The notes under the pieces are model-generated. The model worked only from the letters and a program-made list of their open reading frames with translations. It did not search any database and was not told the origin of the DNA. From Nitrospirota bacterium (GTDB taxonomy: Bacteria; Nitrospinota_A; UBA7883): a stretch of DNA of 64,000 nt. The translations under genes were made by a program, and so were the position numbers. Positions 1 to 64,000 of the stretch are shown in pieces (the stretch's first letter is position 1; every line of letters begins with the position of its first letter). The DNA lies in contig JAJRZK010000020.1 in NCBI GenBank assembly GCA_024275315.1, forward strand, positions 1-64,000, given 5' to 3'.

Positions 1-768
1 GTGGTGGCCGGGCTGGCTGAAAAATCGCCGTGGCCGATCGAGTATGACGTGGAGCCTGTGCGCGGCATTCCCTTCGCCCGCAACAGGTCTGTGCGCATGG
101 CGGGGGATGTGGATTTTGTCGCGTTCATAGACGATGACGAGGTCGCCGATCCGCTGTGGCTGGACGAGTTGCTGGCGGCGCAACGTGACTATGGAGCCGG
201 AATAGTCCACGGGCCTGTGATCAACAGGTACGAGCCGGGGACCCCGGAGTGGTATATCAAAAGCGGCGTCGTGGAACAGAAAAGGTTCGCCACTGGTTCG
301 TCGCCACGCTGGGTGTGCACCAACAACGCATTGGTGCGGTCTTCGTTATTAATGCGGCTTGAAGGCCCTTTCCACGAGAGTTTCGCTTTGAGCGGCGGTT
401 CGGACGTTGACCTGTTTAAACGCCTCAGGGCCATGGGGGCCCGAAACGCCTGGGCGGACGAGGCGGTGGTGGAAGAGCTCATACCCACCAGCCGGGCGAC
501 TTTCGGCTGGGTACTGCGGCGGCAGTTTCGCATAGGCTCCGCGTTAACCATGATCAGCAAAAGGTTGGATGGCCGCATATGGCCTTTCACCTGTATAGCT
601 CTTGGAGTATTGCATATCTGCTACGGAGGAATTACCCTGCCCGCAGGCTTGATATTTGGCAGAGCGGGAATGGTAAAACCTGTCGCCAGGATTGCAAGAG
701 GCGTGGGAATGATCGCGGGAGTTTTCGGACTGCGCCACGATGAATACAAGAAAACCCACGGGAAATAG
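1..768 (+). CDS. Family 2 glycosyltransferase, 5' end cut by window
   Basis: A GT-A fold sugar transferase probably acting on surface polysaccharide at the inner face of the membrane. The acidic metal/sugar-nucleotide motif is visible as DFVAFIDDDEVADPLW near residue 38, followed by a typical acceptor region with an LSGGSDVDLFKRL segment near residue 130. The C-terminal part (about 190-240) is hydrophobic and could be membrane associated. The readable frame opens with GTG at base 1, but GT2 proteins normally have about 40-60 residues before this acidic motif including the first beta strand, so the true start is probably upstream of the window. It converges on the leftward gene at 826. The substrate cannot be told from sequence. 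Confidence 0.8.
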   Translation: MVAGLAEKSPWPIEYDVEPVRGIPFARNRSVRMAGDVDFVAFIDDDEVADPLWLDELLAAQRDYGAGIVHGPVINRYEPGTPEWYIKSGVVEQKRFATGSSPRWVCTNNALVRSSLLMRLEGPFHESFALSGGSDVDLFKRLRAMGARNAWADEAVVEELIPTSRATFGWVLRRQFRIGSALTMISKRLDGRIWPFTCIALGVLHICYGGITLPAGLIFGRAGMVKPVARIARGVGMIAGVFGLRHDEYKKTHGK

Positions 769-825
769 GCAAAACCTGCTCATAAAGCGCGGGTCGCCGT
801 AGGATCGCTAAAAAACTATCTCAAC

Positions 826-2562
826 CTAGTAGGTAAATACCCACGGGAACAGGGCGATAGGCCTCCTGCGTGGCGGGATTTGAAATTGCGTCGGGATATC
901 CGCAGGTAACAGATACGCTGTCTGGTTGTTGCCGTCCAATCTGATTGAGCGATCACCTTTACCGATGTTTACCACGCCGGAAACCTTCACGCCGTCGATA
1001 TAAAAAGGGATCTCCATACGTGCGCCATGTGGGGAATAGAGCCTGTACTTGCCGGGCCAGTAGTTATTGAACAAAGTTTCAGCGTCGCTTGAAATTTTCG
1101 CTCCGGTTACCAGCACGTTAGAAAATATCCTGACAAACGAGTTCAGAAAATATGGCCGGAGAATGTCTTTTAGCACCTCGGTCCTGAACGTTATAACCCA
1201 CACTTTCGGTTCACGGGCGAAGATCCGGTCCAGGCGGCCCAGGTCGCCCAGTTTTGCTTCGGCGCGGATGGCCCTGGTTCTGGGCGGGTCCCACCACATC
1301 CTTTTCGCCTGCTCCCGGTTGACGATCATTCCTATTGCGTCACAATACTTGTCCGTGACCCCGAGAAGGCTCTCTGCCTGCATAACGGTATAGTGTTGGA
1401 CGATATTGGAATGTTCCACAAAGCGCATGTTTCTCGCAAACGAGCCCGATAGAATAACCATGGCCAACAACATTACCCACGACCGCCTGTCGGATCGGCC
1501 TTTGAACAGCGCCATGATCGGCTCCGCGCTCCACAGGGCGACAAAAGGAATCGCCCATATAAAAATATAGGGCCATGGCTGGTTGTGGTTGAACACCAGG
1601 CTCACCGCCACCAAGCTGAAAACCCAGGCTATCCTTCTCGGCTCGCTCATTTTCCTGAACCCGATTCCTGCGATAATCCATCCAGTCACGCCCAATACGT
1701 ATGCGACCGGATTTCTCACTAAAGTCTGGGTTATGAAAACATGCAGGTAGTCAAAATGTGCGCCGCCCCTGGTGAGCAGGTATTTTGGAGATAGAAAAAC
1801 CCTGATTATCACATCATAAAATTGCAGCCCTTTAAAATAGAGGCCGTACGCGACAACCGCCGCGGCCCATCCGGTGGTGAAAGCCAGCGCTGTTTTAATG
1901 GCGGCTTTTTTGTCCCGGGTGGCAAATTCATTGACAACCAGCGCAACCCCCAAAGCTACGTTGAAATAGACTGATTTTTGAGTGGTCAGAAACGCCGCCA
2001 CTGAAAACAGGCCCGCCCAAGCGATCTTGCCCAGCGTCCGCTTTTCCATAGTTACCACCCAAAGGGCCAGCGAAGCGAAAAAAAGGGCCAGAGGCTCTGA
2101 GCGCACGCGGAAAATCCGCTCTATAAATGTCGAAAACGAAAGCGTTACACATATGATGAATATCGCCTCTTTTTTCCCGGCGCCGATGTTTCTGGATATG
2201 AAATAGACAATAACAAGCGTAAGAAAACCAAGCAGGGCCGTTTGCTCTCGGGCGACCAGCATGATATGAAACGAGCTTGACCCGATAAGGTGCGCTATTT
2301 TGTAGAAATATGCGTACATTACGGTCTTGGGTTCGTTTACACCATGATAGAACCCGTATTTGATGTAATACGCCATCCCTCCCTGTTGGAACTCGTCCAT
2401 GACAATAAGGGAGTTATAGGCAAGGAATAAAACAAGCCCACCTTTGGCCGCGAGGAAGATGGCCATAAACAGGGCAAGGAACCTGCCCGGTCCTTGGTTT
2501 GAACCGTTGGAACCGCGGGCGACGCCGGTGAATCCGCCCATCTTGTCGCCAGACGGATCCAC
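826..2562 (-). CDS. Polytopic membrane glycosyltransferase, GT39/ArnT-like
   Basis: A 578-residue integral membrane protein with about ten hydrophobic segments in the first 400 residues and a soluble C-terminal part. The first large loop holds the acidic stretch VMDEFQQGG after TM1, as in polyprenyl-phosphate-sugar dependent GT-C enzymes, where loop acidic residues are catalytic. A basic patch near residue 150 (RIFRVRSEPLAL) precedes a further transmembrane helix. It starts 9 nt after the nhaB stop on the same strand, so the two are probably co-transcribed. The sugar and acceptor (lipid A, glycoprotein or glycan) are unknown. The GT-C assignment is by overall architecture, not by a diagnostic motif. 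Confidence 0.6.
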   Translation of the reverse strand: MDPSGDKMGGFTGVARGSNGSNQGPGRFLALFMAIFLAAKGGLVLFLAYNSLIVMDEFQQGGMAYYIKYGFYHGVNEPKTVMYAYFYKIAHLIGSSSFHIMLVAREQTALLGFLTLVIVYFISRNIGAGKKEAIFIICVTLSFSTFIERIFRVRSEPLALFFASLALWVVTMEKRTLGKIAWAGLFSVAAFLTTQKSVYFNVALGVALVVNEFATRDKKAAIKTALAFTTGWAAAVVAYGLYFKGLQFYDVIIRVFLSPKYLLTRGGAHFDYLHVFITQTLVRNPVAYVLGVTGWIIAGIGFRKMSEPRRIAWVFSLVAVSLVFNHNQPWPYIFIWAIPFVALWSAEPIMALFKGRSDRRSWVMLLAMVILSGSFARNMRFVEHSNIVQHYTVMQAESLLGVTDKYCDAIGMIVNREQAKRMWWDPPRTRAIRAEAKLGDLGRLDRIFAREPKVWVITFRTEVLKDILRPYFLNSFVRIFSNVLVTGAKISSDAETLFNNYWPGKYRLYSPHGARMEIPFYIDGVKVSGVVNIGKGDRSIRLDGNNQTAYLLPADIPTQFQIPPRRRPIALFPWVFTY

Positions 2563-2571
2563 TTTTTTTCG

Positions 2572-4074
2572 CTACAGGATGAACATTACGGAAAGCAACC
2601 CGGTCAGGGTCATGCTGATAGTGTACGGCAGGGCCAGAATAACCATCCTCATGTATGAAAGCCGGATAAGCGCCGAAATTGCGGATGTAAGCAGAAACAA
2701 AAAGGCCGCCTGACCGTTGGGAGTGGCGACGCTTGGTATGTTTGTTCCCGTGTTGATTGCGACAGCGATATGATTAAACTGTTCCGGGCTTATAGCGCCT
2801 GCGTCAAAGGCCGCCTTGGCTTCGGAGATATAAATAGTCGCCACGAAAACATTGTCGCTGATCGCGGAAAGGAGGCCGTTCGCGATATAAAACGCCACAA
2901 GCTGGGAGTTTCCGCTAAATGACAGGGTCCAGTCTATTATGGGCGAAAAGAGGTGCTGTTCGTGGATTACGGTGACAATCGTGAAAAAAACCACCAGCAG
3001 AGCGGTGAAGGGGAGCGCCTCTTCGAACGCCTTGCCTATCTGGTGTTCCTCGGTGATTCCGTTAAAGGCTGTAAGAAGTATTATGACAGAAAGCCCAACC
3101 AGGCCCACTTCCGCCACATGAAGAGCGAGCGCGATTATGAGAAGGACTCCCACAACAGCCTGGGTGATAAGCCTGGCAGTGCCTTTGTCATCACGCTTCT
3201 CCACCTCGCCCCGGGAGAAATCCTCCAAAACCTTACGTACAGTGTCCGGCAGTTTTGCGCCATAGCCGAACCATTCCATTTTTTCCACCACAAAGCAGGT
3301 CGTAAGCCCTACAACGAGGACAGGCAAGGTTATGGGGAGCATCCTGACAAAAAACTCGCCAAAATGCCACCCCATGACATGGGCTATGAGCAGGTTTTGG
3401 GGTTCTCCAACGAGGGTCATAACTCCACCCAGCGCAGTGCCGACGGCTCCATGCATCGATATGTTTCTCAGGAAGCCGCGAAAACTTTCAAGATCCTGAG
3501 TGTGTTTTTCGCCTATATTGTTGTCATTGGAGTGGTCATGGGCTGATCCGTGTGACTCATGGCTCGACGCAAAGCGATGGTACACACTGAAAAATCCCAC
3601 CGCCACGGCGATAATGACAGCAGTCACAGTCAGCGCATCCAGAAAAGCCGAAAGGAACGCGCCGGAAAAGCAAAAAAGGAGCGAGAGAGCTATTTTTGAA
3701 CGTACCTTGATGACAAGGTTGCCAAACACAAACAGCAGAAACTCCTTCATAAAATAAATTCCCGCCACCATGAACATAAGCAACAAAATCACAGGGAAAT
3801 TGTGTAGCACCTCTTTGTACACTTCTTCCGGACGGGCCATTCCAAGAATTATCGATTCCATAGCCAACAAACCACCCGGCTGGAGCGGATAACATTTGAG
3901 CGCCATGGCCAGGGTGAATATAAATTCAGCCATAATCACCCAGCCGGTCAAAAATGGGCCGACCGTAGCAAGGAGAACAGGGTTCAGCAAAAGAAAAGTC
4001 AGAATACTGTAGATATACCACCTGGGCGAATGACCAAGGAAATTTTCTATAAATGCCGATCGAAGGTTAGCCAT
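2572..4074 (-). CDS. nhaB: Na+/H+ antiporter NhaB
   Basis: An inner-membrane sodium/proton antiporter that expels Na+ in exchange for H+ and helps pH and salt homeostasis. The N-terminus (NFLGHSP..WY) and the segment [20 protein letters not shown] near residue 50, then [19 protein letters not shown] and [20 protein letters not shown], are hallmark NhaB stretches. The length of 500 residues is normal for the family. A histidine-rich cytoplasmic loop (residues about 172-195, with SHGSAHDHS) lies between membrane segments. It is the first gene of a two-gene leftward unit with the polytopic glycosyltransferase 9 nt downstream. The 229 bp upstream (4075-4303) separate it from the divergent SDR gene and must hold both promoters. 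Confidence 0.93.
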
Positions 4075-4303
4075 TAATCAATCCTTTACTAAAGAGCCAC
4101 AATTTCAGGGGTAACAAGTGGTCCCGGATGTTCCTGTCAAGCTTCAGAGGCGTCATACTCCTGCCATGGATAATGTACGCTATTTTTCATAGACATACAG
4201 CATACATATTAGCGGTGCGAAGGGCAATAGGTGGATGCTATTATAATGCGGGTGGACTATCACTATATAATTACATCAGAGCCAAATTCATTAAGTTAAA
4301 TAT

Positions 4304-5140
4304 ATGGAAAAGCGCCACAATAAAAGTGTTCTTATTACAGGCTGTTCTAGCGGCATTGGGCTGTGCGTTGCGCAAGGGTTGGCAGAGCGCGGCTATGATG
4401 TTATCGCCACCGCCCGCAAAGAGGAAGATGTCGCGACGCTCAAGTCTTCGGGGTTAAAATCTTTCAGGCTCGATTTGTCCGACGAAAAATCCATAGCGGC
4501 GGCAGTGTCTGCCACGCTCGATACGGCTGGAGGAGAAATATACGCCCTGTTCAACAACGGAGCATATGGTCTGCCCGGGGCTGTTGAAGACCTGAGCATT
4601 GAAGCGATGCGTGACCAGTTCGAAGTGAACGTGTTCGGAACCATGGCTCTGACGAATATGGTTATCCCGGTCATGCGAAACCAGGGGTATGGCCGGATTA
4701 TCCAAAACAGCTCCGTGCTGGGGTTTGCGGCGCTTCCCTTCAGGGGCGCCTACAATGCCAGCAAATTCGCGCTGGAGGGATTTTCCGACACTTTACGGCT
4801 GGAGCTTAAGGGGAGCGGCATATATGTTTCGATAATAGAGCCAGGCCCGATCACCAGCGAATTTCGCAAGAACGCCTATGGGGCTTTTAAAAGGTATATA
4901 GATCCGACCAACTCGGCCCATAAAAGTAAATACATGCAAATCGAAAAAAGGTTACGCGACCTGGACAGAGTGGATTCGTTCACGTTACCCCCGGAAGCCG
5001 TGCTTGGCAAGGTTATCCGGGCGTTGGAGAGCAGACGGCCGAAAATCAGGTATTATGTGACATTTCCCACTCATCTGCTTGGATTTTTACGCAGGGTTTT
5101 GCCTTTTGCGGCGCTGGATAGGATCCTTCAAAAGGGCTAA
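4304..5140 (+). CDS. Short-chain dehydrogenase/reductase
   Basis: A cytosolic NAD(P)-dependent oxidoreductase of the classical SDR family (278 residues). The cofactor motif TGCSSGIG lies at residues 12-19, the structural NNGAYG motif near 85 corresponds to NNAG, the catalytic Ser is in NSSVLGFAALP, and the active-site pair is in YNASK, followed by the usual EPGP (PG) motif. The C-terminus has a hydrophobic stretch ending LLGFLRRVLPF that may touch the membrane, as in SDRs acting on lipids or retinol-like substrates. The substrate is unknown. It is a single gene, divergent from nhaB, with 246 bp of non-coding DNA before the TPR gene. Confidence 0.88.
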   Translation: MEKRHNKSVLITGCSSGIGLCVAQGLAERGYDVIATARKEEDVATLKSSGLKSFRLDLSDEKSIAAAVSATLDTAGGEIYALFNNGAYGLPGAVEDLSIEAMRDQFEVNVFGTMALTNMVIPVMRNQGYGRIIQNSSVLGFAALPFRGAYNASKFALEGFSDTLRLELKGSGIYVSIIEPGPITSEFRKNAYGAFKRYIDPTNSAHKSKYMQIEKRLRDLDRVDSFTLPPEAVLGKVIRALESRRPKIRYYVTFPTHLLGFLRRVLPFAALDRILQKG

Positions 5141-5392
5141 AGGCCTGGCGGAATAACTCAATCCATGGTTACACAGTTCTCTTTGATCATAACCACAATT
5201 GAACGAAACTCCCGGGCGCCGGTAATTCGTGGTTTTTGTATTCAGTTGAAATATTTATCGCGTATAAAGTAGTATTGGGTCGTTTTTATAACTATGCAAC
5301 GCAGTGTCGGGTGTGGAATATTTATGCTTTTTGGATAATTGGCGAGTATAATATTTGTGCAACTTCAATGTGCTATTTTATGAGCGGTGACG

Positions 5393-6145
5393 ATGTCTGA
5401 TGAGATAAAAGGCGTATTTTACGAATCCAAAACCATGGAAGTGGGTACCATGGCCACCAAGCGTATTCACGACACCATGCATGACCTTCATTATTATTGT
5501 AAATCCAATTCTTCCGGCCAGATTGATATTTATTACCTGAAACCAGACGGAAGCCCCACGGCTATCGTTATGGAAACTATCGAGCGTGAAGAGTTCGACG
5601 CCAGGTTTAAGGATTGCTCAAATCATAAATGCGAATTGAAACCACTCTCCAAAGAGGAGAGGTTGGCGGAGGAAACCGTAACCAAGATAAACATCGGGCA
5701 ACAGCATCTCGACCGCAAAGAATTCAACGCGGCGGCTTATGAGTTCGGCCAGGCAACCAAAATGGATAAAGCCAACCTCCATGCGCACCTCGGCAAAGGC
5801 AAGGCGCATTTGGGCCTCGGCGAGGTTGACAAGGCCAAGGAATCTTTCCAGAAAATGTCAGAGATCGACACTCTCTACGACAAGGAGAACAAGCATATCT
5901 TTAATGAATATGGGATAGAACTCCGCCGCGGAAAGCTATATGACCTGGCCATAGAAAATTATAAGAAAGCCTTATCGATAGACAGCGAAGACGAAGCGCT
6001 TCATTTTAACATGGCGCGCGCCTACCAGGAGAGCGGTGACACCAAAGAAGCGGTGAAACACCTGGAAAAAGCGCTCGCCCTGAAACCGGATTTCGCAGAA
6101 GCGAAATCGCTTTACGGAGCCTTGACGAAAAAAGCTCTCGGTTGA
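5393..6145 (+). CDS. Tetratricopeptide-repeat protein
   Basis: A 250-residue soluble protein of unknown role. The first 90 residues are a mixed alpha/beta region containing a C-x4-C pair (CSNHKC). From about residue 100 onward there are three TPR units (for example AAYEFGQATKMDKANLHAHLGKG and the last SGDTKEAVKHLEKALALKPD), normally protein-protein docking surfaces. I use ATG 5393 rather than the in-frame GTG 5387, because the purine-rich GAGCGG is too close to the latter. A TATAAT box lies at 5347-5352. The last six codons overlap a duplicated copy of the neighbouring terminator (see 6122-6316). It converges on the CheY-like gene, so a signalling link is possible but only inferred. Confidence 0.8.
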   Translation: MSDEIKGVFYESKTMEVGTMATKRIHDTMHDLHYYCKSNSSGQIDIYYLKPDGSPTAIVMETIEREEFDARFKDCSNHKCELKPLSKEERLAEETVTKINIGQQHLDRKEFNAAAYEFGQATKMDKANLHAHLGKGKAHLGLGEVDKAKESFQKMSEIDTLYDKENKHIFNEYGIELRRGKLYDLAIENYKKALSIDSEDEALHFNMARAYQESGDTKEAVKHLEKALALKPDFAEAKSLYGALTKKALG

Positions 6146-6149
6146 GAGC
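6128..6149 (-). terminator. Second (duplicated) terminator copy
   Basis: On the minus strand a 6-bp perfect stem GGCTCTC/GAGAGC with AACC loop is followed by six T. It is the duplicate of the terminator at 6223-6244 and lies inside the last codons of the TPR gene. In the plus direction the hairpin lacks a T tract, so it would act only on leftward transcripts that escaped the first terminator. Confidence 0.6.
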
Positions 6150-6222
6150 CCTATTTCAACACACTGTTCAGCTTCTCCCAGGAACAGCCACGGTAAATGA
6201 CTTAACCACGTAATCGTTGATG

Positions 6223-6244
6223 AAAAAAGCTCTCGGTTGAGAGC
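6223..6244 (-). terminator. Rho-independent terminator of the CheY-like gene
   Basis: On the minus strand, directly after the regulator stop codon (6246-6248), GCTCTC-AACC-GAGAGC forms a perfect 6-bp stem with a four-base loop and is followed by TTTTTT. This is a compact textbook intrinsic terminator. Confidence 0.75.
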
Positions 6245-6245
6245 C

Positions 6246-6629
6246 TTATCTCAACACCTTGTTCAGCTTCTCTTCCAGAACCGCCGCGGTAAATGGCTTG
6301 ACTACGTAATCGTTAACACCGGCCTGGGCGGCGGCTACGATATTATCTTTCAGCGCTTCTGCGGTAACCATTATTATAGGCACTCCTTTGGTGGCCGGGT
6401 CTGCGCGAACGGCTTTTAACAATTCAAGCCCGCTCATCTGGGGCATGTTCCAATCCAGCAAAACAACATCATACTGATTTTGCTGGATCTTGGGCAATGC
6501 AGTAGTCCCGTCATCAGCTTCATCAACATTCTTGATCCCGAGCTGACCCAGAATGTTTTTTTCGATTTTCCTCATTGTAGCAAAATCATCGATGACTAAA
6601 ACACGCAAGTTCGGATCTATCTCACCCAT
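6246..6629 (-). CDS. CheY-like single-domain response regulator
   Basis: A 127-residue stand-alone receiver domain. The acidic pocket is D14-D15, the phosphoacceptor D59 lies in LLDWNMP, the switch Thr is T89 in IMVTAEA, and the invariant Lys is K111 in VVKPF. This spacing and the LDWNMP signature are closest to chemotaxis CheY, which binds the flagellar motor switch when phosphorylated by CheA. There is no output domain and no histidine kinase beside it. A chemoreceptor is encoded at 60987, so a chemotaxis role is plausible. The gene is single and ends at its own terminator, followed by a decayed copy of its own 3' end. Confidence 0.9.
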
Positions 6630-7464
6630 TTCTCACCTATAAAAACTGATTTAGTAGCATGCATGATAGTGTATTGTGAATCCCGGATTAGTCAAGGCAA
6701 AACCTGCCTACAGCATAGTTTCATGATTTTTGCAAACCCATCAAACCGCCTATTTCCATGCATATACCTGGCGCCCTATCCGGCCACCTTACGCTTATCC
6801 GGGCGCCGCAGAATGATGGCTGTCAAAACCAGCATAGGCGGACGCCAAATCCGGAACCATTTTGTACAAAAAAGCATCGAAACCATTGAAACAAGCATCA
6901 TCATTGGGCCAGAACACGAATAGGGTAATCAGGTCACTGGGGTGCTATGGGGTAAGGGCTGTTGGTGGCGATAAAATAAATAAAGGTCACGGCAAAATGT
7001 TGAAACTTTCCATGCGCTTGAAAGCGGCGTCTCGGTTTGGGAGGGTGTCGGGGATGTCTGGAAAAGCTTGCGCCAAATATCGATGTGTCGCCGACTATAT
7101 GTCCAGTGGATCATAGAGAACCTGCTTTTATCAAAGATAACTTTTCCCGGGGAAAAGCCATATGTGACAAGGTAGAGCTTGAGTTTTTCAAACCACTTGC
7201 AAGCAAATTAGCAAAACTGCTTGCAGAGAAGACTTGGGCGGGATTTCCATTTATAAATTTCCTGTTGACCAATAATTCCGGCTAAAACGAGTTTCGAGGG
7301 GAAGGATGCATATAGCATGGTGAAGTGGTATAATTGGCTAAAGCGGATTTCGGGCGATTTGAGCGTTTAAGCTTAGGATAAGGGATTTAATGATAAAGAA
7401 CGCTTGAAGATGCTGTTCTTGTTAGCAGTAAATACACTGTCCAATCGATTAAGAGGAAAATAAA
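6630..7464. other. Intergenic region without a convincing gene (835 bp)
   Basis: I see no reliable gene here. Open frames of 60-90 codons exist on both strands but lack ribosome-binding sites, family motifs and coding-like composition. An inverted repeat TGCAAGCA/TGCTTGCA lies at 7198-7205 and 7218-7225 without a T tract. The stretch about 7040-7190 can be read as a short protein-like frame ending at a stop, possibly a decayed gene. The region presumably contains promoters for the regulator (left) and the cytochrome (right). Confidence 0.5.
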
Positions 7465-7824
7465 ATGAAAAAGATAGTCCTATTACCGCTCTTGGCCCTA
7501 CTATTTACCAGCGTAAATACGCTTGCCGACGTGGAAGCCGGCCAGAAGCTTTTCAAAGGTGGTGGAAAATGCAAAAACTGCCATAAAACCACAAGCAAAA
7601 AAAAGGTTGGTCCCGGTCTTGCCGGGGTGACTAAAAGAGCCTCGGAGGACTGGCTAAAAGCGTGGCTGAAAGATCCAAAAGCTGTCTGGACAGCTGATGA
7701 GGGATACACGGAAACCCTTAAAAAGGTTATGAAAAAAGAAGGCAAACCCAAACCATCCCACAAAACAAGACAGCTGTCAGATCAAGAAATAGCCGACCTT
7801 ATAGATTATCTAAAATCATTGTAG
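7465..7824 (+). CDS. Small periplasmic cytochrome c, class I type
   Basis: A 119-residue precursor. Residues 1-21 form a Sec signal peptide (MKKIVLLPLLALLFTS, cleavage near LADVEAG). The single haem-binding site CKNCH follows at about 37-41 in GGGKCKNCHKT. A Pro-Gly motif (KVGPGLAGV) typical of small class I cytochromes comes next, and the C-terminal helix is QEIADLIDYLKSL. The likely sixth ligand is a Met in the VMKKEGKP region, but this is not certain. It is lysine rich, so probably docks to an acidic partner. The start has an AGAGGAAAA ribosome site. It is a single gene closed by the terminator at 7851. Likely role: soluble electron carrier; partner unknown. Confidence 0.88.
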   Translation: MKKIVLLPLLALLFTSVNTLADVEAGQKLFKGGGKCKNCHKTTSKKKVGPGLAGVTKRASEDWLKAWLKDPKAVWTADEGYTETLKKVMKKEGKPKPSHKTRQLSDQEIADLIDYLKSL

Positions 7825-7850
7825 AAAGCTTTTACAGAAAAACATCACCG

Positions 7851-7885
7851 AGCCGGTCTCCTGTTGCGATGGAGTCCGGCTTTTT
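7851..7885 (+). terminator. Rho-independent terminator after cytochrome c gene
   Basis: AGCCGGTCTCC pairs with GGAGTCCGGCT (11-bp stem, one T/T mismatch) around a nine-base loop and is followed by five T. It lies 27 bp after the cytochrome stop codon. Confidence 0.85.
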
Positions 7886-7999
7886 GTATTCAGCCAGTGT
7901 ATCAAAACCAGTCCAACAGCTTCCGGCAAAACCGTATGCGCAAAGACCACAGTCCGCTCTTTATCGTGATGGATTTAAGCCAGACACTTATATGAATAA

Positions 8000-8086
8000 T
8001 GGTGCCGGAGGTCGGGATCGAACCGACACATGGTCGCCCATACGGAATTTTGAGTCCCGCGCGTCTACCAGTTCCACCACTCCGGC
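8000..8086 (-). tRNA. tRNA-Leu, anticodon CAA
   Basis: An 87-nt class II tRNA read on the minus strand, with encoded CCA. The acceptor stem pairs GCCGGAG with CTCCGGC; the anticodon stem CGGGA/TTCCG carries loop CTCAAAA with CAA at 8052-8050. A long variable arm and a GGTTCGATCC T-arm are present. It decodes UUG leucine codons. Confidence 0.95.
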
Positions 8087-8413
8087 GTAATTGTTTGTAG
8101 CCTCCTATTATATCCAGCCACGTCCGCCAGTCCAGAGTTCCTTTCAACAAAAAGCTCCTCACGGCAAAATCATCATGCAATGTCTCGAATAACCCCAAAA
8201 CCTCGGCCATCTCATCCGCGGAAACGCGGCGGGCAAAAAGTTCGCCTGTGCGACGGCCTGCCCTTTGAAGACAATCTTGCACCGGATAATTCATGCGCCA
8301 CACAAACAGGATATATGATGCGCTATCTACATTTCGGGCGAACTGTCTTGACAGTTATTGAGTAAATAGCTGACAATATGTGTTTTTCAAATAAACGTGA
8401 AATATAGAAGAAA
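8087..8413. other. Intergenic region with possible leftward gene remnant
   Basis: From 8303 leftward to the tRNA an open minus-strand frame has protein-like composition (for example ELFARRVSADEMAEVLGLF, amphipathic helix pattern), but it has no ribosome-binding site and runs without a stop straight through the tRNA. I treat it as a possible decayed gene end, not as a CDS. The tRNA promoter lies inside it. The remaining 110 bp before ilvE hold no recognisable element. Confidence 0.3.
8107..8134 (-). promoter_or_regulatory. Predicted sigma-70 promoter of tRNA-Leu(CAA)
   Basis: On the minus strand a perfect TATAAT (8112-8107) is preceded, after 16 bp, by TGGACT (8134-8129; four of six to consensus). 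Transcription would begin about 14 nt before the tRNA 5' end. Confidence 0.5.
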
Positions 8414-9343
8414 ATGAACGACGCTCCCCGATCTGAAAAAATATGGTTTGATGGGGAACTGGTGGACTGGGACAAGGCGAATGTCCACGTTCTGACGCAC
8501 TGCCTGCATTACGGGCTTGGTGTGTTCGAGGGTATCAGATGCTACGACACCGCAAATGGGCCGGCCGTCTTCAGGCTGGAGGATCACACTCACAGGCTTT
8601 TCGACTCGGCTAAAATAGTCAATATCAAAATCGGGTATTCCGAAAGTCAAATCAATGAAGCTATAAAGGAAACCATCCTCGCCAACAACCTGGGAAAATG
8701 CTATATACGCCCCATCGTATTTCTCGGCGATAACAAACGCGGCATCAACACCACAGGAGCCGATGTTCGCATGGCCATAGCCGTGTGGTCGTGGGGAGCC
8801 TATCTTGGAGAGGAGGCTCTGGCGAAGGGAATCAGGGTCAAGGTGTCCAGCTATACCCGTCATCATGAAAATATCTTCATGACGAAGGCGAAGGTGTGCG
8901 GAGCTTATGTCAACTCTATCATGGCCAAGCACGAGGCGGTAAGCTCCGGTTTCGATGAGGCGCTGTTGCTGGATCCATCCGGACACGTGGCCGAGGGGTC
9001 CGGCGAAAATATTTTTATAGTACGAAACGGCAGGCTCAAGACCCCGCCGCTCACTTCAGTGCTCGAAGGGATAACCCGCGACTCCATCATGAAGATCGCC
9101 CATGATATGGGTCTGGAGGTCGAGGAACAGTACTTTAGCAGGGATGAGGTATATATCGCCGAGGAGGCCTTTTTTACAGGCACAGCGGCGGAACTTACGC
9201 CCATCAGATCGCTTGACGACAGGATATTGGGTGATAACGGAATCGGTCCGATAACTGCAAAGCTACAGAAGGCTTATTTCGAAATTATACACGGGAAAAA
9301 TCCGAATTATTCAAAATGGCTTAGTTACCTCAAACAAGCTTGA
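8414..9343 (+). CDS. ilvE: Branched-chain amino acid aminotransferase
   Basis: A PLP-dependent class IV aminotransferase that interconverts Leu, Ile and Val with their 2-oxo acids using glutamate/2-oxoglutarate, in the cytosol. Diagnostic segments are the N-terminal HYGLGVFEGIRCY, the catalytic lysine in the TKAKVCGAYVNS segment, and the PLP-phosphate binding EGSGENIF and GITRDSI stretches. The length of 309 residues matches bacterial IlvE. A weak AGAAG ribosome site precedes ATG. No other branched-chain biosynthesis gene is adjacent; the next gene (FmdB type) starts 71 nt later on the same strand. Confidence 0.95.
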   Translation: MNDAPRSEKIWFDGELVDWDKANVHVLTHCLHYGLGVFEGIRCYDTANGPAVFRLEDHTHRLFDSAKIVNIKIGYSESQINEAIKETILANNLGKCYIRPIVFLGDNKRGINTTGADVRMAIAVWSWGAYLGEEALAKGIRVKVSSYTRHHENIFMTKAKVCGAYVNSIMAKHEAVSSGFDEALLLDPSGHVAEGSGENIFIVRNGRLKTPPLTSVLEGITRDSIMKIAHDMGLEVEEQYFSRDEVYIAEEAFFTGTAAELTPIRSLDDRILGDNGIGPITAKLQKAYFEIIHGKNPNYSKWLSYLKQA

Positions 9344-9414
9344 CAACGCCCCGCTCCGTTTTATATTTGTATGGAAACTGGAAATGGACGTTTTTTTGGG
9401 AAGTTTATATAAAA

Positions 9415-9723
9415 ATGCCGATCTATGAGTACTCTTGCCAGAAATGCGGTCAGACTATCGAGGTGACCCAGAAAATAACCGCCTCCCCGTTAAAAAGGCA
9501 TAATGGCCCTTCAAAATGTGGTGGCAAACTTGTAAAATTGATGTCGACCAACTCTTTCCATCTCAAGGGGACCGGTTGGTACAAAACAGACTACGCCACC
9601 CCGGCCAACAACCCGGCAAAGGCAAAAAAGGGGTCTGATTCCGCGTCCTACGACTCTGGAAAGGGAAAAACCACGGAGAACAAGGCCAAGCCCGCGACGA
9701 AAGCCAAAGCGGCCCAGGACTGA
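9415..9723 (+). CDS. FmdB-family zinc-ribbon protein
   Basis: A 102-residue protein opening with MPIYEYSCQKCGQTIEV, the signature start of the FmdB/CxxC_CXXC_SSSS regulator family. The frame extends 75 nt upstream, but the family start is clearly ATG 9415. The first knuckle CxxC is intact. The second, normally CPxCG, is SKCGG, with only one Cys, so metal binding may use a nearby His (in KRHNGP) or be lost. The C-terminal 45 residues are a Lys/Ala-rich, low-complexity tail, common in this family. Function is not established; some members were proposed as amidase-operon regulators. It ends 5 nt from the convergent queC end. Confidence 0.85.
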   Translation: MPIYEYSCQKCGQTIEVTQKITASPLKRHNGPSKCGGKLVKLMSTNSFHLKGTGWYKTDYATPANNPAKAKKGSDSASYDSGKGKTTENKAKPATKAKAAQD

Positions 9724-9728
9724 TTCTC

Positions 9729-10889
9729 CTATCCTTTCCAGAGATACAGTCCGGTTTCCTTGTCATAGGCCCGGTACAGGGATGGCCCCGCCAGCTTTAC
9801 GATCTTATATTCGCAGGCGTAAACGGTCGTCCCGGGCATCAGGTGCCCCCCTTCACACACCCCTTCATTGTCGCTTAGCACGATATGCATGTGCACGAAC
9901 GGCTCGTTATCTTTCAGGGATACGTTTCCCATGGCCGATACAATCTCCTTGCCGGTGGACGAATTAAGGAGTGTGTAGCTTTTCTTGTCCTGGTCATAGT
10001 AGGCGAGCGACACCGTGGACACGGACCCGATAAGCGAAATTGCGCCTGCTGTAACCTGGTGGTCGATACAGATTTGCGTTAGCGACTCCAGGAGGCTTTC
10101 ACCTCTCTGAATGGAGCCCATTATCACCTCTTGAGTGTCGCAAACAAACAATCCTTGCCTCGACAGTTTTTCTGAAAAATCCTCGCGCTTATTAAGATAG
10201 ACCGGGTCTGTCATGCCAGCCTGCTCAAAACCTTTCTCTCTTAAACGGCACGCGTCACATCTGCGGCATGGTTTGCCGCTGTCGTCCGGGTCGTAACACG
10301 AAAGAGTCAGGGAATAATCCACACCCAGCCTGGATCCGGTCTCTATGATATGCTTTTTTGTCATGTGGACGAGAGGCGCGTGGATTCGAACCCTGATTTT
10401 ATCCTCCACCGCGGATTTTGTGGCGAGATTAGCCATACGTTCGAACGCTTCTATATACTCCGGCCTGCAATCCGGATATCCGGAATAGTCCAACGCGTTT
10501 ACACCGATAAAAATATCCCCGGTTCCAAGGGTCTCGGCGTAGGCCAGGGCAAGAGAGAGAAACACCGTGTTCCTCGCGGGAACATATGTGACAGGTATTT
10601 CTTCCGGAGCCATGGTGTCCGGCTCCAGTTTTGGCACTTCGATTTCATCCGTCAGCGCCGACCCGCCCAGAGATCTTAAGTCTACGCTGATAACCTTGTG
10701 CGATGTGGCGCCCATAGAGAGTGAAACCACCCTGGCGCTGTCCATTTCCACCCTGTGCCGCTGACCATAGTCGAAACAGACCGTGAACACCTCATACCCC
10801 TCATGCGCGGCAATCGCCAGGCAGGTGGCGGAATCCAACCCACCGGAGAGCAGTACCACGGCTCTTTTGTGTTCAAGTTGTTCAGTCAT
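9729..10889 (-). CDS. queC: QueC 7-cyano-7-deazaguanine synthase fused to PPC/DUF296 domain
   Basis: The N-terminal about 230 residues are a complete QueC, the ATP-dependent enzyme turning 7-carboxy-7-deazaguanine into preQ0 for queuosine: PP-loop [10 protein letters not shown] at 13-22, [35 protein letters not shown], and the zinc cysteines in [19 protein letters not shown]. After a linker, the last about 140 residues form a PPC/DUF296-like domain with VHMHIVLSD and GGHLMPG, the conserved His and Gly motifs of that family. Usual QueC is 220-240 residues, so this is a true fusion. I chose ATG 10889, overlapping the upstream stop as ATGACTGA; a GTG 24 nt earlier would only extend the overlap. 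Confidence 0.9.
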
Positions 10890-11652
10890 TTGACAGCACG
10901 ATCTTTTTGTCACGTGTATTACCGGGGCGTCTTACTATGCGCACCTTGAGGTTATCTATCGCCTCGGCTGTGTGCAAGGGGAAAAATCCGTCTTCAAACC
11001 TGCGGCTGTATGATCGCGCCTTGATTATGCCGACTAAGCCGACAAGGTCGGATTCCACATCCACATCCAGCGTTTCAGGCAGTATAAAAAGGGGCATATT
11101 GCCCGATTTTGCTATGGCGCAAAGGTTTTCTATTTCAGACCCTTCGGAAAAAACTCTGTCGAACCTGACAGGCGCGTCGGAGTTGAACCCAATCAGATAC
11201 ACACCACCTTCGCCACTGGGACCCAAAGCCATGCCGGAACGCAAGTGTATAAACTCAAAAGCGCTATCTATAATATCAGGGGTTAACAACGGCGAATCCG
11301 ACCCGATCATGACAAGCTCGCCGAACCCTGCTCTGGAGGCGTTTTTGAAGGAATTTGTTATTCGCTCCGCGAACGTACCACCCTCCTGGGGAGCAAAGAC
11401 AAACCGCCTCTCATTTCGGGCTCCTGTTTTAAGACCGGATACCAGCTTTCGCATTGTCTCATCTTCGTGTTCCGGTGTGTAATGCAGGGCGATGGTTTCC
11501 GCCCCTGACAAGGTGGCGACTGTAAGGATATCCTTCAAAAAAGCGGTGTATAACGTCAGCACCTGGAACTCATCCAGCGGGGTCTGTTCAAACAGCCTGG
11601 TCTTGACCAAGCCCTCAACCGGGGCCTTGGCGAAAACTATCAGGGTTTTCAT
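10882..11652 (-). CDS. TIGR04282/DUF2064 glycosyltransferase-like protein
   Basis: A 256-residue protein of the TIGR04282 family, with a GT-A-like nucleotide-sugar fold. The N-terminus [17 protein letters not shown] is the defining motif, with the conserved [13 protein letters not shown] segment and [13 protein letters not shown] carrying the putative metal-binding acidic pair. The substrate is unknown; family members occur in polysaccharide, hopanoid and carotenoid settings. It is translationally coupled to queC by an 8-nt overlap, but no functional link to queuosine is known. It lies 70 nt after alaS on the same strand. Confidence 0.85.
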
Positions 11653-11722
11653 TTTGCGTAAATGGCTCTATGTGACGGAATACGAAAATTTCGGCGACCT
11701 GTAATACTCGCCAATAAGCTCA

Positions 11723-14386
11723 TTACCCCACAAGCTTTTCGATGATGGAAGGAACAGCTTTCATGGCCTGGTCGAGTTTTTCCGGATTTTTCCCGCCTGC
11801 CTGGGCGAAATCGGGCCTGCCACCGCCGCCACCGCCTACTATCGCGGCGATTTCCTTTATTATCTTCCCGGCCTGCACCTTGCCGGTCATATCATCTGTC
11901 ACACCTACGGCCAGCAGGGCTTTGTCACCCTCCTTCGAACCCGCCACCACCAGCCCCGATTTGATCCGGTTTTTCTGGTTGTCCACAAAAGAACGCAACA
12001 TCGCGGCGTCGGCGTCTTCTATTGTTTCAATCACCACTTTATAAACTTCATCGTTAACCTTCACTTCCACAGGCTCATTATCAGCGGTTCCGGACCGGAA
12101 CGAGCCTGAGGCCAGCTTTTCCTTCAGGTTACGATTTTCCTTTTCCAGTTCCTTAAGCCGCTCGGACTGTTTTTTCACTTTTTCGGCAAGGTTTGCGGCG
12201 GGAGATTTAAGGACTGCGCCAATTTCATAAAGCTCGTCTTCGCGACTAAACACAAGCTCAAGAGCTCCACGCCCGGTGACAGCCTCTATCCTCCGCAACC
12301 CGGAGGCGACGCCCCCCTCTGAGATGATCTTAAACATCCCTATATCACCGGTGGCGCCGGCGTGGGTGCCGCCGCAAAGCTCCTTGGAAAACTCACCCAT
12401 TGTCACGACACGTACCTTGTCTCCATATTTCTCGCCGAACAGGGCCATGGCTCCACTGGCGACTGCGTCGTCCATATCCATTTCTACCGTGGTGACACCG
12501 ATGTTTTCCATAATCTTGCCATTGACCAGCTTTTCGATCCTCCTTACATCGTCACTATCCAGAGCCTTGTAATGCGTGTAATCGAACCGGAGCCTGTCGG
12601 CGTCCACCAGCGACCCCCCCTGCTTTACCTGCGGCCCCAAAGCCTTGCGCAAAGCGCTGTGCAAAAGGTGGGTGGCGGAATGGTTGCGCCGGATATCGTT
12701 GCGGGTGTCCGTGTCGATTTTCGCCGTGACCCGGTCTCCCTCCCGGACGGTTCCTTTTTCAACGATAGCCTTATGGATCCAGTGGGTTCCGTCGGGTTTG
12801 CCAACCCATGTCACTTTCGCCTCGAAGCTGTCGTTTGCAATCGTGCCGGTGTCGCTTACCTGCCCTCCCGATTCGGCGTAAAAAGGTGTTTTTTCAAGAA
12901 TAAGCTTTACCGAATCCTCTATTGGCGCTTCTTGTCCGTCATTACCCTCCGTAATCACTTTAAGCACCCTGGTTATCACCGTGTCAACCTCGTAACCGAC
13001 AAACTCGGTGCCCGGAACCTCCCCAACGGCAGACGACAGAACCTCCGCCGCGCTTGCCGTTCCCGCGGCGCCTGTCCACGATTTCCTGGCCTCCTCGCGC
13101 TGGGCTGTCATGAGCTTTTCATATCCGGGCATGTCCGCTTTCATTCCAGCCTCCTGGACGATTTCCACCGCCAAATCTATGGGGAACCCGTATGTGTCAT
13201 ACAGTTTGAACAACTCCGCGCCGGAGATAACATTCGATCCCTTCGATTTTTCAGTATGGATGGTTTCCTCGATCAGGCGCATTCCGTTTTCCAGCGTGTC
13301 GCCGAAGCTTTCTTCCTCGCCAAGCGTCGCTCCCCGGATAAGTTTTTCTGATTCAAGCAACTCCGGATAGCAGTCCTTCATTATCTCGGCGACAGTCTCC
13401 ACCAGCCTGTGTGCAAACGGCTCCGTCACTCCCAGCATTCTGCCATGACGCAACGCCCTTCTGACAATTCGGCGCAGAACATATCCCCTCCCCTCGTTTG
13501 ATGGCATAATCCCGTCGGCGATCAGAAACACGGTTGCGCGCATATGGTCACCGATTACACGGAACGAAATGTCGGTAGAAGCGCTCTCCCCGTAAACCGC
13601 GTCTGTCAAACGCTCCATATGGCGGATGACGGGAAGTATGAGATCGGTTTCAAAATTCGTCTCTTTGCCCTGGATCACCGAGACAAGCCGCTCCAGTCCC
13701 AGCCCCGTGTCGATGCTGGGGTTGGGTAGCGGGGTCATTTTACCCGCCTGGTCCCTCTCATACTGCATGAACACCAGGTTCCACAGCTCCAGGAACCGGT
13801 CGCACTCACAATCAATACCGCAGTCCGGATTGTCGCATTTATAATCCTCGCCCCGGTCGTAATGAATTTCAGAACATGGCCCGCAAGGGCCAGTGTCACC
13901 CATGGACCAAAAATTATCTTTTTCACCAAATCTCGCTATCCGGTCGCAAGGCAGACCTATGTTCTCCTCCCAAATCCTCGCGGCGTCATCGTCATCGGTA
14001 TATACCGTGGCGTACAGCCTTTCCGCCGGCAAACCCAACATCTGCGTGAGAAACTCCCAACCATACTCGATCGCCTGTTCCTTGAAATAGTCTCCAAACG
14101 AGAAATTGCCCAGCATCTCGAAAAAAGTGTGGTGCCGCGCTGTTCGGCCAACTGTATCCAGGTCGTTATGCTTGCCGGAAACACGGAGGCATTTCTGTGA
14201 GGATGTGGCGGTTTTATAGGAGCGTTTATCCAGCCCTGTAAAAACATCCTTGAACTGGACCATGCCCGCGTTGGTGAACAATAAAGTCGGATCGTTGGCT
14301 GGCGTAAGGGGAGCGCTGGCTATTTCAGTGTGTCCTTTTGATGTAAAATAGTCCAGAAAACTACGTCGAACTTGTGAGCCGGTCAT
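11723..14386 (-). CDS. alaS: Alanyl-tRNA synthetase
   Basis: Charges tRNA-Ala in the cytosol. The catalytic class II core begins MTGSQVRRSFLDYF with KGHTEIASAPLTPANDPTLLFTNAG split over residues 18-43, and GRTARHHTFFEMLGNFSFGDYF. The editing domain carries the zinc/water-activating HSATH near residue 570 and CGGTHAGATGDI near 670. The C-terminal DHHA1-like part has the GGGGGGRPDFAQAGG glycine-rich motif. The length of 887 residues is normal. It starts divergently from the M48 protease gene, with 260 bp between the chosen starts. Confidence 0.97.
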   Translation of the reverse strand: MTGSQVRRSFLDYFTSKGHTEIASAPLTPANDPTLLFTNAGMVQFKDVFTGLDKRSYKTATSSQKCLRVSGKHNDLDTVGRTARHHTFFEMLGNFSFGDYFKEQAIEYGWEFLTQMLGLPAERLYATVYTDDDDAARIWEENIGLPCDRIARFGEKDNFWSMGDTGPCGPCSEIHYDRGEDYKCDNPDCGIDCECDRFLELWNLVFMQYERDQAGKMTPLPNPSIDTGLGLERLVSVIQGKETNFETDLILPVIRHMERLTDAVYGESASTDISFRVIGDHMRATVFLIADGIMPSNEGRGYVLRRIVRRALRHGRMLGVTEPFAHRLVETVAEIMKDCYPELLESEKLIRGATLGEEESFGDTLENGMRLIEETIHTEKSKGSNVISGAELFKLYDTYGFPIDLAVEIVQEAGMKADMPGYEKLMTAQREEARKSWTGAAGTASAAEVLSSAVGEVPGTEFVGYEVDTVITRVLKVITEGNDGQEAPIEDSVKLILEKTPFYAESGGQVSDTGTIANDSFEAKVTWVGKPDGTHWIHKAIVEKGTVREGDRVTAKIDTDTRNDIRRNHSATHLLHSALRKALGPQVKQGGSLVDADRLRFDYTHYKALDSDDVRRIEKLVNGKIMENIGVTTVEMDMDDAVASGAMALFGEKYGDKVRVVTMGEFSKELCGGTHAGATGDIGMFKIISEGGVASGLRRIEAVTGRGALELVFSREDELYEIGAVLKSPAANLAEKVKKQSERLKELEKENRNLKEKLASGSFRSGTADNEPVEVKVNDEVYKVVIETIEDADAAMLRSFVDNQKNRIKSGLVVAGSKEGDKALLAVGVTDDMTGKVQAGKIIKEIAAIVGGGGGGRPDFAQAGGKNPEKLDQAMKAVPSIIEKLVG

Positions 14387-14646
14387 GTTTATCCGTTTTT
14401 TTAAATCTGGTGTTTGTTCCGTATAATTAATTAATAGCGACAGGTTATTTTAACCGTTATCAATCGCATCTGAAAGATATTAATATATAAATACATTTGG
14501 TTGGACAAACCGTGAAATTTGAGGCTGGAGATGATCTTGCCATGATTTATTCACGTATCGCCGCAGTGATCAGGTCCTTCTCATTTTACAAATCACACCC
14601 GCTGAATGTGGAGTGCAAGACAGGATCATATGCTAGAATTACGAAG

Positions 14647-15471
14647 ATGAAGCTGACGAAAAGATTGCCCGTTTCCATCCTCGCTACGGCGCTTTTGGGG
14701 TTGAGCCTTGCTCTCGCCTGCCAGACAGTGCCGGAAACCAACCGGTCACAGATTGTCCTTATAGACCCGCAGTCGGAGTTTAAGCTTGGCGTTGACGCGT
14801 ATAAGGACGCGCTTTCCAAAGCAAAACTTTCAAAAGATATGCGCATGGCGGGGATTCTTCGCCGTGTAGGCTGGAATATAGCCAATGTCGCGCACCAGCC
14901 AGACTATCGATGGGAGTTCAACCTGTTGGAGGCGCAGCAGCCGAACGCATTCTGTCTCCCTGGAGGCAAGGTGGCGGTTAATACGGGGATCCTTCCGATA
15001 GCCCGGAGCGAAGCCGGCCTTGCTGTGGTGCTGGGGCATGAAATCGCCCACGCGATCGCCCGTCACGGGGCGGAGCGGTTGAGCCACAATATGCTGATCG
15101 CTTTGGGAGGCGAGTTGCTGGCGCAGGGGATGGGGCAAAACCGGCGTCAGAGGGAATTGATCCGTGTGGCTTATGGCTATGGTTCTGCGATCACTTTTAC
15201 TCTTCCGTTTTCACGAAGCCACGAGCTCGAAGCAGACCACTTGGGCCTGCTATACATGGCTCGCGCCGGTTATGACCCGAGGGAGGCAAAATTGTTCTGG
15301 AAAAGATTCGCAGATTTCGCGAGAAGCAACAGCAAAGGATCGACCCCGGAGTTTCTTTCGACCCACCCGACGGATCAACACCGTATTGTCCAAATAGACC
15401 GGCTTTTGCCAACAGCCATGGCAGAATATGAAAAATCCTCCAAGATCGGTATCGGCGAAAACCTGATGTGA
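14647..15471 (+). CDS. M48 family metalloprotease, lipoprotein
   Basis: A zinc endopeptidase of the BepA/LoiP (YfgC/YggG) type. From ATG 14647 it has a basic start MKLTKRLPVS, a hydrophobic stretch and a lipobox ending in Cys (SLALAC), so it should be lipid anchored in the periplasm. The catalytic motif is VVLGHEIAHAIARHGAE (HExxH), with the downstream zinc ligand Glu in ELEADHLGLLYMARAGYDP. A late THPTDQHRI matches the S/THP..R motif of the family. The open frame extends 150 nt upstream, but that part has no signal peptide, so I reject it. Likely role: outer-membrane protein quality control or beta-barrel maintenance. Confidence 0.9.
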   Translation: MKLTKRLPVSILATALLGLSLALACQTVPETNRSQIVLIDPQSEFKLGVDAYKDALSKAKLSKDMRMAGILRRVGWNIANVAHQPDYRWEFNLLEAQQPNAFCLPGGKVAVNTGILPIARSEAGLAVVLGHEIAHAIARHGAERLSHNMLIALGGELLAQGMGQNRRQRELIRVAYGYGSAITFTLPFSRSHELEADHLGLLYMARAGYDPREAKLFWKRFADFARSNSKGSTPEFLSTHPTDQHRIVQIDRLLPTAMAEYEKSSKIGIGENLM

Positions 15472-15572
15472 CCGGCCGCGATACGATCATGTTTACAACA
15501 TCATTGCCTTTGATCCGATCCCGGGCCCGCCTAACATGGACGGCCGATAAATGATACAATGCTTGACCTTTC

Positions 15573-15660
15573 GCCGGGATGGCGGAACTGGTATACGCAG
15601 GGGACTTAAAATCCCCCGGCGCATAGCGCCTTGCGGGTTCGAGTCCCGCTCCCGGCACCA
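15573..15660 (+). tRNA. tRNA-Leu, anticodon TAA
   Basis: An 88-nt class II tRNA with encoded CCA. The acceptor stem pairs GCCGGGA with TCCCGGC. The anticodon stem GGGGA/TCCCC has loop CTTAAAA with TAA at 15607-15609, a long variable arm and the T-arm GCGGGTTCGAGTCCCGC. A TACAAT -10-like box sits at 15555-15560. It reads UUA and UUG codons. The metal-resistance island begins 84 bp to its right. Confidence 0.95.
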
Positions 15661-15744
15661 AATATACAATGTGTTGTCGTATCGCCGACCATGCGCTTTC
15701 CACACAACGTAACGGACCAGCGCAGATTTTTCCAGATGATGATC

Positions 15745-16386
15745 CTAGCCTCCCGCGGCGTCTTGCAGGAACTTGAGTAATAACTTTTCCTCCTCGACGC
15801 TCGGTTGGCTCATTTCCATTTCTTTCATATTGTTTTTCATTTTTCGCACAACTTGTGACCAATCGGATTTCGTGTGAAGAGATGGATCCGGCAAATCGTG
15901 GCATTGCGAGCAAACCCGCTCGAACGTCTTAAATTCCGGCGTGTCGGTGGAGGAGATGGTGGACTTGTCCAGAGTTTTCAGGCCGTGCTTTTGAAGATAG
16001 GCGATGACCCTCTTTTTCTCTGACGATGACATGGCCTTTACACGCCCTCGGCCCATCATTCCGCCACCGATACGGGACATTATCCGAGTTCGGGAATCCA
16101 TCCTGTTCACGAGCGTTTTCCAGTTTTCGGCGGAATTGCGTTGCGGGCTGGGCAGAGCGTGGCACTGCGAGCAGAATTTTGAGTAGGTTTTCGCCGCATC
16201 GGAGTTGGCCTCCGGCAGATTTTTCGGGTCGACCCCGGTCTTCGGCATGCGCCCCATCATGGAGCACATCTTTCCTTCGCCCATCATTCCGCCACCCATC
16301 ATGCGGCTTGCTTCAGCTCCAGTGGATAACAGTGTCGCCACAATAATTCCGATTGAAACCACCAACAATATTTCGCTTATACGCAT
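15745..16386 (-). CDS. Methionine-rich dihaem cytochrome c of the copper-efflux operon
   Basis: A 213-residue secreted protein: a signal peptide of about 26 residues ending GAEAS, then a methionine-rich stretch (RMMGGGMMGEGKMCSMMGRM, about 28-47) resembling copper/silver-binding sequences, and two c-type haem sites, CSQCH near 73 and CSQCH near 161. The two halves look like a duplicated about 85-residue cytochrome unit (each begins with F..CSQCH..P and ends in a helix with an E-K-K or E-E-K motif). A second Met pair GGGMMGRG lies between the halves. Its start overlaps the cusA stop by 10 nt, so it is the last gene of the efflux operon. Role inferred: periplasmic Cu-linked electron transfer. 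Confidence 0.85.
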   Translation of the reverse strand: MRISEILLVVSIGIIVATLLSTGAEASRMMGGGMMGEGKMCSMMGRMPKTGVDPKNLPEANSDAAKTYSKFCSQCHALPSPQRNSAENWKTLVNRMDSRTRIMSRIGGGMMGRGRVKAMSSSEKKRVIAYLQKHGLKTLDKSTISSTDTPEFKTFERVCSQCHDLPDPSLHTKSDWSQVVRKMKNNMKEMEMSQPSVEEEKLLLKFLQDAAGG

Positions 16387-19300
16387 GACGACATCCTTTC
16401 ACCGGTTTTTTTCACAAAGGAGTAAATTACCGGAATAACTATCAATGTAAGAATTGTAGCGGAAACCAGGCCTCCTATCATTGGCGCGACCATGCGTTGC
16501 ATGGGTCTCGATCCGACGTCTGACGTCCACATTATGGGTAAAAGCCCGAGGATAAGACAGCTTACCACCATTATCTTGGGGCGAACCCTCATTACCGCCC
16601 CGTCAATTATAGCTTCTACAAGGTCTTTTCGGCTTTTCATACGCCCTCCACTTCTTCTTTTCTCATAAGCAAGGTTCAGATAAAAAAGCATGACAACCCC
16701 AGTCTCCGCCGCAAGCCCGGCAAGCGCAATAAATCCGACGGAGACAGCCACGCTCAAGTTGTAACCGAGCCAGTGAACAAGCCATATCCCGCCTGTGACA
16801 CTGAAAGGAAGGCTGAGCATAATGATCAGCGTGTCGGTAAGATTTCTGAAGTTAAGGTAAAGCAACAGGAAAATGATCACCAGCGTTATTGGAACAATGA
16901 CTTTTAATTTCCTGTTCACATCCTCCATAAGCTCAAACTGGCCGCTCCATTCCATGTAATAGCCTGGAGGTAATGTGATTTCTCCAGTCTCGATGGCCTT
17001 GTCGATGACGGCCTGCGCGCGATTGACATATGTCCCGACGTCCAGCCCGGCCTCTATATCCACCGGCACGTTGGCGACAAGCAGGCCGTTTTCGCTCCTT
17101 ATCATCGGCGGCCCGTCCTGCAGATTAATCTTCGAGACGGCTCCCATGGGGATCAGCGCTCCGTTCGAAGCGGTGAGCAGAACTCGTTTGAGTTTTTCCG
17201 GATCGTCTCTCAACTCCCGGGGATAACGGATATTAACCGGAAAACGATACCTCCCCTCAACAATATGGGTTATGTTCCTGCCCCCGATGGCGAATTCTAT
17301 AACCGTCTGCGCGTCCTCCATGAGGATTCCATATCGCGCGAGTTCCGTACGGTCAAGGTTGATGTCAAGATAACGCCCTCCCATAACACGCTCCGCCGAC
17401 ACAACAAGAGCACCCGGAACCGAACCCAGAACCCTCTCCGTATCGATGGCGATCTTTTCCAGTTCAACAAGGTTTTCGCCCCTGATTTTAAGTCCCAACA
17501 ACCCTTTCATCCCGGTGGTAAGCATGCCGATGCGGGTTTCTATCGGCATCAGCCACCAGTTGGGCATCCCCGGTATGTTTACGACTCTGTTCATCTCCTC
17601 TTTTGTAAGCTCTTCGAACGTCACCTTTCGTAAAGGCGTTGTCTCCATATGATAATTTTTCAATATCGCTCCGGCTTTTTTATTCGAGTGTTGCGCAAGG
17701 TATCCGGACGCGTTCAGGTAGGAGATTAAATTAGAGGATACCGTTTCAACAAGCTTGTCGGCGAGCTCTCGCCTGGTTGAGAGAAGGCTGTTTCCTTCAA
17801 GCAACTCCTCCCTGATCCAGCTGTTGACACTCCATCGGCTTTTACGCTCGACCTGCGCGGAGGCTTCTTCCGCCGGGATGCCTTTAATAACGTTTCCGGT
17901 TTCTAATAGACGGATCATGGAAAGCGCCATGTTCGTGATGTAACCATCTTCGATAATCCGCTCTGGCCAATCCTCCTCCGGTTTGAGCGATATGTGGGTT
18001 TCCACCATGGAAAGCGGCGCGGGATCGGTGGGCGTATTTGCGCGCCCTATTTTGCCAAGAACGGTGTTCACTTCCGGGAACTGTTTGAGCAGGCGATCCT
18101 GAACCTGCAAAATTCTTGTAGCCTCCGCTACCGGCAGACCGGGAACAGTGGTAGGCATATACAGAATGTCTCCTTCCTTAAGCGGCGGCATAAACTCGCT
18201 GCCTAACTGGCGATACGGGATGTATGTAAACAGGAGGACGAGAGCGGCAAGCGCTATAACTGTCTTCCTGAACCTGAGCGCCAGACGGATGGCAGGCTCA
18301 TACATGGCGATAAGAAGCCGACTTGCGGGGTTTTTCGACTCTGGTGGAATATCGCCTTTGACAAACAGCCCTATGAGCGCAGGGATTAGCGTTATAGCGA
18401 ATATTGCCGACGCTCCCATCGCGAAAGTTTTTGTGAACGCCAACGGTTTGAAAAGCCTTCCAGCCTGATCCTGGAGAGCGAAAACCGGCAGAAACGATAC
18501 GGTGATTATAAGAAGCGAGAAAAAGAGTGCGGGCCCCACCTCCACACTGGCGTCAAGAACCGCTTTTGACCTGTCTTGCTTGGCTCCATCAGCTTCGGCC
18601 CTTTCAAGATGCTTATGCGTGTTCTCCACCATTACCACAGAGGCGTCCACCATGGCTCCAATGGCGATGGCGACGCCGCCCAAAGACATGATGTTGGCTC
18701 CAAGCCCCATTGATTTCATGATCATAAAGGACGCCAGAACGCCGAGTGGAAGAGTGATCGACGCCACCAGGGCGGAACGCGCGTGCCAGAGAAACAGCAC
18801 GGTGACTAAAGCGACTATGAGCGCCTCTTCGATAAGTTTGCTTTTCAGCGTTGCGATAGCTCTGTATATGAGGCCGGAACGATCGTAGGCGGATTTGATA
18901 AGGATTCCTTTTGGAAAACCTGGGGATATCTTTCTGATCTTTTCTTTCACACCGTTTATCACATCCAGCGCGTTCGCGCCGTATCGGGCGACCACGATAC
19001 CGGCCACCACTTCTCCTTTCCCGTCTTTTTCAGCGACACCGCGCCTGGTCACCGCTCCGATTTGAACCGTGGCCACGTCTTTTAGCAACGTCGGCGTCCC
19101 GTCCACCGTCGATTGGAGAACCACGTTCTCAATATCCTCTATGCCTTTTATGTATCCCCTGCCACGGACCATGAACTCGGCTCCGCCAAGCTCCATCACA
19201 TCACCCCCCACGTCGTTATTGCTTTTTCGGATAGCGCGGATAATCTTTTGGAGGGGAAGCCGGTAGAAAAGAAGCTTTTGCGGGTCGACGGTGACCTGGT

Positions 19301-19859
19301 ATTGCCTTGACGCCCCGCCGACAGCGGCCACCTCGGCCACACCGGGGACGCTCATGAGCTGATAGCGAATATACCAGTCCTGCAGGGCGCGCAATTCTCC
19401 CAGGTCGTACCGGTTTTCTGTGTCTTCAACAGTATAAACAAATATCCAGCCAAGACCCGTGGCGTCCGGGCCAAGGGTCGGTGTGACATCTTTCGGAAGG
19501 TCGGTTTGCGCCTGGTTCAGATATTCCATAACACGGCTTCTCGCCCAATAGATGTCTGTTCCATCCTCGAATATTATGTAGACGAAGGACTGGCCAAAAA
19601 AAGAGTAACCGCGCACGTCCTTGACTTTCGGAACCGCGAGCATCGACGTGGCCAGAGGATATGTGACCTGGTCCTCAATGGTCTGCGAGTCCCGCCCCAT
19701 CCATTTTGTGGAGATTATTACCTGAACATCGGAAAGGTCGGGGATCGCGTCCAGCGTTATACGGGATAGGGACCATGTTCCCATCAGAGCTACGATAACG
19801 GAGACGACTACGACAAATAGCCGGTTACGGAAGCACCACTCAATAATAAAACGGATCAT
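16377..19859 (-). CDS. cusA: CusA/CzcA family heavy-metal RND efflux pump
   Basis: An inner-membrane proton-driven pump moving metal from periplasm or cytosol into the CusB-TolC channel. Visible features are the RND N-terminus MIRFIIEWCFRNRLFVVV, the ..LDAIPDLSDVQVIISTKW segment, the TM4 motif GAMVDASVVMVENTHKHLE, which matches the Cu/Ag (HME-4) subclass, and a second half ending in GGIWLVHWLGYNLSVAV and GLAAETGVVMLF. At 1160 residues it is about 110 longer than E. coli CusA; most of the excess is a hydrophilic insert around residues 660-770 in the second periplasmic domain. It starts 4 nt after cusB. Copper/silver specificity is inferred from the motif and the cupredoxin and cytochrome neighbours. 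Confidence 0.92.
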   Translation of the reverse strand: MIRFIIEWCFRNRLFVVVVSVIVALMGTWSLSRITLDAIPDLSDVQVIISTKWMGRDSQTIEDQVTYPLATSMLAVPKVKDVRGYSFFGQSFVYIIFEDGTDIYWARSRVMEYLNQAQTDLPKDVTPTLGPDATGLGWIFVYTVEDTENRYDLGELRALQDWYIRYQLMSVPGVAEVAAVGGASRQYQVTVDPQKLLFYRLPLQKIIRAIRKSNNDVGGDVMELGGAEFMVRGRGYIKGIEDIENVVLQSTVDGTPTLLKDVATVQIGAVTRRGVAEKDGKGEVVAGIVVARYGANALDVINGVKEKIRKISPGFPKGILIKSAYDRSGLIYRAIATLKSKLIEEALIVALVTVLFLWHARSALVASITLPLGVLASFMIMKSMGLGANIMSLGGVAIAIGAMVDASVVMVENTHKHLERAEADGAKQDRSKAVLDASVEVGPALFFSLLIITVSFLPVFALQDQAGRLFKPLAFTKTFAMGASAIFAITLIPALIGLFVKGDIPPESKNPASRLLIAMYEPAIRLALRFRKTVIALAALVLLFTYIPYRQLGSEFMPPLKEGDILYMPTTVPGLPVAEATRILQVQDRLLKQFPEVNTVLGKIGRANTPTDPAPLSMVETHISLKPEEDWPERIIEDGYITNMALSMIRLLETGNVIKGIPAEEASAQVERKSRWSVNSWIREELLEGNSLLSTRRELADKLVETVSSNLISYLNASGYLAQHSNKKAGAILKNYHMETTPLRKVTFEELTKEEMNRVVNIPGMPNWWLMPIETRIGMLTTGMKGLLGLKIRGENLVELEKIAIDTERVLGSVPGALVVSAERVMGGRYLDINLDRTELARYGILMEDAQTVIEFAIGGRNITHIVEGRYRFPVNIRYPRELRDDPEKLKRVLLTASNGALIPMGAVSKINLQDGPPMIRSENGLLVANVPVDIEAGLDVGTYVNRAQAVIDKAIETGEITLPPGYYMEWSGQFELMEDVNRKLKVIVPITLVIIFLLLYLNFRNLTDTLIIMLSLPFSVTGGIWLVHWLGYNLSVAVSVGFIALAGLAAETGVVMLFYLNLAYEKRRSGGRMKSRKDLVEAIIDGAVMRVRPKIMVVSCLILGLLPIMWTSDVGSRPMQRMVAPMIGGLVSATILTLIVIPVIYSFVKKTGERMSSCV

Positions 19860-19863
19860 GATT

Positions 19864-21675
19864 TTATTTTTTATCCGCTTTACCCGTTAGAGAAAGAGGA
19901 AGTCCGCAGGTCGACATTTTTTGTCCCATATAGGGGTTCTCAACTGTTTCGCCGGGTTGCAGCCAGGAGTCCCCATTTTTTGTCATGGGACATGTAAAAG
20001 CGCTCAGTCTAACGCCTGAAGGTAAACCATACCTGGTGACAAGTGAGATGATCGGCTTGCTTATAGAAGCGAAATGTTTACGGGTTTGCGCAATATCCTC
20101 CGCTCCCTCCGCCATTCCCACGGCTCCTGTCCTGATCTTTGCCAACGCTTTTCTCACATCGCCATACGCTTTGTCCATGGCGGCGTCGACATCCTCGATC
20201 AAATGAACGGCCCCCCTTCTGGCCGGAGCAAAGTTGTCCAGGGCAAGCGATTTTCTGATGTTTTCATATGACTTGAGGATATGAGCGAGCGCCAACCCGA
20301 TGTCATCGGGGAGTTTTGTCATCTCTTTTCTTTTCGAAAGGGGAGCTATCTTTTTTAAAGCCCCCTGGAACTGCGCCTCTGCGGCGATCAGAAAATTCGC
20401 CGATGACACCACCCGCTGGCCCTCGTCAAGCCCGGCCAGAACTTCATGATATCTCTCCTCGCCATTTAAAAACGAAGTTTCCCTTTTCTCCCCTGTCCGG
20501 CCTGACAGATAAAGCCATTTTCTTCCAAGCTTTACTTCCACAGGGCGCATGGCTCCTTCCCCCTCCGACACCATGACGATCGCCCGCCGGCCGGTAAGGA
20601 TAACGGCGCTTTCCGGAACCGCAAGAACATCTTTCCCGGGGGCGCTGATCCGAACCCTTGCGAACATCCCGGGTTTCAGATACCCCTCCCTGTTTAGCGC
20701 TTCAAAACGAGCGCGAACTGTTCGAGAATCTGTCTGAACAACGGGGTCGATAAAGTCGACTTTCCCGGCGATGGCTTTTTCCTGGACGAATATCTCAACG
20801 GGTGTTCCGATCTTGATAAACGGTAATTCATTTTCGTAGATGTAACCGTATATCCATACTTTTGATAAATCGGCCAGTTTCAGAAGCGGTCGCCCCTCTT
20901 TGACATATTGCCCTTCGCTTACCATACGCTCGATCACCGTACCGGATACAGGAGAGTATATAGTCAGGCTTTCCAGCGCCTTTCCCTTTTTCCGTATTTT
21001 ATTTATCTCTTTATCGGTTATCCCCCAGCGGTTGAAGCGAGACTTCACTGTTTCAAGGAGAGACGCCAGCCTTCGCGCCCCGCCTCTTAGCAGCATCAGA
21101 TACTCTTCCTGGGTGGTCAAAAGCTCCGGATTATATATAGACAAAAGCGCCTGTCCCTTCTGAACGGTAGAGCCGGTGAAGTTCACGTAAAGAGCGTCGA
21201 TCCGGCTACGCCCGGGCGCCCATGAGGAAATGGTTTTCAATCTCCGTTCGTCCACTTCAACCCTGCCGGCTGTTTCTATCAGGCCTGTAAACGTCAGGCG
21301 TTTCGCTGTTGCAAAGCGAACACCCGCCTGCTGTATTTGTCGCGACGTGAAAAGAAGCGACCCTTCCTTTTTGATTTTTCCATTATTCTTTTTCATCTCC
21401 ACAAGCCGCATACTGCAGATCGGGCATGCGCCGGGTTTATCCCTCCTCACCTGCGGATGCATGGGGCACCAGTAAACCTTTTTATCAGCAAACGCCCTAT
21501 CTCCCGACAGCCCCATCCACCCCATAACTTTTGCGACGCCCGGATTATGCGTCCAGCGATACAAAATATCCTCCCGACACAGCCCTGGCCGCTGGCAGTA
21601 GATAAACGCTCCAAAACCTGAAACCAAAACGACAAGAGCCATTGCCACTAACAGTTTTACCTTCTTGCTTTTCAT
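19864..21675 (-). CDS. cusB: CusB-type periplasmic adaptor with metal-binding head and DUF3347 tail
   Basis: The membrane-fusion subunit joining CusA to the TolC channel. Residues 9-26 form one N-terminal anchor. A heavy-metal-binding domain follows, with YWCPMHP and ACPICSMRL (C70, H73, C84, C87). The central barrel-sandwich region includes GRVEVDERRLKTISSW and IYSPVSGTVIERMVSEGQYV. The last about 150 residues are a DUF3347-like helical domain ending in FTCPMTKNGDSWLQ and NPYMGQKMSTCG, also a predicted metal-binding element. So both ends of the adaptor can handle metal. The start overlaps the tolC-like stop by 4 nt (ATGA). Confidence 0.92.
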   Translation of the reverse strand: MKSKKVKLLVAMALVVLVSGFGAFIYCQRPGLCREDILYRWTHNPGVAKVMGWMGLSGDRAFADKKVYWCPMHPQVRRDKPGACPICSMRLVEMKKNNGKIKKEGSLLFTSRQIQQAGVRFATAKRLTFTGLIETAGRVEVDERRLKTISSWAPGRSRIDALYVNFTGSTVQKGQALLSIYNPELLTTQEEYLMLLRGGARRLASLLETVKSRFNRWGITDKEINKIRKKGKALESLTIYSPVSGTVIERMVSEGQYVKEGRPLLKLADLSKVWIYGYIYENELPFIKIGTPVEIFVQEKAIAGKVDFIDPVVQTDSRTVRARFEALNREGYLKPGMFARVRISAPGKDVLAVPESAVILTGRRAIVMVSEGEGAMRPVEVKLGRKWLYLSGRTGEKRETSFLNGEERYHEVLAGLDEGQRVVSSANFLIAAEAQFQGALKKIAPLSKRKEMTKLPDDIGLALAHILKSYENIRKSLALDNFAPARRGAVHLIEDVDAAMDKAYGDVRKALAKIRTGAVGMAEGAEDIAQTRKHFASISKPIISLVTRYGLPSGVRLSAFTCPMTKNGDSWLQPGETVENPYMGQKMSTCGLPLSLTGKADKK

Positions 21676-23024
21676 TGTCTCTTTCCGATAACTCTTGAAA
21701 GCGCCGCTTCTCCGGCTCTCAGATCAACGCGGATCCGCTCATATTGAAGCTTTGTATTCACCAGCGATCTTTCAGCTGTTATCAAGGTTAAAAAATCGTT
21801 TTTCCCGTCGCTGTACCCGGCTTTCGCGGCATCGAAATTTAATTTCGTTTCTGGGAGAAGAGCCTCATGGAAAAGTTTCTCCGCGTGGCGTGACTCATTT
21901 ATTTTTTGCCAGATTCGCTCCACCTGGAAACGGATACGGTCTTCCACCACTTTAAGCTCCCAATTCGCCCTGCCGAGTCTCGCGGACGCTATGTTCCTTT
22001 CTGCGCTCAGGCGGCCAAACCCGATAGGTATGTTTACCCCTATCCCGATAAACGGGCGAAGCTCATCTGTCATCCACGCCTTGTTATAAGAGCCTGTAAC
22101 AACAAAATCCGGATAGCTTTTGTACTCCGCCAGTTTGAGTGACGATCTTGCGGCTTCGATTCTCGAACGCGCCGCCCTGACAGAGGGGTTCTGCAAAAGC
22201 GCCTTTTCGAGCAATACATCCTTATCCGGAAAGGACGACACGGGGGGAAGCCCCGCCGGAATGGGCAGGGGTAGCCCCGCCGGGCGGCCCATAAGTGTGT
22301 TTAACCGGGCCGTGGCGACCCGAAGCTTTCTTTCAAGGGTGATGCCGCGATGCTCCACCTTTGCCAGATCAACATCGACCTGAACAACATCCTGCAGGTT
22401 TCCTTTGCCTGCCGAGTATCGTGATTCGGTTATGGTTTTGAAATTTTGCAAGAGGTTTGTGTTCTCTTCGTTTATTTCAATGGCGCGATGAGTGAAAAAA
22501 AGTTCCAGGTAAACGGTCTTGACCATCTGGACAAGTTCGAGCTTCGCGGAGCTGAAAGAGTTCAACGCCACCTCGGCCTCCGCTATGGCTTTGTAGCCTT
22601 TAAGGCCCAGCTTTCCCAGATATGGAATCGTTTGTCCAAGATCGATTTTGTATGCCAAGTCAGCCCTGTCGAAATTCGCGGTCAGGGGGAAAAATCCCAC
22701 GCCCAACATGGGATCGTCCAGTGTTGTGACCAGGGGATATTTTTCTACAGCTTCCCTTACCCTCTCTCTCATTGAAGCAAGACTTGGATTGTTATCGAGC
22801 GCTATCTGTGTGGCGGTTTCCATTTCAAGCGTTTTTTTTCCTTTTAAACTATCAGCGCTTTTATTTTCAAACCCGGCGTTGGAGTTCACAGCGGTTTTGA
22901 TTTTGACCTTATTCACAAGATGGTCAAAACGGCTGTTGGCCCTGGAAACAGCGCAACCGTGCGTGATTAAGGGGAAAAGAATCGACGCCAGGCAAAACCC
23001 GATTCCGGTCCTTGAAATTGTCAC
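21672..23024 (-). CDS. TolC-family outer-membrane efflux channel (CusC-like)
   Basis: The outer-membrane duct of the tripartite efflux pump. It has a 23-residue signal sequence followed by Cys (ITHGC), compatible with a lipidated CusC-like protein though the lipobox is not ideal. Two repeats of the outer-membrane efflux fold follow: first with QIALDNNPSLASMRERVREA near residue 75, second with LLQNPSVRAARSRIEAARSS near 280, and long coiled-coil helices between. The length of 450 residues is normal. It overlaps both neighbours by 4 nt, so expression is tightly coupled to the cupredoxin and the adaptor. Confidence 0.9.
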   Translation of the reverse strand: MTISRTGIGFCLASILFPLITHGCAVSRANSRFDHLVNKVKIKTAVNSNAGFENKSADSLKGKKTLEMETATQIALDNNPSLASMRERVREAVEKYPLVTTLDDPMLGVGFFPLTANFDRADLAYKIDLGQTIPYLGKLGLKGYKAIAEAEVALNSFSSAKLELVQMVKTVYLELFFTHRAIEINEENTNLLQNFKTITESRYSAGKGNLQDVVQVDVDLAKVEHRGITLERKLRVATARLNTLMGRPAGLPLPIPAGLPPVSSFPDKDVLLEKALLQNPSVRAARSRIEAARSSLKLAEYKSYPDFVVTGSYNKAWMTDELRPFIGIGVNIPIGFGRLSAERNIASARLGRANWELKVVEDRIRFQVERIWQKINESRHAEKLFHEALLPETKLNFDAAKAGYSDGKNDFLTLITAERSLVNTKLQYERIRVDLRAGEAALSRVIGKRQ

Positions 23025-23371
23025 TTTTTCTCCGTTACCCTCATCTCACCTTTCAGCATCTTCATGGGACAGGCAAACCCGATGACCCCGCTTTTCTCAG
23101 GCTGAATATTTATGACAACAGGTTTGTTCAGTGGCAATTCCCGGTTTATATTCAAATCAGGTATCAACACTTTTGTCGCGCAGGTTTTGTCAGTCTTTCT
23201 GATAAATACAAGCCTCGCCGCTTTTCCTTTCTCAACCGTAATCTTTGAGGGATTGAAACCATCCACATTTATCGTGATGGTTATATCTTTTGTTTTTGCA
23301 TACCCGGCGTGATGGTTAAACAACGCCGTAGACCACAACAGGCAAACGATCGATAGGATTACTCTTTTCAT
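23021..23371 (-). CDS. Cupredoxin-like periplasmic protein, first gene of the Cus operon
   Basis: A 116-residue secreted protein with a cupredoxin-like beta-sandwich (PF13473 type). After a signal peptide ending near HAGYA, the motif VDGFNPSKITVEKGKAARLVF opens the domain. Ligand candidates are the Cys in KTCATKVLIPDL, the Cys and Met in FACPMKMLKGEM, and no obvious His where blue copper proteins have one, so it may be a Cys/Met metal chaperone rather than a blue copper protein. The domain occurs alone or at the N-terminus of CopA-type ATPases. It heads the operon, 16 bp downstream of the palindromic operator at 23387. Confidence 0.82.
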   Translation of the reverse strand: MKRVILSIVCLLWSTALFNHHAGYAKTKDITITINVDGFNPSKITVEKGKAARLVFIRKTDKTCATKVLIPDLNINRELPLNKPVVINIQPEKSGVIGFACPMKMLKGEMRVTEKK

Positions 23372-23386
23372 AGAATCGCTCCTTTC

Positions 23387-23408
23387 GTATTCTACATATG
23401 TAGAATAC
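23387..23408. promoter_or_regulatory. 22-bp perfect palindrome, BlaI/CopY-type operator of the Cus operon
   Basis: Half-sites GTATTCTACAT and ATGTAGAATAC form an uninterrupted 22-bp palindrome centred between 23397 and 23398. Its core TACATATGTA fits the TACANNTGTA box bound by CopY/BlaI-family repressors. It lies 16 bp upstream of the cupredoxin start, where repression of the operon would be expected. The related site at 24868 precedes the repressor gene itself. Confidence 0.8.
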
Positions 23409-23422
23409 CATGTTAAAAAATT

Positions 23423-24436
23423 TTACCTTTTGCTTTTCGCCATGATCTCACACGCTTTCCTGCAGTTGTCTATATGGGCGGGGCAGGTTCTTTTCGGACC
23501 AATGCAAGAGGTCTGATTACATTTTTCCATTTGGCGTCCTGCGGCGTAAATAGGCGCGGTGAACACCGCCGCAAGCATGGATATGACAAACGCCGTACCA
23601 ATAATTATTCCTACGGGAGTCTTGTCACGTTTTCCCTGTCCCGGCTCCAAAAGTTCCTTGATCCTTTTTTCCACGAGCGTGGCTTTGCCCAGAGCTGAAA
23701 CTCCCACAGGAATTATTTCCCGATCCATACCTGTCATTTTAATAAGGGCCCGGGCCAGATCCACGGGTCGGCCCGATTCACTTGCGGCTCGCTCATCTGC
23801 GGCCAATTCTTTCCTTATGAAAAACAGATCCGCCAGATAACGCCCCAGTGGTATGACAAAAAACATATCCTTAATAAACGAAAGGATGAACAATTTTAAC
23901 GGATCTCTTTTCTCGGCATGGTGTAACTCATGAACGGCTACCGCCTCCAACTCTCCTTTTGAAAGTTTTTCGATCAGCCCGGTGGAAATATAGACTTTTG
24001 GTTTGACCAGGCCGAGCGTAAATGCGGAATTGAGCCTTTTATCCTCGAATGTGATTATTGGTATGCCATACAACCCGCTTAGCTTTTCCAATTCGTGGTA
24101 TCCTCCAGCGGGAGCGGCCCTGAGTGTATTCAAAAAACGCCCGGAGATGATCAGGTTTCTTGCCGCCGTGAAAACAGCCAGCGATAAGCCTGCGGTTATG
24201 ATCCCAAGACCTATCCACGGCATTATGGCCATGAACATTGTGGGGCTGACAAGGCACCACGAGAAAAGGGTTTTACAGCAGGCGAGAGCTGAGCCTGCCA
24301 ACGCTGTCAGCCCGAGCAGATTTGCAATACCGTAGTGCATGCTGGTGGCGATGAGAACAAACAGCAAGATAGCCATCAACGTCGCCCCGAGGAAACTGTG
24401 TAACGCTGATCGTCGCCAGAAGCCTTTTGTCGCCAT
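23423..24436 (-). CDS. M56 (BlaR1-like) membrane metalloprotease with Cys-rich C-terminal tail
   Basis: A 337-residue membrane protease of the BlaR1/MecR1 family, expected to inactivate its cognate BlaI repressor when a signal is sensed. The zinc motif HELHH is at 169-173 in AVAVHELHHAEKRDPLK and the third ligand lies in KELAADERA (about 210-216). Transmembrane segments lie near 13-33, 66-92, about 180-200 and 276-296. Instead of the penicillin-binding sensor of BlaR1 there is only a 40-residue outward tail with five cysteines (306, 311, 318, 325, 329), suggesting metal sensing. I chose ATG 24436 (AGG 4-6 nt upstream, 4 nt after the repressor stop) over an upstream start that would overlap the repressor by 53 nt. 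Confidence 0.82.
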   Translation of the reverse strand: MATKGFWRRSALHSFLGATLMAILLFVLIATSMHYGIANLLGLTALAGSALACCKTLFSWCLVSPTMFMAIMPWIGLGIITAGLSLAVFTAARNLIISGRFLNTLRAAPAGGYHELEKLSGLYGIPIITFEDKRLNSAFTLGLVKPKVYISTGLIEKLSKGELEAVAVHELHHAEKRDPLKLFILSFIKDMFFVIPLGRYLADLFFIRKELAADERAASESGRPVDLARALIKMTGMDREIIPVGVSALGKATLVEKRIKELLEPGQGKRDKTPVGIIIGTAFVISMLAAVFTAPIYAAGRQMEKCNQTSCIGPKRTCPAHIDNCRKACEIMAKSKR

Positions 24437-24440
24437 ACGC

Positions 24441-24857
24441 CTACCTAGGCCCTTCTTTCCTTTTCTTCTCAATGTATCTGGAAAGCTTGTCAATCTGATC
24501 AGGTTCCATTTCTTCGAGCGTGTCTACAAAAGAGGCTATGAGCGAAGCGCTGGAAAGATCCATGTAGTCCTTGAGCATTTTCCCTGCGACTTGCTTTGTG
24601 TAATCCTCTTTTGTAATAAACGGTCTGTAAACCAAAAAACCGTCTTCCTTTGATTTGCTGATAAGCCCTTTTCGCGAGAGCCTGTCTATAACGGTAAGTA
24701 CGGTTGTCAGTGCGACTTTTCTTGTCGTTTTGATTCCTCGCCAAACTTCTTTACCCGTGGCTTTTCCTATTTCCCAGAGGACTATCATTACCTCTTTTTC
24801 CAACTCCCCCAAAGGGCGGCTGACATTGATCGTTTTCGAACCGTGAATTGACTTCAT
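24441..24857 (-). CDS. BlaI/MecI/CopY-family transcriptional repressor
   Basis: A 138-residue winged-helix repressor. The N-terminal domain has LGELEKEVMIVLWEIGKATG and the recognition region TTRKVALTTVLTVIDRLSRKGLI, the family core that binds TACA/TGTA half-sites; the C-terminal helices (SLIASFVDTLEEMEPDQIDKL) mediate dimerisation. It lacks the CxCxxxxCxC metal motif of enterococcal CopY, so it cannot sense metal itself in that way and probably depends on the M56 protease encoded 4 nt downstream. A TACACATGTA box lies 11 bp upstream of its start (autoregulation) and a fuller palindrome precedes the Cus operon. Confidence 0.9.
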   Translation of the reverse strand: MKSIHGSKTINVSRPLGELEKEVMIVLWEIGKATGKEVWRGIKTTRKVALTTVLTVIDRLSRKGLISKSKEDGFLVYRPFITKEDYTKQVAGKMLKDYMDLSSASLIASFVDTLEEMEPDQIDKLSRYIEKKRKEGPR

Positions 24858-24867
24858 CCAGGTATTT

Positions 24868-24877
24868 TACACATGTA
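24868..24877. promoter_or_regulatory. CopY-type operator box upstream of the repressor gene
   Basis: TACACATGTA matches the TACANNTGTA consensus exactly. It shares the right arm TGTAGAAT with the palindrome at 23387 and sits 11 bp before the repressor ATG, consistent with autorepression. Confidence 0.72.
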
Positions 24878-24964
24878 GAATCATCTAGTCAAATTCAAAG
24901 TTATGGGCCAAGTGTTGGCCGCCGAGTACTCAAGCGGCCAGCCCTATCCCAGCCAAAAGCAGGA

Positions 24965-25234
24965 TCAGCCAAGTGGTTGGCCCACTCCGGCGGCGCGCAG
25001 TGTGCGCTCGTCAACACCACGCCCGGCGCAGCAGCCGGCGAGCTTGTTGTCAATGACCACGGCGGGTATCGAATGGATATTCATAGACCGGGCGTAGCTG
25101 GCCACCTCAAGGTTTTTCATATCCAGAACACTGACTTCACACGATGGACAGGCTATGCGGTTGACCAGCTCAACCGTCTCTTCGCACACCGGGCATCCAG
25201 CGCTGAAAACCTCAATTTTACGTTTGCTTGTCAT
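24965..25234 (-). CDS. Small thioredoxin-like protein, Cys-rich
   Basis: An 89-residue cytosolic thioredoxin/glutaredoxin-like protein. It begins with a beta strand and active-site motif FSAGCPVCEET (C14, C17), has a second pair ACPSC (C29, C32), the cis-Pro loop HSIPAVVID, and a third pair AGCCAGRG (C68, C69). Six cysteines in 89 residues suggest thiol transfer or mercury/arsenic binding. The start at ATG 25234 has a strong GGAGG site; the open frame extends 34 codons upstream into the previous gene but has no support. It is the last gene of the six-gene MerR operon, 23 nt after the MerC-like gene. Confidence 0.85.
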   Translation of the reverse strand: MTSKRKIEVFSAGCPVCEETVELVNRIACPSCEVSVLDMKNLEVASYARSMNIHSIPAVVIDNKLAGCCAGRGVDERTLRAAGVGQPLG

Positions 25235-25257
25235 AATTTGTACCTCCGTACGCCTGT

Positions 25258-25698
25258 TTAATTTGCTCCCCACTTTCCGAGGCGCATACGGAACAGGGGG
25301 CGTTTTTCGGATATTTTTTTCGGCCATGTATTCCATAAGGATGCGGCCACTACGAGCCCCAGTCCTCCGAACATAGCCGGGTCGGATTCAAGTATGAACT
25401 TGGAAAACATCACGGACACCGCAGCAGCAGCGCCCATGACCAAAGGACCGTAGCCATGCCTGCTTTGGGCCCTATACGCAAGGGGAAGCACGGCAAGGGT
25501 GAGAAAAAACAATGTTAGCGGGGCAAGATAAGGGGTATAGTTTATGAACCCTACACCAAAAGACCCCAACAACCCTGCGTAAGCGGGCCAGCATGCGGGA
25601 CATGTCAGTTTAGGCAATATGGCGACACCAATCGCCGGAGCCATCGACAGACCTCGCTTGAAAACACCTGTTATCTTGTAACCATCAATATTCATCAT
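25258..25698 (-). CDS. MerC-like mercury uptake membrane protein
   Basis: A 146-residue protein with four predicted membrane helices. The first helix carries the CxxC pair in LPKLTCPACWPAYAGLLGS (C33, C36), placed as in MerC/MerT proteins that pass Hg(II) from periplasm to cytosol. The C-terminus is basic. It differs clearly from the shorter MerC at 33392, so two separate mercury-type permeases are encoded. Its first ATG shares one base with the merR stop (TGATG), so the two are translationally coupled. Substrate assignment rests on the CxxC helix and the MerR/thioredoxin context. Confidence 0.8.
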   Translation of the reverse strand: MMNIDGYKITGVFKRGLSMAPAIGVAILPKLTCPACWPAYAGLLGSFGVGFINYTPYLAPLTLFFLTLAVLPLAYRAQSRHGYGPLVMGAAAAVSVMFSKFILESDPAMFGGLGLVVAASLWNTWPKKISEKRPLFRMRLGKWGAN

Positions 25699-26126
25699 CA
25701 GTCCCTCTGTTTTTCAAAAGCGTCCAGAATCGGGCATTCGCTTGTCGGGCCGCTTCCGACACATATGGACGCAAGCTCGGTCAGGGCTTTTTTTATATTT
25801 TCCAATTCACCGATCTTCGCCTCCACGTCATTTATCTTGTCCATGGCCTTTTTTCTTACGTCGGCGCATGTTGTCGCCGGATCTATACGCAGATTCAAAA
25901 GCTCCGATATTTCTTTCAGCGAAAAGCCCAGCTCCTTTGCGTTTTTTATAAACTTTATGCGCCCTATAACCTCCTGTGGATAATGACGGTATCCTGCCTC
26001 TTTTCCTTGCGGCTGGTCAATCAGCCTTTTGCGCTCGTAGAAACGGATCGTCTCCACCCCCACCCCGGCCTGTTTGGCCACCTGTCCGATAGTCAGCGGT
26101 TTTATACCCTTCATCGCTCCCCCCAT
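25698..26126 (-). CDS. merR: MerR-family Hg(II)-type activator
   Basis: A 142-residue regulator. The N-terminal helix-turn-helix reads LTIGQVAKQAGVGVETIRFYERKRLI; a dimerisation helix follows. The three mercury-sensing cysteines of classical MerR are all present: C87 in TTCADV, and C122 and C131 separated by exactly eight residues. It therefore should sense Hg(II) rather than Zn, Cu or redox. Unusually, it lies inside the operon it presumably controls, joined to the NHL gene by a TAATG overlap. A second in-frame ATG at 26114 follows a GGGGGGAG ribosome site and may be the real start. Its likely target promoter is at 28546-28577. Confidence 0.92.
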   Translation of the reverse strand: MGGAMKGIKPLTIGQVAKQAGVGVETIRFYERKRLIDQPQGKEAGYRHYPQEVIGRIKFIKNAKELGFSLKEISELLNLRIDPATTCADVRKKAMDKINDVEAKIGELENIKKALTELASICVGSGPTSECPILDAFEKQRD

Positions 26127-27091
26127 TATTTTCCCGGTTCCACGTATCGCAGTGTAAGTATGCGGTCATGGGCGGTGTCCACGGCATAGATGGAGCCGTT
26201 TTTGCCAACAGCTATTTTCGTGGGCGTGTGCAGGGCAGTATCTTCTTTCATCTTCCACGCGGCCAGAAATCCATCATCACCGGAAAGGGCCACCACTCTA
26301 TGGTTCGCGCTGTCCGCCACATAAATCCGGCCTTTTGAATCCATCGCCACCCCGGAAGGAACCTTGAACCATCCGTCCCATGCTCCGGGCGCGCCGAGCC
26401 CGAAAGGCCCCCCCCATTTCGTCCTGTATACGCCCCGGACGTCGAATTTCTGGATACGGTTGTTATAGGCGTCGGCGATGTAAACGCTTCCATCATTGGC
26501 TACGAAAGCGTCGGTGGGATAGTGGAGCGCGCCGCTTTTCACCCTGCCGGACGCGCCGACCTGGGAAATGAACGCGCCGTCCAGCCTGAACTTCTCCACA
26601 CGTTTGTTATAGAAGTCCGCCACGTAGATGACGTCCCGTTTGCGGTCTATATGAATGCCAGTCGCGACGGTGAACTCGCCCGGGCCCTTGCCGCTTTTGC
26701 CCCACTGCCTAAGATAAACCCCTTCTGGTGAAAACTTCTGGATGCGGTCCTGGTCGTAATCGCTGACATACACGGCGCCTGCGCCATCGATCGCCACACC
26801 GACCGGTTTGGAAAACTCTCCTTCACCGTTCCCCGGTTTTCCCCATTCAAGGATGTAGTCCCCCTCCGCAGTGAACTTCTGTATTCTCGCATTTCTCACA
26901 TCGGCGATGTAAATATCGCCTCCCGTGTTGATGGCGATTCCCATGGGTTCGTTGAACTGGCCCGGACCGGCGCCGGATTCGCCCCACTGGTTTACAAGCT
27001 CGATTCTACCGGCCGCCCCCCATGGAACGACCGATATTGCAGCAAGAGTGGCAAAAAGGGCCGCCATGAAAAACGCGATTTTCAATTTCAT
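26126..27091 (-). CDS. Secreted NHL-repeat beta-propeller protein
   Basis: A 321-residue periplasmic protein: a signal peptide (about 1-26, ending near AAGRI) followed by six NHL repeats of about 45 residues, each with GVAID..G.VYVSD..ND/RIQKF and a WG spacer (for example GEFSKPVGVAIDGAGAVYVSD). This makes a six-bladed propeller, usually a scaffold for protein or ligand binding. It has no cysteines in the mature part, so direct mercury thiolate binding is unlikely. It lies between the HMA protein and merR in a tight leftward operon; no such partner is known from standard mer operons. Confidence 0.88.
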   Translation of the reverse strand: MKLKIAFFMAALFATLAAISVVPWGAAGRIELVNQWGESGAGPGQFNEPMGIAINTGGDIYIADVRNARIQKFTAEGDYILEWGKPGNGEGEFSKPVGVAIDGAGAVYVSDYDQDRIQKFSPEGVYLRQWGKSGKGPGEFTVATGIHIDRKRDVIYVADFYNKRVEKFRLDGAFISQVGASGRVKSGALHYPTDAFVANDGSVYIADAYNNRIQKFDVRGVYRTKWGGPFGLGAPGAWDGWFKVPSGVAMDSKGRIYVADSANHRVVALSGDDGFLAAWKMKEDTALHTPTKIAVGKNGSIYAVDTAHDRILTLRYVEPGK

Positions 27092-27103
27092 TGGAACCCT
27101 CTT

Positions 27104-27640
27104 TTAGTTGTTTTCAGCAAAACTCAAAGGCTCCAGCAGCATCGATCCCTCCGGACCCTCTTTAGCTTTTGTCTTGATCGCCATTGTTTTTCCGATCAAG
27201 GTCTCCGGATCGGCGGGCAGGGCCAAAATAGATGTAACGGGAAAACTCTGACCAGTGTCATCGGGATGGAACAAATATTTCCCCCCACTCTTTTCCAGTC
27301 GGCCCACCAGCTCATACGTGGTTTCGCGCGGCGTGTACCCGGCGTCGTACACAATCTGGTGAAGTTCATCAATCGTCAACAACGGCTTGCCCTTTATGAA
27401 AATGATCTCGACCACGCCTTCCTTCATTTTCATATCATATGACGCCACACTCCCGGAACGCCGGAAAAAACGCTCCAAGCCATAGGCGCAAAAGTAGCAC
27501 GCAAGACCGTCCGCCCGGATATACGCCTTCTGGCTCCCCTTCAGCGACGGGGCGTTCTGGACAATGTCCTTACCCCACACTGTCGATGTCGAGATCGCCG
27601 CTGTCAATAGGATCGCTATCAGAATCGTTCTTTTCCTCAT
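27104..27640 (-). CDS. Periplasmic heavy-metal-associated (HMA-like) protein
   Basis: A 178-residue secreted protein. After a signal peptide (about 1-23) a ferredoxin-like HMA domain shows GLACYFCAYGLERFF (CxxC metal site with an aromatic insert) and IDELHQIVYDAGYTP, the usual end of the domain. About 70 further residues (YELVGRLEKSGGKYLFHP...) form an unassigned beta-rich extension, possibly OB-like. It resembles periplasmic MerP-type metal acceptors but is larger. The start ATG 27640 is preceded by GGGAG at 8 nt. It is the second gene of the operon, 12 nt after the outer-membrane barrel gene. Confidence 0.82.
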   Translation of the reverse strand: MRKRTILIAILLTAAISTSTVWGKDIVQNAPSLKGSQKAYIRADGLACYFCAYGLERFFRRSGSVASYDMKMKEGVVEIIFIKGKPLLTIDELHQIVYDAGYTPRETTYELVGRLEKSGGKYLFHPDDTGQSFPVTSILALPADPETLIGKTMAIKTKAKEGPEGSMLLEPLSFAENN

Positions 27641-27652
27641 CGTTGACACTCC

Positions 27653-28498
27653 CTAATATCGTAGTTCCAACACGAATTTGAATGTAATGTCTTTCGGTTT
27701 CTGGACGCCGTTCAACTCCTGGTAGACAGGTATCTGAACCCCGGTCCGTATCATTGTCCTGTTGTTGGGGGAAATCAGAATTTCCGGAGATATGAACAGA
27801 AAATCACCGCCGGAATCCAGGTTATCCACACCGTTTGCTTTCGCGCGCCGCTCGTTCATGTAATTGAACTCGAGAAATAATACGGTATCCGTATCTTCAA
27901 TACCACCGAGTTGCGGGCGAAGGCCAACCGCAAAATCGGCGAAAAACAGGTCGCCCGATTTTGTGTTGTCGTCCTCGACATCGAATCGGTAACGGGCATC
28001 AAAGACGTAATACCATTTGATGCTTTCCATCCCGTAGGCGATCCCCCCTGCTATGGTTGGTTTATTCCGCTCCACACTTTTATCGCCCACCGGAGCGGTG
28101 ACCCCCAGTCGAATAGCGCTTGAATATTTCGCCCCGAGTGTATCCCTGTCCCAAAAACGCCATTGGGAAAAAATATCCGGGTTGTCAATTCCGCTGGCCG
28201 CACTTTGTCCCATGCCATCCTCAAAGTGTTCCTCTCTTGAGAAAAGAACCCCAAACCCCAGCGCAAAGTCACGGCTGAGTCCGTACGTGAATTCCAGTTC
28301 GGATTCCGTACGCCTTTCACCACCATGACGGCTGTGAACAAGAGAGGTGTGCAGGTCAAAGGCTCCTTTACCTGGCGCTTCCGGGGCCATCATGAACAGG
28401 GGAGCGTGAGCGAGGGCGGCGCCGTTCCATGAAATCACTGGAACCACGAGTAACAACAACGTAAGCTTCTCTAAATTTTTCTGAAGCATGATTTTCAT
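27653..28498 (-). CDS. Outer-membrane beta-barrel protein, first gene of the MerR operon
   Basis: A 281-residue protein with a long N-terminal signal sequence (cleavage near ALAHA) and alternating amphipathic strands throughout, ending in an aromatic residue (FKFVLELRY), the usual recognition signal for barrel assembly. Motifs such as LEFTYGLSRDFALGFGVLFSREE and AIRLGVTAPVGDKS are like those of copper-associated or phenol-pathway (MetA-like) barrels. There is no metal motif apart from the N-terminal HAPLFMMAP. I chose ATG 28498 with GAGG upstream, not the start 10 codons earlier. Position right after a mer-type promoter suggests a metal-induced porin or channel. Confidence 0.8.
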   Translation of the reverse strand: MKIMLQKNLEKLTLLLLVVPVISWNGAALAHAPLFMMAPEAPGKGAFDLHTSLVHSRHGGERRTESELEFTYGLSRDFALGFGVLFSREEHFEDGMGQSAASGIDNPDIFSQWRFWDRDTLGAKYSSAIRLGVTAPVGDKSVERNKPTIAGGIAYGMESIKWYYVFDARYRFDVEDDNTKSGDLFFADFAVGLRPQLGGIEDTDTVLFLEFNYMNERRAKANGVDNLDSGGDFLFISPEILISPNNRTMIRTGVQIPVYQELNGVQKPKDITFKFVLELRY

Positions 28499-28545
28499 AA
28501 CAAATTCCTCAGACAAACTCGAAATCATATGTTTCCTTTATCTAA

Positions 28546-28577
28546 AACATAAACCCCGTACCATACTACGGAGTCAA
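28546..28577 (-). promoter_or_regulatory. MerR-type promoter/operator with long spacer
   Basis: On the minus strand, TTGACT (-35, 28577-28572) is followed by the dyad CCGTA-GTATGG-TACGG (28571-28556) and TATGTT (-10, 28551-28546). The -35 to -10 spacer is 20 bp, instead of the optimal 17, and is filled by the dyad, exactly the architecture MerR proteins activate by twisting DNA. The -35 and left arm are identical to the classical Tn501 mer operator (TTGACTCCGTA). It lies about 48 bp before the first gene of the operon. Confidence 0.85.
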
Positions 28578-28685
28578 TGGATAATTTACGTTTACGGAAA
28601 ATAACGCTTCGTGAACCTGTGTAGAGAGAGTGGAAATTTTTGACTGACTCCCGATCGAGCGTGAATTGATCCGGCGGAAAAATGA

Positions 28686-28733
28686 TTGACAACAGGCCGG
28701 CCATGGATAATATTTCGTTATATGGCGAACTAT
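28686..28733 (+). promoter_or_regulatory. arsR promoter with overlapping ArsR-like dyad
   Basis: A perfect -35 TTGACA (28686-28691) is followed after 16 bp by TAATAT. Overlapping the -10 and start region is the dyad ATATTTCG-N8-CGAACTAT (28710-28733; 7 of 8 bases symmetric), of the kind bound by arsenic-responsive ArsR repressors. The arrangement predicts autorepression released by As(III). Confidence 0.7.
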
Positions 28734-28744
28734 AGGAGATAATA

Positions 28745-29098
28745 TTGTTCGACTTTCTTACAATTGCAAAAGCATTGGCGGATGAGAGCAGAATCAGAGC
28801 GTTGCTGGCGTTGCGCGATGGTGAGTTGTGCGTGTGCGATATTATCGAGCTTCTCGATCTCGCTCCTTCCACCGTTTCCAAGCATCTCTCGATTCTCCGG
28901 CAGGCGCGCCTCGTTGAAACGAGAAAAGACGGCCGTTGGATATATTACCGCCTGCCGGGTGATAAAGCTCCCCACCAGGTTCAAGAGTCGATCAGATGGG
29001 TTTGCGATTCACTGTCCAAAGATTTAACGGCCAAAAAAGACGCCATAAAAATAAAGCGAATTGTCAGGAGTCATCTGAAAAACTCATGTCAAATATAA
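28745..29098 (+). CDS. arsR: ArsR-family arsenite-responsive repressor
   Basis: A 117-residue winged-helix repressor. The arsenite site is ELCVCDIIELL with C29 and C31 at the start of the recognition-helix unit, the classic type 1 ArsR arrangement; the recognition helix is LAPSTVSKHLSILRQARLVETRKDGRWIYYRL (first and last parts shown across residues 39-70). The start is TTG, supported by AGGAG six nt upstream and by the fact that the protein begins exactly where ArsR homologs do. It is transcribed away from the MerR operon and 114 bp ahead of acr3. It should release its own promoter when As(III) or Sb(III) binds. Confidence 0.92.
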   Translation: MFDFLTIAKALADESRIRALLALRDGELCVCDIIELLDLAPSTVSKHLSILRQARLVETRKDGRWIYYRLPGDKAPHQVQESIRWVCDSLSKDLTAKKDAIKIKRIVRSHLKNSCQI

Positions 29099-29212
29099 GC
29101 AACAATTCCAAATTCCGGTCCTTTGCACCGGCAACTCCGCCAGATCCCGGATGGCGGATTATAAAATATCCGTCGGGGGGGATGTAATCGTAGTTGTTAA
29201 AGGAGAGAGATT

Positions 29213-30313
29213 GTGACAGGGCGATGTGGAGCGGACGTTAAGGATATATCTGGAGCGGAGCTGGGATTTTTCGAGCGTTGGCTCACTTTGTGGGTTTCCA
29301 TCAGTATCGCGGCCGGTGTTTTACTCGGGCAGATGTTTCCCTCGCCAATTCACGCGCTTGGGCGAATGGAAATAGCCCGTGTAAACATCCCTGTCGGAAT
29401 CCTCATCTGGGTGATGATTATCCCCATGCTTCTTAAAATAGATCTTCACGCCATTCATGAGGTAAAACGACACTGGAAAGGAATCGGCGTCACACTTTTC
29501 GTGAACTGGGCTGTAAAGCCGTTTTCCATGGCGGTGTTGGGATGGATATTTATCCGTTACCTGTTTGCGCCGTATCTGCCTCCGGATCAAATAGACAGCT
29601 ACATAGCCGGCCTGATTATTCTGGCCGCGGCGCCATGCACAGCGATGGTGTTCGTATGGAGCCATTTGGCCAAAGGAGAGCCGCTCTTCACGTTAAGCCA
29701 GGTGGCGTTAAACGACGTTATCATGGTTTTCGCTTTCGCTCCCATTGTCGGCCTGCTGTTGGGGCTGTCCTCGATTACCGTTCCATGGGATACGCTGTTG
29801 CTCTCGGTGGCGCTTTATATCGTCGTCCCCCTGATCATAGCAAATTTATGGCGCAGATCAGCGCTGGGACATAAGCACAAATACGCCCATCTTACGCGGA
29901 TTATAAAGCTGTCGCACCCGTGGTCTCTGGGGGCGTTGCTGGCCACACTAACGCTGCTGTTCGGTTTTCAGGCGGAGTCAATAATAAGCCAGCCAGCAGT
30001 GATCGCCATGCTGGCTGTCCCTATCCTGATCCAGGTCTATTTCAACTCGGGACTCGCGTATCTTTTTAATCGCCGGCTCGGTGTCGCGCATTGCGCGGCC
30101 GGGCCATCAGCGCTGATCGGGGCCAGCAATTTTTTTGAGTTGGCGGTGGCGACTGCCATCGGCCTGTTCGGATTCGAATCGGGCGCCGCGCTGGCCACGG
30201 TGGTGGGTGTTCTTATAGAGGTCCCCGTGATGCTTTCGGTCGTAAAAATCGTTAATTCCAGTCGCAGGTGGTACGAATCCGGACCGGCGTTTGCGCCGAA
30301 GCTGCTTGAATAA
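29213..30313 (+). CDS. acr3: Acr3-family arsenite efflux permease
   Basis: A 366-residue ten-helix permease that exports As(III) using the membrane potential. The diagnostic segment around the catalytic cysteine reads LAAAPCTAMVFVWSHL near residue 140; other Acr3 blocks are IPVGILIWVMIIPMLLKID, VNWAVKPFSMA and GPSALIGASNFFELAVATAI. The GTG start has AAAGGAGAG upstream. A divergent, non-Acr3 permease converges on it from the right. No arsC gene is adjacent, so arsenate reduction would have to be encoded elsewhere; the LMW phosphatase-fold protein at 45026 is not clearly arsenate reductase. Confidence 0.95.
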   Translation: MTGRCGADVKDISGAELGFFERWLTLWVSISIAAGVLLGQMFPSPIHALGRMEIARVNIPVGILIWVMIIPMLLKIDLHAIHEVKRHWKGIGVTLFVNWAVKPFSMAVLGWIFIRYLFAPYLPPDQIDSYIAGLIILAAAPCTAMVFVWSHLAKGEPLFTLSQVALNDVIMVFAFAPIVGLLLGLSSITVPWDTLLLSVALYIVVPLIIANLWRRSALGHKHKYAHLTRIIKLSHPWSLGALLATLTLLFGFQAESIISQPAVIAMLAVPILIQVYFNSGLAYLFNRRLGVAHCAAGPSALIGASNFFELAVATAIGLFGFESGAALATVVGVLIEVPVMLSVVKIVNSSRRWYESGPAFAPKLLE

Positions 30314-30438
30314 AACCGTTCGTGAAATGTAAGGAAAGAACGTGACCGGAAAGCCGCGGCGCCACTCGATCGTGATATATCGGCCGATCAACTCGAGCTT
30401 TCAGCCAAAGGCTGGAGCTGTGGCGTTTCAAGGATTAA

Positions 30439-31509
30439 CTATACGGTTTTTGCCTTAAGCTTTTCCATCATATTCCTCCACATCGATCTAATCATAAATA
30501 TCAACAGTAGAGCGGCGGAAGCGAGATTTATATAGTCTGGAAACAGTTCGGCGGCGGCGCCTGTCACCGCTTGCGCGTCAACAGCGAGCGTGGCGTACAC
30601 GGCGTTAATGGCGTATCCGGCGGCAAGGGCGCTGACCGCTATCGCTGTAAGGTAAATTATCAGCGACCTTACGCCCAGCGAGTTGTAGAGCACAGCCATA
30701 CTGCTTGCGTTAGTGGCGGGGCCTGCAAGCAGAAATACAAGCGCCGCGCCGGGGTTTAACCCCTTGAGCACCAAAGCGGCCGCGACAGGTGTGCTGGCGG
30801 TGGCGCACACGTACAAAGGTATACCTGCCATCAGCATCACAACCATGGACACGAACGTGTTCTGCGAAAAGCCTGTCAGAAATGTGTCAGGTATTAACAC
30901 TCCTATCAGGCCTGCGACCAGAAAGCCGAGAGCCAACCAGCCCGCCAGATCGTTCATCAGCTCGTTAAAAGCAAAATCCAGGATTCCATGAATCTTTCCC
31001 GTTTTCTTTGGAACTTCTTCCGTGCAATGGTCGTCGCATCCACAGGCATCGCTTTTCTTTAACCCGGCGTCGCTGCTCTGTACGGCGCCAGCCTCCTCTC
31101 GTCCGAAAATATTCTCCCCCATTCCAGCCACGAACGCCGTGAAAAACGCCGCGACTGGCCGGAAAACGGTAACCACCGGATCCATCAGGGCGTAGGTGAT
31201 GGCGATAGAATCCACGCCCGACTCCGGTGTGGATATGAGAAACGCGCTCGTGGCGCCTTTGCTTGCGCCATGTTTGCGGAGCGCCATCGCCGCAGGCACA
31301 ACTCCACATGAGCATAACGGCAACGGTATGCCGGCAAGCGACGCATATAATATCGATCGAACGTTACGTGGCTTAAGATACTTCGTTACTTTTTCCACCG
31401 GAAGATATATGTGCAACACTCCCCCGATCACAAAACCGGCAAGTATATAGAAGGCGGATTCCCTCACTATCCCCCAGGCCCCCACTGCGATCTCCAGGAT
31501 AATGTCCAT
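30439..31509 (-). CDS. SO_0444/ArsP-type permease (PF03773)
   Basis: A 356-residue permease with about nine membrane helices. The signature IPLPLCSCGVVPAAMALRKHG near residue 59 carries the CxC cysteines of the ArsP/SO_0444 group, followed by STPESGVDS; the second half has TASTPVAAALVLKG and AGPATNASSM. A central cytosolic loop is Cys/His/acid-rich (DACGCDDHC, about 153-161). Members export trivalent organoarsenicals (ArsP) or Cu/Zn (SO_0444 type); the loop favours the latter, but the neighbouring acr3 keeps arsenicals possible. It is 317 bp downstream of merA on the same strand, so it may have its own promoter. Confidence 0.85.
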   Translation of the reverse strand: MDIILEIAVGAWGIVRESAFYILAGFVIGGVLHIYLPVEKVTKYLKPRNVRSILYASLAGIPLPLCSCGVVPAAMALRKHGASKGATSAFLISTPESGVDSIAITYALMDPVVTVFRPVAAFFTAFVAGMGENIFGREEAGAVQSSDAGLKKSDACGCDDHCTEEVPKKTGKIHGILDFAFNELMNDLAGWLALGFLVAGLIGVLIPDTFLTGFSQNTFVSMVVMLMAGIPLYVCATASTPVAAALVLKGLNPGAALVFLLAGPATNASSMAVLYNSLGVRSLIIYLTAIAVSALAAGYAINAVYATLAVDAQAVTGAAAELFPDYINLASAALLLIFMIRSMWRNMMEKLKAKTV

Positions 31510-31826
31510 ATGCTCCCTTCAAAACCCTTTATATACGGCTTAAGGTATCATTAAATGGCCCGGATCATTTGTGTGAATATCTATACATGAAAACGAGCGA
31601 ACCGGCGGAACAGCCGTCTTGCCATTTTCAGTGACATTTCCCGCCAGGAAAACAGGTTGCCACTTTTAATCCACTTTCATCGTACCAGCACGAAGCCGCT
31701 GGCGCGGTACAATATTGTTGTGAATAGTTTCGGTGAGTTTTCTATTAGAAATCCCCGCCTTGCATAATCGCTGACATCGGGGCTCCGTATCCTGCGTGTT
31801 TCACAAGTATTCTCTTTTTTCGCATA
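31510..31826. other. Intergenic region between permease and merA (317 bp)
   Basis: No gene longer than 20 codons can be supported. Two tiny minus-strand frames are present, a GTG-started 19-codon one near 31750-31807 and an 18-codon ATG one near 31585-31640; neither has a clear ribosome site. The permease promoter is probably near its left end, but no consensus boxes stand out. Confidence 0.4.
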
Positions 31827-33266
31827 TCATGTAGCGCAACAGCTAAGCTTCTCCACACTTTTGCCAAAGGTGATCGCGGCGAGTTTTATCCCTTCAGCTA
31901 GTGTGAGATACGGATGGAACGACGAGATTATCTCTTTTACTGTTATTCCATGTTTGACAGCCAGGCTCACTTCCATTAAAAGCTCCGAGCCTTCCGGGGC
32001 GAGTATCCTCGCTCCGATAAGCCTGTCGGTTTCGCGGTCACGGATAAGCTTGATAAACCCTCTCGTATCGCGCGCGGCCAGGCTTCGGGGAACATGGGAC
32101 AATGGCAACGTGGCGGCCTCGGCGTCGATTCCTTTTTCTTTCGCCTCTATCTCGTCAAGCCCCACGCCCGCCACCTGCGGATCGGTAAAAACAACCCACG
32201 GCAACGGGACATAGTCTCTTTGCCTGTTCGAGCCCAGGATGGCGTTTTCCGCCGCCAAGGCTCCTTCGTATGCGGCGGTGTATACAAACATAGGTCCGCC
32301 GATAACGTCACCAGCCCCATAGATTCCATTTACGTTTGTCTGGAGACTATCATCCACCTTAACAAATCCATCGCCATCAAGCTCCACACCGGCCTCTTCC
32401 AGCCCCATACCTTCCGTGTTCGGTTTATTGCCCGTTGCTACGAGCAACTCCGAAGCATTGAACATCCTGTTCTCGCCTTCGACAATCGCTTCGACAACAG
32501 TTTCCCCGTTTTTCCGGGAGATATTTTTCAGCGCCACACCTGTCACGATCTCGATACCTTCACCGGCCAGATATTTGGTCAGTTCCTCTGTCAAATCCTC
32601 CATCTCCACCGGCAGAATGCGCGATGAACGCTGGAGCATAGTCACCCTACCGCCGAAGCGGGACAACATCTGCGCCATCTCGACTGCTATGTACCGTCCG
32701 CCCAGAACGATGATCGATTCCGGTATCTCCTCAAGCTCGAAAGTGGTCGAGCTGGTCAGGTAACCGCTCTGTGCAAGGCCTGGTATGGAAGGGATTTTTG
32801 GCGCCGCGCCGGTGGCGATGAGAATACGGTCCGCGTCGATTCTTTCTCCATTAACTTCCACGATCCCGGGAGAGACAAGCCGCGCCATGCCTTCTATCCT
32901 CGTAAAACCGGGCAGATCCGCGACAACATCCATATATTTCGCGCGGCGCAGCTCCTCTACAAGACGGCGACGCTGGGCGACGACCGACTTGTAGTCCGCC
33001 ACCCGGCCGTTCGTCTCAACGCCCTCGAACCCGTTGTTGTTCGCCCTGTGGATCGTCTCGGCGGCGCGTATCATGAACTTGGACGGCACACAGCCTACGT
33101 TGACACATGTGCCGCCGATGGGAAGACCACCATTGATCATTGTGACCCTGGCGCTCAGCTCCGAGCCTTTGATGGCCGCGGCGAAAGCCGCGGAGCCACC
33201 ACCGATGATTACAAGATGATCGATTTTTTCTGGTGGGGCTATTTCACAACCGCAACTATCGCTCAT
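31827..33266 (-). CDS. merA: Mercuric reductase
   Basis: A 479-residue FAD/NADPH disulfide oxidoreductase that reduces Hg(II) to volatile Hg(0) in the cytosol. The FAD motif is VIIGGGSAAFAAA near 19-31, the redox-active pair C54/C59 is in GGTCVNVGCVPSK, the NADPH site follows as IVLGGRYIAVEMAQ, and the C-terminal vicinal cysteines that receive Hg are C476-C477 (KLSCCAT). SSFHPYLTLAEG carries the conserved tyrosine. It lacks the N-terminal HMA (MerP-like) domain of many MerA proteins but begins MSDSCGCE with an extra CxC. It lies after merTP and merC with a 125-bp gap containing a possible 40-codon gene. Confidence 0.96.
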   Translation of the reverse strand: MSDSCGCEIAPPEKIDHLVIIGGGSAAFAAAIKGSELSARVTMINGGLPIGGTCVNVGCVPSKFMIRAAETIHRANNNGFEGVETNGRVADYKSVVAQRRRLVEELRRAKYMDVVADLPGFTRIEGMARLVSPGIVEVNGERIDADRILIATGAAPKIPSIPGLAQSGYLTSSTTFELEEIPESIIVLGGRYIAVEMAQMLSRFGGRVTMLQRSSRILPVEMEDLTEELTKYLAGEGIEIVTGVALKNISRKNGETVVEAIVEGENRMFNASELLVATGNKPNTEGMGLEEAGVELDGDGFVKVDDSLQTNVNGIYGAGDVIGGPMFVYTAAYEGALAAENAILGSNRQRDYVPLPWVVFTDPQVAGVGLDEIEAKEKGIDAEAATLPLSHVPRSLAARDTRGFIKLIRDRETDRLIGARILAPEGSELLMEVSLAVKHGITVKEIISSFHPYLTLAEGIKLAAITFGKSVEKLSCCAT

Positions 33267-33378
33267 TTCTTACGCTCCCAAGTAGAATATTCCCGATTGA
33301 TCGGATGGTCAGCGTTTCGGCCATCATATCTGGAGGAACCGGCGGGCCTACGGCAATCGTAGCATGCAACCTTTTCAC
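33256..33378 (-). CDS. Possible 40-residue protein between merC and merA
   Basis: A GTG-started frame of 40 codons fills the merC-merA gap. It has a good ribosome site (GGGAG five nt upstream), ends 11 nt inside merA, and its sequence (HATIAVGPPVPPDMMAETL, then TIRSIGNILLGSVRNER) has protein-like composition. I recognise no family. It starts 13 nt after the merC stop, as expected for an operon member. It could equally be the remnant of a longer gene; only conservation would decide. Confidence 0.35.
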   Translation of the reverse strand: MKRLHATIAVGPPVPPDMMAETLTIRSIGNILLGSVRNER

Positions 33379-33391
33379 GATGTCTCCCGGC

Positions 33392-33760
33392 TCACACGTC
33401 GCATGCGGCGGTCGCGCATCGCCTCTGGTAATAGATGTTGATAACCGTCGAAGCGGCAAGGCCTATCAGTCCGACAATGACTCCAATTGTTGAAAACCAC
33501 ATGGTTATTACAATCAAGGTCGCGCTTATCCCGAAAGCAATCAACGGCTCCTTCCGGCCGTGCCGTTTTTTAGACACCACCAGGCCGTACCCGGTGAGAA
33601 TCAAAAACGCCGCCAGCAAAGGGAGCAATATGAGATCGTTGATGACAAATCCAAGCCCGATTGAAGCCAGAAACGCGAGTAGAGCCGGTGTCCCGATACA
33701 GCACAACGCCGCGAAAATCGAGCCTGCCGCTCCCACCTTGTCCAGTTGCTCTTTGATCAT
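33392..33760 (-). CDS. merC: MerC-family mercury transporter
   Basis: A 122-residue inner-membrane protein with four helices. The first helix holds the vicinal pair C20-C21 in FAALCCIGTPALLAFLASIG, aligned with the Hg-binding pair of Tn21 MerC, and the cytoplasmic C-terminus ends with RRCATAACDV carrying two more cysteines, as in MerC. It imports Hg(II) into the cytosol for MerA. The ATG overlaps the merTP stop by 4 nt, so the two transport proteins are made together. Confidence 0.85.
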   Translation of the reverse strand: MIKEQLDKVGAAGSIFAALCCIGTPALLAFLASIGLGFVINDLILLPLLAAFLILTGYGLVVSKKRHGRKEPLIAFGISATLIVITMWFSTIGVIVGLIGLAASTVINIYYQRRCATAACDV

Positions 33761-34383
33761 TTTTGAGCCTCCTCGCCCTTCACCTTCGACGGGTAACCTG
33801 CGTTGGTGGTGGCCCTGGTCAAATCCTCCGTCGTCACCCTGGCTGGGTCATATATCACGACTGCCTGGGGCGGTCTCATTGTCACCTTCGCGCTCACCAC
33901 CCCGTCGACTTTCTCCAGGCTTTTCCGCACCGGAATGGCGCAGGTATAGCAGGTCATGTTCTCGACATCGAGCGTCACCTGTTTTGCCTGCGGTTGAGCC
34001 TCGGCTGTCTCTGCAAACACGTAGGGCACAGCGTAGGGGAACACAAGAAGGCCAAGGACCAGTGCGGCGAATATCCAGAGCACGATTTTGTTTAATCGTC
34101 CCATTTTCGGGTTGGAGCATGCGCTCCCCGGCGCACAGGATTCTTCCTTTTTTCCACCATAGACTTTGTAAAACGCCAAGCCAAGAAGTCCAAGCGCCAC
34201 AGTCATGAATATCGGCTGGTACGGTGTTAAGGCTGTGAGGTTCCCGATCCATGCTCCGCTTATGCCCAGAAGCATCAGAACCAGCGGGCCCACGCAACAT
34301 GCCGATGCCGCTATCGCCGCCACCACCGCTCCTGCCAGGCCCAGCTTTGCGCCACCGCTCATTTGAGATTTTATTTTGTCCAT
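33757..34383 (-). CDS. merTP: MerT-MerP fusion mercury transport protein
   Basis: A 208-residue fusion. The N-terminal MerT part has three membrane helices, with vicinal C29-C30 in AASACCVGPLVLMLLG and a cytosolic loop pair C83/C89 (ESCAPGSACS). After the third helix comes a periplasmic MerP-like HMA domain with ENMTCYTCAIPVRKSLEKVDG (C145, C148) and TTNAGYPSKV. Fusing the periplasmic Hg collector to the permease should speed transfer to MerA. ATG 34383 has GGAG six nt upstream; an ATG 12 nt earlier is poorly spaced. It is the first gene after csoR, preceded by the G/C-tract palindrome at 34411. Confidence 0.93.
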   Translation of the reverse strand: MDKIKSQMSGGAKLGLAGAVVAAIAASACCVGPLVLMLLGISGAWIGNLTALTPYQPIFMTVALGLLGLAFYKVYGGKKEESCAPGSACSNPKMGRLNKIVLWIFAALVLGLLVFPYAVPYVFAETAEAQPQAKQVTLDVENMTCYTCAIPVRKSLEKVDGVVSAKVTMRPPQAVVIYDPARVTTEDLTRATTNAGYPSKVKGEEAQK

Positions 34384-34410
34384 CTCAATCTCCATACCTA
34401 GTTGTTATCC

Positions 34411-34431
34411 ATATCCCCGGGTGGGGGTATA
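34411..34431. promoter_or_regulatory. G/C-tract palindrome upstream of merTP, candidate CsoR-family operator
   Basis: The arms ATATCCCC and GGGGGTATA flank a short GGT centre. CsoR/RcnR-family regulators bind AT-flanked G/C tracts of this kind. A similar site precedes the CsoR-family gene at 34823, suggesting both units belong to one regulon. Confidence 0.55.
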
Positions 34432-34447
34432 CGCCAAGCAAAAATAA

Positions 34448-34777
34448 TTACGACTGTTTCAGTAAAGTCGAAAGCACCTTCGTCACCTTCTCCAGCCTCT
34501 CGTCCGAATCGCCGGTCATACACGTATCCATGCACGCTTTAAGCTCATGGTCGAGCAATGAGGCGGAAAACTGGTTAAGCGCGGCCTTGACAGCCGCAAC
34601 CTGCAACAGGATCTCATCCGCGCAACGATGTTCCTGTACCATACGCCTGATAGAACCGACATGCCCCTCGATGCGGGAAAGACGGTCGGCAAGCGCCTTT
34701 TGCGTTATGTCGTTGAGATACAACCGGTAACCGTCGCCGACGTTCATCTGCTTCGCTTTTCCTTTCTGAGCGGCCAT
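34448..34777 (-). CDS. CsoR/FrmR-family metal-sensing repressor
   Basis: An all-alpha DUF156 repressor of about 110 residues. The core helix RLSRIEGHVGSIRRMVQEHRC carries the first Cys ligand, AALNQFSASLLDHELKACM the conserved His and second Cys; the W-X-Y-Z pattern looks like x-C-H-C, as in Cu(I)-binding CsoR, with extra Cys in CMDTCM. ATG 34777 is chosen; an in-frame TTG at 34786 with AAAGGA closer to it is an alternative. It is upstream of merTP on the same strand and probably controls the mer genes, where a MerR would be expected. The actual inducer is not shown by sequence. Confidence 0.88.
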   Translation of the reverse strand: MAAQKGKAKQMNVGDGYRLYLNDITQKALADRLSRIEGHVGSIRRMVQEHRCADEILLQVAAVKAALNQFSASLLDHELKACMDTCMTGDSDERLEKVTKVLSTLLKQS

Positions 34778-34822
34778 ATCTGTCAATCATCCTTTCTGCT
34801 ACAGTAACCCTGATAACAATAT

Positions 34823-34843
34823 ATATCCCCCAGGGGGGGATGT
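34823..34843. promoter_or_regulatory. G/C-tract palindrome upstream of csoR-like gene
   Basis: ATATCCCCC-A-GGGGGGGAT is near-palindromic and lies 46 bp before the repressor start. Its right half GGGGGGGATGT recurs at 29175 and 60917. A CsoR-type autoregulatory operator is the simplest reading. Confidence 0.55.
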
Positions 34844-35189
34844 CAAGCTTATATTATCTCAGTGATCTGAAAATCTATGGAAGGAGGAAATTACTCACCG
34901 CATTCCAGCGACCGTAGTGGATAGATAGAAAAAGGCATGTGGAAAAAGCGGAGATTTTTCGTAGCGCACTGACAACGGGAAGGCGGCCGGAGGGTTAAAT
35001 CACCTCGCCTTGACCAGCGAATGCGACAGGTTGAATTTTCCGACTGACCTGTTTTTGTTTTTGGCCAACATTCCGAAAACGATAGACCCGGCCTTCTCAA
35101 ACCGTGGTTGAACATCACGTCTGAAACAGAGCGTCCAAGCGCTCAGCTTCATCTTTTCCCGAGCGGTAATCTTCAACCAGCCGGATTAA
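34844..35189. other. Intergenic region with fragments of a leftward gene
   Basis: On the minus strand, 35185-35115 reads as LIRLVEDYRSGKDEAERLD followed by a stop, and in the next frame 35112-35000 reads EKAGSIVFGMLAKNKNRSV.. to a TGA. Both pieces are protein-like, abut, and would join with a single frameshift, so this is probably the 3' end of a decayed gene or a short frameshifted one. I do not recognise the family. The rest (34844-34990) shows nothing. Confidence 0.35.
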
Positions 35190-35765
35190 CTAAAAAGTTA
35201 TCCCGGCTTTCAACCCTATCTGGGCGTAATCGCTGTGATCCGTGGCGGTAAGGGCGCGAAAATCCAAACCAACGCTTAGCAGAATGAGAGACCATCGCAT
35301 GCCCGCGTTCAGCAAAAGCCCAGTCTCCCGTTCAACCGTGATTCTGAAGGTGTCCCCTTGGGATTTCCCGGAATAATGCCCGCCTATGCTTGCCAACCCG
35401 CCGGAGACAAAGAAAAAAGGCAAATACGACCTTACACCCAGATAGTATTCCGTCATCGACATGGAGGAGGAAAAATCGACTTCGGGAAGGTTAATGCTTT
35501 TTTCACCAACCGAGTAGCCTATCCATAGATTTATCGGCCAGGCTTTCCTGCCAAAGTCCGCTTCAATACCCAAAACCTCCTGATCCTTAAAACCGCTGGT
35601 GTCTGCGGCGAAATTGTTGTCCTCCCAGTTTCCAAGCGCCCGCTTGCCGTAAAGTATATGAGCGGTCCCCTCCCATCCTCCGTCGGCGCTGGCCGGAACG
35701 CTGGTCAGAATGGTGAAAAACGCAAACATTGTCAAAGAACATAAACGAAGATAAGAGTCCATCAT
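35190..35765 (-). CDS. Hypothetical outer-membrane beta-barrel protein
   Basis: A 191-residue protein with a signal peptide (about 1-27, ending VPASA), then regular amphipathic strands about 10 residues long and a terminal aromatic residue (IGLKAGITF), the outer-membrane insertion signature. Segments like AWPINLWIGYSVGEKS and EYYLGVRSYLPFFFVSGGLA suggest an eight-stranded barrel of OmpX/OmpW size. No family is recognised. It starts divergently from the small gene at 35975. It may mark the end of the metal island or lie just outside it. Confidence 0.7.
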   Translation of the reverse strand: MMDSYLRLCSLTMFAFFTILTSVPASADGGWEGTAHILYGKRALGNWEDNNFAADTSGFKDQEVLGIEADFGRKAWPINLWIGYSVGEKSINLPEVDFSSSMSMTEYYLGVRSYLPFFFVSGGLASIGGHYSGKSQGDTFRITVERETGLLLNAGMRWSLILLSVGLDFRALTATDHSDYAQIGLKAGITF

Positions 35766-35974
35766 CAGCCCCGCCAGAAAGTTATAGGTAAATCATTTTA
35801 CATCGACGCTGGTTCATGTCTAACAGCGGCATATTACATCAGCGTGATATTACAACATAGAACCAGCAGGATACTATATTGCAGGCTCCGCTCCAAAACT
35901 CCAGAAGCTCCATCCCCATTTTTTCTGCAACATGTTATAATCGTCGGCCATAGCAAACCTGTTACATGAGTTAA

Positions 35975-36241
35975 ATGAAACCAGGCATAAACGAAACAAT
36001 ACAATTCGACCTGTTGAATGGCAGTTGCGCGATTTGTGACGGGCCCGTCTATTTTTCCCGCGTAATCGATTGGGAAGGTAACCGGGTCAATACGATACAT
36101 TGCTGGAACGGGCATTACGAAAGCATAGAAATCGATCATTTTCAGGCTCCCGGAACCGAGAAGCTGACAACGGAGCAGATTGAGAGAATAATCCCGTTTC
36201 TGAGTTTTGTGCGTCTCAACGGCGATAACAGCAAGGACTGA
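35975..36241 (+). CDS. Small hypothetical protein with possible zinc site
   Basis: An 88-residue soluble protein of unknown function. Residues 18-21 give C-x2-C (CAIC), and residues 43-47 give C-x3-H (HCWNGH), a spacing compatible with a zinc ribbon. The C-terminal half is an amphipathic helix region (TTEQIERIIPFLSFVRL). The ribosome site is weak. A TATAAT box at 35936-35941 lies 34 bp upstream. It ends 18 bp before ligA on the same strand and is likely co-transcribed. A longer frame on the opposite strand here looks like a shadow. Confidence 0.6.
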   Translation: MKPGINETIQFDLLNGSCAICDGPVYFSRVIDWEGNRVNTIHCWNGHYESIEIDHFQAPGTEKLTTEQIERIIPFLSFVRLNGDNSKD

Positions 36242-38284
<2,043 letters not shown>

Positions 38285-38356
38285 CCGGACTGATATTTCC
38301 GGAATATATCTGTTCAAGATTTGGAATGAACTAACCAGAGGACGGTTTTCAGGATC

Positions 38357-39064
38357 ATGGGTAAACGCATCGGAGAGCGGATAAAAAACATCGTCCGGAA
38401 AACACCCATCCTGGGATCTGTCGTGAGAAAACTGGGGTTGATCGCTTTTCCCGGCTCCGCGCGATACTGGGAGCATAGATACAGAAGCGGCAACACGTCC
38501 GGCGCAGGTTCCTACGGACGCCTTGCCGAGTTCAAGATGGAGGTGTTAAACACGTTCGTCACCGACAGGAACGTAGAATCGGTCATAGAGTTCGGTTGCG
38601 GAGATGGCGCCCAGCTCTCACTGGCCAACTATCCGTCCTATATGGGTCTGGACATATCAGCGGCCGCCGTGGATATCTGCAAACAAAAATTCATGGGTGA
38701 CACTACAAAGCGGTTTATGACCTATAATCCAGAGAATTTTAATATCGGCGACAAGATTTACCAGGCCCAGCTGGCCCTTTCACTCGATGTCGTATTTCAT
38801 CTTGTGGAAAATGAAATTTATGAGACATATATTTCGAACCTTTTCAGGGCGGCGCAAAGACATGTAATCATATATTCATCCAACCATGACGAAAAAACGG
38901 TGTCCCCGCACGTAAGGCACAGGAAATTCACCGACACGGTAAAATCGGAGTTTACCGACTGGGAGTTGAAAACTACTATAAAGAACAAATATCCCTACGA
39001 CGAAAACGATCCGGACAACACGTCATTCTCCGATTTTTATATTTTCGAAAAATCCGGCGGGTGA
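38357..39064 (+). CDS. Class I SAM-dependent methyltransferase
   Basis: A 235-residue enzyme with the SAM motif I VIEFGCGDGAQLSL near residue 77, the acidic residue after strand 2 in YMGLDISAAAVDICK, and motif near strand 4 (LALSLDVVFHLVENE). The first 50 residues are basic and helical (RIKNIVRKTPILGSVVRKLG). The acceptor is unknown. Proteins with this YWEHRYRSGNTSGAGSYG opening occur in polysaccharide or natural-product gene sets, so a glycan O-methyltransferase is one possibility. It follows ligA by 72 bp without an obvious functional tie. Confidence 0.82.
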   Translation: MGKRIGERIKNIVRKTPILGSVVRKLGLIAFPGSARYWEHRYRSGNTSGAGSYGRLAEFKMEVLNTFVTDRNVESVIEFGCGDGAQLSLANYPSYMGLDISAAAVDICKQKFMGDTTKRFMTYNPENFNIGDKIYQAQLALSLDVVFHLVENEIYETYISNLFRAAQRHVIIYSSNHDEKTVSPHVRHRKFTDTVKSEFTDWELKTTIKNKYPYDENDPDNTSFSDFYIFEKSGG

Positions 39065-39108
39065 TTGCGAGGATACGGACAAGGCAAGAGCAGGGATATT
39101 TTGGTCTG

Positions 39109-40164
39109 TCAATCAAAACTGACAGACTGGGCGATAAACGGCATACCATTTTTCGTAAAACCCTGGCGGGAATCGAACATCATGCCAGGGCGTGATTTTA
39201 TTACATCGTGCAAAGAGTAGTGGGCGATAATCTCCCCCGCCTCGCCAGCGCTGGACATCCGGTGCGCCCACACCACAGAGTCTCCCACCGCTATGAAATG
39301 GTTGTCCACATCCCTGAAATCGACTTGCCCGATATCACAGCCAATGGCCAGCCCTGTCTGCTTTTCCGTCAGTTCCAGGCCCGATTCGGCCAATCCGCCG
39401 AACAGCGTGGCCGCAAAATCCGACTCTTCCCTGACAAAACCGGTGAAGCATTCGACAAAGTCAAGACCAAGCTCGCCGCAAAGAAACTCGTTAAAATACG
39501 CTATGAACCCATCCCCGGTAAACTTGTCGAAAAACCCCTTGTGCTTGTGGATAAGCTCCATGGAGCGCTGTATAAAAGCGCCCATCAGGTTTGAGAATCC
39601 GTCCGCGTCCATCACATATTCCATCAACTGCTGGGACCTCCTGATATCCCCCACGACAACGATGCTCCTGGCTCCGCTGGCGCGTCTGACAAGCTCGTCC
39701 GGGTCAAACCTGGCAGTGCGCAAAAAATCGTCCGGCAGGTATCCTTTCCACCGCAATGCCCTCTCGCTATGCTCGATTTCCCTGGCGCTCATCGCGATCG
39801 TGGGCATGATGGGTATCTGAAGCTGGACATGCAAAAATATTTTAAGGCTCGACAGCAAGCCAAAAAGCATGGAGCGGCTTAGCACAAGATTCTCGAAAGG
39901 CGCCAGATCGTCACTGTTCGCCCAATGATCCAGCCGGGTGAGTATCTCTCTCATCCTGACCCGGTTAACGGTGGAGTTTTCGAGTTGGTCACAGAGCCTG
40001 GAATCGCTTGCGGCCAGGCCGTTTACACTTTCAGACATGGATCTGGACAGCCCGCGCAGTTCCTGGTCATATATCTGGCCGTCGCTTTGCGAATAATAGG
40101 CCCACAAAGTTTCAAACGACTGGATCAGGACCAGGAGGTTTTGATATTCGCTTGTGTTTGTCAT
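39109..40164 (-). CDS. Class III nucleotidyl cyclase-like domain protein
   Basis: A 351-residue soluble protein. Residues 1-160 are helical and unassigned; about 165-345 form a class III cyclase fold. Both metal-binding Asp residues are visible: D173 in VVVGDIRRSQQLME and D218 in KFTGDGFIAYF. Downstream, FIAVGDSVVWAHRMSSAG corresponds to the region with the transition-state Asn/Arg pair; the Arg is present but Asn is not clear, so activity (cAMP or cGMP) is uncertain. It starts 32 nt after the phosphofructokinase-like gene on the same strand, so the two are probably co-expressed. Confidence 0.72.
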   Translation of the reverse strand: MTNTSEYQNLLVLIQSFETLWAYYSQSDGQIYDQELRGLSRSMSESVNGLAASDSRLCDQLENSTVNRVRMREILTRLDHWANSDDLAPFENLVLSRSMLFGLLSSLKIFLHVQLQIPIMPTIAMSAREIEHSERALRWKGYLPDDFLRTARFDPDELVRRASGARSIVVVGDIRRSQQLMEYVMDADGFSNLMGAFIQRSMELIHKHKGFFDKFTGDGFIAYFNEFLCGELGLDFVECFTGFVREESDFAATLFGGLAESGLELTEKQTGLAIGCDIGQVDFRDVDNHFIAVGDSVVWAHRMSSAGEAGEIIAHYSLHDVIKSRPGMMFDSRQGFTKNGMPFIAQSVSFD

Positions 40165-40196
40165 ATCTGCGCCAGCGCCCGAAATTTTGCCGGAAG

Positions 40197-41363
40197 CTAG
40201 TTAAACTCTATTGAATTCGATACGTCTGCGACCGCGTTTTTGCCGCATTCCGCCCGGAAATGGCAAGATACGTATTCGCGCAGGCTGGGCAGGTTGAAGC
40301 GGTCGATAAGATCCAGGAACCCCTGCTCGACCTGGTTGTTTGTCATCAATTCAGAAAAATTACGGATGCCATGAGCGTGCTCCCCCAGGTAATAGGGCAT
40401 AATCTGCGTCATACCCTTGTCAAAAGCCTTGTAGATAGCAAACGCCTTTAGGTATGCGATTGCGCATTCGATATACAGCGGCCGGATGCCTCGCAGATAT
40501 CTGGTGAACGGCTCGCTGATAATTCTCCTGCGTGGAGTTTCCACAAGCCCGCTTTCGATCAACTGGCGTTTGAAATACATCGCCGCGTCGACCCGCTCGG
40601 GAAGAAATTTCGCCCTTGCTTCACGCTGGTAACCCTCCGCCACCACCACCAGGGCATGGTCCACCTCCATAAGTTTTGACGTGACATCCCTGAACACCTG
40701 GTCGGGAAAGATAAAACCGGGCAACACGATCAGGTGCGCCCTGGCGGACGCTCCCGACATGAGCGCATGTTTTCCGGATTCCCTTCCCATCATCTCCAGG
40801 ATGTATATACGTTTATGGGTATAGGCGTCGTCAAACAATCCACGGGCGATTTTCGCCCCCTCTTCGGCTCCTGTAAGATATCCGACAGCTATATCGCCAA
40901 GAATATCGCTGTCAACCGATACGTTGATAAACCCTGTCTGGATATTCGGGATGAACTGATTCAGGGCTTTTACCCCCTTGATGGTCCCGTTACCGCCAAC
41001 GCCGACCAAATGTGTAAAACCCTCGCTACGGATAAAATCCGCCGCTTTGCGCTGTTTTTCGGGTTTGGCGAAGTCAGGGTACCTTTCCGAACGGAACTCC
41101 GATCCCGGCAGGTCTATGGCGCGGTAGAGCGCCCTGGTGGGCGTCCCCTCTGCGTTCAGGCTCCAGCTTTGCCTGCGGCTCATCACAAGCCGGATAAGCT
41201 TTTCTTTGGAGATGTTATCCCCCGTTAACGACCGAAACCCTTCAAAAGCGGCGAAAACCTCGTATCCCCGCTTGTCCCCCTCTTCGGTGAGCGAAGTCGC
41301 CACGGCGGAATAGCCGGGGGCGTTACCCCCATCAAACACCAGAAGAATTTTTCCAGAGCTCAT
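40197..41363 (-). CDS. Divergent phosphofructokinase-family protein
   Basis: A 388-residue protein built on the ATP/PPi-phosphofructokinase fold. The motifs are shifted from the classic ones: GGNAPGYSA (12-20) replaces GGDAPGMNA, GGNGT (123-127) replaces GGDGS, so the Mg-binding Asp is Asn, while SVDSD (149-153) keeps both catalytic Asp of TIDND and EMMGRESGK (190-198) keeps the MGR motif. It may be a PPi-type enzyme with altered substrate, another sugar-phosphate kinase, or a non-catalytic sensor. The neighbouring cyclase-like gene suggests a regulatory role, but this is inference. Confidence 0.75.
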
Positions 41364-41495
41364 GAAATCACCATCAGCTTGTCAGCGAAACGCGAACACT
41401 CGTCGCACCGGTTCGCGGCATGTTTTCCAGATTATATTACTCCTCAAGTTGTGAAATGCTATTATATTCGGTTTAACACAGGCGAAACAATCGGA

Positions 41496-43286
41496 ATGGA
41501 AATACGCAACTTTTCAATCATAGCTCACATAGACCACGGCAAATCCACCCTAGCCGACAGGTTGCTCGAGTTCACCGGAGCCGTGACCAAGCGCGAAATG
41601 AAACAACAGCTTCTCGACGGGATGGATATCGAGCGTGAGCGGGGAATAACAATAAAAGCCCAAACCGCCCGTCTTGACTATACGAACAGGTCCGGCGACA
41701 AATATATACTCAACCTGATCGACACGCCCGGCCATGTCGATTTTTCATACGAGGTGTCACGCAGTCTCGCCGCCTGCGAGGGGGTTTTGCTGGTAGTCGA
41801 CGCCACACAAGGGATAGAAGCCCAAACACTCGCCAACGTTCATCTGGCCCTAGAGCAGGACCTGGTCATGATTCCTGTCATCAACAAGACAGACCTGCCC
41901 GCGGCGGATGTAGAGGCTGTTTCCAGGCAGATTGAAGATGTGATCGGCATTCCTAAAGAGGAGGTGATCCCGGTGTCGGCAAAGGTGGGCCTGGGTATCG
42001 ATGAAACACTGGAGGCGATCATAGAAAGAATACCGGGGCCGAGAAGAAACACGGAGGCGAAACCAAGAGCGTTGTTGCTCGACTCCTGGTACGACTCATA
42101 CCAGGGTGTGGTGGCGCTGGTGCGGGTATTCGACGGGGTTTTGCGAAGAAAGGACATGATCAAGCTCATGGCCACCGACGTAAAACATGAGATAGATAAA
42201 ATAGGTGTGTTTACCCCGAAGCCAAAACAGGTCGAATCTCTGGAGTCGGGAGAGGTGGGTTTTCTGACCGCCGCCATCAGGAATGTTTCCGACGCAAAGG
42301 TGGGAGACACCATAACCCTGGCCAAGGACGGGTCCAAAGAGCCCCTGCCGGGGTTCGTGGAGGCAAAACCGATGGTGTTCTCCGGGTTATACCCCATTGA
42401 TGGAGATGAATATGAAAAACTGCGTGAAGCGCTGGGCAAACTGCAATTGAACGATTCGTCTTTCCATTACGAACCGGAAACCTCGTTGGCGCTGGGTTTC
42501 GGGTTTCGATGCGGGTTTCTCGGGTTGTTGCACATGGGCATCATAAAAGAACGCCTTGAAAGGGAGTTCGGCCTGTCGCTGATTTCCACCGCTCCTTCGG
42601 TTGTCTACAAGGTGGAGCTGACTGACGGGACAGTGGTGAACGTGGACAATCCGGCAAAATTGCCGACCCCCAACGAGCGTGTCTCCATATCAGAGCCTGT
42701 GATAGAAGCGACGATTATCTGCCAGGACGATTACATCGGCGTTGTCATGACATTGGCCCGGGAGAAAAGAGGAGAGCAGAGGAACATGGAATACCTGACC
42801 CCGACCAGGGTAAAGCTTGATTTCCTAATCCCCCTCAACGAGGTTGTCCTGGATTTTCATGACAGGCTCAAATCATCCACACGCGGCTACGCTTCCATGG
42901 ATTACGAGTATCACGGGTATAAAAAGGCGGACCTGGTCAAGCTGGACTTGCTTGTGAATGGAGAAATGGTGGATACTCTTTCTACGGTCGTCCACAGGGA
43001 CAAGGCGTATACGATTGGACGTGACCTGACTGCCCGCATGAAAGAGCTGATCCCCAGGCAAATGTTCGACGTGTCTGTACAGGCCGCCATGGGGGGTAAA
43101 ATAATCAGCAGAACAGACGTCAAGGCTTTGAGGAAAAACGTGCTGGCCAAATGTTATGGAGGCGATGTCACACGCAAGCGCAAACTGCTTGAAAAACAAA
43201 AAGAGGGAAAAAAGAAGATGAAAAATATCGGTAGGGTTGAAATCCCTCAAGAGGCGTTTCTGGCCATACTGAAAACGGATCAATAG
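41496..43286 (+). CDS. lepA: Elongation factor 4 (LepA)
   Basis: A ribosome-associated GTPase of 596 residues that back-translocates or rescues stalled ribosomes. The G1 motif is [17 protein letters not shown]; switch II is [18 protein letters not shown] gives G4. Then come EF-G-like domains and the LepA-specific C-terminal domain with [27 protein letters not shown]. The open frame begins 117 nt earlier, but family start and length point to ATG 41496. lepB follows after 59 bp on the same strand, the classical lepA-lepB pair. Confidence 0.97.
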
Positions 43287-43345
43287 AAATTCGCACAGGC
43301 TGATTTGATCGATGTCACGCAACATGTTTTTAGGGTTTTGTTAAA

Positions 43346-43933
43346 ATGACTGATAAAGCTTCCATAACCAGCGCGGTAAGAGAAAAAAACGGCTTTCCCT
43401 GGTCGGAATATATCAAAGCGGCGATAATCGCCCTCGGGTTGGCCCTGTTCATACGAACATATGTCGTGCAGGCGTTCAAGATACCATCGGAATCTATGGT
43501 GAGAACCCTGCTGGTGGGTGACCATCTCCTGGTGAACAAGATGGTCTACATGTTCGGCGAGCCTGAACGTGGGGATATAATAGTGTTCAGATACCCTATG
43601 GATCAGAGCAGGGATTTTGTGAAAAGGGTGGTGGGGCTTCCCGGGGAGACTGTCCGTGTCGCAGGTAAAAAAGTGTTCATAAACGGAAAGCCGCTGGACG
43701 AACCCTACGCCATTTACGAACGCGGGGGACTGGGTGGCGATTTCGGCCCTGTCAAGGTACCTGAAGGGCATCTTTTCATGATGGGCGACAACCGCGACAA
43801 CAGCCAGGACTCCCGGGTCTGGGGCATGCTCGATGTCAACCTGATACTTGGCAAGGCTTTTATCATCCACTGGTCATGGAGAAACAACACATACGGTGTC
43901 AGGCTGGACAGGCTGGGTAAACTGCTCAAGTGA
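43346..43933 (+). CDS. lepB: Signal peptidase I
   Basis: A membrane serine protease (195 residues) that removes signal peptides from exported proteins. A single N-terminal anchor (about 27-46) precedes the catalytic region: nucleophile Ser in IPSESMVRTLLVGDHLLVNK, general base Lys in VKRVVGLPGE, and the conserved GDNRDNSQDSRVWG box. It is a short form with one membrane helix, as in many Gram-positives and deltaproteobacteria. It is paired with lepA and ends 23 bp from the convergent def gene, with no terminator hairpin seen. Confidence 0.96.
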   Translation: MTDKASITSAVREKNGFPWSEYIKAAIIALGLALFIRTYVVQAFKIPSESMVRTLLVGDHLLVNKMVYMFGEPERGDIIVFRYPMDQSRDFVKRVVGLPGETVRVAGKKVFINGKPLDEPYAIYERGGLGGDFGPVKVPEGHLFMMGDNRDNSQDSRVWGMLDVNLILGKAFIIHWSWRNNTYGVRLDRLGKLLK

Positions 43934-43956
43934 CTTCGCCCTCCAAAAAAATCGGA

Positions 43957-44499
43957 TCACCCTTCTTGATTTGACTCACCCGGGTTTACATGTTTTGACC
44001 GTTTATACACTTTCCTCCTGAAAAGATCGTTTCTACGGCTGACGAGCCGGTCCAGAAACAATAGCCCATCAAGATGATCTATCTCATGCTGGGCCGCCCT
44101 GGCTTCAAACCCTTCCATCTCGTATTCACATTGTCCGCCTGTTTCGTCCTGCGCTTTTACCACGATTTTTTCCGCCCGGATGACGTTGCCTGTGTAGTCG
44201 GGCACTGACAGGCACCCTTCCCTGCCCACGGCCAAACCATCCCATTGGATAATCTCAGGATTTACCAGCGTCAGCTTCCCGTGGTTTTTTATATCCGGCT
44301 TACCCGACACATCAACTATAACGACCCGTATGTTTCTTCCCACCTGTGAAGCGGCGATGCCTACGCTTCCCGGCCCTGCGCGCATTGTATCCTCCATATC
44401 CCTGATAAAGGAAAGTAGCCGCTGATCAAACCGCTCGACCGGATCAGATGTGAGCTTCAGACGTTCGTCGGGGTACGTGAGAATCTCCAGTACAGCCAT
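43957..44499 (-). CDS. def: Peptide deformylase
   Basis: Removes the formyl group from nascent N-terminal fMet. Motif 1 is GIAASQVG (Ser where most have Pro), motif 2 EGCLSVPD with the Cys metal ligand, motif 3 QHEIDHLDG with the HExxH metal site. The length of 180 residues is typical. It is the last gene of a four-gene leftward operon (M16 protease, LMW phosphatase-fold protein, ACT protein, def), 8 nt after the ACT gene. The fmt gene, a common neighbour, is absent. Confidence 0.96.
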   Translation of the reverse strand: MAVLEILTYPDERLKLTSDPVERFDQRLLSFIRDMEDTMRAGPGSVGIAASQVGRNIRVVIVDVSGKPDIKNHGKLTLVNPEIIQWDGLAVGREGCLSVPDYTGNVIRAEKIVVKAQDETGGQCEYEMEGFEARAAQHEIDHLDGLLFLDRLVSRRNDLFRRKVYKRSKHVNPGESNQEG

Positions 44500-44507
44500 T
44501 TCGCCCG

Positions 44508-45029
44508 TTAGCCGATCAATGTGTCGATAGGCTCGATACTCGTTTCGATACCCTCTTTCGCCACGGTCTCCAGGGCTTTTCGCACAGCCTCGACACCCTT
44601 TTGCGCGACACCTTCTATCTGCATGATATAAATGGGTTTGTCCTCGGACCCGGCCACGTCCGATTCCAGGTGAAGGATGTTAAACCCGGCGTCGGCGAGG
44701 GCTCCTGTCGCCTGGGCGACGATTCCCGCCCGGTCCGCGCCGAATACGGAAATGCGAACCTCCGGCTCAACATGGTCATGGAGTCTGCCTTCGATATTAT
44801 CGACATGAAACCGTAAACAGAGCCGTTTCGCCACAGGTTGAACGATATTTTTCAGAGACTGAGTCGTGCCGTCATGCTGGGTCATCATCATGATGGTAAA
44901 AACTCCCCCCAGTCGCATCATTGAGGTTTCACCAAGGTTGCAACCTCCATCAAACAGGGCCTGCGTGACCCCGGCCACTATTCCGGGCCGGTCCTCACCC
45001 ACCAGGGTCAGCATATACCAGCCTTTCAC
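44508..45029 (-). CDS. Tandem ACT-domain protein, GcvR-like
   Basis: A 173-residue protein made of two ACT domains: the first starts MLTLVGEDRPGIVAGVTQALF, the second RISVFGADRAGIVAQATGALADAG. It resembles GcvR, which senses glycine and regulates the glycine-cleavage system, and similar two-ACT proteins of unknown role. There is no DNA-binding domain. It overlaps the upstream phosphatase gene by 4 nt and precedes def by 8 nt. The ligand (probably an amino acid) is inferred. Confidence 0.85.
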   Translation of the reverse strand: MKGWYMLTLVGEDRPGIVAGVTQALFDGGCNLGETSMMRLGGVFTIMMMTQHDGTTQSLKNIVQPVAKRLCLRFHVDNIEGRLHDHVEPEVRISVFGADRAGIVAQATGALADAGFNILHLESDVAGSEDKPIYIMQIEGVAQKGVEAVRKALETVAKEGIETSIEPIDTLIG

Positions 45030-45538
45030 AAGTCACCTTCCCCGGAAAACCGGTCCGCCCCGGGTTTTCCCGATATTACGGATTTTTCAGAAATATCCGT
45101 GGCGATTTTTTCCACCGCTTTTTTAATCATGTTCAACGCCAGCGTAAATTGGGAACTGCTCCGCCCGTAGGGATCCGGAATTCCCAGGGCTCCGCTGTCA
45201 TGGAGATAGTCTCCCATCAAAACGGTTTTACTCTCCGATCCAGGCGCCAATTCTGTAACCACGCTCTTGTGGTGATCCTCCATTACAATCACCTTGTCGG
45301 CTTGTTCGATCATGCTCTTTTCAAGGAGCCTGGCCCTGTGGCCGCCCATATCGACACCCAGCCCGGCCATCTGCCTTACAGCCTCTTGCGCCGCCCGGTT
45401 CCCATCAACGCCCATTGTACCGGCCGACTCCACCAGGACATCCTCCACACCGATTTCTTTCAGCCTGGCTTGAAGCAGATATTCCGCCATCGGTGACCTG
45501 CACAGGTTTCCTGTGCAAACGAATAGAATCCGTCTCAT
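45026..45538 (-). CDS. Low-molecular-weight protein-tyrosine/arginine phosphatase family
   Basis: A 170-residue enzyme with the P-loop ILFVCTGNLCRSPMAEYLL (Cys nucleophile and Arg) and the general-acid loop IPDPYGRS. The size fits Wzb/Etp/YwlE enzymes. The DPYG sequence and CTGNxCRSPMAE are like YwlE-type arginine phosphatases as well as tyrosine phosphatases, so the substrate is open. Arsenate reductase activity of the same fold is possible but the ArsC-specific Cys triad is not visible. It follows the M16 protease gene by 13 nt. Confidence 0.88.
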   Translation of the reverse strand: MRRILFVCTGNLCRSPMAEYLLQARLKEIGVEDVLVESAGTMGVDGNRAAQEAVRQMAGLGVDMGGHRARLLEKSMIEQADKVIVMEDHHKSVVTELAPGSESKTVLMGDYLHDSGALGIPDPYGRSSSQFTLALNMIKKAVEKIATDISEKSVISGKPGADRFSGEGDL

Positions 45539-45551
45539 GTTCCTTGCCCAG

Positions 45552-46880
45552 TCATGCGTTCAAGCGGTTGTCGAAAGGTTCAATATCGTCATATGGTCCC
45601 AAAATGGCCATTTTGACCCTGGAAACGTCCAGGTATTTTTTGGCGGCCTGGTTTACTTGCTCTAAAGTGACGGAATCGGTCTCATCCATGATCTCATCTG
45701 GTGTCTTTATCCTGCCATAAAGCGTTTCGTAGGAGGCGTAAAAACTGGACATGGTCATGGAATCCTCCAGAGACAGATCGATTCGTCCCTTGATATTCGC
45801 CTTGCCCCGTTCCAGCTCTTCGGGGGTGATTCCCTTGTCGGCCATTGAGGACACCTCGTCCATGACAGCGCCGATCGCCTCTTCAAGTTTGTTCACGTTT
45901 ATTCCAGCGGAAATCACGAGCGATCCGGTATCCGTAAAAGCCTGGCGTGAAGACCGGATATAGTACGCCAGACCGCGCCGTTCTCTGATCTGGTAGAAAA
46001 GCCTCGAAGACATGGTTCCGCCGAGCACGTTGGAAAAAACCTTTATGGCAGGCTGGTCCTTGTCCAACTCGCCCGGGATGGGAAAACCGAGCACGAAATG
46101 GGCCTGCTCAATCGCTCTGGTGTTAAGAACGCTTCTTTTCCCCTGCATCGGGCTGTAAGGCGCCGGGCTGATTTTTTCCCTGCGTTCGGTGAACGTAAAA
46201 TACTTTTCGGCGAGCGCCATGTTTTCCTCGTGGGTGACGCCCCCGCAAGCTATAAGCACGCAGTTGTCGGATGCGTAGTGAAAGGAAAGAAAATCCTTGA
46301 AATCGTCCCTGCTGACAGAGCGCACCACATCTTCCGGCCCGGCGATATCCCACCCGAGCGGCTGGTTTCCGTAAAAATGGGACTTAAAATCCATCTGAAC
46401 GCGGCTCATTGGGTCGTCATTGTACATCCTGATCTCTTCGATGATCACGCCTCGCTCCCTGTCTATCTCGTTTTTATCGAATTTCGATTTTAAAAGCATG
46501 TCCGACAGAACATCGTAGGCCACGGTTCTCCTGGATGTGGAAAGTTTTACGAAATAGGCCACTTTCTCTTCGCTGGTAAAAGCGTTAAAAGAGCCTCCCA
46601 CCGAATCGATAGCGGAAGCCACCGCCATGGCGTCCGGATATTTTTCGGCGCCTTTGAAGAACATGTGCTCCATAAAATGGGACAGTCCGTTGATCCTCTT
46701 TTCCTCGTATCTGCTTCCGGCGCCCACCATTATCATCACCGTAACCGAGCGGGACGCCGGCATGGGAACGGTCAATACGCGCAGGCCGTTGGCCAAAGTG
46801 TCTTTGCTGTAAGAATCGGCGCCTGTCAATGCTTTGTCACTCTCATAATCCAGGTTATAAAGTCTCTTTGCATGTATCAT
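45552..46880 (-). CDS. M16 family zinc protease
   Basis: A 442-residue pitrilysin-type endopeptidase. The inverted zinc motif HxxEH appears as GLSHFMEHMFFKGAEKYP near residue 70, and the distal Glu ligand follows in ERGVIIEEIRMYNDDP. The C-terminal half has the RRGLAYYIRSS element of the non-catalytic partner domain. No signal peptide is visible, so it is likely cytosolic, similar to the mitochondrial processing peptidase-like proteins of bacteria. It heads the leftward operon with the phosphatase, ACT and def genes; the divergent methionine synthase unit starts 214 bp to its right. Confidence 0.93.
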   Translation of the reverse strand: MIHAKRLYNLDYESDKALTGADSYSKDTLANGLRVLTVPMPASRSVTVMIMVGAGSRYEEKRINGLSHFMEHMFFKGAEKYPDAMAVASAIDSVGGSFNAFTSEEKVAYFVKLSTSRRTVAYDVLSDMLLKSKFDKNEIDRERGVIIEEIRMYNDDPMSRVQMDFKSHFYGNQPLGWDIAGPEDVVRSVSRDDFKDFLSFHYASDNCVLIACGGVTHEENMALAEKYFTFTERREKISPAPYSPMQGKRSVLNTRAIEQAHFVLGFPIPGELDKDQPAIKVFSNVLGGTMSSRLFYQIRERRGLAYYIRSSRQAFTDTGSLVISAGINVNKLEEAIGAVMDEVSSMADKGITPEELERGKANIKGRIDLSLEDSMTMSSFYASYETLYGRIKTPDEIMDETDSVTLEQVNQAAKKYLDVSRVKMAILGPYDDIEPFDNRLNA

Positions 46881-47094
46881 TGATGAATGAATAAAACCTG
46901 AATATTTTATCCGGTTTGCCGGGACGTGGAGAAACTTTTTTCAACTCCTTGATTTTTAAACCCCGCACACATACAAAGACGGGTTGCGGATGATTTTTCC
47001 CTGATCTGTGTCTCCTTTTTAGCACGATGGAATTTAATCTTTTTCTTTCGCCAAGTTGGGTTACAATTACAGCCTTGCTACAACGAGCGTTAAA

Positions 47095-47742
47095 ATGAGT
47101 GTAAATAAAGCGGTAGTTCTTGAAAATATCCCGTTCACCATCGATCAGACCAGGGTGCTTCGGGAAATGAGGGTTTCCAGGCTTCAAAGCGTGGACGAGA
47201 TAGAAGAGAAACCGCTGGCAGAATCGATAAAAAAAGCCATCGATAAGGCGTATACCCTGATCCATGGAAAAGGTGTGTTCAAGACATATGCTGTTACGGG
47301 TGTAAAGGAAAATATGGTATCCGTGGAAGGCGCCGATGATCTTTTCACCGGCGGCGCCATGGTGAAACTTCTTGGAAACTGTGATTTCGCCACGCTGATG
47401 GCGTGCACCATAGGATCGGACCTGGAAACGGAAGTGGAAAGACTCCAGGGGCTGGATGAAATAATGGACGCGTATAACCTGGAGATGGTCGGAGGATGGA
47501 TGGCCGATTACATGGCGGACAGGGTCGACGAGAGGATCGAACGGGAGATAGTCAAGCTCGGATATGGCAGGTCAATGCGCTATTCACCCGGGTACGGGGA
47601 CTGGAGCCTGGAAAAACAGCCTGCCGTGCTGAAGTTTGCCGAGGCGGACCGGATCGGAATATCTTTGACAGATTCCAATATCATGATTCCCCGCAAATCG
47701 GTTTCTGCGGTGATCGGGTGGGTCGGGGGTGAGATAGCATGA
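47095..47742 (+). CDS. Separate methionine-synthase activation-domain protein
   Basis: A 215-residue protein homologous to the C-terminal activation domain of cobalamin-dependent MetH, here as its own polypeptide. The key stretch RYSPGYGDWSLEKQPAVLKF and IGISLTDSNIMIPRKSVSAVIGW corresponds to the SAM-binding RxxxGYxA/P region of MetH (R at the family position, GYGDW in place of GYPAC). It should reductively methylate inactive cob(II)alamin on the partner MetH. It overlaps metH by 4 nt (ATGA), so the two are produced together. ATG 47095 fits the family start; the earlier in-frame codon at 47056 lacks support. Confidence 0.88.
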   Translation: MSVNKAVVLENIPFTIDQTRVLREMRVSRLQSVDEIEEKPLAESIKKAIDKAYTLIHGKGVFKTYAVTGVKENMVSVEGADDLFTGGAMVKLLGNCDFATLMACTIGSDLETEVERLQGLDEIMDAYNLEMVGGWMADYMADRVDERIEREIVKLGYGRSMRYSPGYGDWSLEKQPAVLKFAEADRIGISLTDSNIMIPRKSVSAVIGWVGGEIA

Positions 47743-50156
47743 GTTTTCTAACCGAACTATCGGAAAGAATTTTCATACTGGACGGGTCCATGGGGGCTCT
47801 TTTGCAGGAGCGGGGTCTGCCTAACGGATACGCTCCGGACTTGTGGAACCTCGAGAATCCCGATCCTGTCAGGGATGTTCACAGGCAATACGCCGACGCC
47901 GGGTCGGACATAATCCTCACCAACACATTCGGCGCCAGCAGACTGCGGCTGGCCGAGTATGGCGCCGCAAACAAGCTTAAACAGATCAATCACGCCGCTG
48001 TCCGGCTCGCCCGCGAGGGGGCTCCCGGTTGTGTCATCGCCGGCGACATCGGTCCGCTAGGTGGCATAATGGCGCCTTCCGGAGAGATCAGCTTCGACGA
48101 AGGCATGGGAATTTTCAGGGAGCAGGCGCGGGCACTGGTCGAGGCGGGGGTGGATCTGCTCGTGATAGAGACCATGTTCGACCTGATGGAGATCAAGGCG
48201 GCTGTCATCGCCGCCAACGAAGTGAGAAAATCCGTACCACTGCTGGCCTCGATGACTTTCAACACAGACGGAGTGACCGACACCGGCACAGACCCGGTTA
48301 CCGCCGCGTGTGTCCTAGAAGGTCTCGGAGTGGATATTATAGGTATAAACTGTTCCACCGGCCCGGGACCGATGGTCGATGTGGTGGAAAGGCTGGCGGC
48401 CACAACAACCCTGCCCATAGCCGTAGAGCCGAACGCCGGTCTTCCCGTCCACAAAGGCGGCAGGACGGTGTTTGAAATGCCCATGGAAAAGGTGGCCAGC
48501 TACGCAGAGTCTTTCGCCCACGCTGGGGCGGATATAATTGGCGGCTGTTGCGGCACTACGCCGGATTATATTCGTCTCATCTCCAAAAGCCTGCAAAACA
48601 TCAGGCCAAAGGAAAGACAGTTTGAAAAGGCGATGTCTTTTACCAGCCGGATGGTGTCGCTACAGGCGGGCGAGGGACAGCCGTTTATAAAGATAGGGGA
48701 GAAAATCAACCCGACCGGCCGCAAGTCGTTCGCGCAATCGATCAAGGACGGCAGGGTGGACATGATCGTATCCGACGCCCGCAAGCAGTATGAGAGCGGG
48801 GCGCTGGCGCTGGACGTGAATGTAGGCGTTCCGCTGGTCGACGAGGCCAGGAGCATGGAAAAGGCTCTCGTGGCGATGCAGAACGTTGTTCCGATTCCCG
48901 TAGTCATAGACAGTTCATACGTTTCGGCGCTTGAGGCGGGTTTGAAAGTGTATCCGGGACGGGCGTTGCTGAACTCCGTAAACGGTGAGTCCGAGCGTCT
49001 GGAAGAAGTGACTCCTCTTGTGAAACGCTACGGGACATCCGTTATCGCGCTTCTCACCGAAGACGAAATACCGGAACTGGCTGTGGACAGGCTCAAGATC
49101 GCCGAAAAAATCCTTCTTTACCTGGAGGATAACGGGGTGCCGAAAGACCGGGTGATTTTCGACTGTCTGGCGCTGGTGGTCTCCGCGATGCAGGATGGCG
49201 CCCGCCAGACCATAGAAACGGTAAGGGAGATCAAACGCCAGTTTGGATGCCCCACATTGCTGGGAGTGTCGAATGTTTCCTTCGGCCTGCCCCAGCGAAG
49301 GGTCATTAACAGCTCGTTTCTCGCCATGGCGATGGGAGCGGGGCTGGACGCGGCCATCATAAACCCATACGACGAATCCATCACCAGGACTGTCGCCGCC
49401 GCTTCTCTTTTCTGCGGACGAGACCCGCAGTGCCGTGTCTACATCGACATGATGGAGGTCAGCGAGAAAACCGACTCCAAACCGGAAACGGGGGCCGGGC
49501 CTAAAACCACAACGGAAAAAATAGCGGCCGCCATACTTGAGGGAGACAAGGACTCCATCGAAAACCTGGTCAAACTCGCCCTGGACGAGGGGCATGACGC
49601 GCTGGCTTTGTTCGTTGATGTCATGACTCCTTCGATCCGGCGTTTGGGAGACCTTTTCGCCCAGCGCAAAAAGTTTATCCCGCACCTTGTAGCCGCGGCG
49701 GACACAATGAAACGGGGCGTGGCAGTTATCGACCCTCTGTTAAAAAAGTTGCAGGGCGGTTCTGACAAGGGGACCATCGTTTTCGCCACGGTCAAAGGGG
49801 ATATACACGATATCGGGAAAAATATTTGTGTGATAATGCTTTCCAATTTCGGATACAAAGTTATCGACCTCGGCAAAAACGTTCCGGCAGAGGAGATTCT
49901 GCGGGCCGCCAGGGAGGATAATGCGGATATAATAGCTCTGTCGGCGTTGATGACGACCACCATGATGCAGATGAAGGTCATCGTTGACGAAGTGAGGGAA
50001 AAAAACCTTCCATACAAAATCATGGTCGGGGGCGCGGTCGTGACAAAGACTTTTTCCGACGAGATAGGCGCAGACGCGTATGGAAAAAATATTGGCGAAA
50101 TTATACCGGTGACATCAAGCCTGATGGAATCGATCGAGAGGCAAGGAACTGTCTGA
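47739..50156 (+). CDS. metH: Cobalamin-dependent methionine synthase lacking the activation domain
   Basis: Transfers methyl from methyl-tetrahydrofolate to homocysteine. Domains in order: homocysteine-binding (1-290; ILDGSMGALLQERG and zinc cysteines in GGCCGTTPDYI), pterin-binding (about 310-570; IGEKINPTGRKSF and DVNVGVPLVDE), helical cap (about 590-670), and B12-binding (about 675-800) with the cobalt-ligand motif KGDIHDIGKNI and SALMTTTMMQM. At 805 residues it lacks the about 340-residue SAM-binding activation domain of E. coli MetH, supplied in trans by the upstream gene. The organisation is that of short MetH forms in deltaproteobacteria and others. Confidence 0.95.
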   Translation: MSFLTELSERIFILDGSMGALLQERGLPNGYAPDLWNLENPDPVRDVHRQYADAGSDIILTNTFGASRLRLAEYGAANKLKQINHAAVRLAREGAPGCVIAGDIGPLGGIMAPSGEISFDEGMGIFREQARALVEAGVDLLVIETMFDLMEIKAAVIAANEVRKSVPLLASMTFNTDGVTDTGTDPVTAACVLEGLGVDIIGINCSTGPGPMVDVVERLAATTTLPIAVEPNAGLPVHKGGRTVFEMPMEKVASYAESFAHAGADIIGGCCGTTPDYIRLISKSLQNIRPKERQFEKAMSFTSRMVSLQAGEGQPFIKIGEKINPTGRKSFAQSIKDGRVDMIVSDARKQYESGALALDVNVGVPLVDEARSMEKALVAMQNVVPIPVVIDSSYVSALEAGLKVYPGRALLNSVNGESERLEEVTPLVKRYGTSVIALLTEDEIPELAVDRLKIAEKILLYLEDNGVPKDRVIFDCLALVVSAMQDGARQTIETVREIKRQFGCPTLLGVSNVSFGLPQRRVINSSFLAMAMGAGLDAAIINPYDESITRTVAAASLFCGRDPQCRVYIDMMEVSEKTDSKPETGAGPKTTTEKIAAAILEGDKDSIENLVKLALDEGHDALALFVDVMTPSIRRLGDLFAQRKKFIPHLVAAADTMKRGVAVIDPLLKKLQGGSDKGTIVFATVKGDIHDIGKNICVIMLSNFGYKVIDLGKNVPAEEILRAAREDNADIIALSALMTTTMMQMKVIVDEVREKNLPYKIMVGGAVVTKTFSDEIGADAYGKNIGEIIPVTSSLMESIERQGTV

Positions 50157-50725
50157 TGGGTGCGTTGCGACGATTTTTTTGTGTGCTGGCGCTGGGGCTG
50201 GTTCTGCTTTGCTCCGCTTGCAGCAGCCTGTTGCCATACAAATATATGAATATCTACCGAATGACCGAGCCGGTGGTGTCTACGGACAAAAACTACACCG
50301 ATGGAAAAGTCAGCGTCAGTTTCTGGATAGACGAAAAGAAAATACATATGCGCCTGAAAAACCTCATGAGCGAGGAGATAACCATAGACTGGGCGCACGC
50401 GTCATACACCCATATCGATGGTGGCAAGCATAGCGTCGCCAATGTCAATTCCCTGTTTACAGAACGCAGAAACGACCCGGCCCCCACAATCGTACCTCCG
50501 GGAGAGACGATAGATGATTATGTGGCCCCTGTGAAAAACGTTGAAAAACTGGAGCAGTGGACCTGGTATATCTATCCGCTGTTCAACCTGTTTGACGACA
50601 AGGCGTTCGACAACAAGGGAAAGACGTTCGGCGTGGACATACCTATACGCGAGGAGGGCAAATGGGTTACGTATAAGTTCAGGTTTGAAATATCCAATGT
50701 GCTTCCGCTTGTGCGTCGGGTCTGA
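50156..50725 (+). CDS. Hypothetical lipoprotein
   Basis: A 189-residue lipoprotein with lipobox LCSAC (Cys at about 22) preceded by a hydrophobic stretch VLALGLVLLC; a typical periplasmic or outer-membrane lipid anchor. The mature part is beta-rich (KVSVSFWIDEKKIHMRLKNL; IDWAHASYTHIDGGKH) and ends with a short aromatic segment. No family is recognised; it looks like a small immunoglobulin-like or DUF domain. Its start shares a base with the metH stop (TGATG), but a functional tie to methionine is unlikely. Confidence 0.75.
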   Translation: MGALRRFFCVLALGLVLLCSACSSLLPYKYMNIYRMTEPVVSTDKNYTDGKVSVSFWIDEKKIHMRLKNLMSEEITIDWAHASYTHIDGGKHSVANVNSLFTERRNDPAPTIVPPGETIDDYVAPVKNVEKLEQWTWYIYPLFNLFDDKAFDNKGKTFGVDIPIREEGKWVTYKFRFEISNVLPLVRRV

Positions 50726-50776
50726 AAACCGGACGCACCCCCCATCTGTTAAAACACGCCAGCTCGTATAAAGACT

Positions 50777-50995
50777 TCAGACAGCTATATTGACTGTTCC
50801 GCCGATCTCGGCCTCTACAACAGGATTGTTGTTGCCCTGCGGTGTGGGCTGTTGGGCCTCTTCCAGCGTTCCGGCGGGAGGGGGTGGAGCTTCCTGAGCC
50901 GGTGGCGGCGTCTCCTCCGTCGTTTCATTAACCGGCGGCGCGGGAACCGCGGGCGGAAAAGCGGTATTCACATCAATCCCGCCAATTGTAGGCAT
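50777..50995 (-). CDS. Small proline-rich hypothetical protein
   Basis: A 72-residue protein with a Pro/Glu/Gln-rich low-complexity middle (ETPPPAQEAPPPPAGTLEEA) between a short ordered N-terminus (MPTIGGIDVNTAF) and C-terminus (VVEAEIGGTVNIAV). A textbook AGGAGG ribosome site seven nt upstream of ATG makes it very likely real. It has no signal peptide. The function is unknown. The 306-bp space to its right contains no other gene I can support. Confidence 0.7.
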   Translation of the reverse strand: MPTIGGIDVNTAFPPAVPAPPVNETTEETPPPAQEAPPPPAGTLEEAQQPTPQGNNNPVVEAEIGGTVNIAV

Positions 50996-51301
50996 GTGCC
51001 AACCTCCTGATGATCTATTGTTATTCTAGGTTTTTTTGAGCCGTCATGTCAAACAGCATGCCAGCAAAACCCGCTGTGTGCGACCGTTTGGAAAACATTC
51101 ATCTCTATACGTTTGCCGAAACCCTTTTAATTTGTATAGGTTAACGCACACACACCAATGGAGCGGTGTGTCCTGCAAGGATTTTGCGCTGACGCTATGA
51201 CATACGAAACTTGTTGTATCGGGGTTCGGCTGGAACTACAATTGCTCTTACGGATCATCCAATTGACAGATTGAACGATATCTAATTTACTGGAGAGGAC
51301 G
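50996..51301. other. Intergenic region between divergent small gene and AIM24 gene (306 bp)
   Basis: Only the ribosome site of the leftward small gene (51001-51006) and the GAGAGGACG site of the rightward gene are clear. A TTGACA at 51262-51267 could be a -35 for the AIM24 gene, but no -10 is obvious at 17 bp. Nothing else is seen. Confidence 0.45.
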
Positions 51302-52303
51302 ATGTCTAGTTGGTATTACGTAAAAAATAATGAAAAGCAGGGGCCTGTTTCCAAAGAAGAGATCAAAAACCTCACAGAACAAGGCGCCATCACAGATGAC
51401 ACTTTGCTGTACACAGCAGGAATGAGCGGATGGAAGGCGAAACGTGAATTGAACCTGTTCAGCCAGGCTGGTCCCGATCTTCCCCCTGTCCCCTCCGGCG
51501 GCCAGTCGGCCCATGAAATTGACTACCAGGTGTTTGGCGAGGAAATGCAATTCGTGGAAATTGAACTTGACCCTGGCGAAAGCGCGGTGGCCGAGGCCGG
51601 GTCGATGATGTACATGACCCAAAACGTAAAGATGAGCACGGTGTTTGGCGATGGTAGCCACAAGTCTTCCGGAGGCGGATTCATGGACAAACTGCTCGGC
51701 GCAGGCAAACGGCTTATCACCGGAGAATCCCTGTTTACCACGGTGTTCACTCACACCGGGTCTTCCGGCAAGGAGAGGGTGGCTTTCGGGGCTCCATACG
51801 CGGGGAAAATAATCCCGGTGGACCTCAAATCCATAGGAGGAACGTTGATATGCCAAAAAGACGCGTTTCTGGCCGCCGCCAAAGGTGTGTCCATCGGGAT
51901 TCATTTTCAGAAAAAAATCGGCGTGGGCCTGTTCGGTGGCGAAGGGTTTATCATGCAGAAGCTCGAAGGTGACGGATGGACATTCGTGCACGCAGGTGGA
52001 AACATCGTCGAGAAGGAGCTACAGGCGGGTGAAACTCTTCGTGTGGATACGGGTTGCCTTGTGGCGTTAAAACCGTCTGTAAGCTATGACATTGAATTTG
52101 TTGGTGATGTGAAATCGGCGATATTCGGCGGCGAGGGCTTTTTCTTCGCTACACTTCGGGGACCTGGCCACGTGTGGTTGCAATCATTGCCGTTGTCCAG
52201 GCTGGCGGGACGGATTTATTCTGCGGCTCCGCAGACCGGCGGCACGAGAAAAGGCGAGGGGTCTGTCCTTGGCGTATTGGGTGATTTTGTCGATGGTGAC
52301 TAG
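51302..52303 (+). CDS. GYF_2-AIM24 (TIGR00266) domain protein
   Basis: A 333-residue soluble protein. Residues 1-55 are a GYF_2-type domain (SSWYYVKNNEKQGPVSKEEIKNL, with the WYYV and GPVS contacts for proline-rich peptides). From about 70 it is an AIM24/TIGR00266 double beta-helix (FVEIELDPGESAVAEAGSMMYM; GGEGFIMQKLEGDGWTFVHAGG; GGEGFFFATLRGPG). AIM24 proteins are of uncertain function, related to mitochondrial biogenesis factor AIM24 and to stress-induced bacterial proteins. The proline-rich protein encoded immediately to the left would be a natural GYF ligand. ATG has GAGAGG upstream. Confidence 0.88.
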   Translation: MSSWYYVKNNEKQGPVSKEEIKNLTEQGAITDDTLLYTAGMSGWKAKRELNLFSQAGPDLPPVPSGGQSAHEIDYQVFGEEMQFVEIELDPGESAVAEAGSMMYMTQNVKMSTVFGDGSHKSSGGGFMDKLLGAGKRLITGESLFTTVFTHTGSSGKERVAFGAPYAGKIIPVDLKSIGGTLICQKDAFLAAAKGVSIGIHFQKKIGVGLFGGEGFIMQKLEGDGWTFVHAGGNIVEKELQAGETLRVDTGCLVALKPSVSYDIEFVGDVKSAIFGGEGFFFATLRGPGHVWLQSLPLSRLAGRIYSAAPQTGGTRKGEGSVLGVLGDFVDGD

Positions 52304-52342
52304 TATATGCGCAGGTTATGATAATATACAGCTCCCCAGGCG

Positions 52343-52909
52343 ATGAGTGGTAAGCTGATAGTCGGGATCACCGGCGCCTCCGGTGTAATCTACGGAATCA
52401 GATTACTCGAGGCGGTCCGTAAATACGCGGAAAATGTCTCGGCCCACCTTGTCATGTCCCCAGCCGGGGGAAAAAATGTCCTTATCGAAACGGGCTACAC
52501 CGTCGACCAGGTCAAATCGCTGGCGGAAGACGCAAGCGACCATTCAGACCTTGCCGCGGCCATTTCCAGCGGGTCCTGTGTGACAATGGGAATGGTCGTG
52601 GCGCCATGCTCCATCAGGACGCTATCGGATATAGCGCATTCCAACTGCAACAACCTTCTGGCGAGAGCCGCCGACGTGACATTGAAAGAGAGGCGCAAGC
52701 TGGTCCTGGTTCCCCGCGAAACTCCTTTGCATAAAGGGCATATAAAGCTGATGGCGAAAGCCGCGGATATCGGGGCTGTGATATTGCCCCCGTTTCCGGC
52801 TTTTTATCACCGTCCCAAGACTATTGACGACATTATAAACCATACGATCGGCAAGATATTTGACCAGTTCGGGCTGGAGCACGATCTGTATGACAGATGG
52901 CGCGGTTAA
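52343..52909 (+). CDS. ubiX: UbiX flavin prenyltransferase
   Basis: Makes prenylated FMN, the cofactor of UbiD-type decarboxylases, from FMN and dimethylallyl phosphate. The N-terminus IVGITGASGVIYGIRLLEAV is the flavin phosphate loop; APCSIRTLSDIAHS and RRKLVLVPRETPLHKGHIKL are further family blocks; PPFPAFYHRPKTIDDIINHTIGKIFDQ closes the fold. The length of 188 residues is standard. No ubiD is adjacent. The last eight codons are part of the direct repeat described at 52882. Confidence 0.95.
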   Translation: MSGKLIVGITGASGVIYGIRLLEAVRKYAENVSAHLVMSPAGGKNVLIETGYTVDQVKSLAEDASDHSDLAAAISSGSCVTMGMVVAPCSIRTLSDIAHSNCNNLLARAADVTLKERRKLVLVPRETPLHKGHIKLMAKAADIGAVILPPFPAFYHRPKTIDDIINHTIGKIFDQFGLEHDLYDRWRG

Positions 52910-52988
52910 AACCAGTATACAAACCAACTAACCACACACCGGCACTTTGTACAAAGGGCGATCTGCGTGACAGATGGCGCGGTTAAAA
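52882..52988. repeat. 30-bp direct repeat of the ubiX 3' end
   Basis: Bases 52882-52911, the last codons and stop of ubiX, recur at 52959-52988 with 28 of 30 bases identical and a 77-bp period. The copy is non-coding and lies just before the end of the convergent reductase gene. The intervening 47 bp are not repeated. Confidence 0.8.
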
Positions 52989-53044
52989 AAACACCCCCAC
53001 CCGAAGCTGGCCCGGCGCGACAGCCGGATGACGCATCGGTTGTG

Positions 53045-53860
53045 TCACCAAAACCTCTCCACATGGATCTGACCCGGATCCTTTTTCTTGTGCTCCTTGA
53101 ACCCCTCGGCCTCCAGCTTTGCCACCATCGTCTCTATCATGGCAGGGGCTCCGCACAGGAAGATGTGTGTATTATCCGGTTTCGGCGGCTCGCCCCAGGC
53201 TCTTTCCAGGGTTTTGTTGTCCCACAAATCCTGGACATACCCTGTATCACCTGTCCATCCCTCTTTTTCGTCATCCGGACGGCTGATAATGGGCTGGTAC
53301 GAGAAGTTTTTGCAATAGTAGGACAAGGTGACAAGCTCCGCCCTGTAACCGAGATCCCATGAATGGCGAGCTCCATGCAGCACGGCGAACTTGCGCGTGT
53401 CGTCGGCCATGAATGTTGTCCGGATCATGCTCATGTAAGGGGCAATCCCTGTGCCGGTCGCCACAAGGGCCAGGTTCATTTCCTCAGAAACCTGGTCCAG
53501 GGTGAACATGCCCTTGAATTTGATCGACATAAACAGGCCATCACCTTCCTTCAGGGCGAAAAGACGCGGCGTGAGCGAACCGGACCGGACCAGGGTTATG
53601 TAAAGCTCTACATATTCCTTTTGCTTGGACGAGGACGCTATGGAATAAGCTCGCTTGATCAGTTGATCCGGATTGGAGGGCGGACTCTCCGGATCGGAAA
53701 GCTCCACCCGCTTCGCAGACCAGGGTAGCCCTATGGCGACATATTGTCCCGCCTTGAAATCCGGCATGCTCCAACTATCGGGCCTGACCCGCAGAATCAT
53801 AAGTCCCGGCGCGAATTCGGTTTTTTTGACAACTACGGCGTTGATATCTGTTTCGCTCAT
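53045..53860 (-). CDS. fpr: Ferredoxin-NADP(H) reductase
   Basis: A 271-residue FAD enzyme exchanging electrons between NADPH and ferredoxin or flavodoxin. FAD binding is shown by RAYSIASSS (RxYS motif) and KGMFTLDQ, NADP binding by LVATGTGIAPYMSMIRTTF and the CGAPAMIETM motif, and the C-terminus HVERFW is like bacterial Fpr, which ends in an aromatic residue stacking on FAD. The start is at 53860. It is a single gene with 235 bp of non-coding DNA to the divergent yqeY. Confidence 0.93.
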   Translation of the reverse strand: MSETDINAVVVKKTEFAPGLMILRVRPDSWSMPDFKAGQYVAIGLPWSAKRVELSDPESPPSNPDQLIKRAYSIASSSKQKEYVELYITLVRSGSLTPRLFALKEGDGLFMSIKFKGMFTLDQVSEEMNLALVATGTGIAPYMSMIRTTFMADDTRKFAVLHGARHSWDLGYRAELVTLSYYCKNFSYQPIISRPDDEKEGWTGDTGYVQDLWDNKTLERAWGEPPKPDNTHIFLCGAPAMIETMVAKLEAEGFKEHKKKDPGQIHVERFW

Positions 53861-54095
53861 AACGTTCCTTTAGTTATTATCGAGTATCGGATTGCAACAA
53901 CCTCCCGTTTTTTTATAGTCTTACAGCAACCACCCCACGTCAAGGGCATATTCGTCGCTGGCGGATTTGCTTTTGTACATTTATATCCCCCCATATTAAG
54001 GAGTTGACAGATAAGCCTGTTGGAGCTATCTTCCTTATGAAACCATAAATCCCTGATTCAGTAATCATCGAGAATCATTGAGACCACCCGCGCTT

Positions 54096-54542
54096 ATGAA
54101 CCTTAAAGAGCGCCTTTTCGAGGATATGAAATCCGCGATGAAATCAAAGGAGCCCGTTCGCCTGTCCACAATCCGCATGACGTTAAACGCCATAAAAAAC
54201 AAAGAGCTGGAACAAGGCGGCGAGCTTGACGACACTGCTTTGGCTGACATCGTGTCCAAGTCGATCAAGCAACGGAGGGATTCGGCGTCGCAATACAAAA
54301 AAGCCGGCAGGGAGGAACTCGCCAGCAAGGAAGAAGCGGAAATAGCCGTGCTGATGGAATATCTGCCCGAACAGCTGAATGAAGATGAGCTTCGCTCAAT
54401 GTGCGTAAAAGCCATTGAGGAATCGGGAGCGAGCGATATGACCCAGATAGGCAAAGTTATGAAGCTACTGATGCCGAAGGTTAAAGGTAGGGCCGATGGA
54501 ACGACGGTAAACAAGATGGTAAAACAGATTCTCGGCTCCTGA
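54096..54542 (+). CDS. GatB/YqeY domain protein
   Basis: A 148-residue helical protein of the YqeY family, related to the tRNA-binding tail of GatB. It begins MNLKERLFEDMKSAMKSKEP and has the YLPEQLNEDELRSM and MKLLMPKVKGRADGTTVNKMV signatures. The function is unknown, possibly tRNA related. The frame extends six codons upstream, but ATG 54096 is the family start. It stands directly before dnaG, as in the macromolecular-synthesis operon; rpsU is not present. Confidence 0.92.
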   Translation: MNLKERLFEDMKSAMKSKEPVRLSTIRMTLNAIKNKELEQGGELDDTALADIVSKSIKQRRDSASQYKKAGREELASKEEAEIAVLMEYLPEQLNEDELRSMCVKAIEESGASDMTQIGKVMKLLMPKVKGRADGTTVNKMVKQILGS

Positions 54543-54575
54543 ACACCCTACATTTTTTATCACCTGTAAAACCAC

Positions 54576-56330
54576 ATGGCGCAAATACCGGATCATATAA
54601 TTAGCGATATCAGAAACCGGGCGGATATCGTGGAAGTTGTGTCCGGATATATATCACTTAAAAAAGCCGGCGCGAACTACCGCGCCCTGTGCCCTTTCCA
54701 CGAGGAAAAAACCGCGTCTTTCAACGTTAATCCCGCAAAACAGATATTTCATTGTTTTGGTTGCGGGGAAGGTGGTAACGCTTTTACCTTCGTGATGAAA
54801 TACGAAAACATATCCTTCCCGGAAGCTGTGCGCCTTCTGGCGGGGCAATATGGTGTCCAGATCCCCTTTACCGGAGGTGGCAAGCTCGATGATGAAACAG
54901 GCAAGCTGTACCAGGTAATGGAGGCCGCCGCAACTTTTTTCAGCAGACAGTTAGAAAAAACAACCACTTCCGGCCCGGCGCGTGATTACATGAAAAAACG
55001 GAATTTCACCCCTGACCTGGTAAACCTGTTCCGTATAGGCTGGGCTCCGGATGAATGGGAAATGTTGACCCGGAGCCTTGCAGAGTCCGGTTTTACCAGA
55101 AAAACCATCGAAACAGCAGGATTGGGCAAAATATCCTCCAGGGGAAACCTGATCGACCATTTCAGAAACAGGCTGATATTCCCGATCGCCGACGTTGGCG
55201 GCAGGATAATCGGCTTTGCTGGAAGAGTCATAGATGAGGAGCAAAAAAGGGGACCCAAATATATAAACAGCCCGGAAACCCCTATATACAACAAAAGCAG
55301 GGTCTTATACGGAATCGACCTTGCCAGGACCAGGGCTCGCGAGGCAAATACGCTGTATGTGGTGGAGGGTTATATGGATGTGATTTCGCTCCATGCCGCC
55401 GGCGTCAAAAATTGCGCGGCCGTGGCCGGGGTGGCGTTCACCCCGAAGCAGGCCGAAACCATCCGGCGCATATGCGATAACGTGGTGGTGGTGTTCGATT
55501 CGGACAGCGCCGGGGTCGCCGCCGCCCGCAAAAGTTTGCCGACTCTTCTCGACGCGGGACTTAAAGCCCGGGTGTTATCCCTCCCCGGCGCCAAGGATCC
55601 TGATGAATTCGTATCCAAACATGGACGGGATGAGTTTTTGCGTCTCGCCGCAAAGGCCAGCCCGTTTCCCCAGTTCATTATCGATAATGTCATGAAATCG
55701 GCCGATCTTGAAAGTGTGGAGGGGCGCGTAAAAGCGACAAAAGAGGTGATGCCTTTCCTGCGCAGGATAAAAGACGAAATGGAACGCTCTGAATATATTC
55801 AAATATTGTCGGACAGAACGGGCGTTGGCGCGCTAAACATACAAAAAGAAACAAAATCATCCACCCCTAAAACGGTTTTACGTTTAAAAACAACCAGTTT
55901 AGGCAATACATCGGCCAGATCGCAAGCGGAAAAAATACTCGTCAGAATCCTGCTGGACAACCCGCATTATCTTGAAAGCCTGGCTTCGGAGCTTTCTGCC
56001 GACAATTTCACGAATCAAGCGTACAAAAACATGTTCGAGCTGATTTTGGGCGCAAAGGAGCGGGGGATAACCGGAACCGCCGGCATATTAAGCCTTGATA
56101 TGGATGACACACTTAGAAAATCGCTGGCCGGCCTGTCACTGCAAACAGGCCTTTTTGATGAGGCGGATATGGAAAAAGTGGCGAAAGACTGTGTCAACCG
56201 GATACGATACCACCCGGACGAGAGGCGACTCAGGCTTGAAGAGCAGATTATCGCGGTAAAGGAAGGTAAAATGAATAAATTCAAGGAAGCGCAAAAAAAA
56301 TATATTGAATCCAGAGGTAATAGGATATAA
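54576..56330 (+). CDS. dnaG: DNA primase
   Basis: Makes RNA primers at the replication fork. The zinc domain CPFH (C39, H42) plus CFGC (C60, C63) is at the N-terminus. The TOPRIM core has VVEGYMDVISLHAAGV near 264 and VVVFDSDSAGVAAARKSLP near 305, with acidic metal residues. The C-terminal helicase-interacting region is short and helical. The length of 584 residues is normal. It lies 33 nt after yqeY and 37 nt before rpoD, in the conserved operon order. Confidence 0.97.
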   Translation: MAQIPDHIISDIRNRADIVEVVSGYISLKKAGANYRALCPFHEEKTASFNVNPAKQIFHCFGCGEGGNAFTFVMKYENISFPEAVRLLAGQYGVQIPFTGGGKLDDETGKLYQVMEAAATFFSRQLEKTTTSGPARDYMKKRNFTPDLVNLFRIGWAPDEWEMLTRSLAESGFTRKTIETAGLGKISSRGNLIDHFRNRLIFPIADVGGRIIGFAGRVIDEEQKRGPKYINSPETPIYNKSRVLYGIDLARTRAREANTLYVVEGYMDVISLHAAGVKNCAAVAGVAFTPKQAETIRRICDNVVVVFDSDSAGVAAARKSLPTLLDAGLKARVLSLPGAKDPDEFVSKHGRDEFLRLAAKASPFPQFIIDNVMKSADLESVEGRVKATKEVMPFLRRIKDEMERSEYIQILSDRTGVGALNIQKETKSSTPKTVLRLKTTSLGNTSARSQAEKILVRILLDNPHYLESLASELSADNFTNQAYKNMFELILGAKERGITGTAGILSLDMDDTLRKSLAGLSLQTGLFDEADMEKVAKDCVNRIRYHPDERRLRLEEQIIAVKEGKMNKFKEAQKKYIESRGNRI

Positions 56331-56367
56331 TTAAGGATTTGATTTTACTTGTAACGGAGTACTTTCG

Positions 56368-58101
<1,734 letters not shown>

Positions 58102-58145
58102 GCCCGGCCGGCTTATTGCTGATTCGCCGCCAAGCGGCTCCCCTT

Positions 58146-58222
58146 GGGCCCATAGCTCAATTGGCTAGAGCCTCCGGCTCATAACCGGATGGTTCCAGGT
58201 TCGATTCCTGGTGGGCCCACCA
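58146..58222 (+). tRNA. tRNA with anticodon CAT (elongator Met or Ile2)
   Basis: A 77-nt tRNA with encoded CCA. The acceptor stem is GGGCCCA/TGGGCCC. The anticodon stem TCCGG/CCGGA has loop CTCATAA with CAT at 58180-58182, and the T-arm CCAGGTTCGATTCCTGG is regular. It has no initiator-type GGG/CCC anticodon stem and its acceptor pairs normally at 1-72, so it is not initiator. Elongator Met or lysidine-modified Ile2 cannot be told apart confidently by eye. Confidence 0.93.
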
Positions 58223-58305
58223 TTATTGCGCCGCCACAACGCAAACCCCATCTGTTTAACTGGGCTACGCGTCTCAACCTTGATACGTCATGCGCGGGAA
58301 TTGCG

Positions 58306-59259
58306 TTAACAGTCGACGTCATGGCCGGCTTTATGGCCGGCCGGATCGGGGGGTTCGGCTTTGTGTTGCTTGTGGGAAGTGTCGGAACAGGCGTATTGTT
58401 CTATCTGTACCGTGGAATGCGTGATGCCCAGCTTGTCCACCAGGAATTTTTTTATGTCCAGAAGCGTTTGAGCCTGGTCTGCGTCACAGCTGACATTGGC
58501 GTGAAGCGTAATCATGGTGTTTTCGGAGGTCAGGCTCCACGCGTGAACATGATGAATATCCTCGACGCTTGGAACGGCTTCTTGCAATTGAGCCCGCATC
58601 GCCGCCACATCCAGCCATTCCGGGGCGCCTTCAAGAAGGATATGGGCCGACTTCTTTACCAGGTCCCACGCACTACGGAAAACAAGCATCGCCACAAAAA
58701 CCGACAGTATCGGATCGATAGGCGACCAGCCGGTCCATATGATAACAACAGCCGCGATAACCGTCCCGATCGATCCGAGCATGTCACCAATCACATGTAG
58801 CGCCGCTCCCCGGATATTCATATTATCCTTGTCCCCTCCATGCAACAGGACAAGGGAGGCGATGTTCACCCCAAGACCGGCCAGGGCAACCACCAGCATG
58901 AACCCACCAGCCACCTCCACCGGCGACCAAAAACGTTGAATCGCTTCTATAATGATCCAACCCACTATCACAACAAGCGTAATACCGTTCAGAAACGCCG
59001 CTATCACCTGGAACCGTTGATAGCCGTATGAGCGTTTTGTGTCAGGAAGTTTCCGGGAAATATGAAAGGCGAACCATGCGAGGGCCAGTGAGGCTGTGTC
59101 GGTGAGCATGTGGCCCGCATCCGCCATCAGGGCAAGGGACCCCGAAACGACCCCGCCAATTATCTCGACCACCATGAACCCGCCGGTGAACAGCATGGCC
59201 CAGAACACACGCCGTATGTTGTCTGCGTCGTTTTCGGGCTTTCCGTGGTAATGCGGCAT
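58306..59259 (-). CDS. Cation diffusion facilitator (CzcD/ZitB-like)
   Basis: A 317-residue inner-membrane metal/H+ antiporter exporting Zn(II), perhaps Co/Cd. Six helices (about 18-190) carry the ligand pairs: SGSLALMADAGHMLTDTASL in TM2 and ALHVIGDMLGSIGTV in TM5 (H/D pair). The C-terminal ferredoxin-like domain contains DIHHVHAWSLTSENTMITLH. The last 25 residues are His-rich (SHKQHKAEPPDPAGHKAGHD). It is away from the metal island and not accompanied by a regulator. Confidence 0.93.
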   Translation of the reverse strand: MPHYHGKPENDADNIRRVFWAMLFTGGFMVVEIIGGVVSGSLALMADAGHMLTDTASLALAWFAFHISRKLPDTKRSYGYQRFQVIAAFLNGITLVVIVGWIIIEAIQRFWSPVEVAGGFMLVVALAGLGVNIASLVLLHGGDKDNMNIRGAALHVIGDMLGSIGTVIAAVVIIWTGWSPIDPILSVFVAMLVFRSAWDLVKKSAHILLEGAPEWLDVAAMRAQLQEAVPSVEDIHHVHAWSLTSENTMITLHANVSCDADQAQTLLDIKKFLVDKLGITHSTVQIEQYACSDTSHKQHKAEPPDPAGHKAGHDVDC

Positions 59260-59440
59260 TGTTACCTGACAACGGAGGCGCGAGCCATGAAGACCCCGGA
59301 AAAGCGTCCGATGAAAAACAGGGCGGGGTATTGTTGACCATGGTGATGATTTTTGCTAAACATATGTTTCATTCTACTTTAGGATCATAAACCACTTCAA
59401 ATCAAAACTGGCCGTTTTATAACCGCCCCTGAAAAACGCT

Positions 59441-60643
59441 ATGAATCCGGAAACTGTCGAGCCTTCGTTCACAATACTGATGCCCACGTATAACCAGGCG
59501 AACTTTCTGGCCGAATCGATTGGCAGCGTCCTGGCCCAGACCTATCCAAACTGGGAAGCCGTTATAGTCAACGACGGCTCGACTGACAACACCAGGGAGG
59601 TTCTGGACACCATCGTCCCCCGTGACAAAAGGTTCCGCGTTTTTCACAAGGAAAACGGAGGCGTGGCGTCCGCCCTGAACGAGGCGCTTGAGCGCGCGTC
59701 GGGGGAATGGATATGCTGGCTATCCACGGATGACTTGTTCGAGCCGGACAAGCTGTCCATCCACACGAAAGCCATAACAGAAAATCGTAACGCCAGGTTT
59801 TTCCACTCCGACTACTCAATCCTGGACGATTCCTCCGGCGCAAAACAACAAGCCTGCGCCGCCTCGATCCAGCCCACGAAGGAATGGGCGTTGTTGCGGC
59901 TGTTTCATTCGAACTACATAAACGGGATCAGCGTCGCTATTCACAAGGATGTTTTCGGGCGTGTGGGAAGATTCAGCGACAAATACCCCTGCGCCCAGGA
60001 TTTTGAGTTTTGGCTTAAATCTGGTGTTCATTATCCCGTTTATTTCATAGACCAGGCCACCAGCGTAACCAGGACGTACACGACCCAGATAACAAGAGCA
60101 TTCCCGGAGCGTGGCATTCTGGACTCCGCCAGGTCCTGCGTCGAGTTCCTGAACCAGAACCGGTTTTCCAATCTGTTTCCCTGGATCGACCTGCAGGACC
60201 CCAATAACATAGGGCGGGTTATCGACAGCGTGATGGAGACGGTAAAGGCTCCGAATTCATATATTACCATCGGTGGCGGAGCCGGGGCGCTGATCGATCG
60301 GATGCGCGAGTGGATATCACAGGAAATTCCCGGCCAGTGGTGGGACCAGATCAGACCGCAGATGCAAAACCTGGTGGCGCAAATGCAAAGCAGTCCGCTA
60401 CCCGCCGGTGTTTTACAGGTTTTCAGATCTATCCTTGATCCTTTTGAAGGATACACAACCTGCGACCCCTTCGTTGAAATGCGGAGGCATATGGCGTTGT
60501 CTATCGATCACGGGGATTTGCAGACAGCCACAACGCTTTGCAGATATTTGAAAAGTTATGACCAGGCGTATCCTGACGCGGTCGATAACCTGAGAAAGGC
60601 CCTGCTGGCCGCCGGATTCCCGGAATCGGAATTTCATTTCTAG
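59441..60643 (+). CDS. Family 2 glycosyltransferase with C-terminal extension
   Basis: A 400-residue protein. The N-terminal GT-A domain has FTILMPTYNQANFLAESIGS, VIVNDGSTDNTREVLD, and the metal motif WLSTDDLFEPDKL (acidic pair), then the acceptor region AQDFEFWLKSG. About 150 further residues are helical and may bind the acceptor or another protein. The sugar and target are unknown. It is a single gene with a divergent cation exporter to its left (181 bp) and 343 bp to the chemoreceptor on its right. Confidence 0.88.
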   Translation: MNPETVEPSFTILMPTYNQANFLAESIGSVLAQTYPNWEAVIVNDGSTDNTREVLDTIVPRDKRFRVFHKENGGVASALNEALERASGEWICWLSTDDLFEPDKLSIHTKAITENRNARFFHSDYSILDDSSGAKQQACAASIQPTKEWALLRLFHSNYINGISVAIHKDVFGRVGRFSDKYPCAQDFEFWLKSGVHYPVYFIDQATSVTRTYTTQITRAFPERGILDSARSCVEFLNQNRFSNLFPWIDLQDPNNIGRVIDSVMETVKAPNSYITIGGGAGALIDRMREWISQEIPGQWWDQIRPQMQNLVAQMQSSPLPAGVLQVFRSILDPFEGYTTCDPFVEMRRHMALSIDHGDLQTATTLCRYLKSYDQAYPDAVDNLRKALLAAGFPESEFHF

Positions 60644-60986
60644 CCTACCGCCAGCCAACACACCGCCGGTAATTGATAAAAGGCCCTGCCAGTTGGCGCC
60701 CTTTATCTATCAGCCGCTCAATGACCAAGCAGATGATCCCGGCGGTCAACGGTGGACACCCGGCGGATGGGTACAGACCGAAAAGCTTATCCATACCGTT
60801 GGGGAGCTGGAAGCTGAAATTATTAAATTCAAGTGGCGTAAATAGCCCAGTAGCTGTAAGATTGTAATCATGGTGGGATTCAAGGGGGTAATCCATCTGG
60901 CTTGTAGCATATTTTCGGGGGGGGATGTGTGTCATATCAAAGCAAAATCCGCTGTATGCCGAGCATGACATACTAGTTAATCTATT
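60644..60986. other. Intergenic region with possible small ORF
   Basis: The region contains the 50-codon frame listed separately at 60693. The right end has an ATAT...G8ATGTG stretch at 60909-60929 resembling sequences at 29166 and 34823, upstream of the chemoreceptor. No clear sigma-70 promoter boxes are seen. Confidence 0.45.
60693..60845 (+). CDS. Possible 50-residue small protein or gene remnant
   Basis: A TTG-started frame of 50 codons reads APFIYQPLNDQADDPGGQRW and, further on, EKLIHTVGELEAEIIKFKWR to a TAG. The composition is clearly protein-like, with an N-terminal disordered part and a C-terminal amphipathic helix. The ribosome site is poor (AGG nine nt upstream), and the frame stays open upstream to about 60640, so it may be the tail of a decayed gene. 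No family is recognised. Confidence 0.3.
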   Translation: MAPFIYQPLNDQADDPGGQRWTPGGWVQTEKLIHTVGELEAEIIKFKWRK

Positions 60987-63191
60987 ATGGGAAAAAAAAT
61001 CTTAAAAAGCATTCAAACAAAACTTATTGGAATGCTGTCCATTATTCTGGTGGTGACACTTGTAATGGGCGGTTTCCTGATCTCCAACGCGCTTGAAAGC
61101 AGGACACTAGCTGTCCGGTATGACCTGATGAACGAAATGGCCGGGAGCCTTAACTCCGCCGCCGCTTTTCAGGCGATTGAAAGGGGTGTAGGCAACACTA
61201 TATTGGCCAGCGACTCTCCTCCGCAGAAACTGATCAAAAAATTTAACGACCTGGGCGTAAAAGGCGACGAACAAGTGCGTCTGGCCATGGAGCGCCTGGA
61301 CAAACTTATGGAACAGACAGGCAACACGGATCTGAAAAACTCGAAAACTGATTGGGAAAAACTGCATAACGAGCTTGTCAGAACCAGGCCTGGAATAGTG
61401 AATAAATCTGTCGACAGCAAGGACTGGATAAAAATCGTGAGCGAAAACATAAAAATGGAGTTTAATCTTCGTGATCTTTCGTTCGCGCCATCAAATCCCA
61501 GGGAAATGTTGCTATATTACAATAGCACTGTCCGCGCTAAAGTTGCGACGCTTGCAGAATACGCGGGCCTGGAACGAGCGTTGCTGGGAGCTATCATATC
61601 CGGATGGAGCCCGATCATGCCTGCCAAACTGGAAGTGCTGAGAAAATACAGGGCGCTGGTGGAAAACTCATCCGAGAGCATCCTGTTCCTCAAGAATCTC
61701 TCCAGCACACCTCCGGAACTGAAGAAAGCCATACAATCACTTGAAACGGAATTTTTTGGCCGATACGAGAAGCTCAGGAAAGAAGTGTATTCAGTCGGCG
61801 CGAAACTGATGCGGTCCCGCTACCGGTCAGGAGGGAAAATAGAAGAGGCGACCGACGCCCGGTATCCGGTAAGCGAAAGCGAATGGATAGACCGGGCCAC
61901 CAAGGCTATCAATTCCGTTCTTGAAGTGTCGAAGGTGGCGGGGAGAATTTCCACAGACGCGACTATGGCCATCCAGGATAATTCCCGCAACTCTATTATT
62001 AAAAGTGTCGGATTGCTGACTTTGGCGATAACGGTGTTTGGTGTAATTCTCTTTTCGGTAAAACGATCGATCACCGGTCCACTAAACTTTACCGTGATCC
62101 GGTTGCGTGACATTTCCGAGGGCGAGGGTGACCTTACACAGCGAATGCCAGTTACGTCTGAAGATGAAATTGGCGAGCTTTCATACTGGTTCAATCAATT
62201 CATAGAAAAGATTCAGACTATTTTCATAGACATCTCGCACAACTCCAAAACACTGGCGGCTTCTGCTGTGGAGTTGACATCCATATCGAACCAGCTGGCC
62301 AGCGGTTCCGAAGAGACAACAACCCAGGCAAACACGGTGGCCGGGGCGACCGAGCAAATGTCGCAGAATATCAACACCATGGCCTCCGCCGTCGAAGAAA
62401 TGAGTACGAACATCTCTACCGTTTCCAGCGGGGCGGAGCAGGTGTCGGCTAACATGGAATCTGTATCAGCCGCTGTTGGAGAGATGACCTCGTCCATAGA
62501 AGCAATAAACAAAAACGCAAGAGACGCTTCGGCTGTCTCTACAAGGGCTATGGAAATGTCGGGGACCGCTTCTAAAACCATGGACACCCTGGGAGCCGCC
62601 GCACGGGAAATCGGCGCGGTGACAGAGGTGATAAAACGTATCGCAGAGCAGACAAACCTGCTGGCCCTAAACGCCACAATAGAAGCCGCATCCGCCGGAG
62701 AGGCCGGCAAGGGATTCGCCGTTGTCGCCCACGAGATAAAAGAACTGGCCAATCAAAGCGCCCAGGCAGCGGAAAATATCGCCTCGAAGATCGATGGCGT
62801 CCAGGGAAACACCCAGGACGCGATAAAGGTTATCGCGGAGGTATCGGGAATAATCAACACCATCAACGAGTCGATCAGCGTCATCACGAATTCCGTGGAG
62901 CAACAGTCCAGGACAGCGGCGAATATATCCTCCAATATAGACCAGGCCGCAAAAGGGGCGACCGATATGGCGTCGTCCATAGCCGAGGTCGCCGCCGGAG
63001 CCAACGAGGTGTCGAAAAACACCGGCGAAGCCGCGAAAGGGGCCAACGACGTCGCCTCCAACATCCTGGGAGTCAGCAAAGCGGCCAGCGACACGAACTC
63101 TGGCGCCCAGCAGGTGGATACATCCTCCAGAGAGCTTGCCAGCATCGCCGGAGAGCTCGAAACGATAGTTTCCAGATTCAAGGTGGAGTGA
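60987..63191 (+). CDS. Methyl-accepting chemotaxis protein with NIT-like sensor domain
   Basis: A 734-residue chemoreceptor. TM1 lies at about 13-33, a periplasmic helical sensor spans about 40-330 and resembles the nitrate/nitrite-sensing (NIT) domain ([14 protein letters not shown] motif, helical bundle), TM2 is at about 341-358, then a HAMP domain ([17 protein letters not shown]) and the signalling domain with the CheW/CheA contact tip [35 protein letters not shown] (residues about 552-586). Methylation helices flank it ([20 protein letters not shown]). With the CheY-like gene it indicates chemotaxis or a chemosensory pathway. The ligand is inferred only. Confidence 0.92.
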
Positions 63192-63247
63192 CAAGCCCTG
63201 TTCATATACGTTTACTGCCGTATACGTAATTACGCCAGGGGGGTGGT

Positions 63248-63943
63248 TTAGACAGACACCAGTTTTGAAACGATAGAACTGAAGATTTTAATTCCATCTG
63301 TTCCGCCCAAACTCTCTTCACATACACGCTCGGGATGGGGCATCATGCCTGCTACGTTCCGGTCAGCGGATAATATACCGGCGATACCGCGCATGGAACC
63401 GTTGGGGTTGGCTTGTTGTGTCACGTCCCCTGTGGCGTCGCAATAGCTGAACAATATTCGGTCTTCGCTATCCAACCGGTCAAGCGTATCGTCGTCGGCG
63501 ACATAACGTCCCTCCATATGCGCCACCGGGACTCTTATAATTTCCCCGTCGCTCATGCAATTGGTGACGAAAGAATCTGTCGTCCCGACCCGCAACCAAG
63601 TGTCCCTGCAGACAAATTTCATGGACTCGTTGCGCATGAGCGCACCTGGCAAAAGACCCGCCTCTGTCAATATCTGGAACCCGTTGCAGATACCCAAAAC
63701 CGCGCCACCATCGTCAACATAACGTTTAACCGCGGTCATCACCGGAGACAACCTGGCTATGGCGCCCGCCCGCAGGTAATCGCCATACGAAAATCCGCCG
63801 GGAATTATCACCATATCGAACCCGGCCAGAGAAGTTTCTCCATGCCAGACAAAATCGGCGTCATGACCCAAAATATGTTTTGTGACGTGATAGCAATCAT
63901 GGTCACAGTTGGACCCGGGGAACTCGATAATAGCGAATCTCAT
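63248..63943 (-). CDS. purQ: Phosphoribosylformylglycinamidine synthase subunit PurQ
   Basis: The glutaminase subunit (231 residues) that supplies ammonia to PurL for FGAM in purine synthesis. The N-terminus FAIIEFPGSNCDHDCYHV, the oxyanion strand GGFSYGDYLRAGAIA, the catalytic Cys in LGICNGFQIL and the His/Glu of the triad in HPERVCEES are all visible. The short, stand-alone form requires PurS and PurL. It begins 3 nt after the stop of another gene running in from the right edge. Confidence 0.95.
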   Translation of the reverse strand: MRFAIIEFPGSNCDHDCYHVTKHILGHDADFVWHGETSLAGFDMVIIPGGFSYGDYLRAGAIARLSPVMTAVKRYVDDGGAVLGICNGFQILTEAGLLPGALMRNESMKFVCRDTWLRVGTTDSFVTNCMSDGEIIRVPVAHMEGRYVADDDTLDRLDSEDRILFSYCDATGDVTQQANPNGSMRGIAGILSADRNVAGMMPHPERVCEESLGGTDGIKIFSSIVSKLVSV

Positions 63944-63946
63944 AGG

Positions 63947-64000
63947 CTATTTGAACACATCAGCGAAACGACCGGATGTGTGCCTGAGCCTGTTGGATAA
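63947..64000 (-). CDS. 3' end of a gene upstream of purQ, cut by window edge
   Basis: The last 17 codons of a leftward frame end with TAG three nt before the purQ ATG, the spacing expected in a pur operon. The visible residues end in a RFADVFK pattern that resembles the C-terminus of PurB more than PurS, but 17 residues are not enough to name it. Confidence 0.3.
   Translation of the reverse strand, partial: LSNRLRHTSGRFADVFK

Follow-up and report, generated by a model that had tools for sequence, protein, structure and literature searches.

A BlaI-family repressor and a BlaR1-like M56 protease, encoded beside a Cus-type efflux unit in a Nitrospirota bacterium (GenBank assembly GCA_024275315.1, contig JAJRZK010000020.1; the analysed stretch of 64,000 nucleotides is hereafter called the window), probably constitute a receptor–repressor switch for Cu(I)/Ag(I), in which cysteines of the protease would act as the sensor and proteolysis of the repressor as the signal. 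Repressor–protease systems of the BlaR1/MecR1–BlaI kind are known for the detection of beta-lactams such as penicillin, and, judging from its genes and sites, the window pair appears to work like BlaR1/BlaI with another sensor, its regulon being supported and its sensing mechanism inferred. The genes, the two-site regulon, the conserved cysteines, the protease motif and the pump type are established at the level of sequence; the topology, metal binding, protease activation, direction of the signal, BlaI cleavage and Cu(I)/Ag(I) export are deduced, with no experimental data.

Results

Gene order at the locus

All genes of the locus lie on the minus strand. The genes for the BlaI/Penicillinase_R repressor (24441-24857, 138 aa; PF03965, E 8e-26) and the M56 protease (23423-24436, 337 aa, with HELHH...E and without a penicillin-binding domain; Pfam PF05569, E 3e-11) are located directly upstream of those for a cupredoxin-like secreted protein (23021-23371, by Pfam), a TolC/CusC-type outer-membrane efflux protein (OEP; 21672-23024), a CusB-type membrane fusion protein with a heavy-metal-binding domain (HMBD) and DUF3347 (19864-21675), a CusA-type RND pump in which the Met triad is present (16377-19859) and, as the final gene of the pump unit, a c-type cytochrome (15745-16386). 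The adjacency of the repressor and protease genes to a cupredoxin–TolC–CusB–CusA–cytochrome operon, noticed in a first-pass annotation of the window, is thus upheld by Pfam-level gene assignments. The first possible start of the long M56 reading frame, a TTG, falls within blaI, and the ATG at 24436, which agrees with the starts of relatives, is the likely start codon. The whole 2.9-Mb genome encodes a single BlaI and a single M56 protein. The surrounding metal island (25258-34786) carries MerA, a MerT/MerP-like fusion, MerR-type and ArsR-type regulators, an ACR3 arsenite exporter and an SO_0444-type Cu/Zn efflux permease. At residues 635-752 the window pump contains an insertion of about 118 residues, against about 6 at the corresponding place of E. 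coli CusA, and three other loci (L138, L122 and L071) encode pumps of comparable length (1137-1156 aa).

Two operators in the whole genome

The same annotation had pointed to boxes in front of both units, and these, in their extended palindromic form, proved to be restricted genome-wide to the two promoters. The core TACANNTGTA is found at 23393-23402 and 24868-24877, that is, twice in the window against an expected 0.23, and has 12 copies in the whole genome, while a search for the 16-base palindrome TTCTACNNNNGTAGAA that tolerated a single mismatch gave only two sites in all 2.9 Mb (23390-23405 and 24865-24880), on which ground chance occurrence of the boxes was rejected. Operator 1, ATTTTACACATGTAGAAT on the plus strand (24864-24881), overlaps the -10 element of the blaI promoter (TTGACT-17-TAAAAT, 24864-24892, minus strand), and its position is conserved in relatives; operator 2, the perfect 18-bp palindrome ATTCTACATATGTAGAAT (23389-23406), overlaps the -10 element of the pump-unit promoter (TTAACA-16-TAGAAT, 23389-23416, minus strand). 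Among sigma-70-like promoters in the region these two rank best, and an operator over the -10 element occupies a classical repression position. Judged from the DNA alone, two operator sites genome-wide, one BlaI and one M56 would together make a closed regulon, and we consider the predicted wiring of the pair to the pump unit well supported. The blaI ATG lies only 6 nt past the -10 element (24857-24864), with similar spacing in L007, so the blaI transcript may be leaderless or nearly so.

The palindrome TTCTAC..GTAGAA also directly precedes a BlaI gene in L085, a locus without a match to any metal reference, and is therefore read as an operator of the BlaI family, not as a metal box.

A repressor without cysteines

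The window BlaI meets the Penicillinase_R winged-helix test (PF03965) and matches MecI and BlaI structures by sequence; against the NCBIfam CopY/TcrY model TIGR02698 it scores 53 bits, below the cut-off of 121.95. As had been proposed, it lacks the CopY metal motif (a C-terminal CXC), because it contains no cysteine at all, and CopY-type direct metal sensing by BlaI was rejected for that reason. BlaI is cleaved between N101 and F102 (PMC9834060). In an alignment, Phe110 of the window protein falls on the Phe in the P1' position of the BlaI/MecI cut, and this Phe is kept across the family BlaI proteins except in two relatives (Leu and Ile).

A short M56 protease with cysteines in loop and tail

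The protease meets the M56 gluzincin test (PF05569 over the cut-off, HExxH...E present); its HELHH motif (codons 169-173, 23918-23932, minus strand) contributes H169, E170 and H173, which, like the third zinc ligand E210, are invariant in 17 M56 proteins. Pfam detects no transpeptidase (penicillin-binding) domain in it, the protein stops about 40 residues past its last helix, and it reaches only 21 bits against NCBIfam blaR1_generic (cut-off 400); beta-lactam sensing by this protein was rejected because there is no sensor domain. In the place of the antibiotic sensor there is, as the earlier reading had it, a Cys-rich tail of approximately 40-44 residues with five cysteines past the last hydrophobic helix (codons 299-337, 23426-23542, minus strand). 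That reading missed a second conserved cysteine site, the CX6C loop CC-KTLFSW-C between the first two hydrophobic helices (codons 53-61, 24254-24280, minus strand), which is the equivalent of BlaR1 EL1. All 17 proteins share, without exception, four cysteines, one in the loop (C61) and three in the tail (C306, C311 and C329). The two main groups have CKTxFSWC or CQSLxxxC as their loop sequence, and the tail is CX4C...CX3C in most members, being also His- and Met-rich in many relatives; three relatives lack the first helix along with most of the loop and retain a single loop Cys.

Provided that its protease domain is cytoplasmic, as that of BlaR1 is, loop and tail would both be outside. The AF2 model of the protein (mean pLDDT 81.5) has BlaR1 structures as its best PDB matches; the loop and tail regions are modelled with only low to moderate confidence (pLDDT 43-70), and a contact between them is not demonstrated by the model. 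The Phe at the autocleavage position of BlaR1 is absent from the window M56 and its close kin. The end of the last helix (residues 293-300, 23537-23560) reads PIYAAG, similarly in relatives, and slightly resembles a signal-peptidase site. In BlaR1, the sensor is shed by signal peptidase just past the last helix (PMC9834060), and by analogy the Cys tail of the window protein might be shed as well.

Conservation across two phyla

The family set comprises 17 M56 loci, the window included, from Nitrospirota and a second phylum, the other proteins being 26-58% identical to the window M56. The two closest relatives (57-58%), from Nitrospirae bacterium isolates Dive96_bin1.228 and HyVt-426, are each encoded before OEP–CusB–CusA genes, and they alone matched a scan of genome contigs with the Cys-loop peptide pattern. 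Profile searches of the second phylum yielded 14 more M56 proteins in 12 genomes, with two copies in two genomes. In the genomes G604 and G402 of this phylum there are two paralogous M56 metal units per genome (L120-L123), one from each of the subgroups of the family. A CusA pump follows in 14 of the 15 loci with a readable downstream region, and a CopA-type ATPase with Met-rich proteins in the remaining one. The search suggested with the first-pass annotation, for BlaI–M56 pairs without a penicillin-binding domain beside Cus genes, thus finds such pairs in further genera as well as in a second phylum. The system is present in 3 of 24 examined genomes of the window's phylum, which indicates a patchy distribution.

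With at most one mismatch, TTCTAC-N4/5-GTAGAA occurs before blaI in 15 of 16 loci and after the M56 gene in 15 of 17 (16 of 17 when a box directly before the L120 cupredoxin gene is counted); random stretches of equal length from the same loci match under the same rule in 2.3% and 1.5%, respectively, true sites included. The operator spacer is 4 in Nitrospirota, L120 and L122, and 5 in the other family loci.

In a sample across the domain, 55 of 385 genomes encode an M56 protein over the cut-off. CusA was found within about 9 kb of 3 of 20 examined short M56 proteins (at most 400 aa) and of none of 20 long ones, so that the metal link goes with short proteins in which a large sensor domain is absent. 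Shortness alone does not prove a metal sensor, since no metal neighbour was recognised for many short M56 proteins.

Sensor residues and pump residues

E. coli CusA uses M573, M623 and M672, and the window pump has equivalents of all three. In the alignment, Met occupies all three positions in 13 of 13 complete family pumps (the window and 12 others). Plasmids of Shewanella, Salmonella (IncC), Glaciecola and Pseudoalteromonas carry BlaI–M56–TolC–MFP–RND–HupE–DUF6488 units, where the M56 loop reads WHHxxxFxFxSWH, the tail HHxxE...H with no Cys, and the pump H,V,E. His-rich loops with His in the tail accompany S,Y,H pumps in L152-L154, a His/Asp-rich tail accompanies a D,S,D pump in L053, and L135 and L162 have other residues at the sensor and pump positions; M56 proteins beside non-MMM RND pumps thus mostly have His-rich or His/Asp-rich segments. 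At least three tail cysteines are found in all 14 loci with MMM pumps, compared to none or one in 10 loci with other pumps. L071 combines an M,M,M pump with an M56 tail containing CLCAC, although the tree groups it with non-MMM proteins, and apparently represents a second origin of the Cys tail and Met pump.

That the sensor residues of M56 track the pump triad is suggested by these alignments; however, the tree requires no more than about two evolutionary changes and has several weak deep branches, so the match is no proof. An alignment-based search for the His type in another phylum returned mostly weak matches of HtpX-like length, plus four further real BlaI–M56–RND loci. On Bacillota plasmids, short M56 proteins with CC-x-x-H loops lie within or beside copper/arsenic clusters.

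Five gammaproteobacterial plasmid units, with M56 identity as low as 30%, share the 21-bp palindrome AAACCGATTNCCTATCGGTTT before blaI (L014:7082-7102, L015:7094-7114, L016:2571-2591, L017:7178-7198 and L018:7070-7090), which is likely an operator, quite unlike TACANNTGTA. L014 is the conjugative Salmonella enterica IncC plasmid pYULZMPS10, from pork, and carries a BlaI–M56–RND unit of the metal type.

Discussion

In the mechanism that we favour, a BlaI dimer would, at rest, sit on both operators over the -10 regions and keep the blaI–M56 operon and the pump unit low. The CX6C loop and the short Cys-rich tail would be exposed on the outer side of the cytoplasmic membrane, at the positions that EL1 and the beta-lactam sensor hold in BlaR1. 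Excess periplasmic metal would be bound by the cysteines of both, probably bridging them, and its binding would shift the cytoplasmic zinc-protease domain to an active state; the activated protease would then cut BlaI just before Phe110, freeing both promoters and allowing the Cus-type pump to export the metal. EL1, which in BlaR1 connects helices alpha2 and alpha3, is docked into the extracellular sensor domain, and signalling was proposed to begin with displacement of this loop (PMC9834060). Cysteines at the same two positions suggest, as an inference, either that a metal bridges loop and tail or that it drives a rearrangement of the one against the other.

The idea that the genes merely happen to be neighbours, BlaI–M56 not regulating the pump at all, has nothing in its favour beyond the absence of an experiment and is hardly credible in view of a two-site regulon in 2.9 Mb that is conserved across two phyla. 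It is also improbable, to a lesser degree, that BlaI controls the pump while M56 is a constitutive or envelope-stress protease and the signal arrives through another factor, such as the cupredoxin or a ligand of BlaI. BlaI-family repressors can indeed bind DNA without a protease partner, as is established for CopY, and metal genes are lacking beside many short M56 proteins; yet the window BlaI has neither Cys nor the CopY motif, and the M56 cysteines are retained at 26-58% identity, the ligand type of M56 varying, moreover, with the type of pump.

A more serious, albeit still unlikely, possibility accepts the wiring and changes the ligand to another thiophilic metal, Hg(II) or As(III), or to the redox state sensed as a periplasmic disulfide, with Cu/Ag export being part of a wider response. 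MerA, MerT/P-like, MerR-type and ACR3 arsenite genes are indeed nearby in the window, and Cys pairs can form disulfides too. However, the only two operators of the genome serve blaI–M56 and the Cus unit, not the mer/ars genes, the pump has the CusA Met triad, the conserved tail is His- and Met-rich in many relatives, and one relative is paired with a CopA-type ATPase.

Compared with known systems, the pair assumed here to sense Cu(I)/Ag(I) shares with staphylococcal BlaR1/BlaI and MecR1/MecI the repressor family, the M56 HExxH...E signature, adjacent genes, operators at both transcription units, an extracellular loop with a C-terminal extracellular element, and the Phe at the repressor cleavage site. 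Unlike BlaR1/MecR1, its protease has a tail of about 40 residues rich in Cys and loop cysteines but no penicillin-binding domain, and its target is a Cus-type pump and not a beta-lactamase or PBP2a. Gram-positive CopY/CopR have the winged-helix family, the TACANNTGTA core operator and a copper export target in common with it, whereas the window BlaI has no CXC (zero Cys) and has a partner protease, and the TTC/GAA flanks of the window operator depart from RNYKACANNYGTMRNY (PMC7253601). As in E. coli CusRS/CusCFBA, there is a CusCBA-type pump with a Met triad and, by inference, periplasmic Cu/Ag sensing; control is by a repressor and a protease instead of a histidine kinase and a response regulator, and a cupredoxin and a cytochrome are present instead of CusF. 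The BlaI–M56–TolC–MFP–CusA/CzcA–HupE–DUF6488 plasmid units resemble the window in the repressor–protease–tripartite pump order and in possible loop and tail ligands but differ in having His instead of Cys, H/V/E instead of the Met triad, and AAACCGATTNCCTATCGGTTT before blaI. We found no description of a metal-linked M56–BlaI circuit in the open-access literature, where work in subscription journals could be missed, and no dedicated Pfam or NCBIfam family for metal-linked M56. The first-pass annotation had spoken of a distinct metal-sensing circuit; those of its parts that can be read from sequence are supported by the comparison with relatives, but the system is better called a variant of BlaR1/BlaI than a wholly separate circuit.

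It is an evenly balanced question whether BlaR1-like proteases are, more broadly, a widespread family of extracytoplasmic metal receptors that signal by repressor proteolysis, with loop and tail ligands (Cys for Cu/Ag, His/Asp for divalent metals) exchanged along with the selectivity residues of the pump, and beta-lactam receptors as one branch. In any case, a blaR1 or blaI annotation next to metal genes is not necessarily a matter of beta-lactams. Among antibiotic-resistance genes, a review includes a 'blaR1' that lies beside nickel/cobalt genes of a nickel-resistant Shewanella (PMC11253441); the Shewanella plasmids examined here carry pump-linked M56 genes, without it being established that they belong to that strain. 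Likewise, the BlaI/M56 annotations on pYULZMPS10 should not be taken as beta-lactam resistance. If the proposed mechanism is true, periplasmic metal would be sensed without a two-component system, through a membrane receptor that cuts a repressor, and the BlaR1 scaffold would carry exchangeable sensors; these small receptors (270-340 aa) would then be suited to studying a point that is unsettled even for BlaR1, namely how an outside signal is transferred to the protease.
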